Made by a program: the position numbers and the translations under genes. Of a DNA stretch of 64,000 bases, positions 1 through 64,000 are shown one piece after another. The stretch spans positions 1 to 64,000 of the forward strand of contig NZ_SRIF01000003.1 in the NCBI RefSeq assembly GCF_004681185.1, written 5' to 3'. The notes under the pieces were generated by a model. The model was not told the origin of the DNA. It worked only from the letters and a program-made list of their open reading frames with translations, and searched no databases. Origin of the DNA: Haloarcula amylovorans (GTDB taxonomy: Archaea > Halobacteriota > Halobacteria > Halobacteriales > Haloarculaceae). How positions within the stretch are numbered: position 1 is the stretch's first letter; the number at the start of each line of letters is the position of its first letter.

Positions 1-406
1 ACATCAGCGGCGGAAGTGGTTGCACTCCGTCGGAAGCGTAACCCATCGACTCCTACGTCGATGGTGACTACTGTATGGGTCCGTGGGCTCACATCAAATC
101 TCATCTTGACGGCGGACCGCAGGGGTGAGATCCTCATGTTGTCGAGTCGCCGCACGATCGCGGCGAGTCATGTCACCCCGGGTGACCCGGAGCGACCTTC
201 GCATCACATCCGATGGGAGGGGAGTATATAAATGGACGGTCTCGAAGGTGCCCTGTGCTATCCACACATGGACATGAGCGGGGTATTCTCGGCGAATAGA
301 CAGTCTCTGGCTGACACTCGTTGCTGGTTGATTGGTAGTTCTAGTCACCTGTTCAGTACCCCCGTACGTGTAGGTAGAACGAACGCACGGAGACCGCCGA
401 TAATGA
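1..406. other. No gene recognised
   Basis: Short open frames exist on both strands, but none resembles a protein family and none shows haloarchaeal third-position bias together with a credible start. A TATA-like stretch lies at about 222-231, just before an ATG at 232, but the 74-codon frame behind it runs into the structured repeat starting at 407. I see no supported gene here. Confidence 0.4.
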
Positions 407-715
407 CTAACCAACACCGCAGCGAATTTCGTTGGTTAGCCGCTTGTCGCTGTTGAGCATCGTCGATAACGGGTTGTTCAAGGTACCAACGGCTACTACC
501 ATCGGCGGGGAACATCTTGTGCGGTGCGGTCGCGGAGTCGTGAGCATCCCGCGGGGCCGCCCGAGTGCCGGATGGGTGAAAGCCCGGCGCGGCTTCGCCG
601 CGCCCGGAACACAGCGAACGGTGCGCGGTCGCGTGCGACCGCGAGAGACGAACGGCGCAGCCGTGAGTCAGTGAGCGTCCTCGTTCCGGCGAGGGAGGGC
701 GGCCCCAAGGGTTCC
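407..715 (+). repeat. Structured dispersed repeat, copy 1
   Basis: The copy opens with a 9-bp hairpin (CTAACCAAC at 407-415, GTTGGTTAG at 431-439). About 60 nt later a GC-rich block starts at 502 (TCGGCGG) and runs to 715. The block is nearly identical to 6037-6245. It holds several self-complementary stretches, including GGGTGAAAGCCC, which can form a GAAA tetraloop, and a 7-8-bp stem near 624-641. Differences from copy 2 cluster in predicted loops, which suggests a structured RNA or DNA element rather than a protein gene. Function unknown. Confidence 0.75.
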
Positions 716-743
716 TGTGGGTCAAGTGAGACTGCTCTGTCTT

Positions 744-1430
744 GGGACCCCCCGTCATCGAAGTGTGAACTGCCTCGTCAAGCCTCGAGGCTTCCCGTTT
801 CAATGACGCGACTTGCAGGAACTTAACCAACGCAGTATTCCTCCGCGTTTACGCGGGGGAGGCCAATCGTTGCGATATATTGGGACCCCCTCTCCCCCCC
901 CGCAATCGATGTGTAAAACTCCGAGAGGGGATGAGGGGTCTACATAGAAGACTGCCTAAATTCATCGAGAGAGCGATATATGCCATGGAGAACCGCTCAC
1001 TCACCCAGATTAGATTCCCATAAGCAATGTGTATGTTCTAGGAAAGTTTTATTTGGTAAGCCTTGTAACCATAACCGCACTAGACTTAGCTGAGAGTATT
1101 AGAAGGAATACTATTCCGACTAACCGACCGTCAGTGTCGTTCCGTAGTAGAACTCTCAATTGCTTTCTTCGTGCTGTACCGTGGCTCTATAGAGATTCTT
1201 CCACTGCTTCAATCGTGGACTGGTAGTGAGGCAACCCTCCTGCTGCCACGAGTTACACATCGATGACGGGGGGAGGGGGTTCTTGAACATCGTCGCTGGC
1301 GTAGTCCTGTCTCATTCTTCCCATACCATCACTCTCCTGAAACGAAATCGAGTACATCATTGCTGACACAGTCTTTCGCTCTCACAACCCCCCGGAGGCG
1401 GTCGAGTTTACACATCGAACACGGGGGGTG
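744..1430. other. Replication origin: left ORB cluster with AT-rich centre
   Basis: Four copies of a haloarchaeal origin recognition box lie here, with a core TTACAC(A/T)TCGA followed by a G-string. Two read on the minus strand (744-770, 893-919) and two on the plus strand (1252-1279, 1406-1430), so all G-strings point outward. The ~330-bp centre between them (920-1250) is clearly AT-rich and is a good candidate for the unwinding element. Orc1/Cdc6 proteins bind such boxes in Archaea. The cluster lies downstream of the orc1 stop, whereas haloarchaeal origins more often sit upstream of the gene. The 65-codon frame at 1029-1226 is not considered a gene. Confidence 0.8.
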
Positions 1431-1457
1431 GGAGTGGAGATGGAGAGCACGGTGAGT

Positions 1458-2933
1458 CTATTGCTCGTGGAACTGCTGGAGTTGGGAGTTGATCACAGTC
1501 CGAAGGAGTTCCTCTTGTTCGGCAATCGCTTCCAAGCGCGTATCGTCGACGATCCGGTTCATCATCGCCGCCGGATCACCAGTGAATGTAAACTCCATAT
1601 ACATCCCACCGCCGCGACCGCGACTCTTCCGGGCCGTCGAGACCAACCCATAGGTGGAAAGTTCCTTTACATACTTGACGTAGGTTTCCCGCGTCATCTG
1701 GTCGGCATCAAGTTCGTCGGTCACCCACTGATATACTGTGAACCCGACCGGACTCGGCACAGAACTCCGGGACCGATTCGAGTAATTCGCGACCGCAGCT
1801 GTAGCATATAGTGAAATCTTTTTTTGTGTCGTCAGCCCCTCCACGAGCTTTAACGAGCGGTCTTTGTCAATTTCTTCTTGAGACTCACGCACGTGATTCT
1901 CGCGAACTTCCTCATCACCGCGTTCATCGGCAAGGTCGCCGGCCCCGCGGAATAGGTCTATTGCTTTCCGTGCATCCCCGTGACTTTGTGCGGCGAACGC
2001 AGCGACAAGCGGGATGACATCCTCATCTAATGCATCCTGCCTGAATGCGTCCCGCCGGTTGCCAAGGATTTCCCGCAACTGGGTGGCATCATAGTCCGGG
2101 AAATAGACATCGCGAGGATTGAACGAACTCTCTGCACGCCCATCAATATCCTCCATGAACTTCGGATCGTTCGTCAACGCGGCGACCGATACGCGGCCTT
2201 CGATTTCGTCCGTGTTACTTGCACGCGATAACTGATACAGGAGTTTCGAATAGGCGGGTTCGTCATTGGCTCGGCGACCGACGAGGAGGTCGATTTCGTC
2301 GAGAATGAAAATGACCGAATCGTAATGACGGTTGATGAGATTGTACAGACGTCGATACTTGCGTTTCGTTGAGACACCTGTCTCGGGAACGCCGATATCT
2401 GCGCCAACGTCTATTGCGACAGTCTGAATGAGTTCGTAGACTGCCTGGTCAAGGGTATTGATCGGCTGGCAGTTGATATCGATCACGCCGAATCGTTCGC
2501 CTTTCGATTGACAGAGCTCGATAATCTGTTGTGTGACCGCGCCGATAATCAGCGATTTGCCCGTTCCGGCGGGACCGTATAGTAGCATATTCGGCGGCCG
2601 GTTCCCCTGGAGCGTTGGCTTCAGAAACGACACGACGGATTCGAGCTGGTCGTCACGGCCGACAATGCGCTCCTCATCGATAATGGTGTCTGGCTCGACG
2701 AGATCTCGATTGACGAAGACCGACGCCTCGCCTTCATCATCGAGCATCTCTCGAATCGATCGCTGTGTACTGTCCGCCGACGGTTCCTCATCTACATCGC
2801 TGTCCCTATCCTGTTCCGGGAGTCCGTCCCCGGCATCCTCGGTGGTGGGTTCAAGTTGCTCACTATCGGGGGGAGACCGTGTATCTTCATCAGGAGGAGA
2901 GTGATCCGCTCCCTCAGGATCGTGGCCGGCCAT
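1458..2933 (-). CDS. orc1: Orc1/Cdc6 replication initiator
   Basis: AAA+ initiator that binds origin boxes and recruits the replicative helicase; 491 aa from the chosen start. After an acidic, low-complexity N-terminus (~1-60) come Walker A GPAGTGKS (120-127), Walker B ILDEID (~210-215), sensor 1 ALTNDP (N255), sensor 2 GDAR (R322), and a C-terminal winged-helix domain (~385-480) that contacts DNA. The frame extends 14 codons further upstream, but the ATG at 2933 has a TATA-like AT stretch about 25-30 nt before it, as expected for a leaderless haloarchaeal message, so I start there. Origin boxes flank the gene on both sides (744-1430 and 3152-3391). This marks the locus as an active or former origin. 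Haloarchaea have several Orc1 paralogues, and I cannot say which one this is. Confidence 0.96.
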   Translation of the reverse strand: MAGHDPEGADHSPPDEDTRSPPDSEQLEPTTEDAGDGLPEQDRDSDVDEEPSADSTQRSIREMLDDEGEASVFVNRDLVEPDTIIDEERIVGRDDQLESVVSFLKPTLQGNRPPNMLLYGPAGTGKSLIIGAVTQQIIELCQSKGERFGVIDINCQPINTLDQAVYELIQTVAIDVGADIGVPETGVSTKRKYRRLYNLINRHYDSVIFILDEIDLLVGRRANDEPAYSKLLYQLSRASNTDEIEGRVSVAALTNDPKFMEDIDGRAESSFNPRDVYFPDYDATQLREILGNRRDAFRQDALDEDVIPLVAAFAAQSHGDARKAIDLFRGAGDLADERGDEEVRENHVRESQEEIDKDRSLKLVEGLTTQKKISLYATAAVANYSNRSRSSVPSPVGFTVYQWVTDELDADQMTRETYVKYVKELSTYGLVSTARKSRGRGGGMYMEFTFTGDPAAMMNRIVDDTRLEAIAEQEELLRTVINSQLQQFHEQ

Positions 2934-2953
2934 ACACGTACTGCATACTGGAG

Positions 2954-2967
2954 CATTAAAAATATTA
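2954..2967 (-). promoter_or_regulatory. Putative TATA box of orc1
   Basis: An AT-only stretch (ATTAAAAATATTAA on the plus strand) sits about 21-34 nt before the ATG at 2933, the usual distance for a haloarchaeal leaderless promoter. It lies between orc1 and the right origin-box array, so initiator binding could influence orc1 transcription; that last point is inference. Confidence 0.6.
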
Positions 2968-3074
2968 ACCTCCATCGATGTTTAGACACGCGATTTGGTG
3001 GAGCTACCACTCGTATTGCCGCGATTCAGTGGATTCGCTAGTGGACCGACAGCGAAGTATATTCTCAGTCGATC

Positions 3075-3391
3075 TCATATCGATGTGTAATCGAATTTAT
3101 CACCAGCAACCTGTTGTGTACTGATACTGTACACCTCAATGGTATATAGCCGCCCCCCGTAATCGAAGTGTAAGCCGCACGTCTGACACCCCGCCATCGA
3201 TGTGTATCTCTGGTCTAAACAGACCCCCCGTCATCGAAGTGTAAACCTGCCGTTCTGGCTATTGTTGCCGGCGTCTGACCTGATTTACACTTCGCACACG
3301 GGGTGTTGTCTTAGTAGCGAGCTGCGAATTCACTTTGTACACGGGGGGTGTTGGCTGACCAGGAGTCCAATTCATCTCGCACACGGGGGGT
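3075..3391. other. Replication origin: right ORB array
   Basis: Six origin recognition boxes lie upstream of orc1. Three have the C-string first (3152-3174, 3188-3207, 3223-3246) and three have the G-string last (3282-3306, 3328-3350, 3369-3391), forming an inverted array with only ~35 bp at its centre. A degenerate half-site without a G-string lies at about 3075-3093, inside the AT-rich stretch next to the orc1 promoter. Spacing is tight (35-46 bp), unlike the left cluster. Upstream placement is the classical arrangement for haloarchaeal oriC-type origins. Confidence 0.82.
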
Positions 3392-3502
3392 CTGAAGTCC
3401 GGAACCGTGATGACGTCCGCGTTGGTGCGAAGCCAGCTGGGCACTGACGAGACTGTCTTTAACTGGAATTAGGCGCTAAGTCCCAATCCTCAAGGAGTCG
3501 TT

Positions 3503-3547
3503 CGAGAATCCGGAGATTCTCGTGATCACGAAAAGCTTCGCTTTTCG
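3503..3547. other. Two adjacent perfect hairpins
   Basis: An 8-bp stem with a 4-nt loop (3503-3522) is followed 6 nt later by an 8-bp stem with a 3-nt loop (3529-3547). They sit between the right origin array and the 3' end of the kinase gene. They could act as a terminator for the minus-strand kinase transcript, although no clear T-run follows on that strand, or as a structural boundary of the origin. Confidence 0.5.
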
Positions 3548-3618
3548 GACGACAACGCAGGGAGCGAAGCGACCAAGCAGCGCAGTAGGAAGGGGATACA
3601 GCGCCGAACGCGTATCTC

Positions 3619-5727
3619 TCACTGCGGATTGCTTTGATCCGCCGTATCGAAGGCTACATCCGTGAACTCGAATCGTGCGCCGCCAGCCGCACTTTCGGTC
3701 ACCGCACAGTCCCAGCCGTACACCCCGGCCAACTCTTGAATGAACGCAAGCCCCATTCCAGTTCCCCCTTGTTCGGCCGCAGTTGTGAACCCAGCATCGA
3801 ATACCGCATCTCTGTCGGCAGCTGGAATCCCGGAGCCATCGTCAGCCACGTAGAATCCCGTCGGGAGGCGACCAACACTGACGGTGACAGTCGGGCTGCC
3901 GTGTGTGACCGCGTTCTCGAATAGATTCCGGAAGACATGCTGCATGTACGTCTCATCAGCCTGAACCGTCTTGTCGATCGTCACCTCGAGTGTCGCGTCG
4001 GGAGCGTCTACTGTCGCCCACGACGCCCGCGCCACCTCCGCAAGGTCGACAGGGCTTCGCTCGCCGACTGCCTCTTCGCTTCGGGCCACCACCAGCATTA
4101 CGTCGATCATATCTTCGATGCGGTCGAACGCCTCTGTTATATGCTCTAGTGCCTCTTCATCGGCATCGGCTGTCAGCTGGTGTACGTAAATCTGCCCGAT
4201 CGTGACCGGGTTCCGAAGTTCGTGGGCGAGCATACTGGCGAACCCCTCGAGGCGCTCGTTTTGCGCTTCGAGTCGCTGTTCGTACTCCTTTTGTTCAGTG
4301 ATGTCATGCCCACTCGGAACGATGGCAACGACGTCCCCATCGTCGCGGACTGGCTCAAGCATCGCGTCAATGACGGCGACATCACCGTCCGACGATTGAT
4401 GGGGAATTTCGGCCCGGACGTACTCACCGTTCGCTGCACGAGTGATTCCGTCCCGCAATTCCGCCTGCACCTCCTCGGAATGCGTGAACCAAGGCGTCTC
4501 CCAGAACTTCTCGCCACGGACTATCTTTTCATCGATACCCGCGAACTCGAGTGCAGCCTGATTGATTCGTCGGACCGTCCCATCGGGGTCAAGCAAGCCC
4601 ATGAACGAACTCGGGTTGTTGAACGCCGCCTCGAATTGCCGCTCAGTTCGCTCCAGGTCGCGTTCTCGTTCTTTCTGGTCGGTAATGTCACGCCCGACGC
4701 CCGCCAACATGCGGTTCCCGTCGGGGTCTTCGAGCGTGGACGCCACGAACTCGAAGGGAATCTGGTCGCCGCCCTTCGTCACCAAGTCGACCTCAACCTG
4801 TGTACTCCCCGTCTCGAACCCCTCGTGTATTCCGTCCGTTATCTTGTCGTGGGCATCTTCAGCGAAGAACTCGAGAGCATGCATCGACTCGATTTCGTCG
4901 GTTGAGTACCCGGTCACCTCACAGAGGCTCTGGTTCCATCGGTGGATCTCCCCCGACTCGTCGAGGATGTAGAAGATGTCGTCGATGGCGTCCACGACAG
5001 CATCGGTGTACTCTTGATGCTGCCAGAGTTCTTGTTCGCGCTCCTTGTGGTCAGTGATATCGATGATGATGCCTTCGAGTGCTTCCACCTCACCTGTGTT
5101 AGTGAAGACACCGCGGATGCGTTCTCTGACCCATCGCACATTACCGGTCGCGGTTTCGATGCGGTAGGTGACTACACACTGCTCCTGGTCGTCTATGGCG
5201 GTCTGGACCTCCGTCCAGAGGTCCGTCCGATCGGCGTCAACGACGATATCGGCGCCGTACGATACGTCCCCACGCTCTAATGCCTCGGGTTCGTAGCCGG
5301 TGAGCTCGTAGCACCCATCGCTGACAAATTCCATGGGCCAGCCACGCTCGTTTTGGCAGCGGTATACCATTCCCGGAAGCGTACCCAATAATGTCGACAG
5401 CGACCGCTCGTGGTCTGTCTGTTTCGTGCTATCGGCGCTGGCGGCAGGTGTGGCTTTGTGACCATCACTAGGCGACTCGCTGGTGTCGGTAGCCGGAGCA
5501 GTAGTACGGTCGTGGTCGGCCGGTCGCCACCAAACCCGTCCCCGCGCGCCGACCTTCTTCGTCTGGAGGTCGCCGCGGTCTGCCAGTTCATTGAGTTTTT
5601 TGTAGGCGGTGCGACGGGCACAGCCGAGTTCCTCCGATAGTTCCCTCGCTGTCACCGGCTCATGGGTCAGTCCCATGCTCTCGTAGGCGTCGATGACGGT
5701 TGTGAGTGGAATCCGGTCGGAACACAT
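3619..5727 (-). CDS. PAS-domain sensor histidine kinase with N-terminal HTH
   Basis: Cytoplasmic sensor kinase of about 702 aa with no membrane segments. Order: an N-terminal winged-HTH-like segment (SEELGCARRTAYKKLNEL) within the first ~70 residues, three PAS/PAC repeats (~110-490, each ending near a DITDxKE linker), a HisKA dimerisation/phospho-acceptor region (LAHELRNPV, about residue 505), and a HATPase_c domain with N-box NLFENAVTHG, G1 DDGSGIP and G2 GGTGMGLAF. The frame continues upstream to a TTG at 5751, but the ATG at 5727 has a TATA-like TTATGATT at -30 to -23, so I start there. Haloarchaea have many such kinases without a linked response regulator, and none is adjacent here. Ligand and output are unknown. 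It lies inside the interval bracketed by the two structured repeats. Confidence 0.9.
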   Translation of the reverse strand: MCSDRIPLTTVIDAYESMGLTHEPVTARELSEELGCARRTAYKKLNELADRGDLQTKKVGARGRVWWRPADHDRTTAPATDTSESPSDGHKATPAASADSTKQTDHERSLSTLLGTLPGMVYRCQNERGWPMEFVSDGCYELTGYEPEALERGDVSYGADIVVDADRTDLWTEVQTAIDDQEQCVVTYRIETATGNVRWVRERIRGVFTNTGEVEALEGIIIDITDHKEREQELWQHQEYTDAVVDAIDDIFYILDESGEIHRWNQSLCEVTGYSTDEIESMHALEFFAEDAHDKITDGIHEGFETGSTQVEVDLVTKGGDQIPFEFVASTLEDPDGNRMLAGVGRDITDQKERERDLERTERQFEAAFNNPSSFMGLLDPDGTVRRINQAALEFAGIDEKIVRGEKFWETPWFTHSEEVQAELRDGITRAANGEYVRAEIPHQSSDGDVAVIDAMLEPVRDDGDVVAIVPSGHDITEQKEYEQRLEAQNERLEGFASMLAHELRNPVTIGQIYVHQLTADADEEALEHITEAFDRIEDMIDVMLVVARSEEAVGERSPVDLAEVARASWATVDAPDATLEVTIDKTVQADETYMQHVFRNLFENAVTHGSPTVTVSVGRLPTGFYVADDGSGIPAADRDAVFDAGFTTAAEQGGTGMGLAFIQELAGVYGWDCAVTESAAGGARFEFTDVAFDTADQSNPQ

Positions 5728-5941
5728 TGCGTATTCAGTTTTGCTGAACAATCATAAGCACACCGTTGAGGGAACGCCAGTCGGCTCGTCGATAGCTGCG
5801 CACGGTGAGTGTTTCGGGATCGGTCAAGACGGCTCCGTCGTCTCATGGTAGTGAACGTCGCTCTCTCGACCCCTATGCCCCTGAGGCGGTTCACAACAGA
5901 TGCGATGAACGCACGGCGACTGCTGGGCGCAACTCGTTGAT

Positions 5942-6245
5942 GCTAACCAACACTGCCGCGGACTTTCGTTGGTTAGCTACTCGTTGCTGTCGAGTATCGT
6001 CGGCAATTGTCGTCTGATTACCTATTGAGACTCTCTTCGGCGGAGGACATCATGTGCGGTTGCGGGGTCGTGAGCATCCCGCGGGGCCGCCCGAGTGCCG
6101 GATGGGTGAAAGCCCGGCACGGCTCCGCCGCGCCCGGACCACAGCGAACGGTGCGCGGTCGCAAGCGACCGCACACGACGAACGGCGACACCGTGAGTTA
6201 GTGAGCGTCCTCGTTCCGGCGAGAGAGGGCGGCCCCAAGGGTTCC
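5942..6245 (+). repeat. Structured dispersed repeat, copy 2
   Basis: Same orientation and layout as 407-715: a perfect 10-bp hairpin (GCTAACCAAC 5942-5951, GTTGGTTAGC 5968-5977), then 59 nt of more divergent sequence, then the conserved GC-rich block 6037-6245. Against copy 1, the GCGGTCGC/GCGACCGC stem keeps its pairing while the central GT becomes AA. The rest of the intergenic stretch 5728-6425 holds no gene I can support. Confidence 0.75.
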
Positions 6246-6425
6246 GAACGAATATAATTAGGCGAGACCGAGCAGAGCATCGCTTTGGGACTCGTGTCGT
6301 TACTGTAGTTTCCCCGTTTCCAACGATAGGGCTGGTATCGCTAACAGAATATCACCTTTGGGTCAAGCCTGGTGACACGCGGCCGACTTCGCTCGTCAAA
6401 CCACGGCTGTCGTGGCGACGACCGC

Positions 6426-6785
6426 TCAGATCTCGGTGAGGCCGAGACTATATTCGAGTGCGGTAGCGACCTCGTCCATCCGGTCTTGCGGAATCGAGCC
6501 GAGGTTCTCGGTGATGCGGTGCTCGATAGAGATGGTTCGAATTTGGCTACAGAGCGCGACTGAATCGTCCCGAAGCGCACACTCCTCGGCTGGGACGAGC
6601 ACTTCGAACGGATACAGCTGCTCCCCGAAAGCGGTAGTGAAGGGAACTACGATTGTTGTCGGTGCATTTGCATTCCCCACGTCATTCTGAACGACGAGAC
6701 AAGGGCGGGTCCCTCGCTGTTCAGATCCCTGTGTCGGATCGAGTTCGACAATAACGATATCGCCTCTATGGACGGATATGGCCAT
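6426..6785 (-). CDS. MazF/PemK-family toxin
   Basis: A 119-aa protein of the MazF/PemK/CcdB-fold endoribonuclease family, which cleaves mRNA when its antitoxin is lost. It has the expected N-terminus (HRGDIVIVELDPTQGSEQRG), followed by RPCLVVQND, the TTIVVPFTT strand and a CSQIRTISIEHR region, then a C-terminal helix. The length is typical. It starts 3 bp after the antitoxin stop, so the two are co-transcribed and probably translationally coupled. Its 3' part and flank (6353-6520) are duplicated at 7291-7451. The family assignment is firm; the RNA target is unknown. Confidence 0.9.
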   Translation of the reverse strand: MAISVHRGDIVIVELDPTQGSEQRGTRPCLVVQNDVGNANAPTTIVVPFTTAFGEQLYPFEVLVPAEECALRDDSVALCSQIRTISIEHRITENLGSIPQDRMDEVATALEYSLGLTEI

Positions 6786-6788
6786 CCA

Positions 6789-7055
6789 TTACCACTCTGG
6801 TGCATCGCCCAGGTGTTCGTTTGCCTCTGAGGAGACACCTTCGAATTCGTCAGCGAGGTCGCGAGTCTGTTGTGCACGCTGGCGGTACCCTTCAGCTAAC
6901 ACTTCCCGGGAGACTGGACGTTCGATAACGAGCTTCCCTGCCTCTTCGTGAATCACGACGTCGTCACCGCCCTTGATTCCGAACCGATCTCGGAGGTCTT
7001 TTGGGATGGTCACCTGGCCTCGTTCCCCAACTTTCCGGCGTTCGCCGTCACTCAT
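6789..7055 (-). CDS. AbrB-type antitoxin (MazE-like)
   Basis: An 88-aa protein with an N-terminal SpoVT/AbrB swapped-hairpin DNA-binding domain (GERGQVTIPKDLRDRFGIKG, residues ~10-30, then DVVIHEEAGKLVIER) and an acidic C-terminal tail (~50-88) suited to toxin binding. It is first in the operon ahead of the toxin. Directly upstream, direct repeats TATTCATAT (7059-7067 and 7070-7078) overlap the likely promoter and are a plausible operator for autoregulation by this protein, as is usual for the family. Confidence 0.9.
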   Translation of the reverse strand: MSDGERRKVGERGQVTIPKDLRDRFGIKGGDDVVIHEEAGKLVIERPVSREVLAEGYRQRAQQTRDLADEFEGVSSEANEHLGDAPEW

Positions 7056-7056
7056 A

Positions 7057-7084
7057 CATATTCATATCGTATTCATATTCATAA
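7057..7084 (-). promoter_or_regulatory. Promoter/operator of the toxin-antitoxin operon
   Basis: Two identical 9-bp direct repeats, TATTCATAT, 11 bp apart, followed by a partial third (TCATAA), lie immediately before the antitoxin start codon. The AT-richness also supplies the TATA element. One helical turn of spacing suits cooperative binding of a dimeric AbrB-type protein; this is inferred from the sequence only. Confidence 0.5.
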
Positions 7085-7283
7085 GCCCTTCGGGCGTATG
7101 CTCGTCGTCGTGAGGAACTACTGCAGGGAGACGTGACTCGGACGGCCTGAAATGTGCCATCTCGGCCCAGCCTTCGTTGAGTGCTGTCTGAACACGGTCA
7201 GTCTCTGGGCCGCCGAGTTCCCCAATTACGCGCCGGGGGAGTTTGCAGACGACGCCGAGAGTCGGTGAATTCACCGAGATCAC
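7085..7283 (-). pseudogene. Possible gene remnant, function not recognised
   Basis: The minus-strand frame here encodes a plausible protein tail (around LPRRVIGELGGPETDRVQTA) that then degrades into the AT-rich operator sequence at 7057-7084. It has no clear promoter or start. The position between a toxin-antitoxin operon and a duplicated mazF tail suggests leftover toxin-module DNA, but I cannot assign a family. Confidence 0.25.
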
Positions 7284-7290
7284 TGCAACT

Positions 7291-7451
7291 GAATCATCTT
7301 TGGGTCAAACTCGCGGCCGACTTCGCTCGTCAAACCACGGCTGTCGTGGCGACGACCGCTCAGATCTCGGTGAGGCCGAGAGTGTATTCGAGTCCGGTAG
7401 CAACCTCGCCCATCCGGTCTTGCGGAATTGAGCCGAGGTTCTCGGCGACAC
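7291..7451 (-). pseudogene. Duplicated 3' end of the mazF-like gene
   Basis: This segment repeats 6353-6520 with about 85-90% identity by eye, including the last ~28 codons of the toxin (ENLGSIPQDRMGEVATGLEY and onward, stop at 7360-7362) and ~65 bp beyond the stop. No N-terminal toxin sequence precedes it. It abuts the stop codon of the next gene at 7453, so a recombination junction lies there. It is a non-functional partial duplicate. Confidence 0.7.
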
Positions 7452-7452
7452 G

Positions 7453-8364
7453 CTACTCGCCACTGGTGTGATATCGCTGCCACAGCCAGCTTGGTCTCGT
7501 CGACTGAATCTCGGCGATAAGTTCGTCCCAGGGGTGTTTGCCCCAGAAGGCCCGCGAATAGGTATCGGGGATGTCCAAAGCCTCACTTACGAGAAGCAGC
7601 GAGCCAAAGAGGTCGTATTCGGGGAGAAAAGCGGTACTTCCCCAGTGATACCGTGGCCGAATCGTGCCGAGTAGCCGGACTGGGAGTGCCGCCCGCAGTT
7701 CCGATAGTTCGTGGTCGGTGACACCGAGGGTACGAACAGTGGCCGCTGTGATGCCGCCGTTGCGGATCCCATGGGCGATCGTTCCTTGGAGGAGGGCTCT
7801 CGTTCGCTGCCGGCGTGCCCGATGGGCCATCGTTTCGTCATCAAGTTCATCGGCAAGATACGTGAGCGCGCGAATTGACGCCGCTAGCTCGAAGCCTTCT
7901 TGGAGATACGGATGGTGCCAGGTTGGCGAGTCAAAGCGATGTTGATAGGCGTGACACAGTTCCGACGCGAGCATTTCACCCGCCCGTGCTATGGGTAGCC
8001 GTCCACCGCTGATACCGATATACCCGGTGTGAGCAGCATACCGCCCTGCGATCATGAAGAGTGTCAGTGACGCTGGGAGATCGCTGCCCAATAGCGTCAG
8101 GCGCTCACGGAGGGAAAAATCATAAACAAGGTGATCACGCCACTGGTCTCGATACGGCGTCGAATCCACGCCAAGCAGGGAATCATAGAACGCAACGAGT
8201 GCTGTAAAGCACGTCTCGATATCCGCTGTTGAGGCGAGCGCACTATCTGTGTCGCGTGGAAGCCGCTGGGACAATGGTGGCTGTGTCGGAAAACGCATCC
8301 GGTAGTCCTCGATGGCGGTCGCACAGACTGTTTGGAGGTGGGAGCAAAACTCCGCCTCGTTCAT
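7453..8364 (-). CDS. Uncharacterised 303-aa protein, zincin-like motif
   Basis: I do not recognise a named family. The protein is mostly helical and soluble, with no signal peptide or membrane span. A central segment, ASELCHAYQHRFD, followed ~20 residues later by EGFE, resembles the HExxH region of zinc peptidases of the HELxHxxQH type, but the first histidine of HExxH is replaced (SELCH), so activity is doubtful. I use the ATG at 8364; the frame can extend only to a GTG one codon earlier. The 3' end touches the duplicated mazF tail, so the neighbourhood has been rearranged. Confidence 0.6.
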   Translation of the reverse strand: MNEAEFCSHLQTVCATAIEDYRMRFPTQPPLSQRLPRDTDSALASTADIETCFTALVAFYDSLLGVDSTPYRDQWRDHLVYDFSLRERLTLLGSDLPASLTLFMIAGRYAAHTGYIGISGGRLPIARAGEMLASELCHAYQHRFDSPTWHHPYLQEGFELAASIRALTYLADELDDETMAHRARRQRTRALLQGTIAHGIRNGGITAATVRTLGVTDHELSELRAALPVRLLGTIRPRYHWGSTAFLPEYDLFGSLLLVSEALDIPDTYSRAFWGKHPWDELIAEIQSTRPSWLWQRYHTSGE

Positions 8365-8530
8365 CACGAGGAGTGAACGACTGATTCGATTAAAGTCCGT
8401 TCGATGGAGGCAAAGCTGGTACTACTGCGGCGATTTGCACGACGAGACACCCAACTGGATAGTGACACGGGCGCGATTAGTGGACGATATGGGATCGTAT
8501 CGCTAACCGCGTACCAGCGCCATGACGTTT

Positions 8531-9988
8531 TCAGTCTTCGCAGGCGTCTGGGTCGTCGGTTTTGGGCTCCTCGGTGGGCTCGTCTGGTGTTTCCTCGGGG
8601 TCCGTCGATGGATCATCCGGTTGTGCTGGCGGTTCGGGTTCGGGCAACGTCGCCTGTCCTTGGCCGGGTTCGAGGGCGAACACCCGGTCGCCACCGAAGA
8701 AGAGCCCGTCGCCGTACAGCGCAGGTCCGGCACCGCTGACGCCATACTCGAACAGTTGCGAGCCGTCGGCCGCATCGTAGGCCGCATCCGCCGTGTAGAT
8801 CACGTCATCGGCGATGTTGCCGAGTGTCGCGGCCTCATATTGGAGCGTCCCGTCTGCCCGTGAGATGGCGACTGTCGCAGATTTCGGGCCTGCGATATTG
8901 TCTTGTGGAGTGTAGTCGATATATACTGACTCCGCATCCACTCTCGGCGAGCCCCATTTCAACGCCTCGTTTATGTCGGGTTTGTACGACCACTCGACGC
9001 TCCCGTCGGCCAGGTTCAGTGCAAACAGCTTGTAATCTTTGTTAAACTGGTCTTCATTACTGCTGCGCACCGCGCTCGTGTAGACGGTTCCGTCGGCGAC
9101 GGCAAGCGGTCGTCCCACTGTCACGTAGTTGGTAGCGCCATCGAAAGTCCAGGCGACTTCGCCGGTCTCCCCATCGTATGCGACTATTGTCCCCTCGTCT
9201 TTTGCAACTGCTTTTCCATCTGCGGCAGCGACCGGGGCGCCCTGTGTGCCGCCGTCGAAAGACACATTGCCAATGTCTGTTGACCAGAGCTTCTCACCAG
9301 TCTCGGAGTCGATAGCAACGAGCAGATGCTCGTAGACGGATGTATGTGCGATAGCGAATATCTGTCCGTCGCCGACCGTGATGGCATAATACGAGGGACG
9401 CTTCCGGACATCGTCATCGTAGGGTGGCTCTCGCTGGAAACGCCACTGTTCCGTGCCATCCTTGAGATCAAGCGCGTAGACGCTGCTGTGCGGTAATTTG
9501 TCGCGGGTTGCATCTGGATGGCTCGTGCCGACGTACACCGTCTCGCCGTCCGTCGCGGGTGTGGAAAATGTACGAGGATTTTCCTGTGTGGGTTCGGGTT
9601 CTTCTGCCGAGAACGACCAGCGGATGTCGCCGGTGGCGGCGTCCATCGCGTAGAACTTCCTCGCGCCGACGTATGCTGTCCCATCGTAGACGACCGGCGT
9701 TGAGTAGCCAGTGTCGCTCGCCGGTTCGGGGTCCGCCACCCAGCGGCGACTAACTCCCGCTTTCGGGCCGGTTGCGGTGGGTGCATACCTGGTGTTGCCC
9801 GGGCCGCCATAGATGGACGTCCACCCTGAGAGCGACAAGGTGGCTGCACTATCAACGTCATCTGCTGTATCGGATTGCTGTGCGAGGACGCCGCCGACGC
9901 TCCCAACGCCGGCGAGGGCAGCCGTGCCGCCAAGGGCTTTGAGGAGTGTTCGACGAGTCGGCGTTCTCTCGGAGGGTTGGTTTGGCAT
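8531..9988 (-). CDS. Tat-exported PQQ-type beta-propeller protein (paralogue 1)
   Basis: About 485 aa. The N-terminus carries a twin-arginine signal (TRRTLLKALGG) and a hydrophobic stretch ending in LAQQ. The body consists of PQQ-enzyme-like repeats (DGTAYVGARKFYAMDAATGD; DGTVYTSA; AYDGETGEVAWTF) that fold as a beta-propeller. The tail is rich in proline, glutamate and aspartate, and could be a spacer. Such haloarchaeal proteins are usually annotated as outer-membrane-assembly-like PQQ-binding proteins; catalysis is unproven. Start at 9988: an in-frame extension exists, but this ATG directly precedes the Tat motif and has a TATA-like ATAATATT ~30-36 nt upstream. It is a tandem paralogue of the gene at 10287-11690. 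Confidence 0.88.
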   Translation of the reverse strand: MPNQPSERTPTRRTLLKALGGTAALAGVGSVGGVLAQQSDTADDVDSAATLSLSGWTSIYGGPGNTRYAPTATGPKAGVSRRWVADPEPASDTGYSTPVVYDGTAYVGARKFYAMDAATGDIRWSFSAEEPEPTQENPRTFSTPATDGETVYVGTSHPDATRDKLPHSSVYALDLKDGTEQWRFQREPPYDDDVRKRPSYYAITVGDGQIFAIAHTSVYEHLLVAIDSETGEKLWSTDIGNVSFDGGTQGAPVAAADGKAVAKDEGTIVAYDGETGEVAWTFDGATNYVTVGRPLAVADGTVYTSAVRSSNEDQFNKDYKLFALNLADGSVEWSYKPDINEALKWGSPRVDAESVYIDYTPQDNIAGPKSATVAISRADGTLQYEAATLGNIADDVIYTADAAYDAADGSQLFEYGVSGAGPALYGDGLFFGGDRVFALEPGQGQATLPEPEPPAQPDDPSTDPEETPDEPTEEPKTDDPDACED

Positions 9989-10018
9989 CGCAGGCTTTTC
10001 AACACACACCAATCCCAA

Positions 10019-10286
10019 TATTATCAGTTACCTATTATTTGAATCTCTGAATGTAACGATATGGAACAATACGTGGCGCCGATTAAGAGGGCGCTAAACA
10101 CCCTCAGGTCCCGTCTTTCGTAAACGGGACTTTCTTCGGGCTCCTTGTGGTGGCAAGTTGGGACGGCGATGCCAGTCGAGAGGAAAGTCCAGACCGGCAT
10201 TTAGACGGCCAGCGGCGCGGTGGCTCTCTACCAGGCCCCAGGAGCGACTCTCATTCGACGCTCAAACTGCGGACTGCTGATTTCGA
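10019..10286. other. Intergenic region with an RNase P CR-I-like motif
   Basis: The first ~90 bp match the region upstream of the second paralogue (11700-11800), including GCTAAACACCCTCAG. A 7-bp hairpin (GTCCCGT/ACGGGAC) lies near 10108-10130. At 10180-10190 the plus strand reads GAGGAAAGTCC, the universally conserved CR-I/P4 segment of RNase P RNA, preceded by a small GGC-GAT-GCC hairpin as in the P3 position. The remaining ~95 bp are too short for a complete RNase P RNA, so this is at most a fragment. Confidence 0.3.
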
Positions 10287-11690
10287 TCAGGGCTCGCAAA
10301 CGGGGTCATCGTCCTCGGGCGTTTCGGTGTCTCGAGTGGGTGCTTCGGCCGGTTCATTTGGTTCTGTCGACGGTTGGGGTTCGGGCAGTGTCGCCTCGCC
10401 CTGCCCCGGTTCCAACACGAACACCCGGTCACCACCGAAGAAGAGACCGTCCCCGTACAGCGCAGGATAGCCGCCAGTAATTCCATACTCGTTGCCAGTA
10501 ACTCCATAGTCGAACAGCTTTGAGCCGTCGGCCGCGTCGTAGGCCGCATCTTCCTTATAGACGACGTCGTCGGCGACGGTGCCCAGTCTCGCGCCCTCGT
10601 ACTGGAGCGTCCCGTCCGCCCGAGAGATGGCGACTGTCTCAGCCCCCGGACCCCCGAGATTGGACTGGGGGGTGTAGTTGACGTATACTGATTCTGAATC
10701 CACTGTTGGGGCACTCCACTGCAGATTCTCGTTCGTGTCAGGTTTGTACGTCCATTGAATACTGCCGTCGGCCAGGTCCAATGCAAGCAGTTTGTAGTCG
10801 TCGTTGCGGCCGGTCGTCGCGCTCGTGTAGACGGTTCCGTCGCCGATGGCAAGCGGCAGATACGCTGTCCTCGGGAAGATAGCTCCATCGAAGGTCCAGA
10901 CAACATCGCCGGTCTCACCGTCGTATGCTTTTATTGTTCCGTTCGCCCGCGCAACTACCGTCCCATCCGCGGTGGCGACCGGGGCAGCTTCGCTCGTATA
11001 TCTTACAGACCACCGACCGCCAATTTCGGTACACCAGAGTCGCTCACCGGTCTCAGCGTCGAGGGCGACGAGCAGATCTTCGTCGAGTCCTGAGCGTCCG
11101 AGAGCGAATACCTGTCCGTCGCCGACCGTCATGGCAACGTACTCGAGTCGCCTTGTTTCGTTCACGTTTTCGGGCGGGGTTCGTGTGAAGCGCCACTGTT
11201 CGGTGCCACTCTCGGAATCGATTGCATAGACGCGTCCGCGACTATTGCTTCTATGTCCGGTGCCGACATATATCATCTTGCCGTCCGTCGCAGGCGTGTG
11301 GACACAGGGGGCTTCCGCCGAGAATGACCAGCGAACGTCACCAGTGGTCACGTCCATCGCGTAGAGGTTTCTCGCGCCAACGTACGCTGTCCCATCGTGG
11401 ACGACTGGCGTTGTGTAGTCACGGTCATGTTCCGGTTCTGGGTCCGCCACCCAGCGGCGGCTGACTCCCGATTTTGGTCCGGCTGCGGTGGGCGCGTAGT
11501 TCGTGTTGCCGGGCCCACCGTATACGGATGTCCATCCTGAGAGCGACGGGGTGGATCCAGTGCTGTCGTCACGTGCTGAGTCAGACGGCTGTGCGAGGAC
11601 GCTACCGACGCCAGCAAAGGCAGCCGTGCTGCTCAGGGCCTTGAGGAGCGTTCGGCGAGTAGTACGAGTCTCGGCGGTCTGGTTTGGCAT
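10287..11690 (-). CDS. Tat-exported PQQ-type beta-propeller protein (paralogue 2)
   Basis: About 467 aa, closely similar along its length to the 8531-9988 product. It shares the MPNQ start, the Tat signal RRTLLKALSS, the GGPGNT-YAPTA segment after the signal, the PQQ-like repeats, and an acidic, proline-rich tail. ATG at 11690 is chosen for the same reasons as in paralogue 1. The ~100 bp upstream are also duplicated, so both copies probably keep the same promoter and regulation. Substrate or partner unknown. Tandem duplication followed by divergence is the simplest history. Confidence 0.88.
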   Translation of the reverse strand: MPNQTAETRTTRRTLLKALSSTAAFAGVGSVLAQPSDSARDDSTGSTPSLSGWTSVYGGPGNTNYAPTAAGPKSGVSRRWVADPEPEHDRDYTTPVVHDGTAYVGARNLYAMDVTTGDVRWSFSAEAPCVHTPATDGKMIYVGTGHRSNSRGRVYAIDSESGTEQWRFTRTPPENVNETRRLEYVAMTVGDGQVFALGRSGLDEDLLVALDAETGERLWCTEIGGRWSVRYTSEAAPVATADGTVVARANGTIKAYDGETGDVVWTFDGAIFPRTAYLPLAIGDGTVYTSATTGRNDDYKLLALDLADGSIQWTYKPDTNENLQWSAPTVDSESVYVNYTPQSNLGGPGAETVAISRADGTLQYEGARLGTVADDVVYKEDAAYDAADGSKLFDYGVTGNEYGITGGYPALYGDGLFFGGDRVFVLEPGQGEATLPEPQPSTEPNEPAEAPTRDTETPEDDDPVCEP

Positions 11691-11977
11691 CGTAATCCCC
11701 TCAACAAATACCAGTCCTAAAATTATCAGTAACATATTATTTGGGGATATGTCTGTAACTATGTGGAACAATACGCAGGTTCGATTATTCTGGTGCTAAA
11801 CACCCTCAGATTCCCGTATTTCGTCTGCAGTACTCTATAGGGTTGGTAGCTATGGAGGAATACTACGGTGACGTCGCCAGTCGAACGGAGTGTAATAAAC
11901 GAATCCGCTCGAAATGGGAGCGACGACCTGAACACTGTCCCCGAAGCGTTCTTTCGTGTGACTGATTAGATATAGTC

Positions 11978-12250
11978 ATGGCTCGCGCTGACGCTGGAAA
12001 TGGTACGAATGAACGTGAAATCCGGCTCATCGAAAATCCGGACGGGAAGTGGACTGCCCGTAACCTACAGGCCGGACTCACCGCGGAGGGCGACACACGT
12101 GCGGCAGCGCTGGAGAATCTCGACGCAGTGGTTGAGGCCGTTGACGGCGACGGCGGCCACAATCCAACCGACGGGGAACTACGAGACCTGGGCATTGACC
12201 CTGACGTTGCGCGCACTCAAGGCGACGAACTCCCCGATATTCTGAAGTAA
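11978..12250 (+). CDS. HicB-like antitoxin
   Basis: A 90-aa protein of the haloarchaeal HicB-like family. Its partly degraded RNase H-like fold includes the strand IRLIENPDGKWTARNL, then GLTAEGDTRAAALENL and a charged C-terminus. It is followed immediately by a frameshifted hicA (12251-12503). In intact pairs HicB neutralises the HicA RNase and represses the operon. Here the toxin partner appears inactive, so the antitoxin may be a solitary survivor. Confidence 0.82.
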   Translation: MARADAGNGTNEREIRLIENPDGKWTARNLQAGLTAEGDTRAAALENLDAVVEAVDGDGGHNPTDGELRDLGIDPDVARTQGDELPDILK

Positions 12251-12503
12251 ATGGTCCGGCGCGACTTTTCAGGTGAAGAACTATACAGGTGCTGGTGAAC
12301 GTCGGGAACTTCCGCCACGTCCGGACGACGGCGACCACCTCATTTTAAAGTGGGAACCACCCGCCAACCACGACTCCGAGACACGCACCGTTGTCGTCCC
12401 CGCTCACGACTCGGTCAGTATCGGCACGTTGCGAGATATCGACGACGATGCTGGTGCTGAGGACTTCGAGTCGTTCTGTGAGTGGATCGACCAGAACGCC
12501 TGA
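12251..12503 (+). pseudogene. HicA-like toxin, two frameshifts
   Basis: It begins at the ATG directly after the hicB stop (MVRRDFSGEELYR), but that frame stops at TGA after 15 codons. The homologous protein continues in the -1 frame (VLVNVGNFRHVRTT) and then in a second -1 frame (GDHLILKWEPP... to a normal C-terminus WIDQNA). Each change corresponds to one missing G, in AGG|TG and ACGG|CG. Restoring both gives an 84-aa double-stranded-RNA-binding-fold HicA protein. Either real inactivation or sequencing error at G-runs would explain it. Confidence 0.8.
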
Positions 12504-12595
12504 GCCATCCAGTCGCTGGCAGGTTCGACGCACTGCATTACTCGCTGGCTAGTATCCTGGTGCTAACAAAACCTGTGTGTGTTGGATGTTAACAT

Positions 12596-13207
12596 ATGGA
12601 AACGAATACAGACAAGAATCCGCTGCTTGCGAAATGGACTGAAACGTCCGCACATATATTCAGTAGCGTTGTTACGGCTCATCGAGTGGTCGCTGCGACG
12701 ATGGGTGTCAAGCTCAGCGATAGGGAGGAGGCCACTCGGGAGGCGGTAGATCGGATTGACGCCGGTGAGACCCTCTCAGAATGGGATGTCGAACGGAGTG
12801 AGTACAATCCAAAACGACTTGAAATCGGCGACTACGTCGAGTTTACGAAGACAATTTCGGCGACCGACGTTCAACAGTTCGCTGCTGCCAGCGGTGACAC
12901 GAACCCGCTCCATCTCGACGATGAGTTCGCTGAGCAAACCAGATTTCAGGAGCGCATCGGACACGGAACACTTGTCGGAGGCCTCATCAGCGCAGCACTC
13001 GCGCAGCTTCCCGGGCTGCCGATCTACCTCTCACAGGACTTGGAGTTTCAGAACCCGGTTGGCATCGGTGAGCGACTTACCGCAGAATGTGAGATCGTCG
13101 AGGAATTAGATGATCGCCAATATCGACTTTCGACATGTGTTGTCAACGCCAGCGACGTGTTGATCGACGGCGAGGCGGTCGTTTTGATCGACGATCGCTT
13201 GGAGTGA
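12596..13207 (+). CDS. MaoC-family (R)-enoyl-CoA hydratase
   Basis: A 203-aa hot-dog-fold protein. The MaoC signature is at ~100-125 (SGDTNPLHLDDEFA), with the catalytic Asp/His pair, followed by IGHGTLVGGLISAALAQLPG. An N-terminal ~65-residue helical extension (TETSAHIFSSVVTAHRVV) resembles extensions on haloarchaeal PhaJ-like proteins. Known members hydrate trans-2-enoyl-CoA to (R)-3-hydroxyacyl-CoA, feeding polyhydroxyalkanoate synthesis or acting in lipid degradation. No PHA synthase is adjacent, so the pathway is inferred. Confidence 0.88.
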   Translation: METNTDKNPLLAKWTETSAHIFSSVVTAHRVVAATMGVKLSDREEATREAVDRIDAGETLSEWDVERSEYNPKRLEIGDYVEFTKTISATDVQQFAAASGDTNPLHLDDEFAEQTRFQERIGHGTLVGGLISAALAQLPGLPIYLSQDLEFQNPVGIGERLTAECEIVEELDDRQYRLSTCVVNASDVLIDGEAVVLIDDRLE

Positions 13208-13313
13208 TCCGCGTTCGGCCGCGAGGCAGGCTCTGTCTTTTGTACGTCGGGGCTGCTCTCTCCCAAAGTGGTTCCTCGACTCCGCTGTTATGTGCGGCAG
13301 GAACCGACGCTCG

Positions 13314-13433
13314 TTAGTCCTGTAGCGTGGCGACTGTTTGGCCCGTTTCCTCGGCCTCTTCGCTACGCAACATATCGTACGTCGCAAGCGCTTCGTCAAC
13401 CGCTTCATCAAGACTCAGCAGTCCAAATGAGTT
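13314..13433 (-). pseudogene. Open frame continuing after the aldo/keto reductase stop
   Basis: Directly after the reductase's TGA the same frame stays open for 39 more codons and reads like a protein tail (SLDEAVDEALATYDMLRSEE, ending ATLQD). There is no ATG or GTG before it. It is either the C-terminal remnant of a lost gene or, less likely, a stop-codon-separated extension. I do not recognise the family. Confidence 0.35.
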
Positions 13434-14246
13434 TCACAGTCCCAGCGCTCGCTGCAACTTTGTGAGCAAACCACCCTGCAGGTCGAAGATCGCTGTCATC
13501 TCTGCATCCGTAAGCTCGAAGTCAAAGACGTCCAGGTTGGCCTGTAGATGGTCCGGACTCGATGCTTTCGGAATCGCCGCGACCTGTTCTTGCTGGAGTG
13601 ACCAGCGCAAAGCGACCTGTGCTGGCGTCTTACCATGGCGCTTTGCAATCGTCGCGAGTGTCTCATCGTCTGCAACTTTCCCTTTCGCCAGCGGACTGTA
13701 GGCCGTCAGGATGATCTCGTTCTCGATACAGTATTCGAGGAGGTCGGCTTGGTTCGTGTATGGATTGTACTCGACCTGGTTCGTGAGAATCGGTGTGTCC
13801 GAGAGTGTGCGTGCCCGCTCGAGCTGGTCGACCGAGAAGTTGCTCACGCCGATCTGGTTCACCTCTCCAGTGGACTGAAGTTCGTTCATCGCCTCGATAG
13901 TTTCTTCCATGGGAACGCTTCGACTCGGCCAGTGGATCAATAGGAGATCGACTGTCTCGAGGCCGAGCTTCGCCAGACTCTGACGAGTCGACTGCAGAAA
14001 ATCGTCGTATTCGAGGTTGTTTCGCCAGACTTTCGTGGTGAGGAAGAGCTCGTCTCGGTCAACTGTGGTCCCGGCGAGGGCTTTCCCGATGGCTGCCTGA
14101 TTGTTGTAATACTCCGCGGTGTCGATATGACGGTAGCCCAACTTCAGCGCGCGACTAACCACCTCCGTACAGGCTTCTCCTTTCAGCCGGTACGTTCCCA
14201 GTCCGAGTGCGGGCACCTGTCGCTGATTGCTGGTAACGTATTCCAT
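13434..14246 (-). CDS. Aldo/keto reductase
   Basis: A 270-aa NAD(P)H-dependent (beta/alpha)8-barrel oxidoreductase. The catalytic tetrad is visible: Asp and Tyr in YRHIDTAEYYNN, Lys in LFLTTKVW, and His in LLIHWPS. Family signatures GVSNFSVDQL and IPKASSPDHL (cofactor binding) are also present. The frame extends 55 codons upstream, but that part is basic and unlike the family. The ATG at 14246 gives the standard N-terminus MEYVTSNQRQVPALGLGTYR. Its physiological substrate cannot be read from the sequence; relatives reduce small carbonyls such as 2,5-diketo-gluconate or methylglyoxal. Confidence 0.93.
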   Translation of the reverse strand: MEYVTSNQRQVPALGLGTYRLKGEACTEVVSRALKLGYRHIDTAEYYNNQAAIGKALAGTTVDRDELFLTTKVWRNNLEYDDFLQSTRQSLAKLGLETVDLLLIHWPSRSVPMEETIEAMNELQSTGEVNQIGVSNFSVDQLERARTLSDTPILTNQVEYNPYTNQADLLEYCIENEIILTAYSPLAKGKVADDETLATIAKRHGKTPAQVALRWSLQQEQVAAIPKASSPDHLQANLDVFDFELTDAEMTAIFDLQGGLLTKLQRALGL

Positions 14247-14451
14247 GGCTGGGCTTGGAGTAGTAGCGGGAAGAACCTGTGGCGGACGGGAGTGGTCATC
14301 GCTGTCGACGTCGCCCAGTGCTCGATGCGCACTCTTGATTCGCCTGTGACACACTTCGGCGCGAATTTCGTACGATATCGACTCAGGTAGGTAGCTGTAG
14401 AACAGATACAACTATCCTGGATCGCCGATGTCGAAAAAATTGAGTGGTGCG

Positions 14452-15336
14452 TTAGTTTGCGCCAGCGTTCGCGTTGGCGTTCGACGAGGAGTCGGCCTGC
14501 TCGTTTGCTGCCGTCACATCGAATGAGGCTTCAGCCACGCTAATCGCTGGATGATTCGGGGCGATGTTGATCAGTCGCTGGTACGTATACCCAGCACTAC
14601 CACTGTAGTCGGGATACTCGGCTTGCATCACCGACTCCGAATCGTAGTCTAGGAGCGCGGTGATGAGACGGAGGTGGATGGTCGTCGTTTTCGATTGGCC
14701 GTCCGTCTGGGAGTCAAGCTCCATCGTGTCTCCGAGGACACCGTAGTTCCCGTTCGCGTAGTCACCCGAATCACTGCCGAGACTCGAGCCGTCCCAGTGA
14801 GCGCTGTCCGGGTAGTCCGACGCCTCATCGTAGTAGTCGCTCATCCCCTCCTTGTAGAGGACGATTTTTGGCGTGACCGTTTGACTTCCATCGTTCGGAT
14901 CCACGTAGTCGCCGTTATTGTTGATGTTGTAAAAGGCTGAATTCTTGCTCGTCAGGTACATGCGACCGCTATCTGGAACGCGATCGGTCGTCCCATGGGT
15001 CGCGGAGTTGTACGCGGCTTGCTCACTACTGTTATCCGTAAACAGCCACGGCGTCTCGCGGTACACTGGCTTATATCCCTCTCCATCGACGGCTGCGTGC
15101 AGAATGTATCGTAACTTCAGTGGCTTCTCGTCGAAATTCTCCCACTCCGTGTACACGCGCGGTGCAACGAACACTTCAGACACGTCCCCACGATCGTTTT
15201 CTACCGTTCCTGGATTCACTGCGTTGAACGAACTACTCATGGCGGCGGCTGAGCCGGACAGCGCGGCCAAACCAGTGCCGCCAGTAACGGTTGCGATTCC
15301 AAGCCCCTTGAGGGCACTTCGTCTGCTTAGTTCCAT
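14452..15336 (-). CDS. Tat-exported protein of unknown function
   Basis: About 294 aa. The N-terminus has a clear twin-arginine motif (SRRSALKGLG) and a hydrophobic core ending LSGSAAA, so export by Tat is likely. The mature part is rich in Tyr, Asp, Ser and Asn, has no lipobox or C-terminal anchor, and ends in NANANAGAN. I recognise no enzyme motif. The ATG at 15336 is preferred over a TTG two codons earlier. It sits alone, with ~200 bp on the 3' side and ~270 bp on the 5' side. Confidence 0.75.
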   Translation of the reverse strand: MELSRRSALKGLGIATVTGGTGLAALSGSAAAMSSSFNAVNPGTVENDRGDVSEVFVAPRVYTEWENFDEKPLKLRYILHAAVDGEGYKPVYRETPWLFTDNSSEQAAYNSATHGTTDRVPDSGRMYLTSKNSAFYNINNNGDYVDPNDGSQTVTPKIVLYKEGMSDYYDEASDYPDSAHWDGSSLGSDSGDYANGNYGVLGDTMELDSQTDGQSKTTTIHLRLITALLDYDSESVMQAEYPDYSGSAGYTYQRLINIAPNHPAISVAEASFDVTAANEQADSSSNANANAGAN

Positions 15337-15551
15337 GGTCAATCACGCACCACCACTGAGCCCCGGTACCCCCTCCACCTGCGGGTTCAAGGCCGGATGA
15401 TGCGATTAGAGACTTTTACCAGTTGATGATTGTTACTACCTGTTTAATTACATACAGTCACTCTCTTCCGCAGATATAGTCGTCATATCTCACTCTCTTT
15501 CGGTCGGTATCTAGTCGCTACCCAATCGCTGTTTCCGCTGGGCTATTCCAT

Positions 15552-15595
15552 GAGGCGAGGGCCACAGGGTTTGATCCTGTGGTGGTTTACGCCTC
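15552..15595. other. Nested hairpin at the 3' side of the giant gene
   Basis: An outer 6-bp stem (GAGGCG 15552-15557, CGCCTC 15590-15595) encloses a 7-bp stem (CCACAGG/CCTGTGG, loop GTTTGAT). It lies 11 bp beyond the stop of the 15606-21779 gene on the minus strand and may end that transcript. Its two-tier shape is also reminiscent of insertion-sequence ends; no transposase is near. Confidence 0.4.
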
Positions 15596-15605
15596 TAAAA
15601 GGGCG

Positions 15606-18600
15606 TTAGGACTCGTTCCCCAGCCTGTCTGTGATGTCTTCATTATCCAATTCGAGGCGGAAATCTGACTCGCCAGCAGTCCGTTTGAACGAGTGAATCC
15701 GGCCATCGACGGTAAAGACATCTCCCTCATTGTTTCCAGTCCGGCCAGTAACGACTATCCGGCCGTCCTCTTCGGTAATCGAGTCAGCCCACTCACTCCC
15801 ATCATCAATGTCCGCGCTATTTCCGTCTGCCTCGGATCCAGAGACACTCCCGTCCACTACCAACCGATAGGTCATCGTGGCATCAGCGGACGTGCTGATG
15901 ATCTCGAACGTTGACTCGCCGTCCGTCTCCAGGGCGTCACTATTCGGGGCTGTAGCATCGTTTGTCTCTTCATCGCCACTCGACTCATTGTCACCAGCGG
16001 GCGGCTGTTGCTCGTCATCCGATGACCCACCGGCTGTGTTCTCGTCGATAAACTGGTCAGTGACATCGTTGTTGTCGACTTCAAGTCGAATATCCGACTC
16101 GCCAGTGATCCGTGTGAACGACTCAATACTGCCTTCGATAGTGAAGACATCACCTTCGTTGTTCCCAGTTCGGCCAGTAACGACCATTCGGCCGTTCTCT
16201 TCAGTGATTGAGTCAGCCCATTCACTCCCATCGTCGATATCGGCGCTGTTGCCATCAGCTTCGGCGCCAGCGACCGACCCGTCGACGACGAATTCATACG
16301 TCAGCGTGGCATCGGCGGACGTCGAGATAATCTCGAATGTCTTTGACTCGTCTTCCGAGCTTGAGGTATCATCCGATGGAGCGGACTCTGCCCCGCTATT
16401 GGACTGTTCAGCGCCGGACTGCTCGCTCTCTTCAGATCCGTTGTCCGGTGTCTCCGGCTCGGATTGTGTCTCGTCTTCGGTACTGGGTGGACGGGGCGGC
16501 GGCCCGACCGATTCATTGTCGTCCGTTCCTGCCCCATCGTCGGATGCACTGACGAGCGTGAGCGTGCCGCTCTCAGCAATCGAGGCGCTGAGCTGCCCGT
16601 TCTCGATTTCCGTCTCGGGTACCAGTTGACCGTCCTGGTGAAGGACAGCCGTCTCAGTATTCACGTTCTCGGGAAGGGCAACACTGACCGATACTGTTGC
16701 CTCCTCTCCGAGACTGCTCACATGAAGGCTCTCATCAACGAGGAGATCGCCCTCATCGGGCGACCCAGCATATCGTCCGACCATGCGAAGTGTTGGGGAG
16801 GTGACTGAGGCTGTCCAGTTGCCCATCTGCAGATTCTGAGCAGTGGTCGTTCCTGCAGCGTTCGAGTCATAGACATCTCCATCTTCATTGCGGTAGAAAG
16901 AGATGTTCTGGAGCCTTGCATCTCCGTCCCCGAGGCGAATACCTGTCCCATCATTGCCACGGACGCTGCTGTCTCGCATGTCGAAGCCGTTGGTTCCAGC
17001 AGAGAGTCTGATTCCGGTGTTCCCGTTTCCAGCAACGTTGGTCCGCTCAATGCTGATTGTCTCAACCGACCCGTAACTACGGATTCCATCGCCGCCGTTC
17101 CCGCCGACGACGGTATCGACGAGCTGGGTGTCGTCACTTTCGTTGATTGCGAGCCCCATCTGTGAGTTCCGCTCGAGGGTGAGCCCGCGAAGCACTGTGC
17201 TGTCGAAGTCACCATGGAGCTCAATGCCATGGCCATCACCTTCCTCTGAGACAGTATCGCCGTAGCCATTGCCGATGAACTCACTATCGACAACACGCGT
17301 GTCACTGGCCGTGTCGTCAACTCTGAGCCCGGAGTTATTGTTATTCTTGACGACGACGTTGCTGATGTTGGTGTTGAAACTATTGCCCGTGATTTCGATG
17401 CCGAACCCAGAGTTGTTTGCAATACGGCTGTCCAGGAGCCGCGTATCAGGCGTTGGATCGCCAATACTGATTCCTGGGCCACTGTTGTTCTTCACCGTAA
17501 GCGTAGTGAGCAGATTCCCGTCGGAACCTTGCGTCAGGTAGAGCCCGCCTTGTGTATTTCGTGCAACCGTCGACTCCCTGATTTCGACATCACCTGTTTC
17601 AGTGAGCACCATTCCCTGTTCGTTTTCGACAGCGGTCACATTGGCAATCGATGAGTCACCGGCCTCGAACAGTCCAACGCCAACGTCATTGTTGCTGACC
17701 GTGATATCCGTGAGCGTCGCAGCTGTGTTGTCGCCTCGTTGTCCAATCTCTACTCCGGTGCCCCAATTTGTGAGCTGTATATTCTGTATCGTCACGTTGC
17801 TGATACCGTCGCTATTGGCAGACTCAGCAGGGACGATCCAGACCCCCTTCGCACTTTCGTTGCCGGTACCCTCAATACGGTGCCCGTTGCCATCGATGAT
17901 GGCATCGCTGGCACTCACCTGGAGACAGGTCCCAGCGTCACGATTCTCAAGCTCACCTGTGAGCTCGTAGCGTCCCGACTCAGTAATCCGAGTACACGAG
18001 GTGATCTGGCCTGATTCGGTCGGTGGATTGGACTCGGTTGCAGCTGTGGAGTCATTTGTGGCTTCAGTAGGTGGCGTTACATTCTCTGCTGTCTCTCCAC
18101 TGGGTGAGTGGGCTGTGACATTGGTCACATAGACTGTTATCTCGCCTGGCCAAACGCCCAGCCGAATCTCTAGCTGGGTGCCTTGCGGGAGATCCCGTGG
18201 GACAGTGCCACGGAGAATTCCATCGTGCTCTCCCCGCCCGGGGTCGCTATCTAATCCAATTGTGTCGTCACTCTCGGGCAGGTGAAGCAGGATTCGAGGA
18301 CTCCCTGGCTGGCCGTCCAAATTCGGTGACTCATACTCAGCGATAATCTCTGTTCCTTCACTGAGTGCGTCGACTTCACGATACACGCCAATATGATTGG
18401 GTCCGCCATCGACACTGAGTTTCACGCTACCGCCGTGCTTCTCCGACCATGTTCCCTCTCCTTTGGTCACACGCGGGCCAGTCCCTGACGGAAGGCCAAT
18501 TATCCAGCCATTCAGGCCGTCAGCGAACTCCTCCGTGAACGGCGGAGTGAAACCATCAGTCTCCTCATCTGGACTGGCTGTCTGTTGCTGCGTAGCCGTC

Positions 18601-21600
18601 TCCTCGTCGTCTGTTGGCGTCGACTCTGCTGGTGTGGTTTCTGACTCAGCTTGGGTAGTTTCGCTGGTCTCTCGTTCAGTCACGTCAATTGTGAATTGGG
18701 TACCCGAGATCGACACACGCTGTGTCCCAGTCGTATTGAATTGGTGATAGACAGTGATCGTTCTCGATTCACCGTCCGCGACTTCGACGATAGCACCGTT
18801 GATCTGTTCGCCGCTCTGGTTGATATAGATCGGAGCGCTTCCCGTACGACTGCCGGTGTTCTCAACGGTAACCTCGATTGGCACAGCCGTTCCAACAGTC
18901 GTCTGTTGTGGCAGTTGTGTATCTACGACTTCGATCGAGGTGCCATCAACGACAGTAAAGGCGTCTGCTTCTCGCGCATCGTCGAATCGCTCAGTGGTAC
19001 TTATTGGGACCCCCTCCCAGACTGCTGTGACGACATCATAGCGCTGTTCAGTCGGTACATCTTCCTGTACCGTCCAAGTGACCGTGGTTTGTTTGGATTC
19101 GCCCGCTGGAACAGAGACCCAGTGTCCCGTGGTATCATCATTATCGTAGTAGATGGTCTGTCCATTCCGTTCAGTCCCGACTGAGTAGCCCACGAAGAAC
19201 CGGGCTGCAGATGAACCAGTATTAGTCACCTCTACGACGGCTTCTACTTCTTCTCCCGCAGCAAACGATCCCTCCGGTGCAGAAACCAGCTCTATGGTAG
19301 CACTTTTTGGTAGCTCCTTCGTGCCCTCAAGCGCAGAATTTCCATTCGGACTCTCACGAAGTTTCTGCTGAATCTCCGGTGAGACTTCGTTAATCTCCTG
19401 CTGAGATTGATTGAACGTCTGTCGATATTTGGCAGTTTTCTCAAGTGCGGTTGTATAGCCATCGCCCATCTCACCACTGCTCATAAGATCCGCGAAATCA
19501 GTTACTGGGGCCCCAGTCGCACCTTCAGCGAAGTTGAGCCCGATCTCCTTCAACTGTCCCTCTGGAGTCCCCCTGGGCATCGTTTGCACTCGGACCTCAG
19601 ACCAGAGGATGCCATCAATCATCGACTCACTATACGCTGTATAGGTTGCGTTAGCTTGTTCGTAGGTCCAGATAGTGCCATCATCGTGTTCTCTGAGCAA
19701 CCGACCTGCTCGCTCGGACTGAACCACTGATTCTTGGAGCTCTGCATGCGCCGCCGCCTTCATCGATTTCCGATATACGCCAAAGACGTCATGGTTGATT
19801 TCTTGCCGCAGTTCGTTCTTGAACTGCTGTTTCATCTGCTCAAGCACGCTTCGGGCGATGGTCTGTGCCGCCGTCTTCATCGCCTCCTTCGTGGACATTT
19901 TCGAGACTTGCGCGTTGCCAATGGTGACAGCGCTCCCGCCGCCAGTTGCGTATGCGGCTGTAATCGTCCCTAACATTTCCGCAGAGGTATCACGCGTTTT
20001 AATCGCGATATCAAGAGCATAGCTCCAGCCAAGTAATTCGCGTAGCCGATTCGGGTACTCTGTCGAAAGGAATTCTTCCATCGCGGCTTCATTCGACATC
20101 TTCAGCGAGACATGTGCAGTCTTAGCTGCTTTTCGAACTGTCTCTTGGTCTTCAACCAGCCGGCCCTCATTATCGAAAATAGCCCACCCGGCTACATCAC
20201 TAGAATCGCCGTTTGCAGAGTAGTGTTCCATTCTGATGGCTGTATATCGGTCGCCGTCAACCATCACATCAAACGAAGCGCCGTAGGATGCTAGTCCCCG
20301 CACTGGTGCGCGTAAGGGATCTGAATCATCATCGATCGGGATTTGAATCAGTTGGTCACCATCTCCACTCTCGAACGAGAGTCTATATGCTTGGTAGGCA
20401 GTTGGTCCAGCGAGATCCGGCTCGTCTGTTGTTTCTAAGATATATGCCCCCTTATCCTGACTTACTGTAGTTAGTGTTCCATCAAAGTAAACCGGCTCTA
20501 GTGTCGGCGCTAATCCAGTAACTGGGATCCCCTCTGAGGTAGTCAGATTGAGTGCTACCCTATTCACCTGCCCCGCTGTGGTCTGAAAAACACCGCCTTG
20601 CGTTTCGTTCCCATTGACTGCGACTACTGTTACGGAGATGTCTTCGAGTGGAACATCGTCAGCAGAAACGCTTTCAGTCTTGTTCTCGGAGTCACTATTC
20701 TCAGTTCCGCTCGTCTCGGATCCACCATTCGAGCCCGCTGTGTCTGACGGGCTCCACATGACTTCCGCGGTGTTGCCATCGTCGTCGTATACTCTCGCTG
20801 TAACCTGCTGCGACGCTTCAGAAGTGACTGTGTGATTCCACGTATCTGTTTGCGTTTGACTACTGCCGAAGTATCGGGTCTGCTCTTTCGAGTCGCCAAC
20901 GTACCATTCTATTCGGTCGAGATCGGCATCCGGATCAGTTGCTTCCGCTGTAAACTCGACTAACTCATTAGCTGTCGGTGAAAACTCGCTTGATGATGGT
21001 GAGACCCTTGTGACAGTTGGTGCCCGGCCCTCGTCCTGTTTCTGTACGTCTATAAGCCATTCATGCGAGACCGACTGCTGAGAATCAGAAACCTCGACGA
21101 TCATCTGATATGCCGTTGAGCCATCCTCTATAGGGACATCGAACGTTTGGGTGTGTGATGATCCAGAGCCAACTGTCTCTGCTTCATTCGTGTTGAGTGA
21201 TTTCAGACGCCACTCATACGTCAAATCGTCATTGTCGGCGTCTGTCGCAGTAACTGAGAAGCGCTGTGATTCGCCTTGTGTTACGACAATTGTGTTATCC
21301 CCGGTTGGGGACACCTCTGTAATCTCTGGTAGGGCGCCAGATGCTCTGACGGAATATGATTCGTCATCCGCGGCAACCATATCACCATCTGAATTCGTCA
21401 GCGTCGCAGAGACACCAAACGACTTTCCCATTCGGTCTTCTGGGACTGTCTCACTGGCTGTTACCGTCAGTTCCTCGAATTCCCCTGTCCCAGTCACCTC
21501 CTTTTCAAATACTTTGCCGCCAGCATGAGGCAAATAAAGCGTAATCGTCCCCGTTTCGCCTTGGTCCAGCCGATAGTCAAGGAGGAATTCGAATGTATAT

Positions 21601-21779
21601 TCTTGTCCAGGTTCGAGCGTATCCGAGTCCGGTGCTGGCGATGAGTCATCGTTATCGATGATAAGCCGATCGTGATCCGCTGTAGCTGTTGTTGTTCCAA
21701 ACACGATTCCCGCGGCACTAAATGATATTATAAGGATAGCTGACATCAAGATGGCGCCGAAACTTTTCCACGTTATCAT
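15606..21779 (-). CDS. Giant secreted modular protein, beta-helix and PKD-like
   Basis: 2057 aa. A Sec-type signal (~1-35) is followed by extracellular beta-sandwich modules. PKD/cadherin-like repeats lie at ~150-345. A helical section at ~560-830, rich in Ala, Gln and Lys, could be a coiled stalk. Two CARDB-like domains follow, then a lectin-like/concanavalin-type region (~1080-1230). A right-handed beta-helix of the NosD/pectate-lyase type spans ~1258-1740, with repeating N-N-G and variable-length rungs (such as NVVVKNNNNSGLRV). Ser/Glu/Asp-rich linkers lead to two near-identical C-terminal modules (from ~1813 and ~1955; FEIISTSADATLTYEFVVDG). No membrane anchor or sorting tail is visible, so it may be released or held by binding. 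Beta-helix regions in such proteins often bind or cleave polysaccharides; no catalytic residues are recognised. Confidence 0.85.
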   Translation of the reverse strand: MITWKSFGAILMSAILIISFSAAGIVFGTTTATADHDRLIIDNDDSSPAPDSDTLEPGQEYTFEFLLDYRLDQGETGTITLYLPHAGGKVFEKEVTGTGEFEELTVTASETVPEDRMGKSFGVSATLTNSDGDMVAADDESYSVRASGALPEITEVSPTGDNTIVVTQGESQRFSVTATDADNDDLTYEWRLKSLNTNEAETVGSGSSHTQTFDVPIEDGSTAYQMIVEVSDSQQSVSHEWLIDVQKQDEGRAPTVTRVSPSSSEFSPTANELVEFTAEATDPDADLDRIEWYVGDSKEQTRYFGSSQTQTDTWNHTVTSEASQQVTARVYDDDGNTAEVMWSPSDTAGSNGGSETSGTENSDSENKTESVSADDVPLEDISVTVVAVNGNETQGGVFQTTAGQVNRVALNLTTSEGIPVTGLAPTLEPVYFDGTLTTVSQDKGAYILETTDEPDLAGPTAYQAYRLSFESGDGDQLIQIPIDDDSDPLRAPVRGLASYGASFDVMVDGDRYTAIRMEHYSANGDSSDVAGWAIFDNEGRLVEDQETVRKAAKTAHVSLKMSNEAAMEEFLSTEYPNRLRELLGWSYALDIAIKTRDTSAEMLGTITAAYATGGGSAVTIGNAQVSKMSTKEAMKTAAQTIARSVLEQMKQQFKNELRQEINHDVFGVYRKSMKAAAHAELQESVVQSERAGRLLREHDDGTIWTYEQANATYTAYSESMIDGILWSEVRVQTMPRGTPEGQLKEIGLNFAEGATGAPVTDFADLMSSGEMGDGYTTALEKTAKYRQTFNQSQQEINEVSPEIQQKLRESPNGNSALEGTKELPKSATIELVSAPEGSFAAGEEVEAVVEVTNTGSSAARFFVGYSVGTERNGQTIYYDNDDTTGHWVSVPAGESKQTTVTWTVQEDVPTEQRYDVVTAVWEGVPISTTERFDDAREADAFTVVDGTSIEVVDTQLPQQTTVGTAVPIEVTVENTGSRTGSAPIYINQSGEQINGAIVEVADGESRTITVYHQFNTTGTQRVSISGTQFTIDVTERETSETTQAESETTPAESTPTDDEETATQQQTASPDEETDGFTPPFTEEFADGLNGWIIGLPSGTGPRVTKGEGTWSEKHGGSVKLSVDGGPNHIGVYREVDALSEGTEIIAEYESPNLDGQPGSPRILLHLPESDDTIGLDSDPGRGEHDGILRGTVPRDLPQGTQLEIRLGVWPGEITVYVTNVTAHSPSGETAENVTPPTEATNDSTAATESNPPTESGQITSCTRITESGRYELTGELENRDAGTCLQVSASDAIIDGNGHRIEGTGNESAKGVWIVPAESANSDGISNVTIQNIQLTNWGTGVEIGQRGDNTAATLTDITVSNNDVGVGLFEAGDSSIANVTAVENEQGMVLTETGDVEIRESTVARNTQGGLYLTQGSDGNLLTTLTVKNNSGPGISIGDPTPDTRLLDSRIANNSGFGIEITGNSFNTNISNVVVKNNNNSGLRVDDTASDTRVVDSEFIGNGYGDTVSEEGDGHGIELHGDFDSTVLRGLTLERNSQMGLAINESDDTQLVDTVVGGNGGDGIRSYGSVETISIERTNVAGNGNTGIRLSAGTNGFDMRDSSVRGNDGTGIRLGDGDARLQNISFYRNEDGDVYDSNAAGTTTAQNLQMGNWTASVTSPTLRMVGRYAGSPDEGDLLVDESLHVSSLGEEATVSVSVALPENVNTETAVLHQDGQLVPETEIENGQLSASIAESGTLTLVSASDDGAGTDDNESVGPPPRPPSTEDETQSEPETPDNGSEESEQSGAEQSNSGAESAPSDDTSSSEDESKTFEIISTSADATLTYEFVVDGSVAGAEADGNSADIDDGSEWADSITEENGRMVVTGRTGNNEGDVFTIEGSIESFTRITGESDIRLEVDNNDVTDQFIDENTAGGSSDDEQQPPAGDNESSGDEETNDATAPNSDALETDGESTFEIISTSADATMTYRLVVDGSVSGSEADGNSADIDDGSEWADSITEEDGRIVVTGRTGNNEGDVFTVDGRIHSFKRTAGESDFRLELDNEDITDRLGNES

Positions 21780-22571
21780 TTTGTACCTTCCGTGAGAATC
21801 GTCACGGAAACCAGTTCAGATAGCTTGTACTGTCCACAATGCCGTAACAGCGACCGCCGGCTAAAATATAGCCGTCTGAATTTCGCTGGCATACTGAATA
21901 CATATCTATCCTCTAATGTATTGTTATATCTCAGATATTTCTAACCCTTAGCTAGTGTGTTGAGCCTATCAGATGATGGAATCCCCAAAATGAACGCTAT
22001 CTCTCGATTACAAGATTATTGATAAATTCCTGTAAATATATGAGTAAGCCGTGCTTCAGAAACGGCTTTTACTGACTAAGCGAACACTATCAACAAATTT
22101 GGGGATAGTGTGTTGGAGCTGGTTCCTGAATCGGTCTATTTTCTCGTCGCCAACCACCATCTCGTAGGTTGACGCTAGGTTTCAGAGTGGGCAGAGTTTG
22201 TCATGGCTCCTCTTTGATTCCCTGAACGCAAGAGGCGGCGCCTCGTCCTGCAGCGTCTGGTGAGAGCTGAGTTCCACTAACAAGTGTTGTTAGCCCGATT
22301 AGATCAATGAGTGGTAGCGAACAACCTCTCCGGTAATTGCCGCTCCGCTTGAGATAGCCCCGCCGCTACTGCGACGAACAATATAACTGCACGCCAAAGC
22401 CTTCTACCGAACTTGTCTCAGGGTGGTGGCAGTGTCGACACGCGGCCGCTGTGTGGGCCACTTTGACTGGTAGCTGTCACCGCATACCCTTGTGTTCGCT
22501 AACAACACCTGCGCAAACTCGCTCATCGTTGAGCCGCTGCGGCGCTGATAATCGCTGCGGGTACCAGATCG
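21780..22571. other. Intergenic DNA, no gene recognised
   Basis: The part to ~22100 is AT-rich and probably holds the promoter of the giant gene on the minus strand. A 7-bp hairpin followed by four T residues (22046-22070) resembles a plus-strand terminator, but no plus-strand gene precedes it. A short perfect inverted repeat, CTAACAA-GTG-TTGTTAG, lies at 22277-22293. I see no credible coding frame. Confidence 0.4.
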
Positions 22572-23260
22572 TCACTCTGTGGGCGCCGTCGTTGGTCTTA
22601 TCTTGTCGCATGCGGCGGGTGAGTCCGCCGCGAGGGCGGTGAGTTTCTCGAAGATACGCTTGAGCTGACTACTGGCGAACTGCTCGTTGGTGTAGGATTC
22701 AAGATAGGGACAGAGTGTCATCGACGTAAGCACGACTCGTATGCTGTTGCCATCCGAGACGTATTTGCCCCACTCCTCGAGGTTGGTCAGGACCTGTTGG
22801 ACATGGCGATGGATTGGGGAGGGATCGCCACGACCGCTCGGGACTCCTCACGGACGAGCGTTACGAGCTTATCATCGTCAGCGATTGTGGCATCGTCGAT
22901 CTCTGTTCCAATAGTGTCTGCGAGGTGGGTGACCCGTTGTTGAATTCTGGCGTCGGCATGGGAGCGGGTCTTCTGTTCGTCCCGAAGATCTTCTCGAGCG
23001 CCCTCGACCGTCGACTTTAACGAGCTGATCGCCTGCATGCGCGTAATCTGTTCGTCTTTGAGTGCCTCTTGACGCTGGGGGGCTCGCAGCTAGTTTGGAC
23101 TCGACGCGGTCCATGACCTCTGTGGTGATCGCGTCAGTGTCTTGGTGGCCTGGGCCTGGCGGTCCTCAACTCGATTCTCAAGGCTGTTGACGTGGGCCAC
23201 AATGGACTGGATCACATCTTCGTCGGCGTTGTGGTCGGGCTGTACTCTGTCCGTACTCAT
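22572..23260 (-). pseudogene. Decayed coiled-coil protein gene
   Basis: Four frame segments join to a ~230-aa protein. The segments are an N-terminus (MSTDRVQPDHNADEDVIQSI at 23260), a middle piece (MDRVESKLA), a coiled-coil piece (MQAISSLKSTVEGAREDLRD to ~22800) and a C-terminus (VQQVLTNLEEWGKYVSDGNS to a TGA at 22572-22574). At least three frameshifts separate them. The layout, coiled coil then a W-containing domain with LKRIFEKLTAL, matches the intact 43282-44151 product (KRVWDKLQEL), so this is probably its decayed paralogue. Confidence 0.6.
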
Positions 23261-23612
23261 GGGTCTCGCTTTGCTGGGTCGGGGCGGCCGGTGTTTGGGT
23301 GGGTTCGGTGACAGGGGGAATGATAGTGAAGTCGATGACGATTCCTGAGCCGGTCTATCGCCACGCACAGTCGGTCCAGACCTCCTCGATGTGGTGTACT
23401 GGTCGTCGGCTGAGCAAATCCGAAGTGGCTGGTGGAGCAAACTGACCTCGATAAGGGAAATATCGCGCTTTGTCTGCAGAATCCGTAATGCTGGGTGGAT
23501 AACACGTGTCGCTCGGGGTCGCTACGAGTTTGTCGACGACCCACGAGTTTGCTGAGTCCAAGTGAGGACAGTCCGCTATGTCTTGGCCCCTTCATAATCG
23601 ATAGGCGCTACT
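23261..23612. other. Non-coding or decayed DNA
   Basis: Minus-strand frames (such as 23355-23561) are open but do not resemble a family, and lack promoters. This is the upstream flank of the decayed coiled-coil gene. I see nothing further that can be supported. Confidence 0.3.
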
Positions 23613-23876
23613 GTGACTGGTCCGTTTGCTATTGGCCCACTCTCAAGAAGTAGGAGAATCAAGATAGTGCGTCGAGTGATTGCAAGCTGGCTAGGTCCGG
23701 CCCAAGAACACTCTCGATCGGCTGCGCTTGCAGAATATTTTGGTGGCCGGCTGCTCCAAACTTCTCTCGACTCTCAAAAATATACCACTTCCAGCTACAT
23801 TGGTAACCCAATACAGAGTGGGTATGCAGGCTTAGAAGTCTTGGAACGTAGAAGATTGGAAATAAAGAATATATAA
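23613..23876 (+). pseudogene. Possible glycosyltransferase N-terminal fragment
   Basis: The 87-codon frame contains SRSAALAEYFGGRLLQTSLD and IQSGYAGLEVLERRRLE. This is like the N-terminal nucleotide-free half of GT4-type enzymes, in which a short helix names the cell's rivals and a hydrophobic helix precedes the D-V-V-V-Q-x-P-P strand. The frame stops before that strand. It sits just outside the glycan locus, so a truncated glycosyltransferase is plausible but unproven. The following ~210 bp to 24086 are AT-rich promoter DNA. Confidence 0.3.
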
Positions 23877-24086
23877 AATATAATATACTATTCCGAAGCT
23901 GGCGGTTTCATAATAATCTGGCAGCAGTATATTCACCTGACAGCTATCGGTTACTAAATGATACACACAGGAAATGTCGCAGTAATAGAAAATTATAAGT
24001 TAGTTACCTATCACCTACTAATCGTACTTGGAGGGACAGGACTGGGATGAACAGCCAGACTTCGTGGATATATCTACACAGGCCAA

Positions 24087-25058
24087 ATGAGCCAACTGGA
24101 AACAGCAAAGCAAACTACTGAAACCCCATCTGAGATTGGGGGGGAAATATCGGAACCAGGAATAGCGCCGCTGTCAGAGACAATGGTGGCGATTCCCGCC
24201 TATAACGAGGCTGTTGGTATTGGGAGCGTGGTGTTAACAGCCAATCGCATCGTTGACCGCGTGGTGGTCGTTGATGATGGCAGCAGCGACGCCACAGTGG
24301 AGATCGCCAGAGATGCTGGTGCGATGGTTATCGAACACGACGAAAACCGGGGGAAAGGTGCTGCCATCCAGACTATCTTCGACCACGCGGTCGAGACTGG
24401 CTACGAGTGTGTCGTCTTGATCGATGGTGACGGCCAGCACCTTCCCGAGGAAATCCCGGATGTTGCCGCCCCGGTGTTGCAGGGCAACTGTGAGATGACC
24501 ATCGGCAGTCGCTATCTGGAGGGTGGGAATACCGAAACGCCGTTCTACCGGCGAGTTGGCCAGCGCGTGCTCGACGTGCTTGCGACCGGCTCCACGGATA
24601 GTTCGATTAGTGACTCACAGAGCGGGTTCCGGGCGTTTTCCGTGGATGCGCTCGACGAATTACGGATCACGACCGATGGTATGGGTGTCGAAAGCGAGAT
24701 GATTAGCCGGGCCAACGAGAATGACGTGTCGATTGAGGAAGTCCCGATCGATATCCGGTATGAGGGTATCGACGGGCAGACGTACAATCCATTACGGCAT
24801 GGGTTGACCGTCGTTGCGTTCATACTGCAACTGGTCCGTGATAGGCACCCGATGGTGTTCTTTGGGTTACCCGGACTGGTGTTGTTGACTCTCGGAGCAC
24901 TGTACGGATTGAATGGTATTCTGGTGTATCAGAATACAGGTGTTTTCTATCCTGCGAAAACACTTGTTTCGGGATTCAGTACGGTATTGGGCGCTTTGGG
25001 ACTGTTTACTGGATTAATGTTAAACCAAATTTCGAACATGATCAAGGAAATCGAGTGA
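24087..25058 (+). CDS. AglJ-like GT2 glycosyltransferase (dolichol-phosphate type)
   Basis: 323 aa. A GT-A domain of the dolichyl-phosphate hexose synthase group carries VAIPAYNEAVGIG, the VVVDDGSSD strand and the metal-binding DGDGQH, plus SDSQSGFRAF. Two C-terminal hydrophobic segments (~255-280 and ~290-312) anchor it in the membrane. In Haloferax, AglJ adds the first sugar of the N-glycan onto dolichol phosphate; this protein has the same architecture, but the sugar cannot be read. A TATA-like GGATATATC lies ~20 nt upstream. Its stop overlaps an upstream GTG of wecB and lies 2 bp before the chosen ATG, so it heads the operon. Confidence 0.87.
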   Translation: MSQLETAKQTTETPSEIGGEISEPGIAPLSETMVAIPAYNEAVGIGSVVLTANRIVDRVVVVDDGSSDATVEIARDAGAMVIEHDENRGKGAAIQTIFDHAVETGYECVVLIDGDGQHLPEEIPDVAAPVLQGNCEMTIGSRYLEGGNTETPFYRRVGQRVLDVLATGSTDSSISDSQSGFRAFSVDALDELRITTDGMGVESEMISRANENDVSIEEVPIDIRYEGIDGQTYNPLRHGLTVVAFILQLVRDRHPMVFFGLPGLVLLTLGALYGLNGILVYQNTGVFYPAKTLVSGFSTVLGALGLFTGLMLNQISNMIKEIE

Positions 25059-25060
25059 CT

Positions 25061-26176
25061 ATGACGAAGATTGCTATTGTGCTCGGAACCAGGCCGGAAA
25101 TCATCAAACTTTCACCTGTAATTCGAGAATGTGAAAGACAGGATATCGACTTCGAGCTGATTCATACGGGACAACACTACTCGGAAAACTTGGACCAGGT
25201 ATTTTTCGATCAGTTAGAACTTCCTGAACCCGACTATCATCTAAAGGTAGGCTCGAAATCACACGGCCAGCAAACAGCTGCGATGATCGCTGGTATCGAA
25301 GATATTCTCGTTGACACTGAGCCTGATATACTGCTAGTGCAAGGCGATACGAATTCTGTATTGGCTGGTGCCATCGCGGCAAGTAAGCTAGATATGGATC
25401 TTGGCCACGTTGAGGCCGGCCTCAGAAGCTTCAATCGGGAGATGCCAGAAGAAACGAACCGGGTACTAACAGATCATACAGCCGACCACCTGTTTGCGCC
25501 AACGGCACAATCAGTTCAATATCTTCGCTCGGAGAATATCGACGAGAATCGCATTCACCAAACAGGCAACACTGTTGTAGATGCCGTGCACCAGCACGCA
25601 TCGCTTGCGGAAAAGAACAGTAGTGTACTCCAACGGCTTGGATTGGAGCAGGGCGAATACATCCTGATGACAGCGCATCGTCCTGGGAATGTTGATGATG
25701 CAGAATCGTTCCAAGCATTATTACGAGGCATGTCGAATCTTGGGATGGACCTTGGACTGGATGTAATCTATCCCATCCATCCTAGAGCGGAAGCATCTCT
25801 TGATGAGCTTGATGTCGATGTCCCGGAGCAGATAACGCTTGTAGAGCCGCAAGAATATCTTGATTTCTTGCGTTTAGAAGCTCATGCGCGTCTCATTGGA
25901 ACGGACTCCGGGGGTATTCAGGAGGAAGCTTGCATCCTCGGCGTCCCATGCGTAACACTTCGAGAAGAGACTGAACGACCTGAAACGATAGAGGTTGGTG
26001 CAAATATGCTCGTGGGAACCGATCCAGAGCGGATTACTTCGGGCGCATACGAAATGCTAGCCAAGGCGACTGACTGGACCAACCCATTCGGATCTGGCGA
26101 CGCAGCAATTCAGATCCTCGACATTATGAAAGATGAGAAACCAGTCAGAAAGCAAGCGATGAATCAGCAAACCTAA
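25061..26176 (+). CDS. wecB: UDP-N-acetylglucosamine 2-epimerase
   Basis: 371 aa. It converts UDP-GlcNAc to UDP-ManNAc in the cytoplasm. All family motifs are present: GTRPEIIKLSPVI at the start, QGDTNSVLAG, HVEAGLRSFNREMPEE, TAHRPGNVDD, GTDSGGIQEEA and LREETERPET. A GTG six bases earlier is possible, but the ATG at 25061 gives the normal N-terminus. It is followed by an SDR epimerase and wecC, whose product uses UDP-ManNAc, so the pathway to UDP-ManNAcA is complete here. Confidence 0.95.
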   Translation: MTKIAIVLGTRPEIIKLSPVIRECERQDIDFELIHTGQHYSENLDQVFFDQLELPEPDYHLKVGSKSHGQQTAAMIAGIEDILVDTEPDILLVQGDTNSVLAGAIAASKLDMDLGHVEAGLRSFNREMPEETNRVLTDHTADHLFAPTAQSVQYLRSENIDENRIHQTGNTVVDAVHQHASLAEKNSSVLQRLGLEQGEYILMTAHRPGNVDDAESFQALLRGMSNLGMDLGLDVIYPIHPRAEASLDELDVDVPEQITLVEPQEYLDFLRLEAHARLIGTDSGGIQEEACILGVPCVTLREETERPETIEVGANMLVGTDPERITSGAYEMLAKATDWTNPFGSGDAAIQILDIMKDEKPVRKQAMNQQT

Positions 26177-26200
26177 CTAGTACTATCATAACAGCAAGAC

Positions 26201-27118
26201 ATGGCTAAAATACTTGTAACCGGTGGACTCGGGGCCGTAGGCGCACCACTTGTTGAAGAGTTAGAACTGCGTGGACACGATGTCTGGGTCGCTGACCTCC
26301 CATGGAGTGAACGAGAGAAATACTTCCGATGTGATGTCAGTAAGTACCGCCAGCTTGCGTCGATATTTGAGTCCCACGACTTTGAATACGTCTATCATCT
26401 CGCGGCCGAATTCGGCCGCAAGAACGGAGAGGACTTCTTTGAGACGATGTGGGGATCAAACGCTGTCGGAACGAAGAATATGCTCAGACTCCAGCAAGAG
26501 CATGACTTCCGCATGATCTTCTCCTCCAGTAGTGAGGTCTATGGGGACTATGACGACGTAATGGAGGAATCGGTTCCTCTTGAGAAGGGACCACGGCAGC
26601 TAAACGACTACGCGATTTCAAAGTGGGTCAACGAACAGCAGATCCTTAATGCAGCCGACCGGCATGGTAACGAGACTGTGCGTGTGCGGTTCTTCAATAC
26701 GTATGGTCCGGGTGAGAAATACAGCGAATACCGGAGTGTCGTCTGTAAGTTCTGCTATCACGCGCTTCACGACAACCCATATCACGTCTATGAGAACCAT
26801 CATCGCTCGTTCACCTATATCGGCGATACTGTTCGGACGCTAGCGAATATCGTTGATTCGTTCGAACCCGGTGAAGTCTACAATATCGCTGGTGAGGAAT
26901 ACTGGGGGATCAAGGAGCTCTCGGATATGATTCTTGACTACCTTGATAAAGACGACGACAAAGTGGAATATCGAGGCACGGAAGAGCACAATACACTCAA
27001 CAAGCGAGCCAGCGTCGAGAAGGCCAAGGACGACCTCGGGCACGAAGCCACCATCGATCTAGAAAAGGGGATTCCAAAGACGATCGACTGGATGCGTGAG
27101 TATTACGATGTCGAGTAA
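26201..27118 (+). CDS. NAD-dependent nucleotide-sugar epimerase/dehydratase
   Basis: A 305-aa extended SDR. The Rossmann GGLGAVGAP motif is at the N-terminus, with the catalytic SSSSEVYG serine region and the YAISK Tyr-x3-Lys pair, then NTYGPGEKYS, which lines the sugar pocket. Related enzymes are UDP-glucose 4-epimerases, dehydratases and epimerases of nucleotide sugars; the exact substrate is open. It lies between wecB and wecC and overlaps wecC by 11 bp, so its product probably modifies a sugar for the same glycan. Confidence 0.88.
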   Translation: MAKILVTGGLGAVGAPLVEELELRGHDVWVADLPWSEREKYFRCDVSKYRQLASIFESHDFEYVYHLAAEFGRKNGEDFFETMWGSNAVGTKNMLRLQQEHDFRMIFSSSSEVYGDYDDVMEESVPLEKGPRQLNDYAISKWVNEQQILNAADRHGNETVRVRFFNTYGPGEKYSEYRSVVCKFCYHALHDNPYHVYENHHRSFTYIGDTVRTLANIVDSFEPGEVYNIAGEEYWGIKELSDMILDYLDKDDDKVEYRGTEEHNTLNKRASVEKAKDDLGHEATIDLEKGIPKTIDWMREYYDVE

Positions 27119-28379
27119 GTCGGCGGTAGACCGCCACTCCACGACTGACGTCGAGAAAATCGTCGTCATTGGCACTGGATTCATCGGCCTCCCCTTAGCG
27201 TTGCAACTGGCGAAAGCGGGAAAGACTGTTGTTGGTGTCGATATCGACGAGAATCTAGTCGAAGCAATTAACGATCAGTCGCTCAATGTCGACGAAGACC
27301 AACTGCAGGACTTGTTCGAAAGTCCAGAAGTAGAAGAGAATCTACACGCACAGACTGCACCCGAAACCGGCGATGCATTTGTCATTTCGGTTCCGACGCC
27401 ACTCACGGAACCACAGAAGAGCCCGGACCTCTCAGCTGTTGAAGCTGCCATTGAGTCTATCATCCCTCATCTCGAATCCGGTAATATCATCAATATCGAG
27501 TCAACGATCCCTCCACTCACCTGTGAGGAGACAATTGCGCCAAAGTTGACCGACGCCGGGTTTGAACCGGGCGTGGATATCCATCTTGCACATTCTCCTG
27601 AACGAATTCTTCCAGGCGACGTCTTCGAAGAGATAGTGCACAACGATCGAGTAATCGGCAGTGTCACCGAAGAAAGCGCTACTGAGGCGGCGAAAATTTA
27701 CGAACCATTTCTTGAGGGGGATATCTACTATACTACCCTTCTCTCGGCGGAGCTCTGCAAACTTATGGAGAATACCTACCGTGACGTGAATATTGCATTA
27801 GCCAATGAGTTTGCCCTCATCGGTGAGGAGCTCGGCATTGATATGACCAATGTGATTGAGCTAGCAAATCACCACCCCCGCGTTGATATCCTCCATCCAG
27901 GCATCGGCGTTGGCGGCCACTGTCTACCCATTGATCCATGGTTCCTCAACGAAGTGAATCCCGAGCATACGAATCTAATCACAACTGCTCGTCGGATCAA
28001 TGATAAGATGCCAACTGCAACAGCCAGAAAGATTCGACAGGCTCTCAGTGGCCTTTCTGATCCCACAGTGTTGGTCTTAGGAGCGGCGTACAAACCGAAT
28101 ACACAGGATCCACGTGAGAGCCCAGCAACCGAGATCGTCGACGAACTTCAAGAAGAGGGGTTCGATATCATCCATCGAGACCGGCTCGTGGAGGGGATAG
28201 AGTATCTCGACTTAGAGGAGCTAATCGATGAAACGAGCCCTGATGCAGTGGTTCAGCTGGTCCCGCATACTGAAACATCAGCTGAACTCGAGTCAATAGC
28301 ATCGGATCTCGAAGCAGCGGGTATCACAATTCTTCGTCCTGGTGTCGAAAATCCATTACAACCCCGATCCTATGACTGA
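27108..28379 (+). CDS. wecC: UDP-N-acetyl-D-mannosamine dehydrogenase
   Basis: About 423 aa. A two-step NAD-dependent nucleotide-sugar dehydrogenase oxidising UDP-ManNAc to UDP-ManNAcA. Visible are VVIGTGFIGLPLALQLAKAG (NAD site), the central GEELGIDMTNVIELANHHPR, the catalytic cysteine in GVGGHCLPIDPWFL, and the C-terminal LGAAYKPNTQDPRESPA. The close pairing with wecB, and the family-typical HCLPIDP rather than the GSCFPKD of UDP-glucose dehydrogenases, support the ManNAc substrate. I start at the ATG 27108, which overlaps the preceding gene; a GTG lies 12 bp earlier. Confidence 0.93.
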   Translation: MSSKSAVDRHSTTDVEKIVVIGTGFIGLPLALQLAKAGKTVVGVDIDENLVEAINDQSLNVDEDQLQDLFESPEVEENLHAQTAPETGDAFVISVPTPLTEPQKSPDLSAVEAAIESIIPHLESGNIINIESTIPPLTCEETIAPKLTDAGFEPGVDIHLAHSPERILPGDVFEEIVHNDRVIGSVTEESATEAAKIYEPFLEGDIYYTTLLSAELCKLMENTYRDVNIALANEFALIGEELGIDMTNVIELANHHPRVDILHPGIGVGGHCLPIDPWFLNEVNPEHTNLITTARRINDKMPTATARKIRQALSGLSDPTVLVLGAAYKPNTQDPRESPATEIVDELQEEGFDIIHRDRLVEGIEYLDLEELIDETSPDAVVQLVPHTETSAELESIASDLEAAGITILRPGVENPLQPRSYD

Positions 28380-29586
28380 GAGCGAGACGACGACAGCACT
28401 GATCATTACACAGTTTTTCCCACCGGAATCCATGGGTGGGGCTCATCGCTGGGAGAAGCTTGCTGCCCATATGGATGATAGTGTAGATCCGCATATTCTC
28501 TGTACCCACCCGACGTTTCCCTTCGGAGAGTTTGAACGCCAATGGCAGCCACTGTGTCGAGAATCCGTCAACGGTGTGCCAGTCACGCGACTATTCACGT
28601 ACCAACCGACGACAGATAACACACTGGGACGGATACTGAACTATGGCATTTTCGCCGTTTTGAGTTCAATATATGTCTTACTCACATTCTGGCGATACGA
28701 CTGTATCGTGACGATGTCTGCTCCACATACGACATTCCTGCCGGGGCTTGTTGGCAAGTTGACTGGGCGAGATTGGGTCGTCGACATCTTCGACCTCTGG
28801 ATCGATAACGCGAGTGACTTAGGCTACGTCGATGAGGAGTCTCTTCCATACCAAGCGATGAGTCAGCTAGAACGACTCTCGCTTGCCAAGGCGGATGCGA
28901 TATTCGTCATCACGGATACCATGGCTGAATACTACGAGGACAAGTATCCCGATTTAGCATTCGATGTTCATGTCATTCCCTTCGGTGTCGACACCGAGAT
29001 GTTCTCACCGGATGTAGAGCCCAAGGGCTCGACCGATGTTATCTATACAGGTAACCTGGGAACCGGACAAGCTTTCATTCCGTTTCTCAAGGGGTTTGCT
29101 CAACTTGGCGGAGAGCCCGAACTGACGATTATAGGCGATGGTGAGCGACGCGCAGAACTTGAAGCACTGGTCGAAGAATTAGACGTGAGTGGACAAGTCT
29201 CGTTCGAAGGATATGTCTCACGTGAAGAAATCCCACGACTACTCGTTGGGGCAAAAGTGAGCTTAGTTCCATTGAAGACCGAATACCAGCTGGATTACGC
29301 TCGACCCACGAAATTACTTGAGACTATGGCTGTTGGGACGCCATATGTAGCTAGCAATGTGGATGAAATATCAAAATTAACCCAAGAATATAATACCGGC
29401 GCTGATGTCAAGAATGAGGCAAACTCTATCAGTAATACTCTCCAAAAGATGTTAGATAAAACAAGATACAGGGATAGATGTGGAAAAAACAGTATAAATT
29501 TTGTAGATATCAATCATCATTGGGGTTCAATTGGTAAACAAACTTCTCTCGTGATCTCGGAGGTGCATTCAGACGATGGATTATAA
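28372..29586 (+). CDS. GT4 glycosyltransferase
   Basis: About 404 aa, GT-B fold. The N-terminal domain begins ITQFFPPESMGGAHRW, as in WcaI/capsular transferases. The C-terminal nucleotide-sugar domain contains YTGNLGTGQAF, IIGDGERRAEL and VSLVPLKTEYQLDYARPTKL, with the acceptor-facing LETMAVGTPYVAS. The ATG at 28372 overlaps the end of wecC by 8 bp, indicating co-transcription. Base composition falls towards AT over the last ~250 bp, where the AT-rich island begins. Donor and acceptor are unknown. Confidence 0.88.
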   Translation: MTESETTTALIITQFFPPESMGGAHRWEKLAAHMDDSVDPHILCTHPTFPFGEFERQWQPLCRESVNGVPVTRLFTYQPTTDNTLGRILNYGIFAVLSSIYVLLTFWRYDCIVTMSAPHTTFLPGLVGKLTGRDWVVDIFDLWIDNASDLGYVDEESLPYQAMSQLERLSLAKADAIFVITDTMAEYYEDKYPDLAFDVHVIPFGVDTEMFSPDVEPKGSTDVIYTGNLGTGQAFIPFLKGFAQLGGEPELTIIGDGERRAELEALVEELDVSGQVSFEGYVSREEIPRLLVGAKVSLVPLKTEYQLDYARPTKLLETMAVGTPYVASNVDEISKLTQEYNTGADVKNEANSISNTLQKMLDKTRYRDRCGKNSINFVDINHHWGSIGKQTSLVISEVHSDDGL

Positions 29587-29700
29587 TTCTAAACCTCAAT
29601 ACCATAATGATTCAACTATGACTATAAATCGTATCCAGCGAAAACTGCTTCAGCATCTTCAAAAAGATAATAAGCCGAGTATTCCATATAGAAATAACAC

Positions 29701-30753
29701 ATGACGTCTGGCAAACCGTCAATATACCTCCCTTATATTGTAGGTGAGTCTTCTCCAATCCCATACCTTTTTGAGAAAATTTCCCCATACCTTGCAGATT
29801 CGTATGATATTACGATTCACTCAACTAGAGGGGATTATTTTGAGGAAGAAAGTATACATGAGATTGATACTGTCTCTTCAAATATACCCAAGAAGGCTTA
29901 TAAAATAGCCCTGACTAGTATTCAGAACCATGACTTGATTCATACTGGTGCTTATGGAATATACCACTATTTTGCATCTAAGGGGGCGAAACTACGCAGT
30001 AATTCGACCACTCATATACATACATTCAGAGTTGATTTTGATCCTGAGAATTGGAATCCAGAAGTAAGAAGGCGACTTGGAGAATCCGCAGATAGGACTA
30101 CAGCCGTCAGTGAACATACCGCAGCAACTGTCGAATCCGCCATCGGGATCTCTCCAGAAGTGATCTATAATGGTGTGAATACAGATCTATTCTCTCCGGA
30201 AAAGAACTGGCCCGATCTATTTGACAGACTCTGTCTTAATGATCGAATATTTCTCTTTGTAGGCTCATTTAATCAGCGCAAGCGACCTAAGCACGTGATG
30301 GAAATTGCAAAGCAAACCCCGGATGCTACATTCCTTATGGCCGGTGATGGACCCCAGTTTGAATATATCCAGAAAGAGGCAGCTGGTCAGGGAAATCTCC
30401 ATCTACTCGGAAATATAGATAAGTCAAGGCTTCCAGCTATATACGCCAATGTAACTGCTCTTCTGTTCCCGACTGTTCAAGAGGGGTGCCCGAATGTCGT
30501 GCTTGAGGCTATGTCTAGCGCTACCCCTGTCCTTGGATATCGAGCTACGTCAATGCCGGAATTGGTAGATGAGAATAATACAGGTAACCTAGTAGAAGTC
30601 GATAACATTGATGCTCTCCAGTCTGTTGTTTCTGGCTTAGAGCAGTCAAGGGCCGAAAAGATGGGACGGTCTGCCAGAAGCTATGCTAAATCCAATCATC
30701 AATTCGATAAAATAGCTCGAGATTATATGGATATCTACGAGCCAGTGCTTTAA
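29701..30753 (+). CDS. GT4 glycosyltransferase
   Basis: 350 aa, GT-B fold. The N-terminal domain recognises the acceptor (HTFRVDFDPENWNP), followed by VIYNGVNTDLFSPE, LFVGSFNQRKRPK, FLMAGDGPQFEY and the diagnostic donor-binding PTVQEGCPNVVLEAMSS (an E-x7-E motif). The gene is AT-rich, unlike the wec genes, and is separated from the preceding gene by 114 bp. It probably adds one sugar to the surface glycan. Confidence 0.88.
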   Translation: MTSGKPSIYLPYIVGESSPIPYLFEKISPYLADSYDITIHSTRGDYFEEESIHEIDTVSSNIPKKAYKIALTSIQNHDLIHTGAYGIYHYFASKGAKLRSNSTTHIHTFRVDFDPENWNPEVRRRLGESADRTTAVSEHTAATVESAIGISPEVIYNGVNTDLFSPEKNWPDLFDRLCLNDRIFLFVGSFNQRKRPKHVMEIAKQTPDATFLMAGDGPQFEYIQKEAAGQGNLHLLGNIDKSRLPAIYANVTALLFPTVQEGCPNVVLEAMSSATPVLGYRATSMPELVDENNTGNLVEVDNIDALQSVVSGLEQSRAEKMGRSARSYAKSNHQFDKIARDYMDIYEPVL

Positions 30754-30760
30754 ATATCGA

Positions 30761-31675
30761 CTATTCCATGTATCCGAGATCGTGAAGTCGTTGCTCAATA
30801 TTTTCAGATTGGTCTGTTTGGCTAGTAAGCTTTCCTCCTGAAATTGTCCGTCGATTGCCTGAATTGACTGTTAGCCAGGGTACCTTAACTAACGATTCAA
30901 TGAACCGTCGTTGAGGATGACCATATACTCCCCATTCACCAAATGAGTTGCCATGATCAGAGGTTACGACTGTTTTACCCTCTATCTTATTAAGAAGCCG
31001 TTCAACCTCAGTGAGGGCTAGATCAAGATTCTCAACATAGGCGTTATATACCGATTCTTTTGAGACCTCGCCATTAGCCAATTTTGTCCAGATCGACTTC
31101 TGATTAGCGTTTGTACCTAATATATCCCCTCCCTGAAGTGAGCGGTGTGAAATATTTTGCCCTGTTTCCCCGATAAACGGGTAATGCGGCTGAATCATAT
31201 GACTAATAATTCGTTTATTGGGATATCTCTCAACAGCATCTATTGTTGCATCAACTGCCTCTGAAGGTGGTACTGTTTCCAAGTCATCATCCCAATGTGT
31301 CTTCCAAAGCGGCTCATAGGCGTAAAAATTTTCATTTATATCTAAGGAATCTACTTGCGGACTCGTACTAATATATACAATATCGGGGAATTTTTCTCCT
31401 TCAAAATTGCGCGAGAGAAACTCCCGCGTGTGTGACCCTTTTGAGATCCGTCGTTTGAGGTCACCTTCTAGTTTACTGCGTTCTTTGAAAACATCAAATC
31501 GGCACGCATCAAGTATTACCAGTGTGTCCCAGTCCTCTGCGGGAACGTGAATCCCCTTTTTCCCCAATAACTGACGGTAGATATACCAGTGGAGAAAAAA
31601 TATTGTAGTCCGGGGATTACGAATCCCACTGTATATTTTGTCTATTCTCACAGTATAGAATCTCTTGAAACCCAT
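30761..31675 (-). CDS. Alkaline-phosphatase-superfamily (sulfatase-like) enzyme
   Basis: 304 aa. The N-terminal LVILDACRFDVF holds the metal-binding Asp and a Cys-x-Arg near the position of the sulfatase nucleophile. Further metal ligands are seen in SHMIQPHYPF and VTSDHGNSFGEW, with the closing YGHPQ. The C-terminus HDLGYME is typical of haloarchaeal sulfatase-like proteins. These act as sulfatases, phosphodiesterases or phosphoryl transferases; the substrate is unknown. A frame extension to a GTG at 31717 exists, but the ATG at 31675 has a TATA-like TTTATT ~25 nt upstream, so I use it. It is divergent from the methyltransferase and homologous to 34994-36064. Confidence 0.82.
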   Translation of the reverse strand: MGFKRFYTVRIDKIYSGIRNPRTTIFFLHWYIYRQLLGKKGIHVPAEDWDTLVILDACRFDVFKERSKLEGDLKRRISKGSHTREFLSRNFEGEKFPDIVYISTSPQVDSLDINENFYAYEPLWKTHWDDDLETVPPSEAVDATIDAVERYPNKRIISHMIQPHYPFIGETGQNISHRSLQGGDILGTNANQKSIWTKLANGEVSKESVYNAYVENLDLALTEVERLLNKIEGKTVVTSDHGNSFGEWGVYGHPQRRFIESLVKVPWLTVNSGNRRTISGGKLTSQTDQSENIEQRLHDLGYME

Positions 31676-31730
31676 CCTATTAACAATATCTGAATAAATT
31701 TGTGTAGTATACCACACATATCTAATAATT

Positions 31731-32447
31731 ATGAGTAATATATCATCTAACCACAGAACTAATCAACTTGAGAATAGATGGTACTCGTATAAGGTGAAAG
31801 AAATGGACTATTTTGAGTACTTATTTCAGGGCATAACTTTGAGAGATAAAGATGTTCTTGAAATAGGTGCAGGTAGTGGCGCGATCTCAGAACTATTAGT
31901 GAAACATGGGGCATCAAAAGTAGTTGCGCTTGAGCCTGAGGCAGCGGGTTCCGATTATAAAGGTGTAAGTTTTCGGCGACTGAAGAATAGAGCTAATAAA
32001 TATGAAAATATAAACGCTCTAAATCAGGCTTTCCAAGATTTTGTAATTAAAGACCAATTCGATCTGGTTGTGCTACATAATTCAATAAACCACTTAAATG
32101 AGAATCTTGTTACACGCATTCATAATGATAAAGTAGCTTGGGACCGGTATCAGAACCTAATTGACAAAATATTTGAGGTAACCGCACAACAAGGAAAAGT
32201 AGTAGTATGTGACTCCGCTCGCTCCACGTTTTGGACACCGTTCGATATTTCGCCAGTGAGTAATATTGAATGGGAAAAACATCAGAATCCAGATTTATGG
32301 GTCAGTATATTTAGAGAATCCGGATTCGAGTATATTCAAAAAGACTGGACACCAGTATTCGGAAATCCTATTATCCAATTAGTGACGGGAACATATCTTG
32401 GTGCATTCCTACGGGCAGGTCATTTTAGATTACTATTTCAGCGATAA
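31731..32447 (+). CDS. SAM-dependent methyltransferase
   Basis: 238 aa, class I fold. Motif I VLEIGAGSGAIS (~42-53) binds the methyl donor; an acidic VVALEPEA follows at motif II and FDLVVLHNSINHL at motif IV. A C-terminal VFGNPIIQLV and a hydrophobic tail might contact the membrane or acceptor. The sequence is AT-rich. Its place among glycosyltransferases suggests methylation of a sugar, which would fit haloarchaeal O-methylated glycan sugars. Confidence 0.8.
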   Translation: MSNISSNHRTNQLENRWYSYKVKEMDYFEYLFQGITLRDKDVLEIGAGSGAISELLVKHGASKVVALEPEAAGSDYKGVSFRRLKNRANKYENINALNQAFQDFVIKDQFDLVVLHNSINHLNENLVTRIHNDKVAWDRYQNLIDKIFEVTAQQGKVVVCDSARSTFWTPFDISPVSNIEWEKHQNPDLWVSIFRESGFEYIQKDWTPVFGNPIIQLVTGTYLGAFLRAGHFRLLFQR

Positions 32448-32479
32448 ATATGATGCCTATATGTAAGGTGGTGGGCTCA

Positions 32480-33130
32480 ACAAATCGCCACCGTAGAATC
32501 ACTTGAGAGGTTGAGTACAGTCTAGTTCTGGATGCTTCAGCTGGCGTCTTTCCGTCGAGCGCTTGATTTGGCCCCTCGTGGTTGTATGATATTTGAAACT
32601 TCGTAACCTTTGTTTTGTGCCCGTTGACTGCCCGCCAAAACGTGTGAAATTGGTCGATTCGCATGGTCACGGTCTGGGATCAATTTTTAATGCGGTACCG
32701 GATCAGGTAGTCAAGCCAACCGCCCAATTCGTTTCGAACGAGGTCAGTCAGATAGCCACAAGTATCGACCAGAAGCACTGTGTCGGCGATATCACGTTTC
32801 TAAGTGAGCCAGCAGGAACGCGCCGCAGGGTCAGTCCCACGGGCGGCTGAACAGGTTAACTTCGAGCAACAGCTTTGGTTCGGTGTCAATGGCGGCGTAG
32901 AGCCACTTGCCGCCAATTACGACCTGTTTCTCGTCGACTGCGACCCGCGACGCTGTTCTCAGAAACCGAAAATTTCTGATGGGCTGCGGGAGAGCAAAGC
33001 TCTCTCGAACGTCGCGGGTCCTCAGAGAGAGTGTGAATCCAGTTCCAACCGCGCCATGAGACCAATCGACATCCGGAGGTCTTAGATAGCGACCGCCTCC
33101 CTGACCCACTCTGGGTTAGATAACATTCGG
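32480..33130 (-). mobile_element. IS6-type transposase remnant
   Basis: Reading the minus strand gives pieces of one DDE transposase, split by stops and frameshifts. They are PIRNFRFLRTASRVAVDEKQ and KWLYAAIDTEPKLLLEVNLF, then (shifted) IADTVLLVDTCGYLTDLV, then (shifted) MRIDQFHTFWRA and YNHEGPNQALDGKTPAEA. The catalytic Asp, Asp and Glu contexts are recognisable, but no intact frame remains and I could not find terminal inverted repeats. It is an inactive element inside the glycan island. Confidence 0.75.
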
Positions 33131-33229
33131 GTTGAAAGCAGGACTGAATAAAACGCAATACAGCAAGAAGCCTGCCGATGTTTCCAGTTAGATAGGAGCG
33201 GTCAACCCTTCCGATTCTTAAAGACCGCG

Positions 33230-34921
33230 CTAAGATATATATATATTCGTGTCGTTATTCGAGTAAATATGGTTAATTTTTGTATCAGACTCAAGATCAC
33301 TCCGCACATCATATAGGATTCTCCAAGATTGAATGGGACCTCGATATACTTTTTGACCATTTCGGAACAATAAATACTTGAAATCTTCCTGCCCGAGAGT
33401 TCGCTCTATGATTGGTTTTGAAACGCTTCTAAAGTTGTTCGGTTGCTCATTCTGTATCTGCCAGGGAATGCGCTCGTGAGCCAAGTACGAATCAGTATGG
33501 ACGGGCCCTGAAGTGTAACGTATACTAAACAATTTTGAATCAATTTCTGGCTGGGTAAGGTAATATCGCTGCCGATCTGGTCCATCTTTTATTGTGACAC
33601 CAGAGAATGTTTGGGTAGATACTAGAACCAAGACTAGTACAATATATGCAAACCGAGTAATATCAGCGTTAGTATGCGAGAATAGTCCAGATATGAGCAA
33701 TATTACAAACGGAGCAGTAAAAACGGTCCACCTAGCGTTACCTGCTGGAATCGCCCCGGGGGCTAAATAATTAAGGGCGAAGAGCAATAAGGTTGCTCCG
33801 GCAGCTGATAGAACGTATATACTATTTTCGAAGTCCTTAATAACTGTTATTAGTCCCGCTATCCCGGCTAAGAAAAAGTATATATATTGATATTTTATAG
33901 CCCAGATATATTCCAGTAAGTTATTTGGTTCGAATATTGGGTCAGCTGCGAATATAGTTTGTATCGCAGGATTAGTTAGCGCTTTTTTGCCGAAAAGTGA
34001 AACAATAGGATATGCTATGAAATCTGTGACGACTGCCATCTGTACAGCTGTCAAAACAACTAAAATTAGTGTTGTATATGATAATGCCCGGACTTCATCA
34101 AAAGAATTTGCAATACTGTAGCCAGATAACAACCCCGAAAATGTTTTTACTGCTAGTAATGATGATAAGCAGACTAGTGGTATTAGGAGACCAAGTTTGT
34201 GGGAAAACATTGAGGCCAAAAAGATGATCAAAAGACATACAGTAGAAGAGAACGATTTTTCGGATATTTCCGAGGTTAGAATGGCAATAATTGGTAAAAA
34301 TACCACTACTAATGTTTGGGCAATTGGGTAAAATGATCTCACCATCGTCGTCGGCTCAAACATAATAAGGGAAGCCGCGAGAAGTCCAACAGTTCGGTTA
34401 TTCCAAATTTTCATAGCTAATGTGTGGACAGAAAGTGGCATAATAACACCGACTATAATTGGATATATAATTAAGCTTTGAGAGGCTGATATATCCCCTA
34501 CCTGGTTATATATGACAGATGATATAATAAAGAGAGGAGAATTCTTGTAGTAGGGGCTTGCAATTATGTTAGCTGTCCCAGATCGGCTCACCTGATGTAT
34601 CTGCCATGCATACCAGTCTGGGTCAATTCCGTAAAGAGATGCGGGAAACATAAATATATATGCCTTCCAAATTACAGAAAATAGGATAATTATTGACAGT
34701 AATTCGTTTGAATGCTGTCGTTGGGATACTACTATAACAATGAGTGCCGATTCTGACAGTAACAAAACAAGAGGAATACCTGGATACAATGCCCCTGTAA
34801 TCTGTGAATGTATGATACCAAGTGATAGTAGTATGAACAAAATTGACACAAGAACACTATTTTTCCTATTTCTCATAGTGCCTCTGACTCCCGCTTTACA
34901 TTCTGAGAAATATCTATTCAT
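33230..34921 (-). CDS. Multi-pass membrane protein, GT-C-like
   Basis: 563 aa with roughly ten to twelve hydrophobic segments through residue ~430, then a hydrophilic C-terminal region of ~130 residues. The first loop holds YGIDPDWYAWQIHQV, an Asp-containing motif of the kind seen in lipid-linked-sugar glycosyltransferases (GT-C), so transfer of a sugar from a lipid donor or oligosaccharide assembly is a fair guess. I find no STT3 WWDYG motif, so it is not an oligosaccharyltransferase. Strongly AT-rich. Start: the first ATG, 34921; a second Met at ~16 is also possible. Confidence 0.65.
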   Translation of the reverse strand: MNRYFSECKAGVRGTMRNRKNSVLVSILFILLSLGIIHSQITGALYPGIPLVLLLSESALIVIVVSQRQHSNELLSIIILFSVIWKAYIFMFPASLYGIDPDWYAWQIHQVSRSGTANIIASPYYKNSPLFIISSVIYNQVGDISASQSLIIYPIIVGVIMPLSVHTLAMKIWNNRTVGLLAASLIMFEPTTMVRSFYPIAQTLVVVFLPIIAILTSEISEKSFSSTVCLLIIFLASMFSHKLGLLIPLVCLSSLLAVKTFSGLLSGYSIANSFDEVRALSYTTLILVVLTAVQMAVVTDFIAYPIVSLFGKKALTNPAIQTIFAADPIFEPNNLLEYIWAIKYQYIYFFLAGIAGLITVIKDFENSIYVLSAAGATLLLFALNYLAPGAIPAGNARWTVFTAPFVILLISGLFSHTNADITRFAYIVLVLVLVSTQTFSGVTIKDGPDRQRYYLTQPEIDSKLFSIRYTSGPVHTDSYLAHERIPWQIQNEQPNNFRSVSKPIIERTLGQEDFKYLLFRNGQKVYRGPIQSWRILYDVRSDLESDTKINHIYSNNDTNIYIS

Positions 34922-34993
34922 GTAACAATATGAAGCAAGAATAATTAATTCGCACTGGTTTTCTGAATATGGGTCCGATATGTCTATCTCGCA

Positions 34994-36064
34994 TTAATCT
35001 AAGTACCCCAGCTCTTGCAGCCGGTCAACCACAGTGCTATCTTTACTACTTGGTTCATTAATCATGCTATCTTCTTTATTTGGGATCGCCTTTTTGTGTT
35101 TAATCCCATCTATTTCTGCCCAGGGCACTAGTCGAACATATGGATGTTCAAACCCATGACCGAACCTGCTATACTCACCTAATGCTTCTCCATGGTCGCC
35201 GATAATAACTGTTCTGTCGAAATTCGACTTTTTTACTAAACGAGCGACTGAGTCCAAGGCACGGACTATGTTTGCATCATACAAATCTAAAAGTTCAGAC
35301 CGGGAGATATTCCCAGTTTTCGCTCGTTCCCATATATCTGCTGCGAGAGCGCCGCCTTTCAACCGAGAATCGAGTGCTTCTCTCTTATCAAGTTCTTTGA
35401 CTTGACCGATATATGGGGCGTGCGGTTGGAAATAATGAACAACTGACCGTGATGGTTGTTTAGCTCGGAAAATCGATAAGGCCTCTTCTGTAACTGGTTC
35501 CGGAGGACAAACTCCTATTTCTTCGTCCCACTCTGTTCGCCATACCTCTATAATCTGATTCAAATGGTCAGCAGGAACGTACCCATCGTACTTCTGCTTT
35601 AACCGATCGCCTGTAGCAGCTACCCCCTGGGCTTTAGCAGTATCGTTGGAATCAAATTTAAATTCGGTGTTGTTTATTGGAGCGGCAGCAGTGATATAAG
35701 GATAATCGTATTCTTTAGGCCAGATTTCTCTAACGTAATTAAATGTATCGAGTCCTGATGCGACTACTGGTTCAACTTCACCATCAAAGTACTCATCAAA
35801 GACTGCAGAGAACCTGTCGTACCGACATGCATCTAAAACAATTAACAGCCAACTCTGTTCTTCAGTCTGTAATTGCTGAATCTTTTCTTTTTGTTGTGGA
35901 TAATTCCGGACAACATAGTTACCATGCACTTCTGCAAGTGGTTGTTTAATGTTCTTACTTAGATACCATGAAGCTAGATCTGGGTTTTGGCGAGCTGATT
36001 CAACTAGGCCTATACCATTTTTAACTGCTGTATATGCCCTTGAATAAGGTGAAGATTTTCTCAT
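34994..36064 (-). CDS. Alkaline-phosphatase-superfamily (sulfatase-like) enzyme
   Basis: 356 aa. Metal-site motifs LLIVLDACRYDRFSA, SVVHYFQPHAPYIGQ and VIIGDHGEALGEY with FGHGFEH match the sulfatase-like alkaline phosphatase fold, and the C-terminus RLQELGYLD resembles that of the 30761-31675 product. There is no signal peptide. Likely role: adding or removing sulfate or phosphate esters on glycan. It shares its upstream region with the divergent flippase gene. Confidence 0.84.
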   Translation of the reverse strand: MRKSSPYSRAYTAVKNGIGLVESARQNPDLASWYLSKNIKQPLAEVHGNYVVRNYPQQKEKIQQLQTEEQSWLLIVLDACRYDRFSAVFDEYFDGEVEPVVASGLDTFNYVREIWPKEYDYPYITAAAPINNTEFKFDSNDTAKAQGVAATGDRLKQKYDGYVPADHLNQIIEVWRTEWDEEIGVCPPEPVTEEALSIFRAKQPSRSVVHYFQPHAPYIGQVKELDKREALDSRLKGGALAADIWERAKTGNISRSELLDLYDANIVRALDSVARLVKKSNFDRTVIIGDHGEALGEYSRFGHGFEHPYVRLVPWAEIDGIKHKKAIPNKEDSMINEPSSKDSTVVDRLQELGYLD

Positions 36065-36243
36065 GAGTCTCTCTTGTCGGGGGAGTTAAAATATTCTTTT
36101 CTAATTCATATCCAGATTTTGACCCCTACAAAAGCGCTGGGAGATTCTCCGAATATATATTGTCTCTATTTCTATGCTATCTCTATGCTTGGTTGGATAG
36201 GGATAAGTGGTGGACTAGTATAGGGGATAATGGATACAACAAA

Positions 36244-37770
36244 ATGACCTCCTCTGGTGATTCAAATGACAGCTTGTTTATTGAGGTTGATAGTATTACA
36301 GAAGGTGCAGGATTGTTCTTAGGTGGAAATCTTTTCAGTCAAGGTATTGATTTTGTCAAAACCATCCTACTAACGCAGTTTCTTGGCGCAAGTTTGTATG
36401 GCATTTTTGCGTATGTGGTAACTCTTTTCTCTGTAGTTCGCGTTCTTACCCGACTTGGCAGTGATTCGGCTATTCTCCGATTTCTCCCAGAATTTGAGGA
36501 TAAACATCACAAGCAGCGACGGTTCGTAACGCTGGCATACGCGACTGGGCTTTTTGCGAGTATAATCGTAGCAGCTGCCCTTTTCATCACTGCGCCTATA
36601 ATTTCGCACTATACACTTGATAATCCTCTATTTGTAGACATTCTAAAAATAACTGCAATTGTACTGCCTTTCAGCACTACGTCCGAGATCTCGTGTGCCA
36701 TATTCAAAAGCATAAATAAACAGATATATGATGTATGCATTTCTTCTATTATCAAACCTATATTTAGATTATTATTCACAAGTATTGCCCTCATATTAGG
36801 ACTTTCATTATACGGTGTAGCTGCTGCCTTTGTTGTGGCAGGTATATTAACATTTATATCTTCAATCGTTATAATTTGGGAAAAAACTCATTTCCAATAT
36901 CCAGTCATTCCTACACTAAATGAAACTAGAAAATACTATGATTACTCTATCCCGCTAACCTTTAATCAGTTTGGGGGTTTCCTTTACAACCGAGCTGATC
37001 TTCTAATGGTGGGCATTTTTTTATCGGAGCAAGTTGTCGGTATCTATAAGATCTCGGTAGTTCTCTCTGGTTTCCTTTTACTCCCACTTGCTGGATTCAA
37101 CCAGCTTTTTCCACCAATTGCCTCCCAGCTTTATCAAGAAGGTAAGACTGATCGGCTTGAAACAATATATTCTCATATATCTAGATTAATATTAATATTC
37201 ACTTTATTTCCGGCAGCAGTTATATTCGTATTCCCTGCGGATATATTAGTCATTTTTGGTAAGGAATTTACCAGGGGAAGTACCGTAGTGGCAGTGTTTG
37301 TGATAGCCCAAATGGCAAATATTGTCGTCGGTCCAAGTGGGTACGTACTAATGATGACTGATCACCAGTATCTAACATCAGTAAATACCTTGGCTTCTGG
37401 GATGCTTAATATAGTACTGAACTATGTATTAATTCTAAAGTTCGGTTTTATTGGAGCTGCTGTAGCTACAGCGAGTGTTCTCTCGTTTGTAAATATTGCG
37501 AGGGTTATTGAGGTATGGTATTTAGAAGGGATTTCACCATATAATGGGGCATATTTAACCGCGTTATTATCCGGAATTGGATCGGGGCTGTCAATGTACA
37601 GCATTTCGTTGATTGTTCCGTCTCGTTATGCTATGATCGCGGGGATAATAACAGGTGCTACTGTATATGGCGTTCTTCTTTCGACTATTGGTCTTCAGGA
37701 TAAAGATCGGCAGTTATTAAAAGGCATTCTAAGCCGAATTGATACCGAATTATCTTTTTCACTACGATAG
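36244..37770 (+). CDS. Wzx-type polysaccharide flippase
   Basis: About 508 aa with 12-14 predicted transmembrane segments and no large soluble domain, as in the MVF/RfbX/Wzx group that flips lipid-linked oligosaccharides across the membrane. The N-terminal FLGGNLFSQGIDFVKTILLT and TQFLGASLYGIFAY, and the mid-protein YNRADLLMVGIFLS, are characteristic. I start at the ATG 36244; the 28-codon frame extension is unlike the family. In archaea such a protein may move the dolichol-linked glycan before transfer to S-layer protein or polymer. AT-rich. Confidence 0.86.
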   Translation: MTSSGDSNDSLFIEVDSITEGAGLFLGGNLFSQGIDFVKTILLTQFLGASLYGIFAYVVTLFSVVRVLTRLGSDSAILRFLPEFEDKHHKQRRFVTLAYATGLFASIIVAAALFITAPIISHYTLDNPLFVDILKITAIVLPFSTTSEISCAIFKSINKQIYDVCISSIIKPIFRLLFTSIALILGLSLYGVAAAFVVAGILTFISSIVIIWEKTHFQYPVIPTLNETRKYYDYSIPLTFNQFGGFLYNRADLLMVGIFLSEQVVGIYKISVVLSGFLLLPLAGFNQLFPPIASQLYQEGKTDRLETIYSHISRLILIFTLFPAAVIFVFPADILVIFGKEFTRGSTVVAVFVIAQMANIVVGPSGYVLMMTDHQYLTSVNTLASGMLNIVLNYVLILKFGFIGAAVATASVLSFVNIARVIEVWYLEGISPYNGAYLTALLSGIGSGLSMYSISLIVPSRYAMIAGIITGATVYGVLLSTIGLQDKDRQLLKGILSRIDTELSFSLR

Positions 37771-37855
37771 AAGTATCATGACTCTGTTGGTTTTGATAGC
37801 ATTTCAACATTGAGATCATAAAGAATTTGCATATCGGCTGGATCTTAAGAATAAC

Positions 37856-38734
37856 ATGGGTGTTACTGCTGGTGTCCCTGTACTAAAGAGATCATCTGCT
37901 CTCGCTTCTTTTTTAGAGAGTGTAGAACAAACTAATATTGAATCTGTAATTGTCGCAGATAACGGATATAAGGATGATCGAACAGAAATTTACAACCGAG
38001 AATATCCTTTTGATCTTACTGTTCTGGACTTAGAATTTGATATTGGTATTGGTGCTTGCCGGTATGCGATCGCAGAAGAATTTTCTAATGACTATCTCTT
38101 GGTTGCTGATTGCGATATGGAGGTTCCGAAGAACGTGTCCGTTCTAGTCGATATATTGGAAAACGAATCTGAACTCGGCGGTGTGAGCGGAATTCTTCAA
38201 GAAAGAGGTCGGTTTCGTTCAGGTTCCAGAAATCTTTTTGAGCAGCCGATGTTCGGTGGCGGGACTTCGCTCGTGATTGGTATCGAGTCTTGCCCGGCAG
38301 TAGAACAGATATCTGGCCACTTTGTGGTACGATTTGACTTCCTCACAAATGCAGCCGTAATCCGTAATGAATGTATCAAAGACTATTCTTGGGACAGTAA
38401 TCTTCCAGATAAAGAACATTTGGATTTTTATCTCGGTCAATTTCACGATACAGAATGGGAGTTTGGCGTCTGTCCCGAGGTTCACTTTATACACAATAAA
38501 GGATGCAATGAAGTATATCGGGAAGAATATCGTAATAACGAGGATAGACAGAAGAAAGCTGATGAAATTTTCCAGGAAAAATGGGGGTACGACAAGATCT
38601 GGTCTAAACCACGTACTGAGTGGTTGGACACAAATAATACTACAGAATTAGATTTCCACTCTATTTTCCGGTCCCAGATCCCACTGAAGTACCAGATACT
38701 TCTCCACGATCTACGATTAAAATATTTTGAGTAG
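37856..38734 (+). CDS. GT2-type glycosyltransferase
   Basis: 292 aa, GT-A fold. TAGVPVLKRS begins the domain, with ADNGYKDD for sugar-nucleotide binding and a metal-binding DCDMEV near residue ~87, in the usual DxD position. A segment around PDKEHLDFYLGQ could bind the acceptor. The C-terminal ~90 residues are charged and helical. The gene is AT-rich and plus-strand, after the flippase, so it probably belongs to the same glycan. Confidence 0.72.
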   Translation: MGVTAGVPVLKRSSALASFLESVEQTNIESVIVADNGYKDDRTEIYNREYPFDLTVLDLEFDIGIGACRYAIAEEFSNDYLLVADCDMEVPKNVSVLVDILENESELGGVSGILQERGRFRSGSRNLFEQPMFGGGTSLVIGIESCPAVEQISGHFVVRFDFLTNAAVIRNECIKDYSWDSNLPDKEHLDFYLGQFHDTEWEFGVCPEVHFIHNKGCNEVYREEYRNNEDRQKKADEIFQEKWGYDKIWSKPRTEWLDTNNTTELDFHSIFRSQIPLKYQILLHDLRLKYFE

Positions 38735-38842
38735 ACTACTCAGTGACTACTGGTTACTCTATTTTGGATATAATAGTTAGAAGGATGGAGGTGGTTTACT
38801 CAAACCATAGCTGTTATATCTATATCAAAAAAAGCATATTGT

Positions 38843-40009
38843 GTGCAGGGGTCAATTCGTATCCTCCACAGTCTGACTGATCCTAGGGTAGGAGGCCCAC
38901 AGATTCGTTCGCTGAATGTCGCAAAGAAACTACGAGAACATAATGTTGAAACTGTATTTCTTCTCCCTAGAGGAACAGACTCGTTCGAAAAAAAGGCTCT
39001 CGAAAAAGGGTTCCAAGTTGTTCGACCTGATCTTTACCGTCCAAAGGGTCTGTCTCAGATGGGAGAGAATCTTCAGTACGTAATCCACCTTTACCGTGGC
39101 ATTAGGCAGATATGCCAAATAATCAAAGGTCAGAACATTGATATAGTTCACGCCGGAATGACTATCAACTATCAAGCGTCCCTCGCGGCATATTGGTCTT
39201 CGGTCCCCCTTGTTTGGTTTTTTAATGACACCTCACTACCGATACCACTTAAACAGATTTCGGCCAACATGGGCAGACTCATGGCAGATGAATTAACGGT
39301 TGCTGCAGATGCAGTTCATGAATATTATTTCTCTAAATATACTAATACAAAAAAACTATATCCGCCAGTGGATGTTGATGAGTTTCATCCATCTAATGTT
39401 GGTAAATCAAACCCAGATCTGCATACGGAATTAGGTATTAAACAAAACGTCCCAATTATTGGTACTGTAGGAAACATCAACCCTCTAAAGGGACATGAAT
39501 ATTTATTAAAGTCAATTAGGAACGTCCGCAATCAGAGGAAGAACATAGCTGTGCCTATTGTAGGTCAAATACTTGATTCTAGAAAAGCGTACTACAATCG
39601 AATCTCTGGTCTACAAAATGACTTGGATCTCAACGATTGTGTTTCATTTCTCGGATATAGGTCTGATATTCCTAAGATCTTGTCGCAGTTTGACATATTT
39701 GTTCTCCCTTCAGTAGCTGAGGCTTGCCCGATCTCGGTACTGGAGGCCATGTCTCTGGAGATACCGATAGTCGCAACCGATGTTGGTGGAGTCTCTGAAC
39801 AAATAGTTGATGGTGAGTCAGGATGGATAGTCCCCGCTAAGGACCCGACCGCGCTGGCAGATGCGATTTGCGAGGTATTGGATAATCCTGAGATTGCCGA
39901 TTATCGGGCCCGGTGCGCGCGAAAGAGAGTAGTTGAGCGTTTCTCGATTAAAGCGTGTGTGGAGCGACACCTCGCAGTTTACGAATCAGCACTTTCACGA
40001 AACAATTGA
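38843..40009 (+). CDS. GT4 glycosyltransferase
   Basis: 388 aa, GT-B fold. The N-terminus (RILHSLTDPRVGGPQIRSL) is a Gly-rich acceptor loop. The C-terminal domain shows PPVDVDEFHPSN, GTVGNINPLKGHEYL, FLGYRSDIPKILSQF and the donor motif PSVAEACPISVLEAMSLEIP. No ATG fits; it starts with a GTG at 38843 (or the overlapping GTG at 38841 in another frame, rejected). It is the last intact gene of the AT-rich glycan block; remnants follow. Confidence 0.87.
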   Translation: MQGSIRILHSLTDPRVGGPQIRSLNVAKKLREHNVETVFLLPRGTDSFEKKALEKGFQVVRPDLYRPKGLSQMGENLQYVIHLYRGIRQICQIIKGQNIDIVHAGMTINYQASLAAYWSSVPLVWFFNDTSLPIPLKQISANMGRLMADELTVAADAVHEYYFSKYTNTKKLYPPVDVDEFHPSNVGKSNPDLHTELGIKQNVPIIGTVGNINPLKGHEYLLKSIRNVRNQRKNIAVPIVGQILDSRKAYYNRISGLQNDLDLNDCVSFLGYRSDIPKILSQFDIFVLPSVAEACPISVLEAMSLEIPIVATDVGGVSEQIVDGESGWIVPAKDPTALADAICEVLDNPEIADYRARCARKRVVERFSIKACVERHLAVYESALSRNN

Positions 40010-40594
40010 TGATTTTGTTGTTAAAGCAGAGTAGTTATAATCAGATGACCACTGTACTTAACACAACTGACAGATGTAAACGGTACAATTGTTCTGTCCA
40101 GGGCTATTGACCGACCACTCAATATATACTGCACTGAGACCACAATTAGTGTTCTGAACGGTGGAAAGATACAGACGAAACGGTAGTACTTGGAACACTT
40201 TAATGTATGGCCAATGACGGTCATATTAACCAATAATATATATTAGTAAATCATCGTTCCACGACTACCGTCCCAAGTCACTACAGACGTATCTGGCCTC
40301 TAGTGGATGGTTTGTTAATTTAATTGTCGCAGTTACATGCTGGTTCCCAGACCACGAAGGCGTCGGCCACAGGTTTAATCCAGCCAACGTGTGATCCTAA
40401 AGGACTATAATGGTTTACTGCGGTCTCATGTGGAGGGCGTTCAGTGTGGTCTGATTCGGCAGATGACATCCCTCTAGTTGGGGACATCCTCTGCGGTGCG
40501 AGCGCGTATGACGAGAGCAACTTAAGTTATCCCGTAATCGAGGACGATAGCCCTGTTCAGGCCGCTAAGCGTAGTGTGAATACAGGTCGGTCAG
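40010..40594. other. Decayed DNA, no intact gene
   Basis: Short frames on both strands do not match known families. A piece resembling the conserved repeat downstream part (GGGGACATCCTCTGCGGTGC) lies at 40479-40505, a possible fifth partial copy of the dispersed element. The minus-strand frame at 40320-40520 might continue the sulfatase remnant upstream, but I cannot show it. Confidence 0.3.
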
Positions 40595-41038
40595 AGTGTC
40601 CTCATGGAAGTGGCAGTGCTTGACGAGCGAACCTCTTGTCCGTCGCCGTTTGATATGACCTCGCTGTGGTCGCTTACGTGGACGATCAGCGTCTCATCTT
40701 CCATGCCACGGGACCGGAGGACGGACTGTATGCGCTCAACTCTGCAATCGATTCATCGATGCCATGGAGGCTCCCTTTCGCATTTTCTTTAAGTCCACAC
40801 CGGTCTCCCCAAAATACTCTGCAGCTGTCGTCTTGGACCAATACTGATTGTAGTCGTGCTGTCCATACGGAGCGTGGCCGCCGGGAGCTGTCAGGAACAG
40901 AGCACTGTGTGGCTGCCTGGCCATGGTTGTGGTCTGCAATTCGTAAGCGTGGTTGAATATCGCCAATCGTGGTCTGGTGACTTTGTACCACTCATTTAAA
41001 CGTTGCTTTTCGCAGCTGGGACCAACGAAAGGTACCAA
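40595..41038 (-). pseudogene. Sulfatase-like pseudogene
   Basis: Joined minus-strand segments match the sulfatase family. They are LFLTAPGGHAPYGQHDYNQY and VDLKKMR (metal-site/substrate half), then, after frameshifts, IDESIAEL and GMEDETLIVHVSDHSEVI, the last corresponding to the VTSDHGE metal-site strand. At least two frameshifts separate them, and no full N-terminus remains. It is the third sulfatase-like locus of the island and is non-functional. Confidence 0.6.
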
Positions 41039-41419
41039 ATATCGTTCGACACATCATAAATCAGACACCACACATTAATAGACTAGGTCAGATTGCCCGT
41101 TCCCTCCACATGGCTGTGGGGTCCCCGCTATTTACTGAATAGCCATTTATTATACTTCGATATACTCTTTCCCAAATATATTTGGATATTATTCTTATAA
41201 CAGCGTTACTTCTAATTGGGAGGAAAAATCACAGATAAACCGATAGCTCAAGGATCCGTCTGTAACCCTGACTCAATCCCGAGCCATGGGCCCGTATATA
41301 TAGTCCGTTCACGCAAAGCTGGTCCTATCAACCTGCAGTACTCCCTGAACCCTAGGGTCGATGAAAGTGGCCCCAATCTAGAAAGTGAGTAACAACGGTG
41401 GACGATCGCATGCCGGTAG
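41039..41419. other. Intergenic, no gene recognised
   Basis: It holds a 14-bp palindrome (CCAAATATATTTGG, 41172-41185) and a short hairpin near 41108-41121. Nothing codes credibly. It separates the glycan island remnants from the small regulatory genes. Confidence 0.35.
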
Positions 41420-41671
41420 CTACACGGTTGCGGTAACGTGCTGATACTCGGCTTGCGACGGTGTCGGCTGCAGCGTCAATTCAGCTAGTGCTAACTCTCG
41501 AAGTACTTCGGGCGGAACTCCTGTCGTCTCACGAAGCACTGCTTCGAGCGTCCACGCGTCATACTGACTGGCGTTGGGTGCGATCACGTCGACGGCCGCA
41601 GTCGGCACTTCTTCACGAATTGCTCGTGCAGCACTCTGCACTTGTTCCCGTTGTTCGACGGTACAGCTCAT
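41420..41671 (-). CDS. Small uncharacterised protein
   Basis: 83 aa from the ATG at 41671, which overlaps the stop of the upstream gene by 4 nt (ATGA), a strong sign of translational coupling. The N-terminal half is helical (EQREQVQSAARAIREEV) and the rest acidic, with PEVLRELALAELTLQP. The longer frame to 41764 overlaps the neighbour and is unlikely. Function not recognised; haloarchaea carry similar small protein pairs near mobile DNA. Confidence 0.6.
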   Translation of the reverse strand: MSCTVEQREQVQSAARAIREEVPTAAVDVIAPNASQYDAWTLEAVLRETTGVPPEVLRELALAELTLQPTPSQAEYQHVTATV

Positions 41672-41961
41672 GCTTCGACACCTCCCAAGAGATCGTCGAT
41701 CAGTGAGCCACCGACGTTGGGTCCGACGTCCCAACCACGGTTCTGGCGTGCGTGTTCGCACCAATCACGAAGCGTCCCTAGCGGCGTCTCATCGAGATCG
41801 AACTTCTCAGCCTCCAGATTCTCGTCAACAACGACGACTGCATACTCGTAGCTGTCCCAGTAGTGGGCAGCCTCGTCGCCGTCGACGCCAACGAAAAGCG
41901 GGCGCTGAGTCAGTCGATCGCGGGCGATACGTTCTTGTGGATTGGCTTGCGTAGTTACCAT
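41668..41961 (-). CDS. Small uncharacterised protein
   Basis: 97 aa from the ATG at 41961 (MVTTQANPQERIARDRLTQR). It is acidic with a mid-protein beta-rich part (YEYAVVVVDENLEAEKFDL) and CEHARQNRGWD, with no known motif. The leader between the start and the promoter region contains a 9-bp hairpin (42003-42011 with 42017-42025), and a palindrome follows at 42046-42065. It pairs with the 83-aa gene downstream; both are likely expressed together. The N-terminal extension to 42063 would run through the hairpin and is rejected. Confidence 0.62.
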   Translation of the reverse strand: MVTTQANPQERIARDRLTQRPLFVGVDGDEAAHYWDSYEYAVVVVDENLEAEKFDLDETPLGTLRDWCEHARQNRGWDVGPNVGGSLIDDLLGGVEA

Positions 41962-42045
41962 TGGTTCTGCCCGGAACCGCACGCCTCGGTGCTCTAACAC
42001 CGGGGCGATTTCGTGAAAATCGCCCAGTAACGCGTGTGTTCCTAC

Positions 42046-42065
42046 TATTGGACACGTGTCCAATA
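42046..42065. promoter_or_regulatory. 20-bp perfect palindrome (operator candidate)
   Basis: TATTGGACACGTGTCCAATA lies in the divergent promoter region between the 41961 gene pair and the 42107 HTH gene. A perfect 20-bp two-fold symmetric site here is the usual form of an operator for a dimeric HTH regulator; the small HTH protein next door is the obvious candidate. Confidence 0.65.
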
Positions 42066-42106
42066 TTCAAAAAACCTTTGTCTCGTATCTACATATAGAT
42101 TGAACG

Positions 42107-42322
42107 ATGGTAGCGAATAGAGATCGGCTCACGGCAGAAGAAGTTCTACAGCAATTCGAAAAGACAGATGCGCCGTTCCTTACTGCGACTGAGATTGCTG
42201 ATGAATTAGACGTTCAGCGCCAAGCTATCCATTATAGACTCCAGAAACTACTCGATGAAGGTGCTGTTGAACGTAAAGAAGCGGGAAGCAGAGCGGTCGG
42301 TTGGTGGCGCGTTCAAGACTAG
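42107..42322 (+). CDS. Small winged-HTH regulator
   Basis: 71 aa. One winged-helix domain: FLTATEIADELDVQRQAIHY with the turn and RLQKLLDEGAVERKEAGSRA forming the recognition helix and wing. No effector domain, so it probably acts as a dimeric DNA-binding protein. It starts ~40 bp from the 20-bp palindrome at 42046-42065, its likely operator. Its 3' end overlaps the convergent 42319-42564 gene by 4 nt. Confidence 0.78.
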   Translation: MVANRDRLTAEEVLQQFEKTDAPFLTATEIADELDVQRQAIHYRLQKLLDEGAVERKEAGSRAVGWWRVQD

Positions 42323-42564
42323 CTTCTGGCGATTTCGTTCTGCCCCTCTTCTGTGAGCCAGTAGACGACTGCACGAGCGCCTACTTCCCGCTCGTCAATC
42401 CATCCATTTTCAACGAGGCCATCCAGTATCTGGTTCACTCTTTGCCGGCTGTATGGGAGTTTTTCTGTGAGTTCAGAGGCGGTAACGATTGGATCGGGGG
42501 ACAGAGCGATCTCTTTGAGAATATCTGTGTCAGAAACACGCTGGTCTGGGCCACGATCTCCCAT
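42319..42564 (-). CDS. Small winged-HTH regulator
   Basis: 81 aa, single winged-helix domain (PIVTASELTEKLPYSRQRVN, ILDGLVENGWIDER, then the wing YWLTEEGQ), MarR/ArsR-like. Convergent with and slightly overlapping the preceding HTH gene. An AT stretch ~27-36 nt before its ATG is a possible TATA box. The target is unknown; with its partner it may form a small switch. Upstream (42565-42855) I see nothing else. Confidence 0.75.
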   Translation of the reverse strand: MGDRGPDQRVSDTDILKEIALSPDPIVTASELTEKLPYSRQRVNQILDGLVENGWIDEREVGARAVVYWLTEEGQNEIARS

Positions 42565-42855
42565 CTATACCGGGTATACTCGCTCATGATAATTTATAAC
42601 TTCGCTGATAACTATGGACACGAGAATAATATTATACACGTGGAAAACAATAAGTGGAGTCGGACTTATATCGTGAGATAGACGGCGCCCACACCGACCG
42701 ACGGCGTCGCACTAACCCATGATTGATGAGCCCACCCACGATAAGTCGCATCGCTCGCCAGCGCACGCCTGGAGAACCCCAGACCACTGCAGTCGCCGCC
42801 ACACCCAGCTTGCCCACCCAAGCCCCAAACACTCCGACAAAGCTGGAGCTCCAGC

Positions 42856-43170
42856 ATGACGATCCACGACCTCACGGGCTTCCAACGGGACATCCTGCAA
42901 GCCATCGCGGCCGTCGACGAGGAACCCTATGGTCTCGCGCTCAAGGACTACCTCGACGAGCGCTACGGCGAGCCGATCAACCACAGTCGTCTCTACCAGA
43001 ACCTCGATACACTCGTCGACGTGGACCTCGTCAATCGTGACCCGCTTGATGACCGCACGAACGCATATACCCTGACCGACGCTGGCCAGCACCAACTCAC
43101 TCGCTACGCGGAGACGCTCGCCACGCTGTGTCCCGTGTCCCGCCCCGTCGCTGACGGTGGATCCCACTAA
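42856..43170 (+). CDS. PadR-family transcriptional regulator
   Basis: 104 aa, mostly a PadR winged-helix: LTGFQRDILQAIAAVDEEPY and GLALKDYLDERYG give the fold, followed by RLYQNLDTLVDVDLVNRDPL with the family's NHSRLYQNLD. Related haloarchaeal proteins commonly sit beside coiled-coil plasmid genes, as here (43282-44151). Ligand unknown. It ends 57 bp before the tRNA-like minihelix. Confidence 0.8.
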   Translation: MTIHDLTGFQRDILQAIAAVDEEPYGLALKDYLDERYGEPINHSRLYQNLDTLVDVDLVNRDPLDDRTNAYTLTDAGQHQLTRYAETLATLCPVSRPVADGGSH

Positions 43171-43227
43171 TGTCGACCAGCCCAGCCTCTCTCGCCTGGT
43201 AACCCGGCATACTCTCCCGATACCAAT

Positions 43228-43274
43228 CGCCCGTACCGTGGTCGGTCGCCCTGGTTCGATTCCGGGACGGGCGC
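43228..43274 (+). tRNA. tRNA-like minihelix (acceptor stem plus T-arm only)
   Basis: A 7-bp acceptor-like stem (CGCCCGT 43228-43234, ACGGGCG 43267-43273) stacks directly on a 5-bp T-stem (CCTGG/CCGGG, one T-G pair) with a canonical T-loop TTCGATT at 43255-43261, and a discriminator-like C. Only 15 nt lie between the acceptor strand and T-stem, so D and anticodon arms are absent. It is not a functional tRNA but a truncated tRNA or tRNA mimic, starting 54 bp before the 43282 gene's start codon. It could mark a site of integration into a tRNA gene. Confidence 0.55.
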
Positions 43275-43281
43275 TGCAGCG

Positions 43282-44151
43282 ATGTCTGACCCAATTGCCA
43301 CTCCCGACAGTACCGCCGACGACAACGACGCGGCCCTCGCCGACGCTCTCGATATGACCATCGGCCAGGATGAGCCCGCCCTCGAGGACCTCGTTACGCA
43401 ACTGGCCGACCGCGAGATTGACCCACTCGTCGTACAGCTGCTCAAAACGCTCGTCGACACGGTCGCTGACCTTCAGGATACCATCGACGACCTCAAAACC
43501 GATCAAGAACGCACCCACGATATCGCAACCACAGCCAGTGCCACCAGCGAACAGAACGCGTCCCAGATAGACGACCTCGAAACCCAACAAGAACAGACCC
43601 ACGAGGTGGCGAAAAGTGCCATCGCCAAGGCCCAACAACTCGAAGCCGACACTGACCAGCAAGAAGACGCCGAGCAACTCCCAGCTGGCATCGAACCCAG
43701 TTCCTCACCACTCGATTTCTTCGCGAACTGCCGCAGCCAGAAGATCAAGACGCTGTTCGTCGAAAAATCCAACCGCCAAAACACTTACCGGGCGATCAAC
43801 GTCGCGAAACGCTGGCCCGAGTTCGCCACCGAACGGACTGATGGGAGTGGTGTGTTCTTCACGAAGAGTGATGTCGAAGATGCCCTGTTAGCGGAACTGG
43901 GGTCGATGCCCCATCGTCAGACGATCAAACGGGTCTGGGACAAACTCCAAGAGTTGGGTGGCACGGATCTCGTCCATAAGACGCGGCAGGTTGGCCGCAA
44001 GCAAGACCAGACCGAACTACTAGCGATGGACACAGAGACCGCTGAGGGCTTGCTGGATAAGCGCTACGTCGGGCTGGATCTCTTGGATGGGAGCGAGGAC
44101 AAAGCAACCACGGGCGGTGTCACGCCCGTTGTGACGGGCGCAGATGAGTGA
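43282..44151 (+). CDS. Coiled-coil protein with C-terminal HTH-like domain
   Basis: 289 aa. The N-terminal half has long heptad-like helices (LVDTVADLQDTIDDLKTDQE, then IDDLETQQEQTHEVAKSAIA). The C-terminal half (~165-260) is compact and basic, with NRQNTYRAINVAKRWPEF, FTKSDVEDALLAELG and RQTIKRVWDKLQELGG, which looks like a winged-helix DNA-binding domain. A decayed relative lies at 22572-23260. I recognise no named family; a replicon-maintenance or partitioning role is plausible given the PadR neighbour, but unproven. Confidence 0.75.
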   Translation: MSDPIATPDSTADDNDAALADALDMTIGQDEPALEDLVTQLADREIDPLVVQLLKTLVDTVADLQDTIDDLKTDQERTHDIATTASATSEQNASQIDDLETQQEQTHEVAKSAIAKAQQLEADTDQQEDAEQLPAGIEPSSSPLDFFANCRSQKIKTLFVEKSNRQNTYRAINVAKRWPEFATERTDGSGVFFTKSDVEDALLAELGSMPHRQTIKRVWDKLQELGGTDLVHKTRQVGRKQDQTELLAMDTETAEGLLDKRYVGLDLLDGSEDKATTGGVTPVVTGADE

Positions 44152-44714
44152 TCCCGTGACGACGGTGAACTGAGGAGAGAACTGGCTCCGACCGAACCGT
44201 GGGAACACGATGGCACGTGTCCTGCCGTCGTCGACACTGCTGTTTGTTAGCTGCAGGACTGGGCGGGCGCCCTCTTGTTCAGACGCCGAGAGAGTGTACA
44301 TAACACGAGAGAGGCGACGGCAGTATTCGACGCCGTCACAACTGGTGTGACGGACACAGGCGGATCTCTGATAGCAGCTCATCTCTACGATACTCACTAC
44401 GTCGCTAACCAACAGCCTATTGTGGTCTTGTTGGTTAGCCATCGTCGCTTTGGCGGCTCTCCCAGCGTTAGCAATTCGGGTCGACCGATGACGCCCTCTT
44501 CGGCGGCAGACATCTTCTGCGGTGCGGGTGCAGTCAACGGAAGCGGCCGGAACAATCTTGGAAGGGACCGATAGCTCGCCTTCGATCGTCACTCCCATGA
44601 CTGCTACTGAAGTGGCGTCCGACACCACGTCGGCAGAACAAGTATTCACTGACAAGCCCACCCCATCAGGGATGGGAGGATGTCATTGGTCCAACTCCTA
44701 ATTATCCGTTAACT
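44152..44714 (+). repeat. Intergenic stretch with dispersed repeat, copy 3
   Basis: At 44405-44440 is a perfect 10-bp hairpin (GCTAACCAAC/GTTGGTTAGC); 59 nt later at 44499 comes TCGGCGG and then CTGCGGTGCGGGTGC at 44518-44532. The spacing equals that of copies 1 and 2, but the GC-rich 190-bp block that follows there is missing. No gene is supported. The ~140 bp after it leads into the ATPase promoter region. Confidence 0.55.
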
Positions 44715-44788
44715 CAGAGTAGCCAAATCAGAGTACGATAATCTAGAGTATCATACTTCAGAGTATGATTCTACGAAGTATTATTATT
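44715..44788 (+). promoter_or_regulatory. Promoter with ~15-bp periodic AGAGTA repeats
   Basis: CAGAGTA or TAGAGTA occurs at 44715, 44729, 44744 and 44759, and a fifth, degenerate CGAAGTA at 44774, giving a period of 14-15 bp. The AT run at 44779-44788 supplies a TATA-like box ~20-30 nt before the ATG at 44809. The periodic array directly upstream looks like an operator set for an unknown regulator. Confidence 0.6.
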
Positions 44789-44808
44789 GTCGAGGTAGTG
44801 CAGTCACT

Positions 44809-46200
44809 ATGGCCGAATTTGTGAACCGAACGGAGGAACTCTCTCGCCTCCACGCCCTCTATGACTCAGACGACGCCGAACTCGCGGTGATATTCGGACG
44901 GCGACGGCTCGGGAAAACCGCGCTCATCAAGCAATCCGTCCGACAGGACGACGATACCGTCGTCTATCAAGCGAAGCAAAAAACGACCGCCCTCCAACTC
45001 CGGCAGTTCATCGACGCGGCCGCGGAATCCTACCCCGGCGTGGAACGAATCCGGGAAGAGTGGGAAAGTATTCTCAGTTACCTCGCCGAACAGGACGCGA
45101 TCATCGTTCTCGACGAGTTCCCGTACCTCGTCGAACAAGATGAGAGCCTCCCATCCGTGCTGCAGGCCATGTTCGACCACGAACTCGACGACTCGGCGGC
45201 GACGTTCGTCCTCGTCGGGTCATCAATCAGCATGATGGAAGAAGCGGCCCTGCTCGGGAATAGCCCGCTGTACGGCCGCTCGTCGCTCAAGCTCGATATT
45301 CGACAGCTCCCGTTCGACGCAGCGATGGAATTTTTCGACGATAGCTACACCGCAGACGAACAAGTTTGCACATGGGGAATCTTTGGCGGCGTCCCGTACT
45401 ACTTAGAAGAGGTTTCGTCCGACGCCACGCTCGCTGAGAACGTTCAGCGGACGATTCTCTCCCGGCATGGCACCCTCCACGACGAACCGGACTACGTGCT
45501 CCGCATGGAACTCACCGAACCGACGCGGTACTTCTCCATTTTGGAGGCCATCGCCGGTGGGCACACGAGTCGAAACGAGATCGCCGGAACGACCGGGATC
45601 GACTATAACCAACTCTCGAAGTATCTCAACCGTCTGTCTCGACTCCGCCTTGTCGATCAACACGTCCCGGTAACCGAACAGAAAGAACGGAGCAAACGCA
45701 GTCGGTACCGCATCAGAGACCCATTCTTCCGCTTTTGGTTCCGCTTCGTCTACGGCACCGGCGAGCAATACGACCAACTCGGCGCGGACGCCTATGACGC
45801 GCTCGTCGAACCGGAGTTAGCCGACTTTGTGAGCCGGTCGTTCGAAGACCTGTGCTGTTCGGCCCTCCGCACGCTCTATCCAGAGCACACGATTACCGAA
45901 ACCGGCCAGTGGTGGTACAGCGACCACGAAATTGATGTCGTCGGGCTCACGACCGACGAGACGCTGATCGTCGGCGAATGCAAGTTCCAGCAGTCACCGC
46001 TCGGCTACGACGCGTTCTCGACGCTTCGGGAGCATGTTGCGGAACTCCGCTGGACGCCGCCTGACGGCGGTGACCGGATCGAGGAGTATGCCCTTTTCTC
46101 GCGAAACGGATTCAAACCCTCCGTCGAGGAAGCGGCCGCCGAGCGGACCGACCTTCGACTGTTCACGGTCGACGACGTCGTCGCAGCCGTGAGTTCGTAA
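44809..46200 (+). CDS. Archaeal ATPase (ATP-binding, DUF234-type C-terminus)
   Basis: 463 aa. P-loop ATPase of the archaeal STAND-related group: Walker A FGRRRLGKTALI (~30-41), Walker B IIVLDEFPYLVEQDE, a sensor-like LVGSSISMMEE, then a winged-helix region (EIAGTTGIDYNQLSKYLNRL) and a C-terminal DUF234-like domain (RYRIRDPFFRFWFRFVY) with WWYSDHEIDVVG and ECKFQQ, resembling restriction-nuclease-fold Asp/Glu/Lys residues. Archaeal genomes encode many such proteins, often near mobile elements; role unknown. A set of ~15-bp repeats sits at its promoter. Confidence 0.88.
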   Translation: MAEFVNRTEELSRLHALYDSDDAELAVIFGRRRLGKTALIKQSVRQDDDTVVYQAKQKTTALQLRQFIDAAAESYPGVERIREEWESILSYLAEQDAIIVLDEFPYLVEQDESLPSVLQAMFDHELDDSAATFVLVGSSISMMEEAALLGNSPLYGRSSLKLDIRQLPFDAAMEFFDDSYTADEQVCTWGIFGGVPYYLEEVSSDATLAENVQRTILSRHGTLHDEPDYVLRMELTEPTRYFSILEAIAGGHTSRNEIAGTTGIDYNQLSKYLNRLSRLRLVDQHVPVTEQKERSKRSRYRIRDPFFRFWFRFVYGTGEQYDQLGADAYDALVEPELADFVSRSFEDLCCSALRTLYPEHTITETGQWWYSDHEIDVVGLTTDETLIVGECKFQQSPLGYDAFSTLREHVAELRWTPPDGGDRIEEYALFSRNGFKPSVEEAAAERTDLRLFTVDDVVAAVSS

Positions 46201-46472
46201 TCTGACTGAGCGATGCAGGCCACGGATAGAACCCCGATCTCAGTGTCTCTCAATTGAAATCCTATTCTTCAGATACTCACGTGAAACAGCCGGTAGGGTT
46301 GCGAGGTGACCAGTGCGAATCCGATCAGATTGCGTCAAGATTCGGAGCGTCGTACTGAACACGGAGCGCATAGTCAGCACGTTCCGACCGTAATCGAGGA
46401 GCATTGGCGATTGCTTATCTACAGAGAAAATCTGTATCTCGGACGCCGTCGGGCAGGCTGAAGTGACTGGGA

Positions 46473-46947
46473 TCACTCCTCGCGTTTGCCGTACGTTTCC
46501 TCACCCCAACCATAGTCAGACGCTTCGTCGGCCCGTTCGAGGTAGTTCTCCAATACCTCCTGTACCGTTCGGCCAAGGTCGTCCAGCTCACCGTCGATCA
46601 TCGAAACCGTGCTCGAATCGAGCGACTCAGTCGCATCTCGCTCCCGCCAGTCGTCCGGAATCGTTGGGGGGTCGAAGCGAAGGCGGTCTTCGGTTGGATC
46701 CCAGTAGAAGTCGAACGCCTGGAACAAGCCGAGGTCGCTGACGATTCGAACGTGCTCTTCATCGAGACTCGTGTACTCGGTCCACTCATTGAATCCCTCC
46801 TTCTACGTACCCTCCTGAAGCAAGTCTTCGATGTCCTCGCGGTAGAAGTCCTCTGACCCCAGCGTCTCTTCTTGCCACTCGAACCCATGCGGCATTCCTC
46901 GGTTCGAGAGGTCTGGTGGTTCCGGGACTTCTATATCGAGCGCCATA
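46473..46947 (-). pseudogene. Uncharacterised gene with frameshift and in-frame stop
   Basis: From the ATG at 46947 (MALDIEVPE) a one-base insertion in the T-run 46920-46922 (AAA on this strand) breaks the frame. Removing it gives a smooth protein, LSNRGMPHGFEWQEETLG to LLQEGT, that then meets a TAG (46803-46805) followed in the same frame by KEGFNEWTEYTSLDE to the 84-codon 3' part ending at 46473. So one frameshift and one nonsense change. A TATA-like AATAAA lies ~25 nt upstream. Function not recognised. Confidence 0.65.
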
Positions 46948-48029
46948 CCAGTGGTTTCTCTGGTAACACAATAAAGCCCGTAGCAGTTCCAAACGAGACA
47001 GAATGAACTAGGAACACAGTGGTCATGTGGGTGGCATCAGGACGAAACCCATGAGAATCTGGGCCCGAGCTATTTCCAAGTAGATCATAAAACATGGTCA
47101 GCATCGCACCGTGAATCTGCATCCTTCACAGATTCGAATCCGATGGCAATCCTCGAAACCTGTCTTCGGGAGCTTCGAGACCGCGCCCGAGTCTCCCTGA
47201 AAGTGTCCGTTCGAATTCGTAGAGCTGCTATGCATGGGGTCGGCCACCACTATCTCTTGCTTGGGTCGGGGAATTCGTTTTGAAGCACCCCCTCAGACAG
47301 TAATCCGAATCGGCTACTGCCACCCTCTTCGGCGGAGGACATCTTCTGCGGTGCGGGTGCGGCTGCGGTGGACAGAAATGCCGAGTTGCCCTGTCACGGG
47401 GTTTGTAACTGATTGTACCACTAACTAACTCAAACAAAGAGACACGACAGTGAAGGGAGTGGCCGGGCAGACAGTGCCCGGCAGTGAATGAGGTACGGGC
47501 ACACTGATGAGGGGGGACTTCAGTAGCCCGTACAGCTCCTTATTACGTCAACATAAATATTCCTTGTGTTAGTTTTACCGTATAGGGAACACAAAAAGTG
47601 GGTAGTGGCTTCGAAACGACCGACTAATAGCAATAGCAATCTACGAGGACGCAACCGCTCTGAAAGGAAGAGCCTGCGACAGCAAAAAATCCACGTTGAT
47701 AGCCGTCTCAGGACACGATTCGGAAGTTCATGGCTTTGGTTCTAGTCTTCAGATCTGGTGTAATGTAGTCTATACTGTTAGCTGTCGGACAATGAAGGGG
47801 TGGGTAGCATCTCGTAACCGGGGACTGAACATGTCGCTAACACAGCTTTAGCAGCGGCGAAGAATTTGGACAAATGACAATATTTATTCAAAGATAGACT
47901 GCAAATTTGGAATTTGTCTGGTCAGTTAACTACATAGAACTATTCAAAGACACGTTAACAGATACTCTCAGAGCAATAGGACTTCTATATTATATATCAT
48001 ATAGTCCATAACAATACGGCTTTTCTTGG
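46948..48029. other. Intergenic region with partial dispersed repeat
   Basis: The motif CTCTTCGGCGGAGGACATC, then TTCTGCGGTGCGGGTGCGG, lies at 47325-47362, as in the other repeat copies, here without the upstream hairpin. An 8-bp hairpin (GCCGGGCA/TGCCCGGC) is at 47462-47482. The last ~150 bp are very AT-rich and carry the promoter of the following gene. No coding frame is credible. Confidence 0.45.
47987..48004 (+). promoter_or_regulatory. TATA region of the giant sugar-dehydrogenase gene
   Basis: An 18-bp AT-only core (TATATTATATATCATATA, one C) lies ~26-43 nt before the TTG at 48030. It supports transcription starting close to the TTG codons at 48030 or 48060 and argues against a missed upstream ATG. 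Confidence 0.55.
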
Positions 48030-51000
48030 TTGGGTTCCGGCATAGCAGGTGAGCAAATCTTGCAACAAAAACGGGAGAAAGTGATAGCAGTATTGTTCTC
48101 GGCGCTGATGCTGACATCAGTGTTTGCCGGGACAGTTGCCGTGTCTGGGGTGGCTGCAGCCGAGTCTCATTCTCGGGACAAGCCAGCGATGGACCTCGGG
48201 GCGGCTGTCGATCAAGATCAGCGAACGGTCGATGTCTCCACGTCCGCTGTGGACGCGGGTTCGACGCGTGACCGCACAGCAGGGTATTCGCGGGTCGCTG
48301 GGCCCGGGCTGGCGGCACTCCAAGAACCAGGATTTCAGACAGAAACAGTCAAGCAAGGGTTGAACCAGCCCACTGCGATGACGTTCCTGCCCGATGGACG
48401 GGCGTTGCTGTTACAGAAGGGTGGTGACGTTCTCATTGTCGATCCGGCAACCGGGGACTCGTCTACGTACATGACTGTGTCTGATCTCGACACGGCGGGG
48501 GAGGAAGGTCTAATCGACATCACCCTCGACCCGAACTTCGAGCAGAACAATCACATATATATCTACTACACGCCGGAGTCCAGCAGCAAAAACCGGATTG
48601 CACGGTTCACCCATCAAGAGAACAACGGCGGATTAACCAGTAGTGCCGATACAGCGAGCGAATTCGTTGTGTGGGAAGACAACAACGAGCGCCAGAACAA
48701 CTACCATCACGGCGGTGGGCTTGACTTCGGACCCGATGGGAAGCTCTATCTGACGATCGGTGAGGAAGTAGTCGGCTCACAAGCACAGGACCTGACGCAA
48801 GCGGGCGGATCGGTTATCCGCGTCAACAAGGACGGAACTATCCCACAAGATAACCCGTTCGTCGACGGTCCAGGCGGGAACGTCGATGCGATCTGGGCGT
48901 ACGGTTTGCGAAACCCGTTCCGCGCTGAGTGGGACCTCCAGAGTGAGAACCCACGCTACTATATCGCCGAAGTCGGTGGCAACCAGCAGTCGACGGCCCA
49001 AGAGGATCTCCACATTGGAGAGAAGGGCGCGAACTACGGCTGGCCCGACTGCGAAGGGACGTGTAGCGACCCAGCGTACACTGATGCGCTCTACACCTAC
49101 CCACACGAGGGATCGGGGGCTTCGATAACCGGCGGTGTCGTCTATCATGGCGACCAATTCCCAAGCCAGTACGATGGAGCCTACTTCTTCGCCGATTACG
49201 TCCGGGGCTGGATGAAGTACCTCACCTTCGACGACAGTGGTAACGTCAGCAGTGTCACCATGTTTGACGACGACGTGGGTTCAGTCGTCGAAATCGATCA
49301 AGGCCCCAATGGCTCGTTGTACTACCTCGATATCGCCTCGGGGACGCTGAAACGTGTCTCGCACGATGGAACAACTGACGCCGAACCAACGATCGATGCA
49401 CCAGAGAACGTCTTCGTTGACGAAGGAGAAAGCAAACAACTCTCGATTAGTGCATCGGATGCAGACGGCGACTCACTGACCCTCGCAGCGTCGAACCTGC
49501 CCGACTTCGCCTCGTTCACTGACAACGGTGACGGCACGGGGACTCTATCACTGTCCCCGTCCGCTGGCGATGCAGGCCAGTACCAGATGACGATCAGCGC
49601 CAACGATGGGGATGATACGACCAGCAAGACCATTACAATCTCTGTCTTAGAACCCGGCGCCGAACAGGTCGTCCACCGAATCCACGCGGGCAGTGGGGCG
49701 ATCGATGCAATTGACAATGGCCCTGACTGGACGTCGGACTCCCAGTATATGCAGACGGCGGGCGATACGTCCGACTGGACGGGGACGACCTACTCGGTCG
49801 GGTCCTCGGTCCCAGCGAGCACGCCCGATTCGGTCTTCGAAACGGAACGCTACCCGACTGGTGGCAGCACGATTGATTACGATCTGCCGGCGACGCAGGG
49901 TGAGACCTACGAAGTCCGCCTGTACTTCATCGAGCAGTACAGCCAGGCCCAGAACCCCGGTGATCGGGTCTTTGACGTGACTGCCGAGGGCGACACGAAA
50001 CTGAACGACTACGACACTGTCGCTGATGTCGGCTATAAGAACGCGACGATGAAGTCGTTCAACGTCACCGCCGATGATGGCACGCTCGACCTCGCGTTCA
50101 CGCAGGACGGCGGGTCGGCAAACCCGTTCATGTACGGCGTCGAAGTTGTCAAACCTGGTGACGATAGCCAGAATCAGGCCCCCAACGCTGCATTCTCCTA
50201 CTCGCCGTCCGGTCCTAGCGTCGACGAAACGGTGACGTTCGACGCATCGGGATCGAGCGACTCGGACGGGTCAGTCCAGTCCTACAAGTGGGACTTCGAT
50301 GGCGACGGCCAGACCGATGCGACGGGCCAGACCACGTCCCACGCCTTCACTACCAGCGGTGACACGACGGTGACGCTCACCGTCACTGACGATAGCGGTG
50401 CGACCGCAACCGAAACGAAGCAGGTTACTGTGTCGTCGACTGACGGCCAGCAGACCCTCTATCGAGTCAATGCTGGCGGCCCAGAGCTGCCGGCGACCGA
50501 CGGTGGACCAACTTGGACGGCTGACAGTGCCAGCGCCCAGAGCCAATATCTCGTCGATGGTGGTGGCACGACGAACTGGAACACCTTCGAAACTGGTGAG
50601 CTCAACTACTCGGTTGGGACGGCAGTTCCACCGAGCACGCCTGACGCCGTCTTCGAGTACGAACGCTACGAGACGGACGGCGACCTCCAGTGGGCCTTCC
50701 CGGTCACGCAGGGTGACACCTACGAGGTCCGCCTGTATATGATTGAGCAGTACAGCGAAGCTGAGCCGGCTAACGACCGTGTCCTTGACGTAACTTCGGA
50801 GGGCGAGACGAAGCTGAACGACTACAACGTGGTCAGCGACGTCGGCTACAAGAACGGGACCATGAAGACCTTCGAGGCCACTGCCGACAACGGCACCCTC
50901 GATATCACAATCGCACAGGACGGCGGAAACCACAACGCGAACGTCTTCGGTATCGAGATCGTTGAGGCGGGCGCGAATCAGCCGCCGGAAGCGACGATCG

Positions 51001-54000
51001 AAATGCCGGCTGACGGGTCGTCCTTCCAAGCTGGCGACAACGTGACCTTCGCTGGCTCGGCGACGGACCCAGAGGACGGCTCCTTAGATGGATCCCAGCT
51101 CGAATGGCAGGTCCGGTTCCTGCACAATGAGCACTGGCACCCATACCTAGATTCGCAGTCCGGGAGCAGTGGGAACTTCACGGTCCCGACGAGTGGACAC
51201 GACTTCCACGACGACACCGCCTACCAGATCAACCTCACGGCGACGGATGCCGACGGTGCGACTGATACTGAGACGGTAGTTATCGAGCCTGACAAGGTTA
51301 ACGTGACGCTGGACACGCAGCCCAGCGGGCTTGACTTGTACCTCGATGGCATCCCACGTACGACGCCGTACGTCCACGATACGCTGATCGACTTCCAGCA
51401 TACGGTCAGCGCACCGCAGACCCAATGTGTCAACGGCACCCAGTACGAGTTCGATAGCTGGTCCGACGGTAGCCCAGCTGAGCGTACGATTACGGCACCC
51501 GACTCTGATGTCTCGTATACGGCTGTGTATACCGAGGTCGGACAATGTGGGGATAACGAGGTCCAGAGTATCGCTGACGCAGTCGCAAGTCAGAACGCAC
51601 CCACCGACATTATCGGCCTCCAGGAGATCCAGCTGGCGGTTAACTGGTGGGCCAGCGAGGAGCCGGTGCCCGGAACTGACGGGAAAACCATCGGCCAGCT
51701 GGAAATCCAGCAACTCGTCAACATGTGGGCGACGAATGCGACCATTGGCGACGGAAACCAGTCACCAACGGCGGATTTCCACGTCCACGACCCAGTCGCC
51801 GGACAGTCGGCGACCTACCACGCCGAAGCCACTGACGATGACGGCTCGATCACCCAGTATGAGTGGGACTTCGATGGTGACGGCACCTTCGAGGAATCCA
51901 CCACGACCGCGCAGATCCAGCACACCTTCGATTCAGCCGGCGACTATCAGGTGACGCTGCGCGTTACTGACGACGATGGTGCGACTGAGACGGTGACCAA
52001 GACTGTCTCGGTGAGCGAACAGCAGACCGCACAGGTCATGTATCGCGTCAACGCTGGCGGCCCGGAACTGCAGGCAGCTGACGATGGACCGAACTGGACG
52101 GTCGACAACGCGAGCGATCAAAGCCAAAGTCCGTACCTCGTCGGCGACGGTGACGTGACGGTTCACGACCAGCAGTTCAACGTGACCGATAGTGTCCCGT
52201 CGAGTACGCCCTCGCAGTTGTTTGTGACCGAACGCTACGTCGGGCAAGAGATGTCATGGGACTTCCCGGCTACCGCTGGCGATACCTACGAAGTTCGGCT
52301 ATACTACATCGAACAGTGGGCGCCAAATGCACAGGAAGGCGACCGTATCTTCGATGTCAATATCGACGGTCAGACCGTTCAGAACGACTATGACGTGATG
52401 GCCGATGTCGGGTTCGATAACGCGACGATGAAGAGCTTCACCGTTACTGCCGACGACGGCACTCTCGATATTGACTTCGCGCAGGATGGCGGGACCGCCT
52501 ACCCACTAATCTACGGTATCGAAATCATCAAGCCGGGTGACGGCAGCGGGAACCAAGCACCGATCGCATCCGTTTCTCCGTCGGCTACCGATGTTGAGAC
52601 CGGCCAAACCGTCGATTTCGACGCGGCAGCGTCGAGCGACCCTGATGGGTCTATCGCGAGTTACGAGTGGGATTTCGACGGCGATGGGACGACCGATGCG
52701 ACCGGCGAACAAGTCTCACACGCCTTCCAGAGTGCTGGTACCTACCAAGTTACCCTCACGGTTACCGACAATGACGGCGCGACCGCGACGACCACCGAGC
52801 AGGTCAGCGTCTCGGCGCCCGCCGAGGAAGGCAGTGCCAGTATCTCGCTCAACGAAGGCAACAACAACATCGATACGAGTACCTGGAAAACCGGTGCAGT
52901 CGAGGTCGAAAACACCGGCGACAAACAAATCGAGTCGGTGACGTTCGACCTCTCGACGGCAGCCATGCCCGATATCGTCTTCGGTCCGCTGACCGACAGT
53001 GGGACGCCGGGTAATGCGGTTAAGGACGCCTCGGGCGCGGGTGGGTTCCAGACGACGTACAGCCAACCCCACGATGGCAATCCCGACGACGGCTACGACG
53101 CACTGACGCTCACGTTCGATAACTTCGAACCGGGAGAGACGTTCACCGCCTCGCTCGACACGGACGCCACGAGTATCAAAGGCGCTACGCCGATCCAACA
53201 GGGGCTCGAGATTTCCGGCCTCGAGACGACTGGGACTACCGTGACAATCGAATACGCCGACGGGACAACGCAGACGACGACGCCGTTCAGCGACGGCAGT
53301 GCGGCAGGCGCCGTCGCGACGGCCAAATCGGATGTGCCGGCAGCGCCGACTCTCAACGTTCAGGATGTGACCCTCAACGAGAGTGCGCTCGACGCTCGAC
53401 ATAGTGCTGCGACCGTCTCGTCGGCCCAACAGACCATCGAGATCAGCGGGGAACCTGGTTCGACCGTTCGAGTGCTTCGCTTCGAGGGTGAACTGAATCT
53501 CGAGGACGTGAGTGGGTACGATCTCGAACCCTACGAGGCGAATCGAATCCTGAACTTCGACGAACAGACGGTCACGCTCGACAGCAACGGCGAGGCGACC
53601 GTCGACATGACGCTCACGAACAGCAGCGCGAACGGCGGCCTCAACTACGTCGTTGCGACTGTCGAAGACGATCAGGGCGACACTGGTCTCACCTCGGATC
53701 CGGTTGTCCTTGACTATGACCAGAATGCCGGTAGTCAGCCGTCTGACGCGGAGGCGACGGTGGAGATTACAACCACCGAAGACGCCTTCCCGTCGGGGAT
53801 GGTTGCGCTCCAGCACGCCACCACCTACTTCGAGGACTCTGTGACGATCTCGAACTCGGGGGACGTGCCGATCGAATCGGTAACGATCGACAAGGAAACG
53901 GCCATCCTGCCAGACTTCGTGTATGACCCAACAGCCTGTGCGGGTGATGGTGGCTGTAATCCTGGGAACACGGATCTGCGCATCGTAAACGAGGGCGGTA

Positions 54001-56318
54001 CCGGCTTGGCTAGCCACCAGTTCCTCGAACCGAAGAATGGACAAGACGGAACTGACGGCTACGAGCAACTCCAGCTCAACTTCGACGACTTCCAGTCCGG
54101 GGAAACGATCGGCATTGCGACGGACGGCGACCCGAACAGCATCAAGGGCGGCGGCGGCGCACAATCTGAACTCGCTGGCCCCGAATCGGGCATCGACCTA
54201 ACTGGTGCCACGGTTACGGTCGAATACGCGGATGGTACGACGTCGTCTGTCAACACCTTCAATAACGGGTCGCTCGCAGGCTCGACGGCCGTCGCGCGGA
54301 CTGATACGTCGATGGCACCGACTCTCGGCGTTCAGGATGTCTCGCTGTCGTCGACGACGCTCTCCGAGCGCCACACCGCGGCGACAGTCGGTGACGACAG
54401 CCAGACGATCGTTGTCACCGGGCAGCCCGGAACCTCGGTCCAGTTGATGCACGCAGAGTCGACCCTGTTGCTCGAAGATGTCCCCGAGTACAACGGCTCT
54501 CCCGGCTACGACATTGAGGCATATGAGGCGAACAACGTCGAGAACTACACTATCAAGTCGGTCGACCTCGGCGCCGACGGTGAGGCTACCGTCAATGTGA
54601 CGCTCACTGACCTCGAAGGCGAACTCACGAGTCCGGCAGACGACAGCGGCTTCAACTACTTCGTTGCCGCAAGCGAAGGAACGAATGGCCAGACCACGAC
54701 CTCGAACGTTGTCGTATTGAAGTACGAGCCGGGCGCGAACGACCCGACACTCGATCCGGTGAGCGACCAGTTCCTCGAGGAGGGCCAGACTGAACAGCTC
54801 ACCGTCAGCGCCACCGATCCGAATGGTGACGCGCTATCGCTGTCAGCGTCGAACCTGCCAAGCTTCGCGAGTATCACCGACAATGGCGATGGGACGGGAA
54901 CGCTGACGCTCGCCCCACAGTCTGGCGACGCTGGTCAATACCAGTTCACGCTTACTGCCACTGACGGGCAGGCGACTGACTCGCAGACAGTCACCGTCTC
55001 GGTCAGCGAACCTGGTCAAGCGCAGGTCATCCATCGCTTGCACGCTGGGAGTGGGACGGTTGCAGCAATCGACAACGGTCCTGACTGGGCATCGGACTCC
55101 CAGTATATGCAGACGGCGGGCGATACGTCTGACTGGACGGGGACCACCTACAATGTCGGGTCCTCGGTCCCAGCGAGCACGCCCGATGCGGTGTTCGAGA
55201 CCGAGCGGTATCCCACCGGCGGAAGCACGATTGATTACGATCTGCCGGCGACGCAGGGTGAGACCTACGAAGTCCGCCTCTACTTCATCGAACAGTACAA
55301 CGAGGCCCAGAACCCCGGTGACCGGGTCTTCGACGTGACTGCTGAAGGCCAGACGAAGCTGAACGACTACGATACCGTCGCTGATGTCGGCTATAAGAAC
55401 GCGACGATGAAGTCGTTCAACGTCACCGCCGATGATGGCACGCTCGACCTCACGTTCTCCAAAGAGAGCGGGAGTCAGAATCCGTTCATGTACGGAATCG
55501 AGGTCGTCAAGCCCGGTGACGACAGTCAAAACCAGGCGCCAAATGCGTCGTTCACTGCCGCAACTACTGATGTCGAGACCGGCCAAGCTGTCGATTTCGA
55601 CGCGAATGCGTCGAGCGATTCCGACGGCTCAATCGCGAGCTACGAGTGGGACTTCGACAGTGATGGGACCACCGATGCGACCAGTGAACAGGTCTCTCAC
55701 GCGTTCTCGACCGCGGGAACGTATCAAGTGGCCCTCACTGTTACCGACGACGACGGTGCGACCAACACCACCACGACCACGATCACCGTCAGCGAGCCTG
55801 CAACCAACCAGGTCCTCTACCGCGTCAATACGGGCGGATCCGAGATCACCATGACGGATAGTCCCGACTGGACCGCTGACAACAACACTGCCCAGAGTCA
55901 GTATCTAGAGGTCGGAGCCGACCTCACGGAACACGATCAGCAGTTCAACGTTACTGACAGTGTTCCAGCAGATACGCCGGACCAGATCTTCGTCACCGAG
56001 CGCTGGCCGACGAGTGGCTCAACGTTAGAATATGCGTTCCCGGCCACCACCGGTGAGAGCTACGAGGTTCGCCTCTACTTCATCGAACAGTGGGAGCCCA
56101 ACAATCAGGAGGGCACGCGAATCTTTGACGTGACCGCTGAGGGCCAGACCAAACTGAATGACTACGACATCATGACCGACGTTGGCTTCGACAACGCAAC
56201 GACGAAGTCCTTCGAAGTCACCGCCGACGACGGCACGCTCGACCTCTCGATCGTGCAAGACGGCGGGTCGGCGAGTCCGTTCATCTATGGTATCGAGATC
56301 GTCCAGGAGGGGAGCTGA
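48030..56318 (+). CDS. Giant secreted protein: sugar dehydrogenase plus five malectin-like domains
   Basis: 2762 aa from a TTG; the next in-frame candidate, TTG at 48060, is equally good, giving the signal-like KREKVIAVLFSALMLTSVFA. Modules by position: a glucose/sorbosone dehydrogenase-type beta-propeller (~48340-49360; HHGGGLDFGPDGKLYLTIGE, GLRNPFR); cadherin-like (49381); malectin-like 1 (49658); PKD (50173); malectin-like 2 (50448); Ig-like; beta-sandwich; a paired-helix module (51555-51755; WW..VPGT-G..W); PKD; malectin-like 3 (52030); PKD; two long homologous sandwich repeats (52830, 53745); cadherin-like; malectin-like 4 (55018); PKD; malectin-like 5 (55800). Malectin-like domains bind sugars. 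No C-terminal anchor. It heads a cluster of four secreted genes. Confidence 0.88.
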   Translation: MGSGIAGEQILQQKREKVIAVLFSALMLTSVFAGTVAVSGVAAAESHSRDKPAMDLGAAVDQDQRTVDVSTSAVDAGSTRDRTAGYSRVAGPGLAALQEPGFQTETVKQGLNQPTAMTFLPDGRALLLQKGGDVLIVDPATGDSSTYMTVSDLDTAGEEGLIDITLDPNFEQNNHIYIYYTPESSSKNRIARFTHQENNGGLTSSADTASEFVVWEDNNERQNNYHHGGGLDFGPDGKLYLTIGEEVVGSQAQDLTQAGGSVIRVNKDGTIPQDNPFVDGPGGNVDAIWAYGLRNPFRAEWDLQSENPRYYIAEVGGNQQSTAQEDLHIGEKGANYGWPDCEGTCSDPAYTDALYTYPHEGSGASITGGVVYHGDQFPSQYDGAYFFADYVRGWMKYLTFDDSGNVSSVTMFDDDVGSVVEIDQGPNGSLYYLDIASGTLKRVSHDGTTDAEPTIDAPENVFVDEGESKQLSISASDADGDSLTLAASNLPDFASFTDNGDGTGTLSLSPSAGDAGQYQMTISANDGDDTTSKTITISVLEPGAEQVVHRIHAGSGAIDAIDNGPDWTSDSQYMQTAGDTSDWTGTTYSVGSSVPASTPDSVFETERYPTGGSTIDYDLPATQGETYEVRLYFIEQYSQAQNPGDRVFDVTAEGDTKLNDYDTVADVGYKNATMKSFNVTADDGTLDLAFTQDGGSANPFMYGVEVVKPGDDSQNQAPNAAFSYSPSGPSVDETVTFDASGSSDSDGSVQSYKWDFDGDGQTDATGQTTSHAFTTSGDTTVTLTVTDDSGATATETKQVTVSSTDGQQTLYRVNAGGPELPATDGGPTWTADSASAQSQYLVDGGGTTNWNTFETGELNYSVGTAVPPSTPDAVFEYERYETDGDLQWAFPVTQGDTYEVRLYMIEQYSEAEPANDRVLDVTSEGETKLNDYNVVSDVGYKNGTMKTFEATADNGTLDITIAQDGGNHNANVFGIEIVEAGANQPPEATIEMPADGSSFQAGDNVTFAGSATDPEDGSLDGSQLEWQVRFLHNEHWHPYLDSQSGSSGNFTVPTSGHDFHDDTAYQINLTATDADGATDTETVVIEPDKVNVTLDTQPSGLDLYLDGIPRTTPYVHDTLIDFQHTVSAPQTQCVNGTQYEFDSWSDGSPAERTITAPDSDVSYTAVYTEVGQCGDNEVQSIADAVASQNAPTDIIGLQEIQLAVNWWASEEPVPGTDGKTIGQLEIQQLVNMWATNATIGDGNQSPTADFHVHDPVAGQSATYHAEATDDDGSITQYEWDFDGDGTFEESTTTAQIQHTFDSAGDYQVTLRVTDDDGATETVTKTVSVSEQQTAQVMYRVNAGGPELQAADDGPNWTVDNASDQSQSPYLVGDGDVTVHDQQFNVTDSVPSSTPSQLFVTERYVGQEMSWDFPATAGDTYEVRLYYIEQWAPNAQEGDRIFDVNIDGQTVQNDYDVMADVGFDNATMKSFTVTADDGTLDIDFAQDGGTAYPLIYGIEIIKPGDGSGNQAPIASVSPSATDVETGQTVDFDAAASSDPDGSIASYEWDFDGDGTTDATGEQVSHAFQSAGTYQVTLTVTDNDGATATTTEQVSVSAPAEEGSASISLNEGNNNIDTSTWKTGAVEVENTGDKQIESVTFDLSTAAMPDIVFGPLTDSGTPGNAVKDASGAGGFQTTYSQPHDGNPDDGYDALTLTFDNFEPGETFTASLDTDATSIKGATPIQQGLEISGLETTGTTVTIEYADGTTQTTTPFSDGSAAGAVATAKSDVPAAPTLNVQDVTLNESALDARHSAATVSSAQQTIEISGEPGSTVRVLRFEGELNLEDVSGYDLEPYEANRILNFDEQTVTLDSNGEATVDMTLTNSSANGGLNYVVATVEDDQGDTGLTSDPVVLDYDQNAGSQPSDAEATVEITTTEDAFPSGMVALQHATTYFEDSVTISNSGDVPIESVTIDKETAILPDFVYDPTACAGDGGCNPGNTDLRIVNEGGTGLASHQFLEPKNGQDGTDGYEQLQLNFDDFQSGETIGIATDGDPNSIKGGGGAQSELAGPESGIDLTGATVTVEYADGTTSSVNTFNNGSLAGSTAVARTDTSMAPTLGVQDVSLSSTTLSERHTAATVGDDSQTIVVTGQPGTSVQLMHAESTLLLEDVPEYNGSPGYDIEAYEANNVENYTIKSVDLGADGEATVNVTLTDLEGELTSPADDSGFNYFVAASEGTNGQTTTSNVVVLKYEPGANDPTLDPVSDQFLEEGQTEQLTVSATDPNGDALSLSASNLPSFASITDNGDGTGTLTLAPQSGDAGQYQFTLTATDGQATDSQTVTVSVSEPGQAQVIHRLHAGSGTVAAIDNGPDWASDSQYMQTAGDTSDWTGTTYNVGSSVPASTPDAVFETERYPTGGSTIDYDLPATQGETYEVRLYFIEQYNEAQNPGDRVFDVTAEGQTKLNDYDTVADVGYKNATMKSFNVTADDGTLDLTFSKESGSQNPFMYGIEVVKPGDDSQNQAPNASFTAATTDVETGQAVDFDANASSDSDGSIASYEWDFDSDGTTDATSEQVSHAFSTAGTYQVALTVTDDDGATNTTTTTITVSEPATNQVLYRVNTGGSEITMTDSPDWTADNNTAQSQYLEVGADLTEHDQQFNVTDSVPADTPDQIFVTERWPTSGSTLEYAFPATTGESYEVRLYFIEQWEPNNQEGTRIFDVTAEGQTKLNDYDIMTDVGFDNATTKSFEVTADDGTLDLSIVQDGGSASPFIYGIEIVQEGS

Positions 56319-56322
56319 TACC

Positions 56323-58806
56323 ATGGACGAACAAAACACTGTGACGAACGACTCAGCGTCCGATTCGAGGCCTACGGATAGGGGCATCAGTCGCAGAGAC
56401 GTGCTCCGCGGAACGTCGGCCCTCGGTGTCGCCGGTATGGCGTCACGTCTCCCCGTCGGGCGGGCCCAAGCGGCCCCTGATGACACCACCTTCGTGAGCG
56501 TCCCGGATATGTACAACTGGGACATTGCCAACCCCCAGTCCGGATGGGAAGACGCAATTGACTGGTTCTTCACCCAACTCACGTCCGTAGAGGGCGCCGA
56601 ATTCGCTCTCTCTGCGGGGGATATCATGGACGCCCGCTGGTGGACCGACAAACAGCAGGTGCAGACGCGGGCAGATGAATACTGGGGCGGATACAAACAG
56701 CGGTTCGAAGACAGTAATCTCCCAGTGTACGTCGCGCCCGGTGATCACGAACGGGGCGACAACGACTGGCCGGACTGGAAGCTAGATCTGGTCCCCACGT
56801 TCGAACAGAAATTCGTGGAGATCTTCGATCACCCGACTAACGGCCCGGCAGGAAAAGAGGAATTGGCGTACTACTTCGTCAAAGACAACGCGCTCTTCGT
56901 CACGGTTGACACGTGGGAGCTGAAAAATGGCGAGGCACATCTGAGCGTTACAGGCGACCAACTCACGTGGTTCGAAAATATCCTCTCGAACCATCAAGAC
57001 AAGGACTTCATCATCGTTCAGGGTCATGTCCCGGTAATTTCAGGTGTCAACACCCGAAATTCAAGCGGGCTGTACCTTGAGGGTGGCCAGTCGTCGGAGT
57101 TCTGGCAGGTGATGAAGCAGTACGGGGTTGATGCGTACCTGTGTGGCGAACACCACGCTATCACCACCGACAAGGTGGATGGTATCTGGCAGATCGTCCA
57201 TGGATCCCTCTGGGGAACGCACACGAATCTGAACTATCTCGTGGGCACCGTAGGGTCAGACACTCTCGAACTCGAACTCAAGGAATTCGATGTCAATTAC
57301 GGCGGGGGGTACATCGATCACATTAACCGGAGTGATACGAATGCACCCCGCGAGACCGTCACCATCTCTGACAGCAGTAAACAGAACGGGCCAACAACCG
57401 TTGAGTCAATCACTATCGACAACTCGACGTCTGACGACCCGAGTGGTGGGGGCTGTCCGGTTTTCAAAACCACGCCTGACCAGACCGGAAATGGAAACGA
57501 TGGCGCGCTTGAAGGGGCTGTATCACAGGTGTCCGGCAAGGACGGCAAAGGAATAGAGTTCAACGGCGGGTACATTAGCGTAGAGGAAAGCTCAAGCCTT
57601 GATGTCCAGCAGCCGCCGTTCACGGTAGAGTGCTGGGTGAAACCTACTGATCCGAACGCAGGTGGCAACGGGTACGAACCATATGTGACGAAGGTCGGCG
57701 AGACCGGACAGTATTCGCTCCATCGGACGTCACTGGACAATGAAGCGAATGGTCAACTCGAGTTCGCGGTGAACTCTGGAGGGGAGTTCTACACGCCTCG
57801 AGCTCCGGTGCCCGACGACTGGCAAGGGACTTGGCACCACCTCGCCGGCGTCTACGATGGTAGCGCGGTCAAACTCTATGTTGACGGTACGGAGAAGGAC
57901 AGTGTCTCACTATCCAGTCCGCTTACAGCCACGACAAGTCCGGTTGAGATTGGCCGTAACTTCGGGAACCCGACGCGAAAACTCACGGCTGGCACGGTCA
58001 TCGACCGAGTGCGGATCCATCGAGCAGGGCTCACTGCGAGCGAACTCGACCAATCGGACCCTGCTGGAAGTGCAAACCCTGTCCTCTGGTTTGACTTCGA
58101 GTCAATCAACACCGACGCGACTGGTGCACCGACAAGTGACACCTATCTCAGCGATATCGAAGCGATCGATTTCACTGTCGGCTACACCTTCGACGATTTC
58201 GGCAGAAACGAGGCTGTCACCGGAAACCCACTGCAAGTGGATGGACAAACCTATGATAAGGGCATCGGGACGCACGCAACATCCGAGATCCGGTATTGCC
58301 TCGATCAGAAGGTAGCCCGGTTCACGGCGATGGTCGGCATGGACGAGAAAGGCGGCGAGTTCACTGGCGGAGCTGCAGGCGGGAACGGGGTCGTCTTCCG
58401 GGTGCTTGGTGATGGACAGATTCTCGCCGAGAAGGGACCGGTGACCCATGATATGGGAACCATGTCTGTTGATGTTGATGTATCCGACGTCAGTGTACTC
58501 TCGCTCGTCGCCGATGGGAACGGCGATACGTCCTATGATCACGCCGACTGGATCGAGGCACAGGTCACCACCCAGACGATCCCAGAAGCCATCGCAGGGG
58601 CTGACGGGACGATCACTCTCTCCGAAATCCAGATTGCGATCGATTGGTGGTCGGCTGGCGATCCGGTTCCTGGAACAGGCGGTGAGACAATCGGATTCAA
58701 CGAGATGCTAGAGCTCATCGACCTGTGGGCGACAGGCGAGTCCGTCAATAGTGACAGCGGTACCACGAGCCAGTCGCTTGAGCTGACCGGATATGGGGGC
58801 AACTGA
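56323..58806 (+). CDS. Tat-exported metallophosphoesterase with LamG and NPCBM-like domains
   Basis: 827 aa. Start is the ATG 56323, just after a Shine-Dalgarno-like GGAGGGGAG; the long frame extension is out of frame with the preceding gene. Tat signal GISRRDVLRGTS. A calcineurin-type phosphoesterase (~45-300) shows LSAGDIMDAR, VAPGDHERGDND, IVQGHVPV and GEHHA; the family's usual first-motif D-x-[HQ] is VPDMYNWD, so metal binding there is uncertain. LamG-like concanavalin fold (~380-590), NPCBM-like carbohydrate-binding region (~607-751), then a paired-helix module (~752-809) shared with the neighbours. 4 bp after the preceding gene, so co-transcribed. Substrate unknown; likely a phosphoesterase acting outside the cell. 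Confidence 0.85.
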   Translation: MDEQNTVTNDSASDSRPTDRGISRRDVLRGTSALGVAGMASRLPVGRAQAAPDDTTFVSVPDMYNWDIANPQSGWEDAIDWFFTQLTSVEGAEFALSAGDIMDARWWTDKQQVQTRADEYWGGYKQRFEDSNLPVYVAPGDHERGDNDWPDWKLDLVPTFEQKFVEIFDHPTNGPAGKEELAYYFVKDNALFVTVDTWELKNGEAHLSVTGDQLTWFENILSNHQDKDFIIVQGHVPVISGVNTRNSSGLYLEGGQSSEFWQVMKQYGVDAYLCGEHHAITTDKVDGIWQIVHGSLWGTHTNLNYLVGTVGSDTLELELKEFDVNYGGGYIDHINRSDTNAPRETVTISDSSKQNGPTTVESITIDNSTSDDPSGGGCPVFKTTPDQTGNGNDGALEGAVSQVSGKDGKGIEFNGGYISVEESSSLDVQQPPFTVECWVKPTDPNAGGNGYEPYVTKVGETGQYSLHRTSLDNEANGQLEFAVNSGGEFYTPRAPVPDDWQGTWHHLAGVYDGSAVKLYVDGTEKDSVSLSSPLTATTSPVEIGRNFGNPTRKLTAGTVIDRVRIHRAGLTASELDQSDPAGSANPVLWFDFESINTDATGAPTSDTYLSDIEAIDFTVGYTFDDFGRNEAVTGNPLQVDGQTYDKGIGTHATSEIRYCLDQKVARFTAMVGMDEKGGEFTGGAAGGNGVVFRVLGDGQILAEKGPVTHDMGTMSVDVDVSDVSVLSLVADGNGDTSYDHADWIEAQVTTQTIPEAIAGADGTITLSEIQIAIDWWSAGDPVPGTGGETIGFNEMLELIDLWATGESVNSDSGTTSQSLELTGYGGN

Positions 58807-58992
58807 TCCATGAGACAAGCGGAGCCGATAGAAAGAATTCCAAGACTATTCGCACGCCCCCCTCCTCTTGGAGGGGCGATCTGACAGGCTGCAGTGGTCC
58901 CATTCCGGTTATCCGGAAATCGGCTATCCGCTGTATCCCGGCTGTACAGACTGATGAGACTAGATAAACGTACACGAATACATGAAATATCA

Positions 58993-61900
58993 ATGAAGAG
59001 ACCTACAACACAGATCCAACGGTTGGTGGCGCTTAGCATAGCCGTAACGGTCGTCATATCGGCGGCTGGACCAGTCGGGATTGCAGTCGCACAGCCAACG
59101 GTAACGGTCTCACAGACGGCACAATCGGACACCACCGTCGCGCCAGGAGACACGATTACTGTCGAGGCAACGCTGGACTACAGCGAAGTCAATTCGCCAG
59201 GAATCGATGTCACTCTGCCGTCGGGCTGGACCGTCGTGAGTCACTCCGACGATGGTGGCACGTACGGCCCGCCACAACCTGCGTGGGCCTGGCTCGAAGG
59301 CGACGCTGATGGCGTCGCTGGGAGCCATACCGTCACCTACACCGTACAGGTGCCCGCGGATGCCACGGAAGGGGAGTACACGATTAGTGCGAACGGGTCG
59401 GCCATCGATACATCCGATAGTTCGTTCGTGACCAGTACTGACAAGATGACCGTCACCGTCGACGAACAGCAGTCACCCGCGGCGAGTGCTGGGGCTGACC
59501 AGACGGTTGTGGAAGGGACGACCGTGGCGTTAGACGCGTCTACCTCCAGCGATCCGGATGGCGACCCACTGGATTACTCGTGGACAGTCACGGATGACGC
59601 GGGTACGGGCGTGACCCTCTCAGACACTACGACAGCCCAACCGACCTTTACTGCACCGAGTGTCACTACCGAGACGACGCTCACCTTCCAAGTCACAGTG
59701 TCCGACGGAAACGGCAATACCGACACCGACACGGTCAACGTGACCGTCCAACCAATCGATACGCAACCCAGTGTGTCGGTATCGCAATCTGCGACGTCAC
59801 CGACGACTGTCGCGCCGGGAGAATCAGTTGCGGTTGAGACGACGCTGGACTACAGTGATGTGAACTCGCCAGGCATCAACGTGACGCTTCCGTCGGGGTG
59901 GACTGTTGTAAGCCATTCCGACGATGGCGGTACCTATGGCCCACCAAAGCCCGCATGGACGTGGCTCGAAGGTGATGCTGACGGCGTTGCCGGCAGCCAC
60001 ACTGTTACCTACACCGTGCAGGTGCCCGCCGATGCCATGGAGGGAGAGTACACGATCAGTGCAAACGGGTCAGGAATCGACCCAGCCGACAGTTCGACGG
60101 TCGCTGATACCGATGGGCTGACCGTCACCGTCGTGGAGCCGACGCAATCGCCGACGGCAGATGCGGGCCCCGATCAAACGGTCGATGAAGGGGCAACTGT
60201 GACTCTGGACGCTTCGGGTTCGGCCGATTCGGACGGCTCAATCAGTAGCTATCAGTGGACGCAGACCGAGGGGTCGTCGGTGACCCTCTCGGACACCGCA
60301 GCGGCCCAACCAACGTTCACTGCACCTAGTGTCGATAGCGAGACAACGCTCACCTTCCAGGTCGCGGTGACCGATAACGATGGCGAGGAGAGTACAGATA
60401 CGGTCAATGTGACTGTCCAGCCTGTCGAGACGCAGCCCAGCGTGTCGATGTCTCAAACCGCAACTTCGGCGACCACCGTTGCACCGACTGAGACAGTCAC
60501 TATTGAGGGAACGATCGATTATAACGACGTGAATGCCCCGGCAATCGACGTTACCCTGCCATCGGGCTGGACCGTCGTGAGTCATACCGACGATGGTGGA
60601 ACGTACGGCCCGCCGAAGCCAGCCTGGGCCTGGACCGAAGGTGATACTGATGGCGTCGCTGGGAACCATACCGTCACCTACACCGTGCAGGTGCCCGGTG
60701 ATGCATCGCCAGGAGAGTACACGATCTCAGCTGAGGGGTCGGCTATTGACCCAGCTGATGACTCTTCTGTGGCCGATACCGACGCGGTGACTGTCATAGT
60801 CGAAGAACAGAACCAAGCACCGGCAGCAGACGCCGGCGCTGACCAGACGGTCGAGGAAGGGATGACTGTGACGCTCGATGCTACTGAATCGAGTGACGCG
60901 GATGGATCGATCGATACCTACGCCTGGACTCAGACCGCCGGACCATCGGTGAGCCTCTCGGATGCCACGGCAACCCAGCCGACGTTCACCGCCCCCGACG
61001 TTGACAGCGAGACGACGCTCACCTTCCAAGTTGACGTGACTGACGACGATGGGAAGGTGGGTACGGATACGATTAACGTGACCGTCCAACCTGTCGACAC
61101 GCAGCCAAGTGTGTCGATCTCCCAGGTCGCGACTTCATCGACCACCGTCGCACCGAACGAGACGATCGCTGTCGAGGCGACCCTAGAGTACAGCGACGTC
61201 AATGCTCCGGCAATCGACGTTACCCTGCCATCGGGCTGGACTGTCGTGAGTCACACCGATGATGGCGGCACGTACGGCCCACCGAAACCTGCGTGGACGT
61301 GGATTGAAGGTGATGCCGACGGCGTCGCTGGGAACCATACCGTCACCTACACCGTGCAGGTTCCCAAAGATGCGGCCGCGGGCGACTACGAGCTGTCGGC
61401 AGCGGGATCGGGTATCGATCCAGCCGATGACTCCCCGGTGACTAGCACCGATACGCTGGCCGTTACTGTCCCAGAGCAGAACCAAGCACCGGCAGCAGAC
61501 GCTGGCGCTGACCAGACGGTTGAGGAAGAGACGCCTGTGACGCTTGATGCCACTGGATCGAGCGATTCAGACGGCACCGTCGATACCTACGCCTGGACCC
61601 AGACTACCGGGCCATCGGTGAGCCTCTCGGATACCGCAGTGGCCCAACCGACGTTCACCGCCCCCGACGTTGACAGCGAGACGACGCTCACCTTCCAGGT
61701 CGTAGTGACCGATGACGATGGTGAGGCGGATACTGATATGGTCAACGTCACTGTCCAAGAACCACCCAACGAGCAACCTTCAGCGACCTTCACTACCGCA
61801 CCGGCAGATCCGCTGGCCGGAGAGACAGTGAACTTCAACGCCTCGCAGTCGAACGACGCCGATGGAGCCATCGCGAGCTATGAATGGACCATCGAAACCG

Positions 61901-62766
61901 CCAGTATGGGCGGCGAAACCACGCTCCTCGATGCCGACTTTGAGGGCGGGTCACTATCGGCCGCGGGATGGACCCATGATGCGTTTGAGTCGTCTGCATC
62001 GGCCGGTGTCAACGACGCCACGTCAAACTCCGGTAGCGCTGCTGCGTTCCACCATGGCGGGGCCGGCGCCCTCGTCTCCCCGACGCTGGACACCAGCAGC
62101 ACGTCCTCGGTGACGATCGAATACTGGATCCAGAAGGGCCACGACTCGTTCAGTGAGAATCCCGACGCGAACGACGATGAGGACCTCAGTGTCGAATATC
62201 TCTCCGCATCCGGTGAGTGGGTCGAAATTGACCGGGTCGACTCCGCAGTCGCACCCGGAGCAACCTCCAACGGCAGTGTAACTGTCGACAGCGCTCAAGC
62301 GCTGCATGACGGCTTCCAGCTTCGATTCCGTCAGGAAGGTGCTGACGCTACCAACGGGGACTATTGGCACGTTGACGATGTCTCGGTCACCGCCGAATCC
62401 GGTAGTGAAAGCGGCACTGTAACGAAGAGCGGTCAGACGATCGCACACACGTTCAACCAACCCGGCGAGTACGAGGTCGCGCTGACCGTCACCGATGATG
62501 ACGGTGCGACCGCCCAAACCACACAGATGATCACCATCGACGAACAGCCGACGGACTCGGTCCCAGAAGCCGTCGCCAGTCTGAACGACGACGGCGATGA
62601 TTCGAAGATCGAAACACTGGAGATCCAGCAGGCGATCGACCTCTGGATCGAAGATGATGACGTGCCCGGGACCGGCGGCGAAACCATCTCGACCCAGCAG
62701 ATCCAGCAGCTCATCGACATATGGGTCGAGGATGAGACGATTGAAGCAATCAATGGAGGCAGTTAA
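58993..62766 (+). CDS. Secreted scaffold-like protein with four tandem repeats and paired-helix module
   Basis: 1257 aa; ATG 58993 precedes a Sec signal (LVALSIAVTVVISAAGPVGI). Four tandem ~220-aa units (from 59092, 59761, 60421 and 61090) each pair an unfamiliar domain (LPSGWTVVSHSDDGGTYGPP... with PAWTWLEGDADG) with a PKD-like domain (LDASGSADSDGSISSYQW). A fifth PKD at 61770-62540 contains an inserted MAM-like or jelly-roll segment (~61915-62400). The end (62560-62750) is the paired-helix module (EIQQAIDLWIEDDDVPGTGG). No enzyme motif: a structural scaffold is likely. Transcribed in the same direction as its neighbours, with a 187-bp gap and a possible TATA box upstream. Confidence 0.85.
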   Translation: MKRPTTQIQRLVALSIAVTVVISAAGPVGIAVAQPTVTVSQTAQSDTTVAPGDTITVEATLDYSEVNSPGIDVTLPSGWTVVSHSDDGGTYGPPQPAWAWLEGDADGVAGSHTVTYTVQVPADATEGEYTISANGSAIDTSDSSFVTSTDKMTVTVDEQQSPAASAGADQTVVEGTTVALDASTSSDPDGDPLDYSWTVTDDAGTGVTLSDTTTAQPTFTAPSVTTETTLTFQVTVSDGNGNTDTDTVNVTVQPIDTQPSVSVSQSATSPTTVAPGESVAVETTLDYSDVNSPGINVTLPSGWTVVSHSDDGGTYGPPKPAWTWLEGDADGVAGSHTVTYTVQVPADAMEGEYTISANGSGIDPADSSTVADTDGLTVTVVEPTQSPTADAGPDQTVDEGATVTLDASGSADSDGSISSYQWTQTEGSSVTLSDTAAAQPTFTAPSVDSETTLTFQVAVTDNDGEESTDTVNVTVQPVETQPSVSMSQTATSATTVAPTETVTIEGTIDYNDVNAPAIDVTLPSGWTVVSHTDDGGTYGPPKPAWAWTEGDTDGVAGNHTVTYTVQVPGDASPGEYTISAEGSAIDPADDSSVADTDAVTVIVEEQNQAPAADAGADQTVEEGMTVTLDATESSDADGSIDTYAWTQTAGPSVSLSDATATQPTFTAPDVDSETTLTFQVDVTDDDGKVGTDTINVTVQPVDTQPSVSISQVATSSTTVAPNETIAVEATLEYSDVNAPAIDVTLPSGWTVVSHTDDGGTYGPPKPAWTWIEGDADGVAGNHTVTYTVQVPKDAAAGDYELSAAGSGIDPADDSPVTSTDTLAVTVPEQNQAPAADAGADQTVEEETPVTLDATGSSDSDGTVDTYAWTQTTGPSVSLSDTAVAQPTFTAPDVDSETTLTFQVVVTDDDGEADTDMVNVTVQEPPNEQPSATFTTAPADPLAGETVNFNASQSNDADGAIASYEWTIETASMGGETTLLDADFEGGSLSAAGWTHDAFESSASAGVNDATSNSGSAAAFHHGGAGALVSPTLDTSSTSSVTIEYWIQKGHDSFSENPDANDDEDLSVEYLSASGEWVEIDRVDSAVAPGATSNGSVTVDSAQALHDGFQLRFRQEGADATNGDYWHVDDVSVTAESGSESGTVTKSGQTIAHTFNQPGEYEVALTVTDDDGATAQTTQMITIDEQPTDSVPEAVASLNDDGDDSKIETLEIQQAIDLWIEDDDVPGTGGETISTQQIQQLIDIWVEDETIEAINGGS

Positions 62767-62769
62767 CCA

Positions 62770-64000
62770 ATGCGAATAAGTAACACGACAGTCCGGAGCA
62801 TCGGAGTAATTACTGTTGTCGTGGCGGTGGCACTGTGGGCTGTCACGCCCGCAGTAGCCATCCCGCAGGCAAACGGCACGATCGGCATAGAACAGACAGC
62901 TGACCAACAGACAGTCGCTCCAGGTGATACCGTCACGATTCAAACGACGATCAATGCCAGCGGATACAATGCACCGGCGGTTAGTGCCGACCTGCCGTCT
63001 GGCTGGTCGATACAGAGTCAATCAGCGGAAGGACCCGCATCGTACAAATCCCTCACGAATGAGTGGGTCTGGTTACAGGGCGGAGAGTACATGCTCACTT
63101 ACACCGTCGCAGTGCCTGACGATGCGAGCGGTGAGTACACGGTGACGAGTGAGGGCACGGCAGTTGTCCCAGCTGACGATAGCTTCGTGAGTAACGAGGC
63201 AGCGACAACGATTACAGTTGCGGAGACACCGACGAATCAGCCGCCCACCGCTTCGGTCAGTGGGCCGGATAGTTTGCAGGTTGGCGAGCAAGCGACCTTC
63301 GAGGCATCGGCCTCCGATGACGGGTCACTCGCCAGCTACGAGTGGAACTTTGGCGACGATAGCACGGCGACCGGCCAGTCTGTCTCCCACGCCTACAGCT
63401 CACCTGGCGACTATACTGTCCAACTGACCGTCACCGACGACGACGGAGCCTCGACTACGGCGACCACGACTGTCTCGGTCAGCGAGGCGCCCGACCCAGC
63501 GACCCTCCAAGTCACGAGCCTGAATGCACCCTCGTCAGCGACCCAAGGTGACACCGTTACGGTTGAGGCCGTCGTCGAGAATACTGGCGATATGCAGGGA
63601 ACCCAAGATGTCGAGTTCGCCTTCGATGGCTCAGTTCTCGACAGCAAATCGGTCACGCTCGCAAGTGGTGCAAGCGATACCATCTCCTTCACCGTCGATA
63701 CGACCGACGTGGCTCCTGGCACGTATACGCATACTGTGTCTACCGCTGACGACAGTGCCACTGCAGAGCTCACGATCACTGACCCCGCGTCTGAACCAGA
63801 CCCTGGCACAGTCGACGTGAGCCTCGAACCCGCCGAACAGAGCGCTGCAACCGATGACGAGGTGACCTACGAAATCGTCGTTACTGGGACTGACGAAGTC
63901 GGAGCCGTTGAGGGAAGTGTCACCCTCTCGAACCCCGACGCCGCAACGATTACCGGGCTGACCACGTCTGCGGCAGACGGCAATGAGGACATCTCCGTCA
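62770..64000 (+). CDS. Secreted PKD/CARDB protein with cohesin-like end (partial)
   Basis: Runs off the window; 410 codons seen. ATG 62770 lies 3 bp after the preceding stop, so coupled. Signal VITVVVAVALWAVTPAVA. Then one domain related to the neighbour's repeat (DLPSGWSIQSQSAEGPASYK, NEWVWLQGGEYMLTYTVAVP), a PKD domain (YEWNFGDDSTATGQSVSHAY), a CARDB-like domain (~63505-63780), and from ~63805 a beta-sandwich start (VSLEPAEQSAATDDEVTYEI, VEGSVTLSNPDAATITGL) like haloarchaeal cohesin-type domains. The cohesin assignment is tentative because the end is missing. Confidence 0.8.
   Translation, partial: MRISNTTVRSIGVITVVVAVALWAVTPAVAIPQANGTIGIEQTADQQTVAPGDTVTIQTTINASGYNAPAVSADLPSGWSIQSQSAEGPASYKSLTNEWVWLQGGEYMLTYTVAVPDDASGEYTVTSEGTAVVPADDSFVSNEAATTITVAETPTNQPPTASVSGPDSLQVGEQATFEASASDDGSLASYEWNFGDDSTATGQSVSHAYSSPGDYTVQLTVTDDDGASTTATTTVSVSEAPDPATLQVTSLNAPSSATQGDTVTVEAVVENTGDMQGTQDVEFAFDGSVLDSKSVTLASGASDTISFTVDTTDVAPGTYTHTVSTADDSATAELTITDPASEPDPGTVDVSLEPAEQSAATDDEVTYEIVVTGTDEVGAVEGSVTLSNPDAATITGLTTSAADGNEDISV

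Follow-up and report, generated by a model that had tools for sequence, protein, structure and literature searches.

Four consecutive haloarchaeal genes probably encode a secreted, cell-anchored cohesin-dockerin assembly of three tiers, in which a helical module depleted of calcium loops acts as a dockerin on the cohesin of the fourth protein. The genes lie in a stretch of 64,000 nucleotides analysed here as ‘the window’ (G000:C23:1-64000), which is part of a 5.04 Mb assembly. In the model that we propose, proteins 1-3, each carrying a single helical module, would dock via that module onto the cohesin of protein 4; the module itself would be a dockerin whose second calcium loop is lost and whose first, in the window copies, is mostly gone too. 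Protein 4 would then serve as an ‘adaptor’ scaffoldin, with its own calcium dockerin plugging into a membrane-anchored cohesin protein, the putative anchor being encoded beside a paralogous locus (on contig C30) in this genome, and immediately downstream of the set in related loci. The resulting complex would keep its glycan-binding and its oxidising domains at the cell surface, probably on exopolysaccharide that the cell itself makes. Binding of the module to cohesin, along with its specificities and stoichiometry, and the nature of the substrate, are what we infer from the findings set out below. A preliminary description of the region had suggested a secreted assembly joined by the module and a cohesin; this idea is supported by the predicted fold of the cohesin-like domain, the dockerin adjacent to it, the conservation of the gene set, co-occurrence and linkage across genomes, and the interchange of docking units between orthologous proteins.

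Architecture of the four proteins

As previously described, positions 48030-64000 are filled by four consecutive plus-strand genes, found as such in the ORF listing; the small gaps between them (1 base, about 190 bases and 3 bases) suggest that all four are carried on one transcript. All had been called ‘giant’ proteins, a term that suits the first and third (2762 and 1290 aa) but not the second and fourth (828 and 552 aa).

Protein 1 (48030..56318, plus strand, 2762 aa) starts with a haloarchaeal surface-glycoprotein signal peptide (TIGR04207, 28 bits against a cut-off of 24.6) and combines a glucose/sorbosone dehydrogenase domain (GSDH, E 3.6e-56) with five malectin domains (Malectin, five stretches, E 1.5e-96), PKD domains and an internal helical module. 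Protein 2 (56320..58806, plus strand, 828 aa counted from its ATG) has a twin-arginine-type signal at the N-terminus, scoring below the cut-off of the TAT model, followed by a weakly matched metallophosphoesterase-like domain (purple acid phosphatases, E 0.0025-0.004), a LamG-like domain (Laminin_G_3, E 1e-22), an NPCBM domain (E 6e-35) and, at the C-terminus, the helical module. In protein 3 (58894..62766, plus strand, 1290 aa, with a likely ATG at 58993) a signal peptide precedes alternating NEW3/DUF11-like and PKD domains, and the module is again C-terminal. Protein 4 (62770..64000 within the window, plus strand, 552 aa) runs on to C23:64428, its stop lying 428 bases beyond the window end; from the N-terminus it comprises a signal peptide, NEW3-like, PKD and CARDB domains, the cohesin-like domain and a C-terminal calcium dockerin.

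A domain search of the four proteins found no glycoside hydrolase. The proposed role in glycan processing is thereby narrowed: the sugar dehydrogenase and the five malectins are solid, but the phosphoesterase is weak, a glycosidase is absent and the neighbouring genes are of a synthesis type.

A helical module related to dockerins

The module occurs three times in the window, at 51558..51755 in protein 1, at 58573..58746 in protein 2 and at 62554..62742 in protein 3 (all on the plus strand), in each case within a few bases of the place originally described. In a whole-genome search with the first copy, the second is matched at E 7.3e-13 and the third at 2.1e-9; the paired-helix pattern that had been read as common to the three proteins is thus a homologous unit, far beyond chance. 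Seven copies exist in the genome as a whole, the remaining four being on contigs C30 (in a paralogous giant, with a strong match to module 1), C1 (two copies) and C12; one of those on C1 is in a small NEW3-like protein, and the weaker ones each sit at the C-terminus of a polysaccharide deacetylase, one on C1 and one on C12 (L021 and L022). A profile built from the seven recovers every copy at E 1e-24 or better. Each of the two deacetylase genes adjoins a divergent NEW3/PKD gene, and on C1 a secreted cohesin-like protein is encoded 5 kb away.

The module has no match in Pfam or NCBIfam, and PF00404, the dockerin model, does not match five of the module copies even at E 10. An AF2 model of module 1 (pLDDT 87.7) has helices at residues 8-13, 24-36 and 50-62; its structural matches are weak, with dockerins at the top, both by Foldseek (ranks 1-2, E 2.5-3.3) and by VIA (ranks 1-4, Z only 3.1-3.4). 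Searched against the PDB, the module profile matches only EF-hand loops, and weakly, and an hhalign comparison with haloarchaeal calcium dockerins is likewise weak, extending over the first half only (probability 5.8%, P 0.0065). Relatives of the module keep a canonical first EF-hand loop, for example DEDDDGEIDDAE; the same holds for a module in a Ca. Acetothermia MAG (DTNGNGTLEDSE), and a second, uncultured bacterial MAG also encodes a module with an EF-hand first half. The second calcium loop has gone from all copies of the module, its place being taken in nearly all by VPGTxGxTI, and the window copies additionally lack most calcium ligands of the first loop, which is intact only in relatives. 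Haloarchaeal and bacterial copies alike conserve two long, tryptophan-bearing helices and the VPGTxG turn.

Since the first half of the relatives is an EF-hand loop and the second loop has been replaced, we read the module most simply as a dockerin derivative from which one calcium loop is missing, or largely both in the case of the window copies. The general loop-helix pattern is that of EF-hand pairs, with the first loop intact in relatives; the module departs from such pairs in the VPGTxGxTI substitution and, in the window, in the shortage of calcium ligands. Named genera that carry it include Halobellus, Halorubrum, Halogranum and Halorientalis, and a search of viral contigs found no relatives. 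In three bacterial MAG proteins the module, with its first EF-hand loop intact or partly intact, is followed by a CHU_C/FlgD-like C-terminal domain.

The cohesin-like domain and calcium dockerin of protein 4

The fourth gene had been described as ending in a cohesin-like β-sandwich. A full cohesin-like domain is present (C23:63805-64191, plus strand, with its first half, 63805..64000, inside the window), but the end of the protein is a true calcium dockerin (PF00404, C23:64252-64392, beyond the window). The latter exceeds the PF00404 cut-off of 22.9 in the genome search (28.4 bits) and in the protein scan (23.8 bits), and has two canonical calcium loops, DVNGNGEFNVVD and DFNGDGEINVGD.

The Pfam Cohesin model, PF00963, finds no match in this genome nor in eight haloarchaeal proteins that carry the domain, and a 17-sequence cohesin profile searched against the whole PDB places two R. 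flavefaciens cohesin chains first, weakly (E 0.02-0.03). Because the domain is truncated at the window end, the fold was modelled on a Halogranum homologue, a cohesin-module fusion, and not on the window chain; a profile from three cohesin copies of the window's own genome recovers this Halogranum domain at 3.7e-14. The AF2 model has a pLDDT of mostly 80-98 in its cohesin part, with low confidence (about 50-60) in the module part. Searched with Foldseek against the PDB, the cohesin part returns cohesins in the first 42 of 42 rows (best E 1.4e-10), and VIA aligns it at Z 16.4 over 129 residues at 2.0 Å, with no non-cohesin family near the top; the structural matches include the archaeal A. fulgidus cohesin. 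The sandwich of protein 4 is accordingly assigned a cohesin fold, as predicted in its homologue. The idea that it is a PKD/CARDB variant was rejected on this result.

Haloarchaea commonly secrete proteins that combine PKD, CARDB and malectin domains as mosaics and, with the Pfam Cohesin model silent, the four proteins could be taken for ordinary examples of the kind, forming no specific assembly and bearing the sandwich as a generic surface Ig-like domain. We consider this highly improbable, as it is contradicted by the modelled cohesin fold, by the presence of an above-cut-off Pfam dockerin adjoining the sandwich, and by the conserved giant-adaptor-anchor gene order.

The genome encodes four cohesins and seven modules, but PF00404 finds only two calcium dockerins in it, each belonging to an adaptor; cohesins are thus left over, and the modules are their likeliest partners. 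The second adaptor belongs to the paralogous locus on C30, where a 2502-aa giant with a module is accompanied by an adaptor of 651 aa built like protein 4, and also by L019, whose 331 aa comprise a signal peptide, a single cohesin and a membrane segment at the C-terminus. This ‘anchoring scaffoldin’ architecture (signal peptide, one cohesin, C-terminal hydrophobic segment) is seen in L019, L115, L116 and L136; directly downstream of the window locus no anchor gene was found. In a cohesin tree, Halobellus-type loci have their adaptor cohesin in one supported group and their anchor cohesin in another, the deep branches being too poorly resolved for specificities to be read from them.

Conserved loci and interchange of docking units

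The order giant, adaptor, then anchor or scaffold recurs in Halobellus, Halorubrum, Halogranum and others. The whole four-gene set is found in a Halobellus-group genome (G418; genus label g49, as for G327), where the giant is 64.5% identical to that of the window over 1616 aligned positions, the second protein 82% over 817, the third 56% over 906 and the adaptor 46% over 292; a gene for a 286-aa membrane-anchored cohesin follows. Values this high across family boundaries suggest that the set was transferred horizontally. A similar set on a Halobellus plasmid (malectin giant, PKD protein, dockerin protein and a 275-aa hypothetical protein) sits among sugar-nucleotide and glycosyltransferase genes.

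In four genomes (G021, G024, G052 and G056), giants orthologous to those of C30 and Halobellus, at 45-69% identity, end in a C-terminal calcium dockerin and have no module; they lie upstream of proteins with two cohesins and a dockerin, and G021 and G024 additionally encode three-cohesin scaffoldins. The Halogranum giant is split at the module: its first half, 67% identical to the Halobellus protein, has a calcium dockerin at its end, and its second half begins with a cohesin and the module. The G056 giant is split in the same way, without a module. Across the loci examined, the module thus occupies the dockerin's place in orthologous giants, one or the other being present, and no polypeptide there carries both.

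Several related arrangements were seen. In G063, five cohesin-like domains are combined with a dockerin in one protein, by its architecture a multi-cohesin scaffoldin, and a neighbouring protein pairs a cohesin with a membrane segment at its C-terminus. Several genomes of the family have a recurrent divergent gene pair, encoding a small membrane-anchored cohesin (about 300 aa) and a calcium-dockerin protein of 1400-2900 aa. The C-termini of three two-cohesin proteins consist of acidic DDGD repeats and then a repeated RDEIAQAKYxxxFxxLS...YDAQFG domain, which could be a further surface-attachment unit.

Association of modules, cohesins and dockerins across genomes

A neighbourhood survey among haloarchaea, as the preliminary description had proposed, finds that module genes usually adjoin cohesins. 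Of 392 genomes surveyed in the order, 32 have a module, and 28 of these also have a cohesin; among the 360 without a module the figure is 119 (p 1.6e-9). A cohesin lies within 10 kb of 22 of the 30 strong modules, where 0.43 would be expected. These co-occurrence and linkage counts, like that for the dockerins below, are not phylogenetically independent. For two of the eight strong modules beyond 10 kb, the carrier is a giant whose own gene set includes a cohesin 12-15 kb away. Among 146 genomes of the family, a listed calcium dockerin is found within 5 kb of 53 of 73 cohesins (about 0.5 expected).

This strong linkage of calcium dockerins to cohesins holds in many genomes without any module, and modules are conversely found in genomes where no cohesin was detected: G018 has three, with neither a cohesin nor a PF00404 dockerin detectable, and six further genomes have module matches, some of them weak, with no cohesin detected. 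Near-complete genomes are among these, G018 above all, and they are what speaks most strongly against the proposed docking; their modules may have further partners, or their cohesins may be too divergent for detection. Taken with the loss of calcium ligands from the window copies, such findings would fit a reading in which cohesins are bound by calcium dockerins only and the module is a dockerin-derived remnant, kept as a compact spacer or stability domain. We think this unlikely, as a spacer has no need of the tryptophan-bearing helices and VPGTxG turn that are kept from haloarchaea to bacteria, and neither the adjacency of cohesin and module genes nor the either/or presence of module and calcium dockerin on orthologous giants favours it.

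The proteins on which modules occur, partly in genomes without a detectable cohesin, bear on another possibility. Besides the polysaccharide deacetylases they include a serine protease and LVIVD-type proteins, and the module might therefore be a unit for surface retention or self-association, recognising the S-layer, a glycan or another module, with its link to cohesins arising only through shared surface complexes. This we consider quite unlikely, since it leaves unexplained both the interchange with calcium dockerins in orthologous giants and the split Halogranum giant. Docking of the module onto cohesin, as proposed above, remains our preferred interpretation. Four LVIVD-type beta-propeller proteins end in a diverged module, and their genomes are without a detectable cohesin.

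Relation to known assemblies

Assembly through cohesins and dockerins is known chiefly from anaerobic bacteria, with scattered archaeal cases. The haloarchaeal set resembles the cellulosomes of Clostridium thermocellum and Ruminococcus flavefaciens in its cohesin fold, its calcium dockerin, an adaptor with both cohesin and dockerin, a separate membrane-anchored cohesin and its carbohydrate-binding modules. It differs in lacking plant-polysaccharide hydrolases and dockerin-bearing glycoside hydrolases, in having on three subunits a calcium-loop-less helical module where the dockerin would be, and in its location near exopolysaccharide-synthesis genes. A cellulosome for plant polymers was rejected, given that glycosidases are absent.

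Closer in kind are the non-cellulosomal cohesins and dockerins of archaea, namely the Archaeoglobus fulgidus cohesin (2XDH) and those of ANME archaea (PMC9012536), whose reported proteins combine one dockerin with up to five cohesins (PMC9012536). Before these, according to that paper with reference to Peer et al. 2009, archaea with cohesins and dockerins were thought to be without multi-cohesin scaffoldins (PMC9012536). What sets the present system apart, besides its occurrence in Halobacteria, is a conserved gene set that includes a cohesin anchored in the membrane and an alternative docking module. Among secreted haloarchaeal enzymes, type I dockerins have been reported for Natronoglomus hydrolases (PMC10963439) and a GAG-lyase locus (PMC13260240), where they were assigned to substrate binding and cohesins went unmentioned; in other haloarchaeal genomes analysed here, by contrast, cohesins adjoin dockerins, and the published ‘substrate-binding’ dockerins may instead be assembly tags.

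The open-access literature searched yielded no description of a cohesin system in haloarchaea; whilst the principle is itself known, a haloarchaeal system with this unrecognised docking module is apparently undescribed. More broadly, and more tentatively, it is possible, at somewhat under even chances, that dockerins comprise a second class, mostly without calcium in its haloarchaeal form and common to bacteria such as Ca. Acetothermia, which docks onto archaeal cohesins, and that haloarchaea use it to build membrane-anchored scaffoldin complexes of several tiers on exopolysaccharide of their own and not for the degradation of plant fibre. Judging from this locus, many haloarchaea assemble several proteins into anchored complexes at their surface, and docking units can swap within orthologous proteins; salt-adapted, possibly calcium-independent docking pairs would also be of use in protein engineering.

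Genomic neighbourhood and glycan context

Some 8 kb upstream of the four-gene set is a polysaccharide-biosynthesis cluster (24087..40009, mostly on the plus strand with some genes on the minus), encoding GT2 and GT1/GT4 glycosyltransferases, UDP-GlcNAc 2-epimerase, an NAD epimerase, a UDP-sugar dehydrogenase, a flippase and a methyltransferase; this neighbourhood points to the synthesis of polysaccharide, not its breakdown. A role for the complex on the cell's own exopolysaccharide would follow from these neighbours, together with the malectin, NPCBM and LamG domains, the sugar dehydrogenase domain and the module-bearing deacetylases.

Elsewhere in the window, positions 1461-2975 encode an Orc1/Cdc6-type replication initiator, and the contig, 330 kb in length, is possibly a secondary replicon. 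The minus strand at 15606-21779 holds a giant ORF of 2057 aa with right-handed beta-helix/NosD domains.
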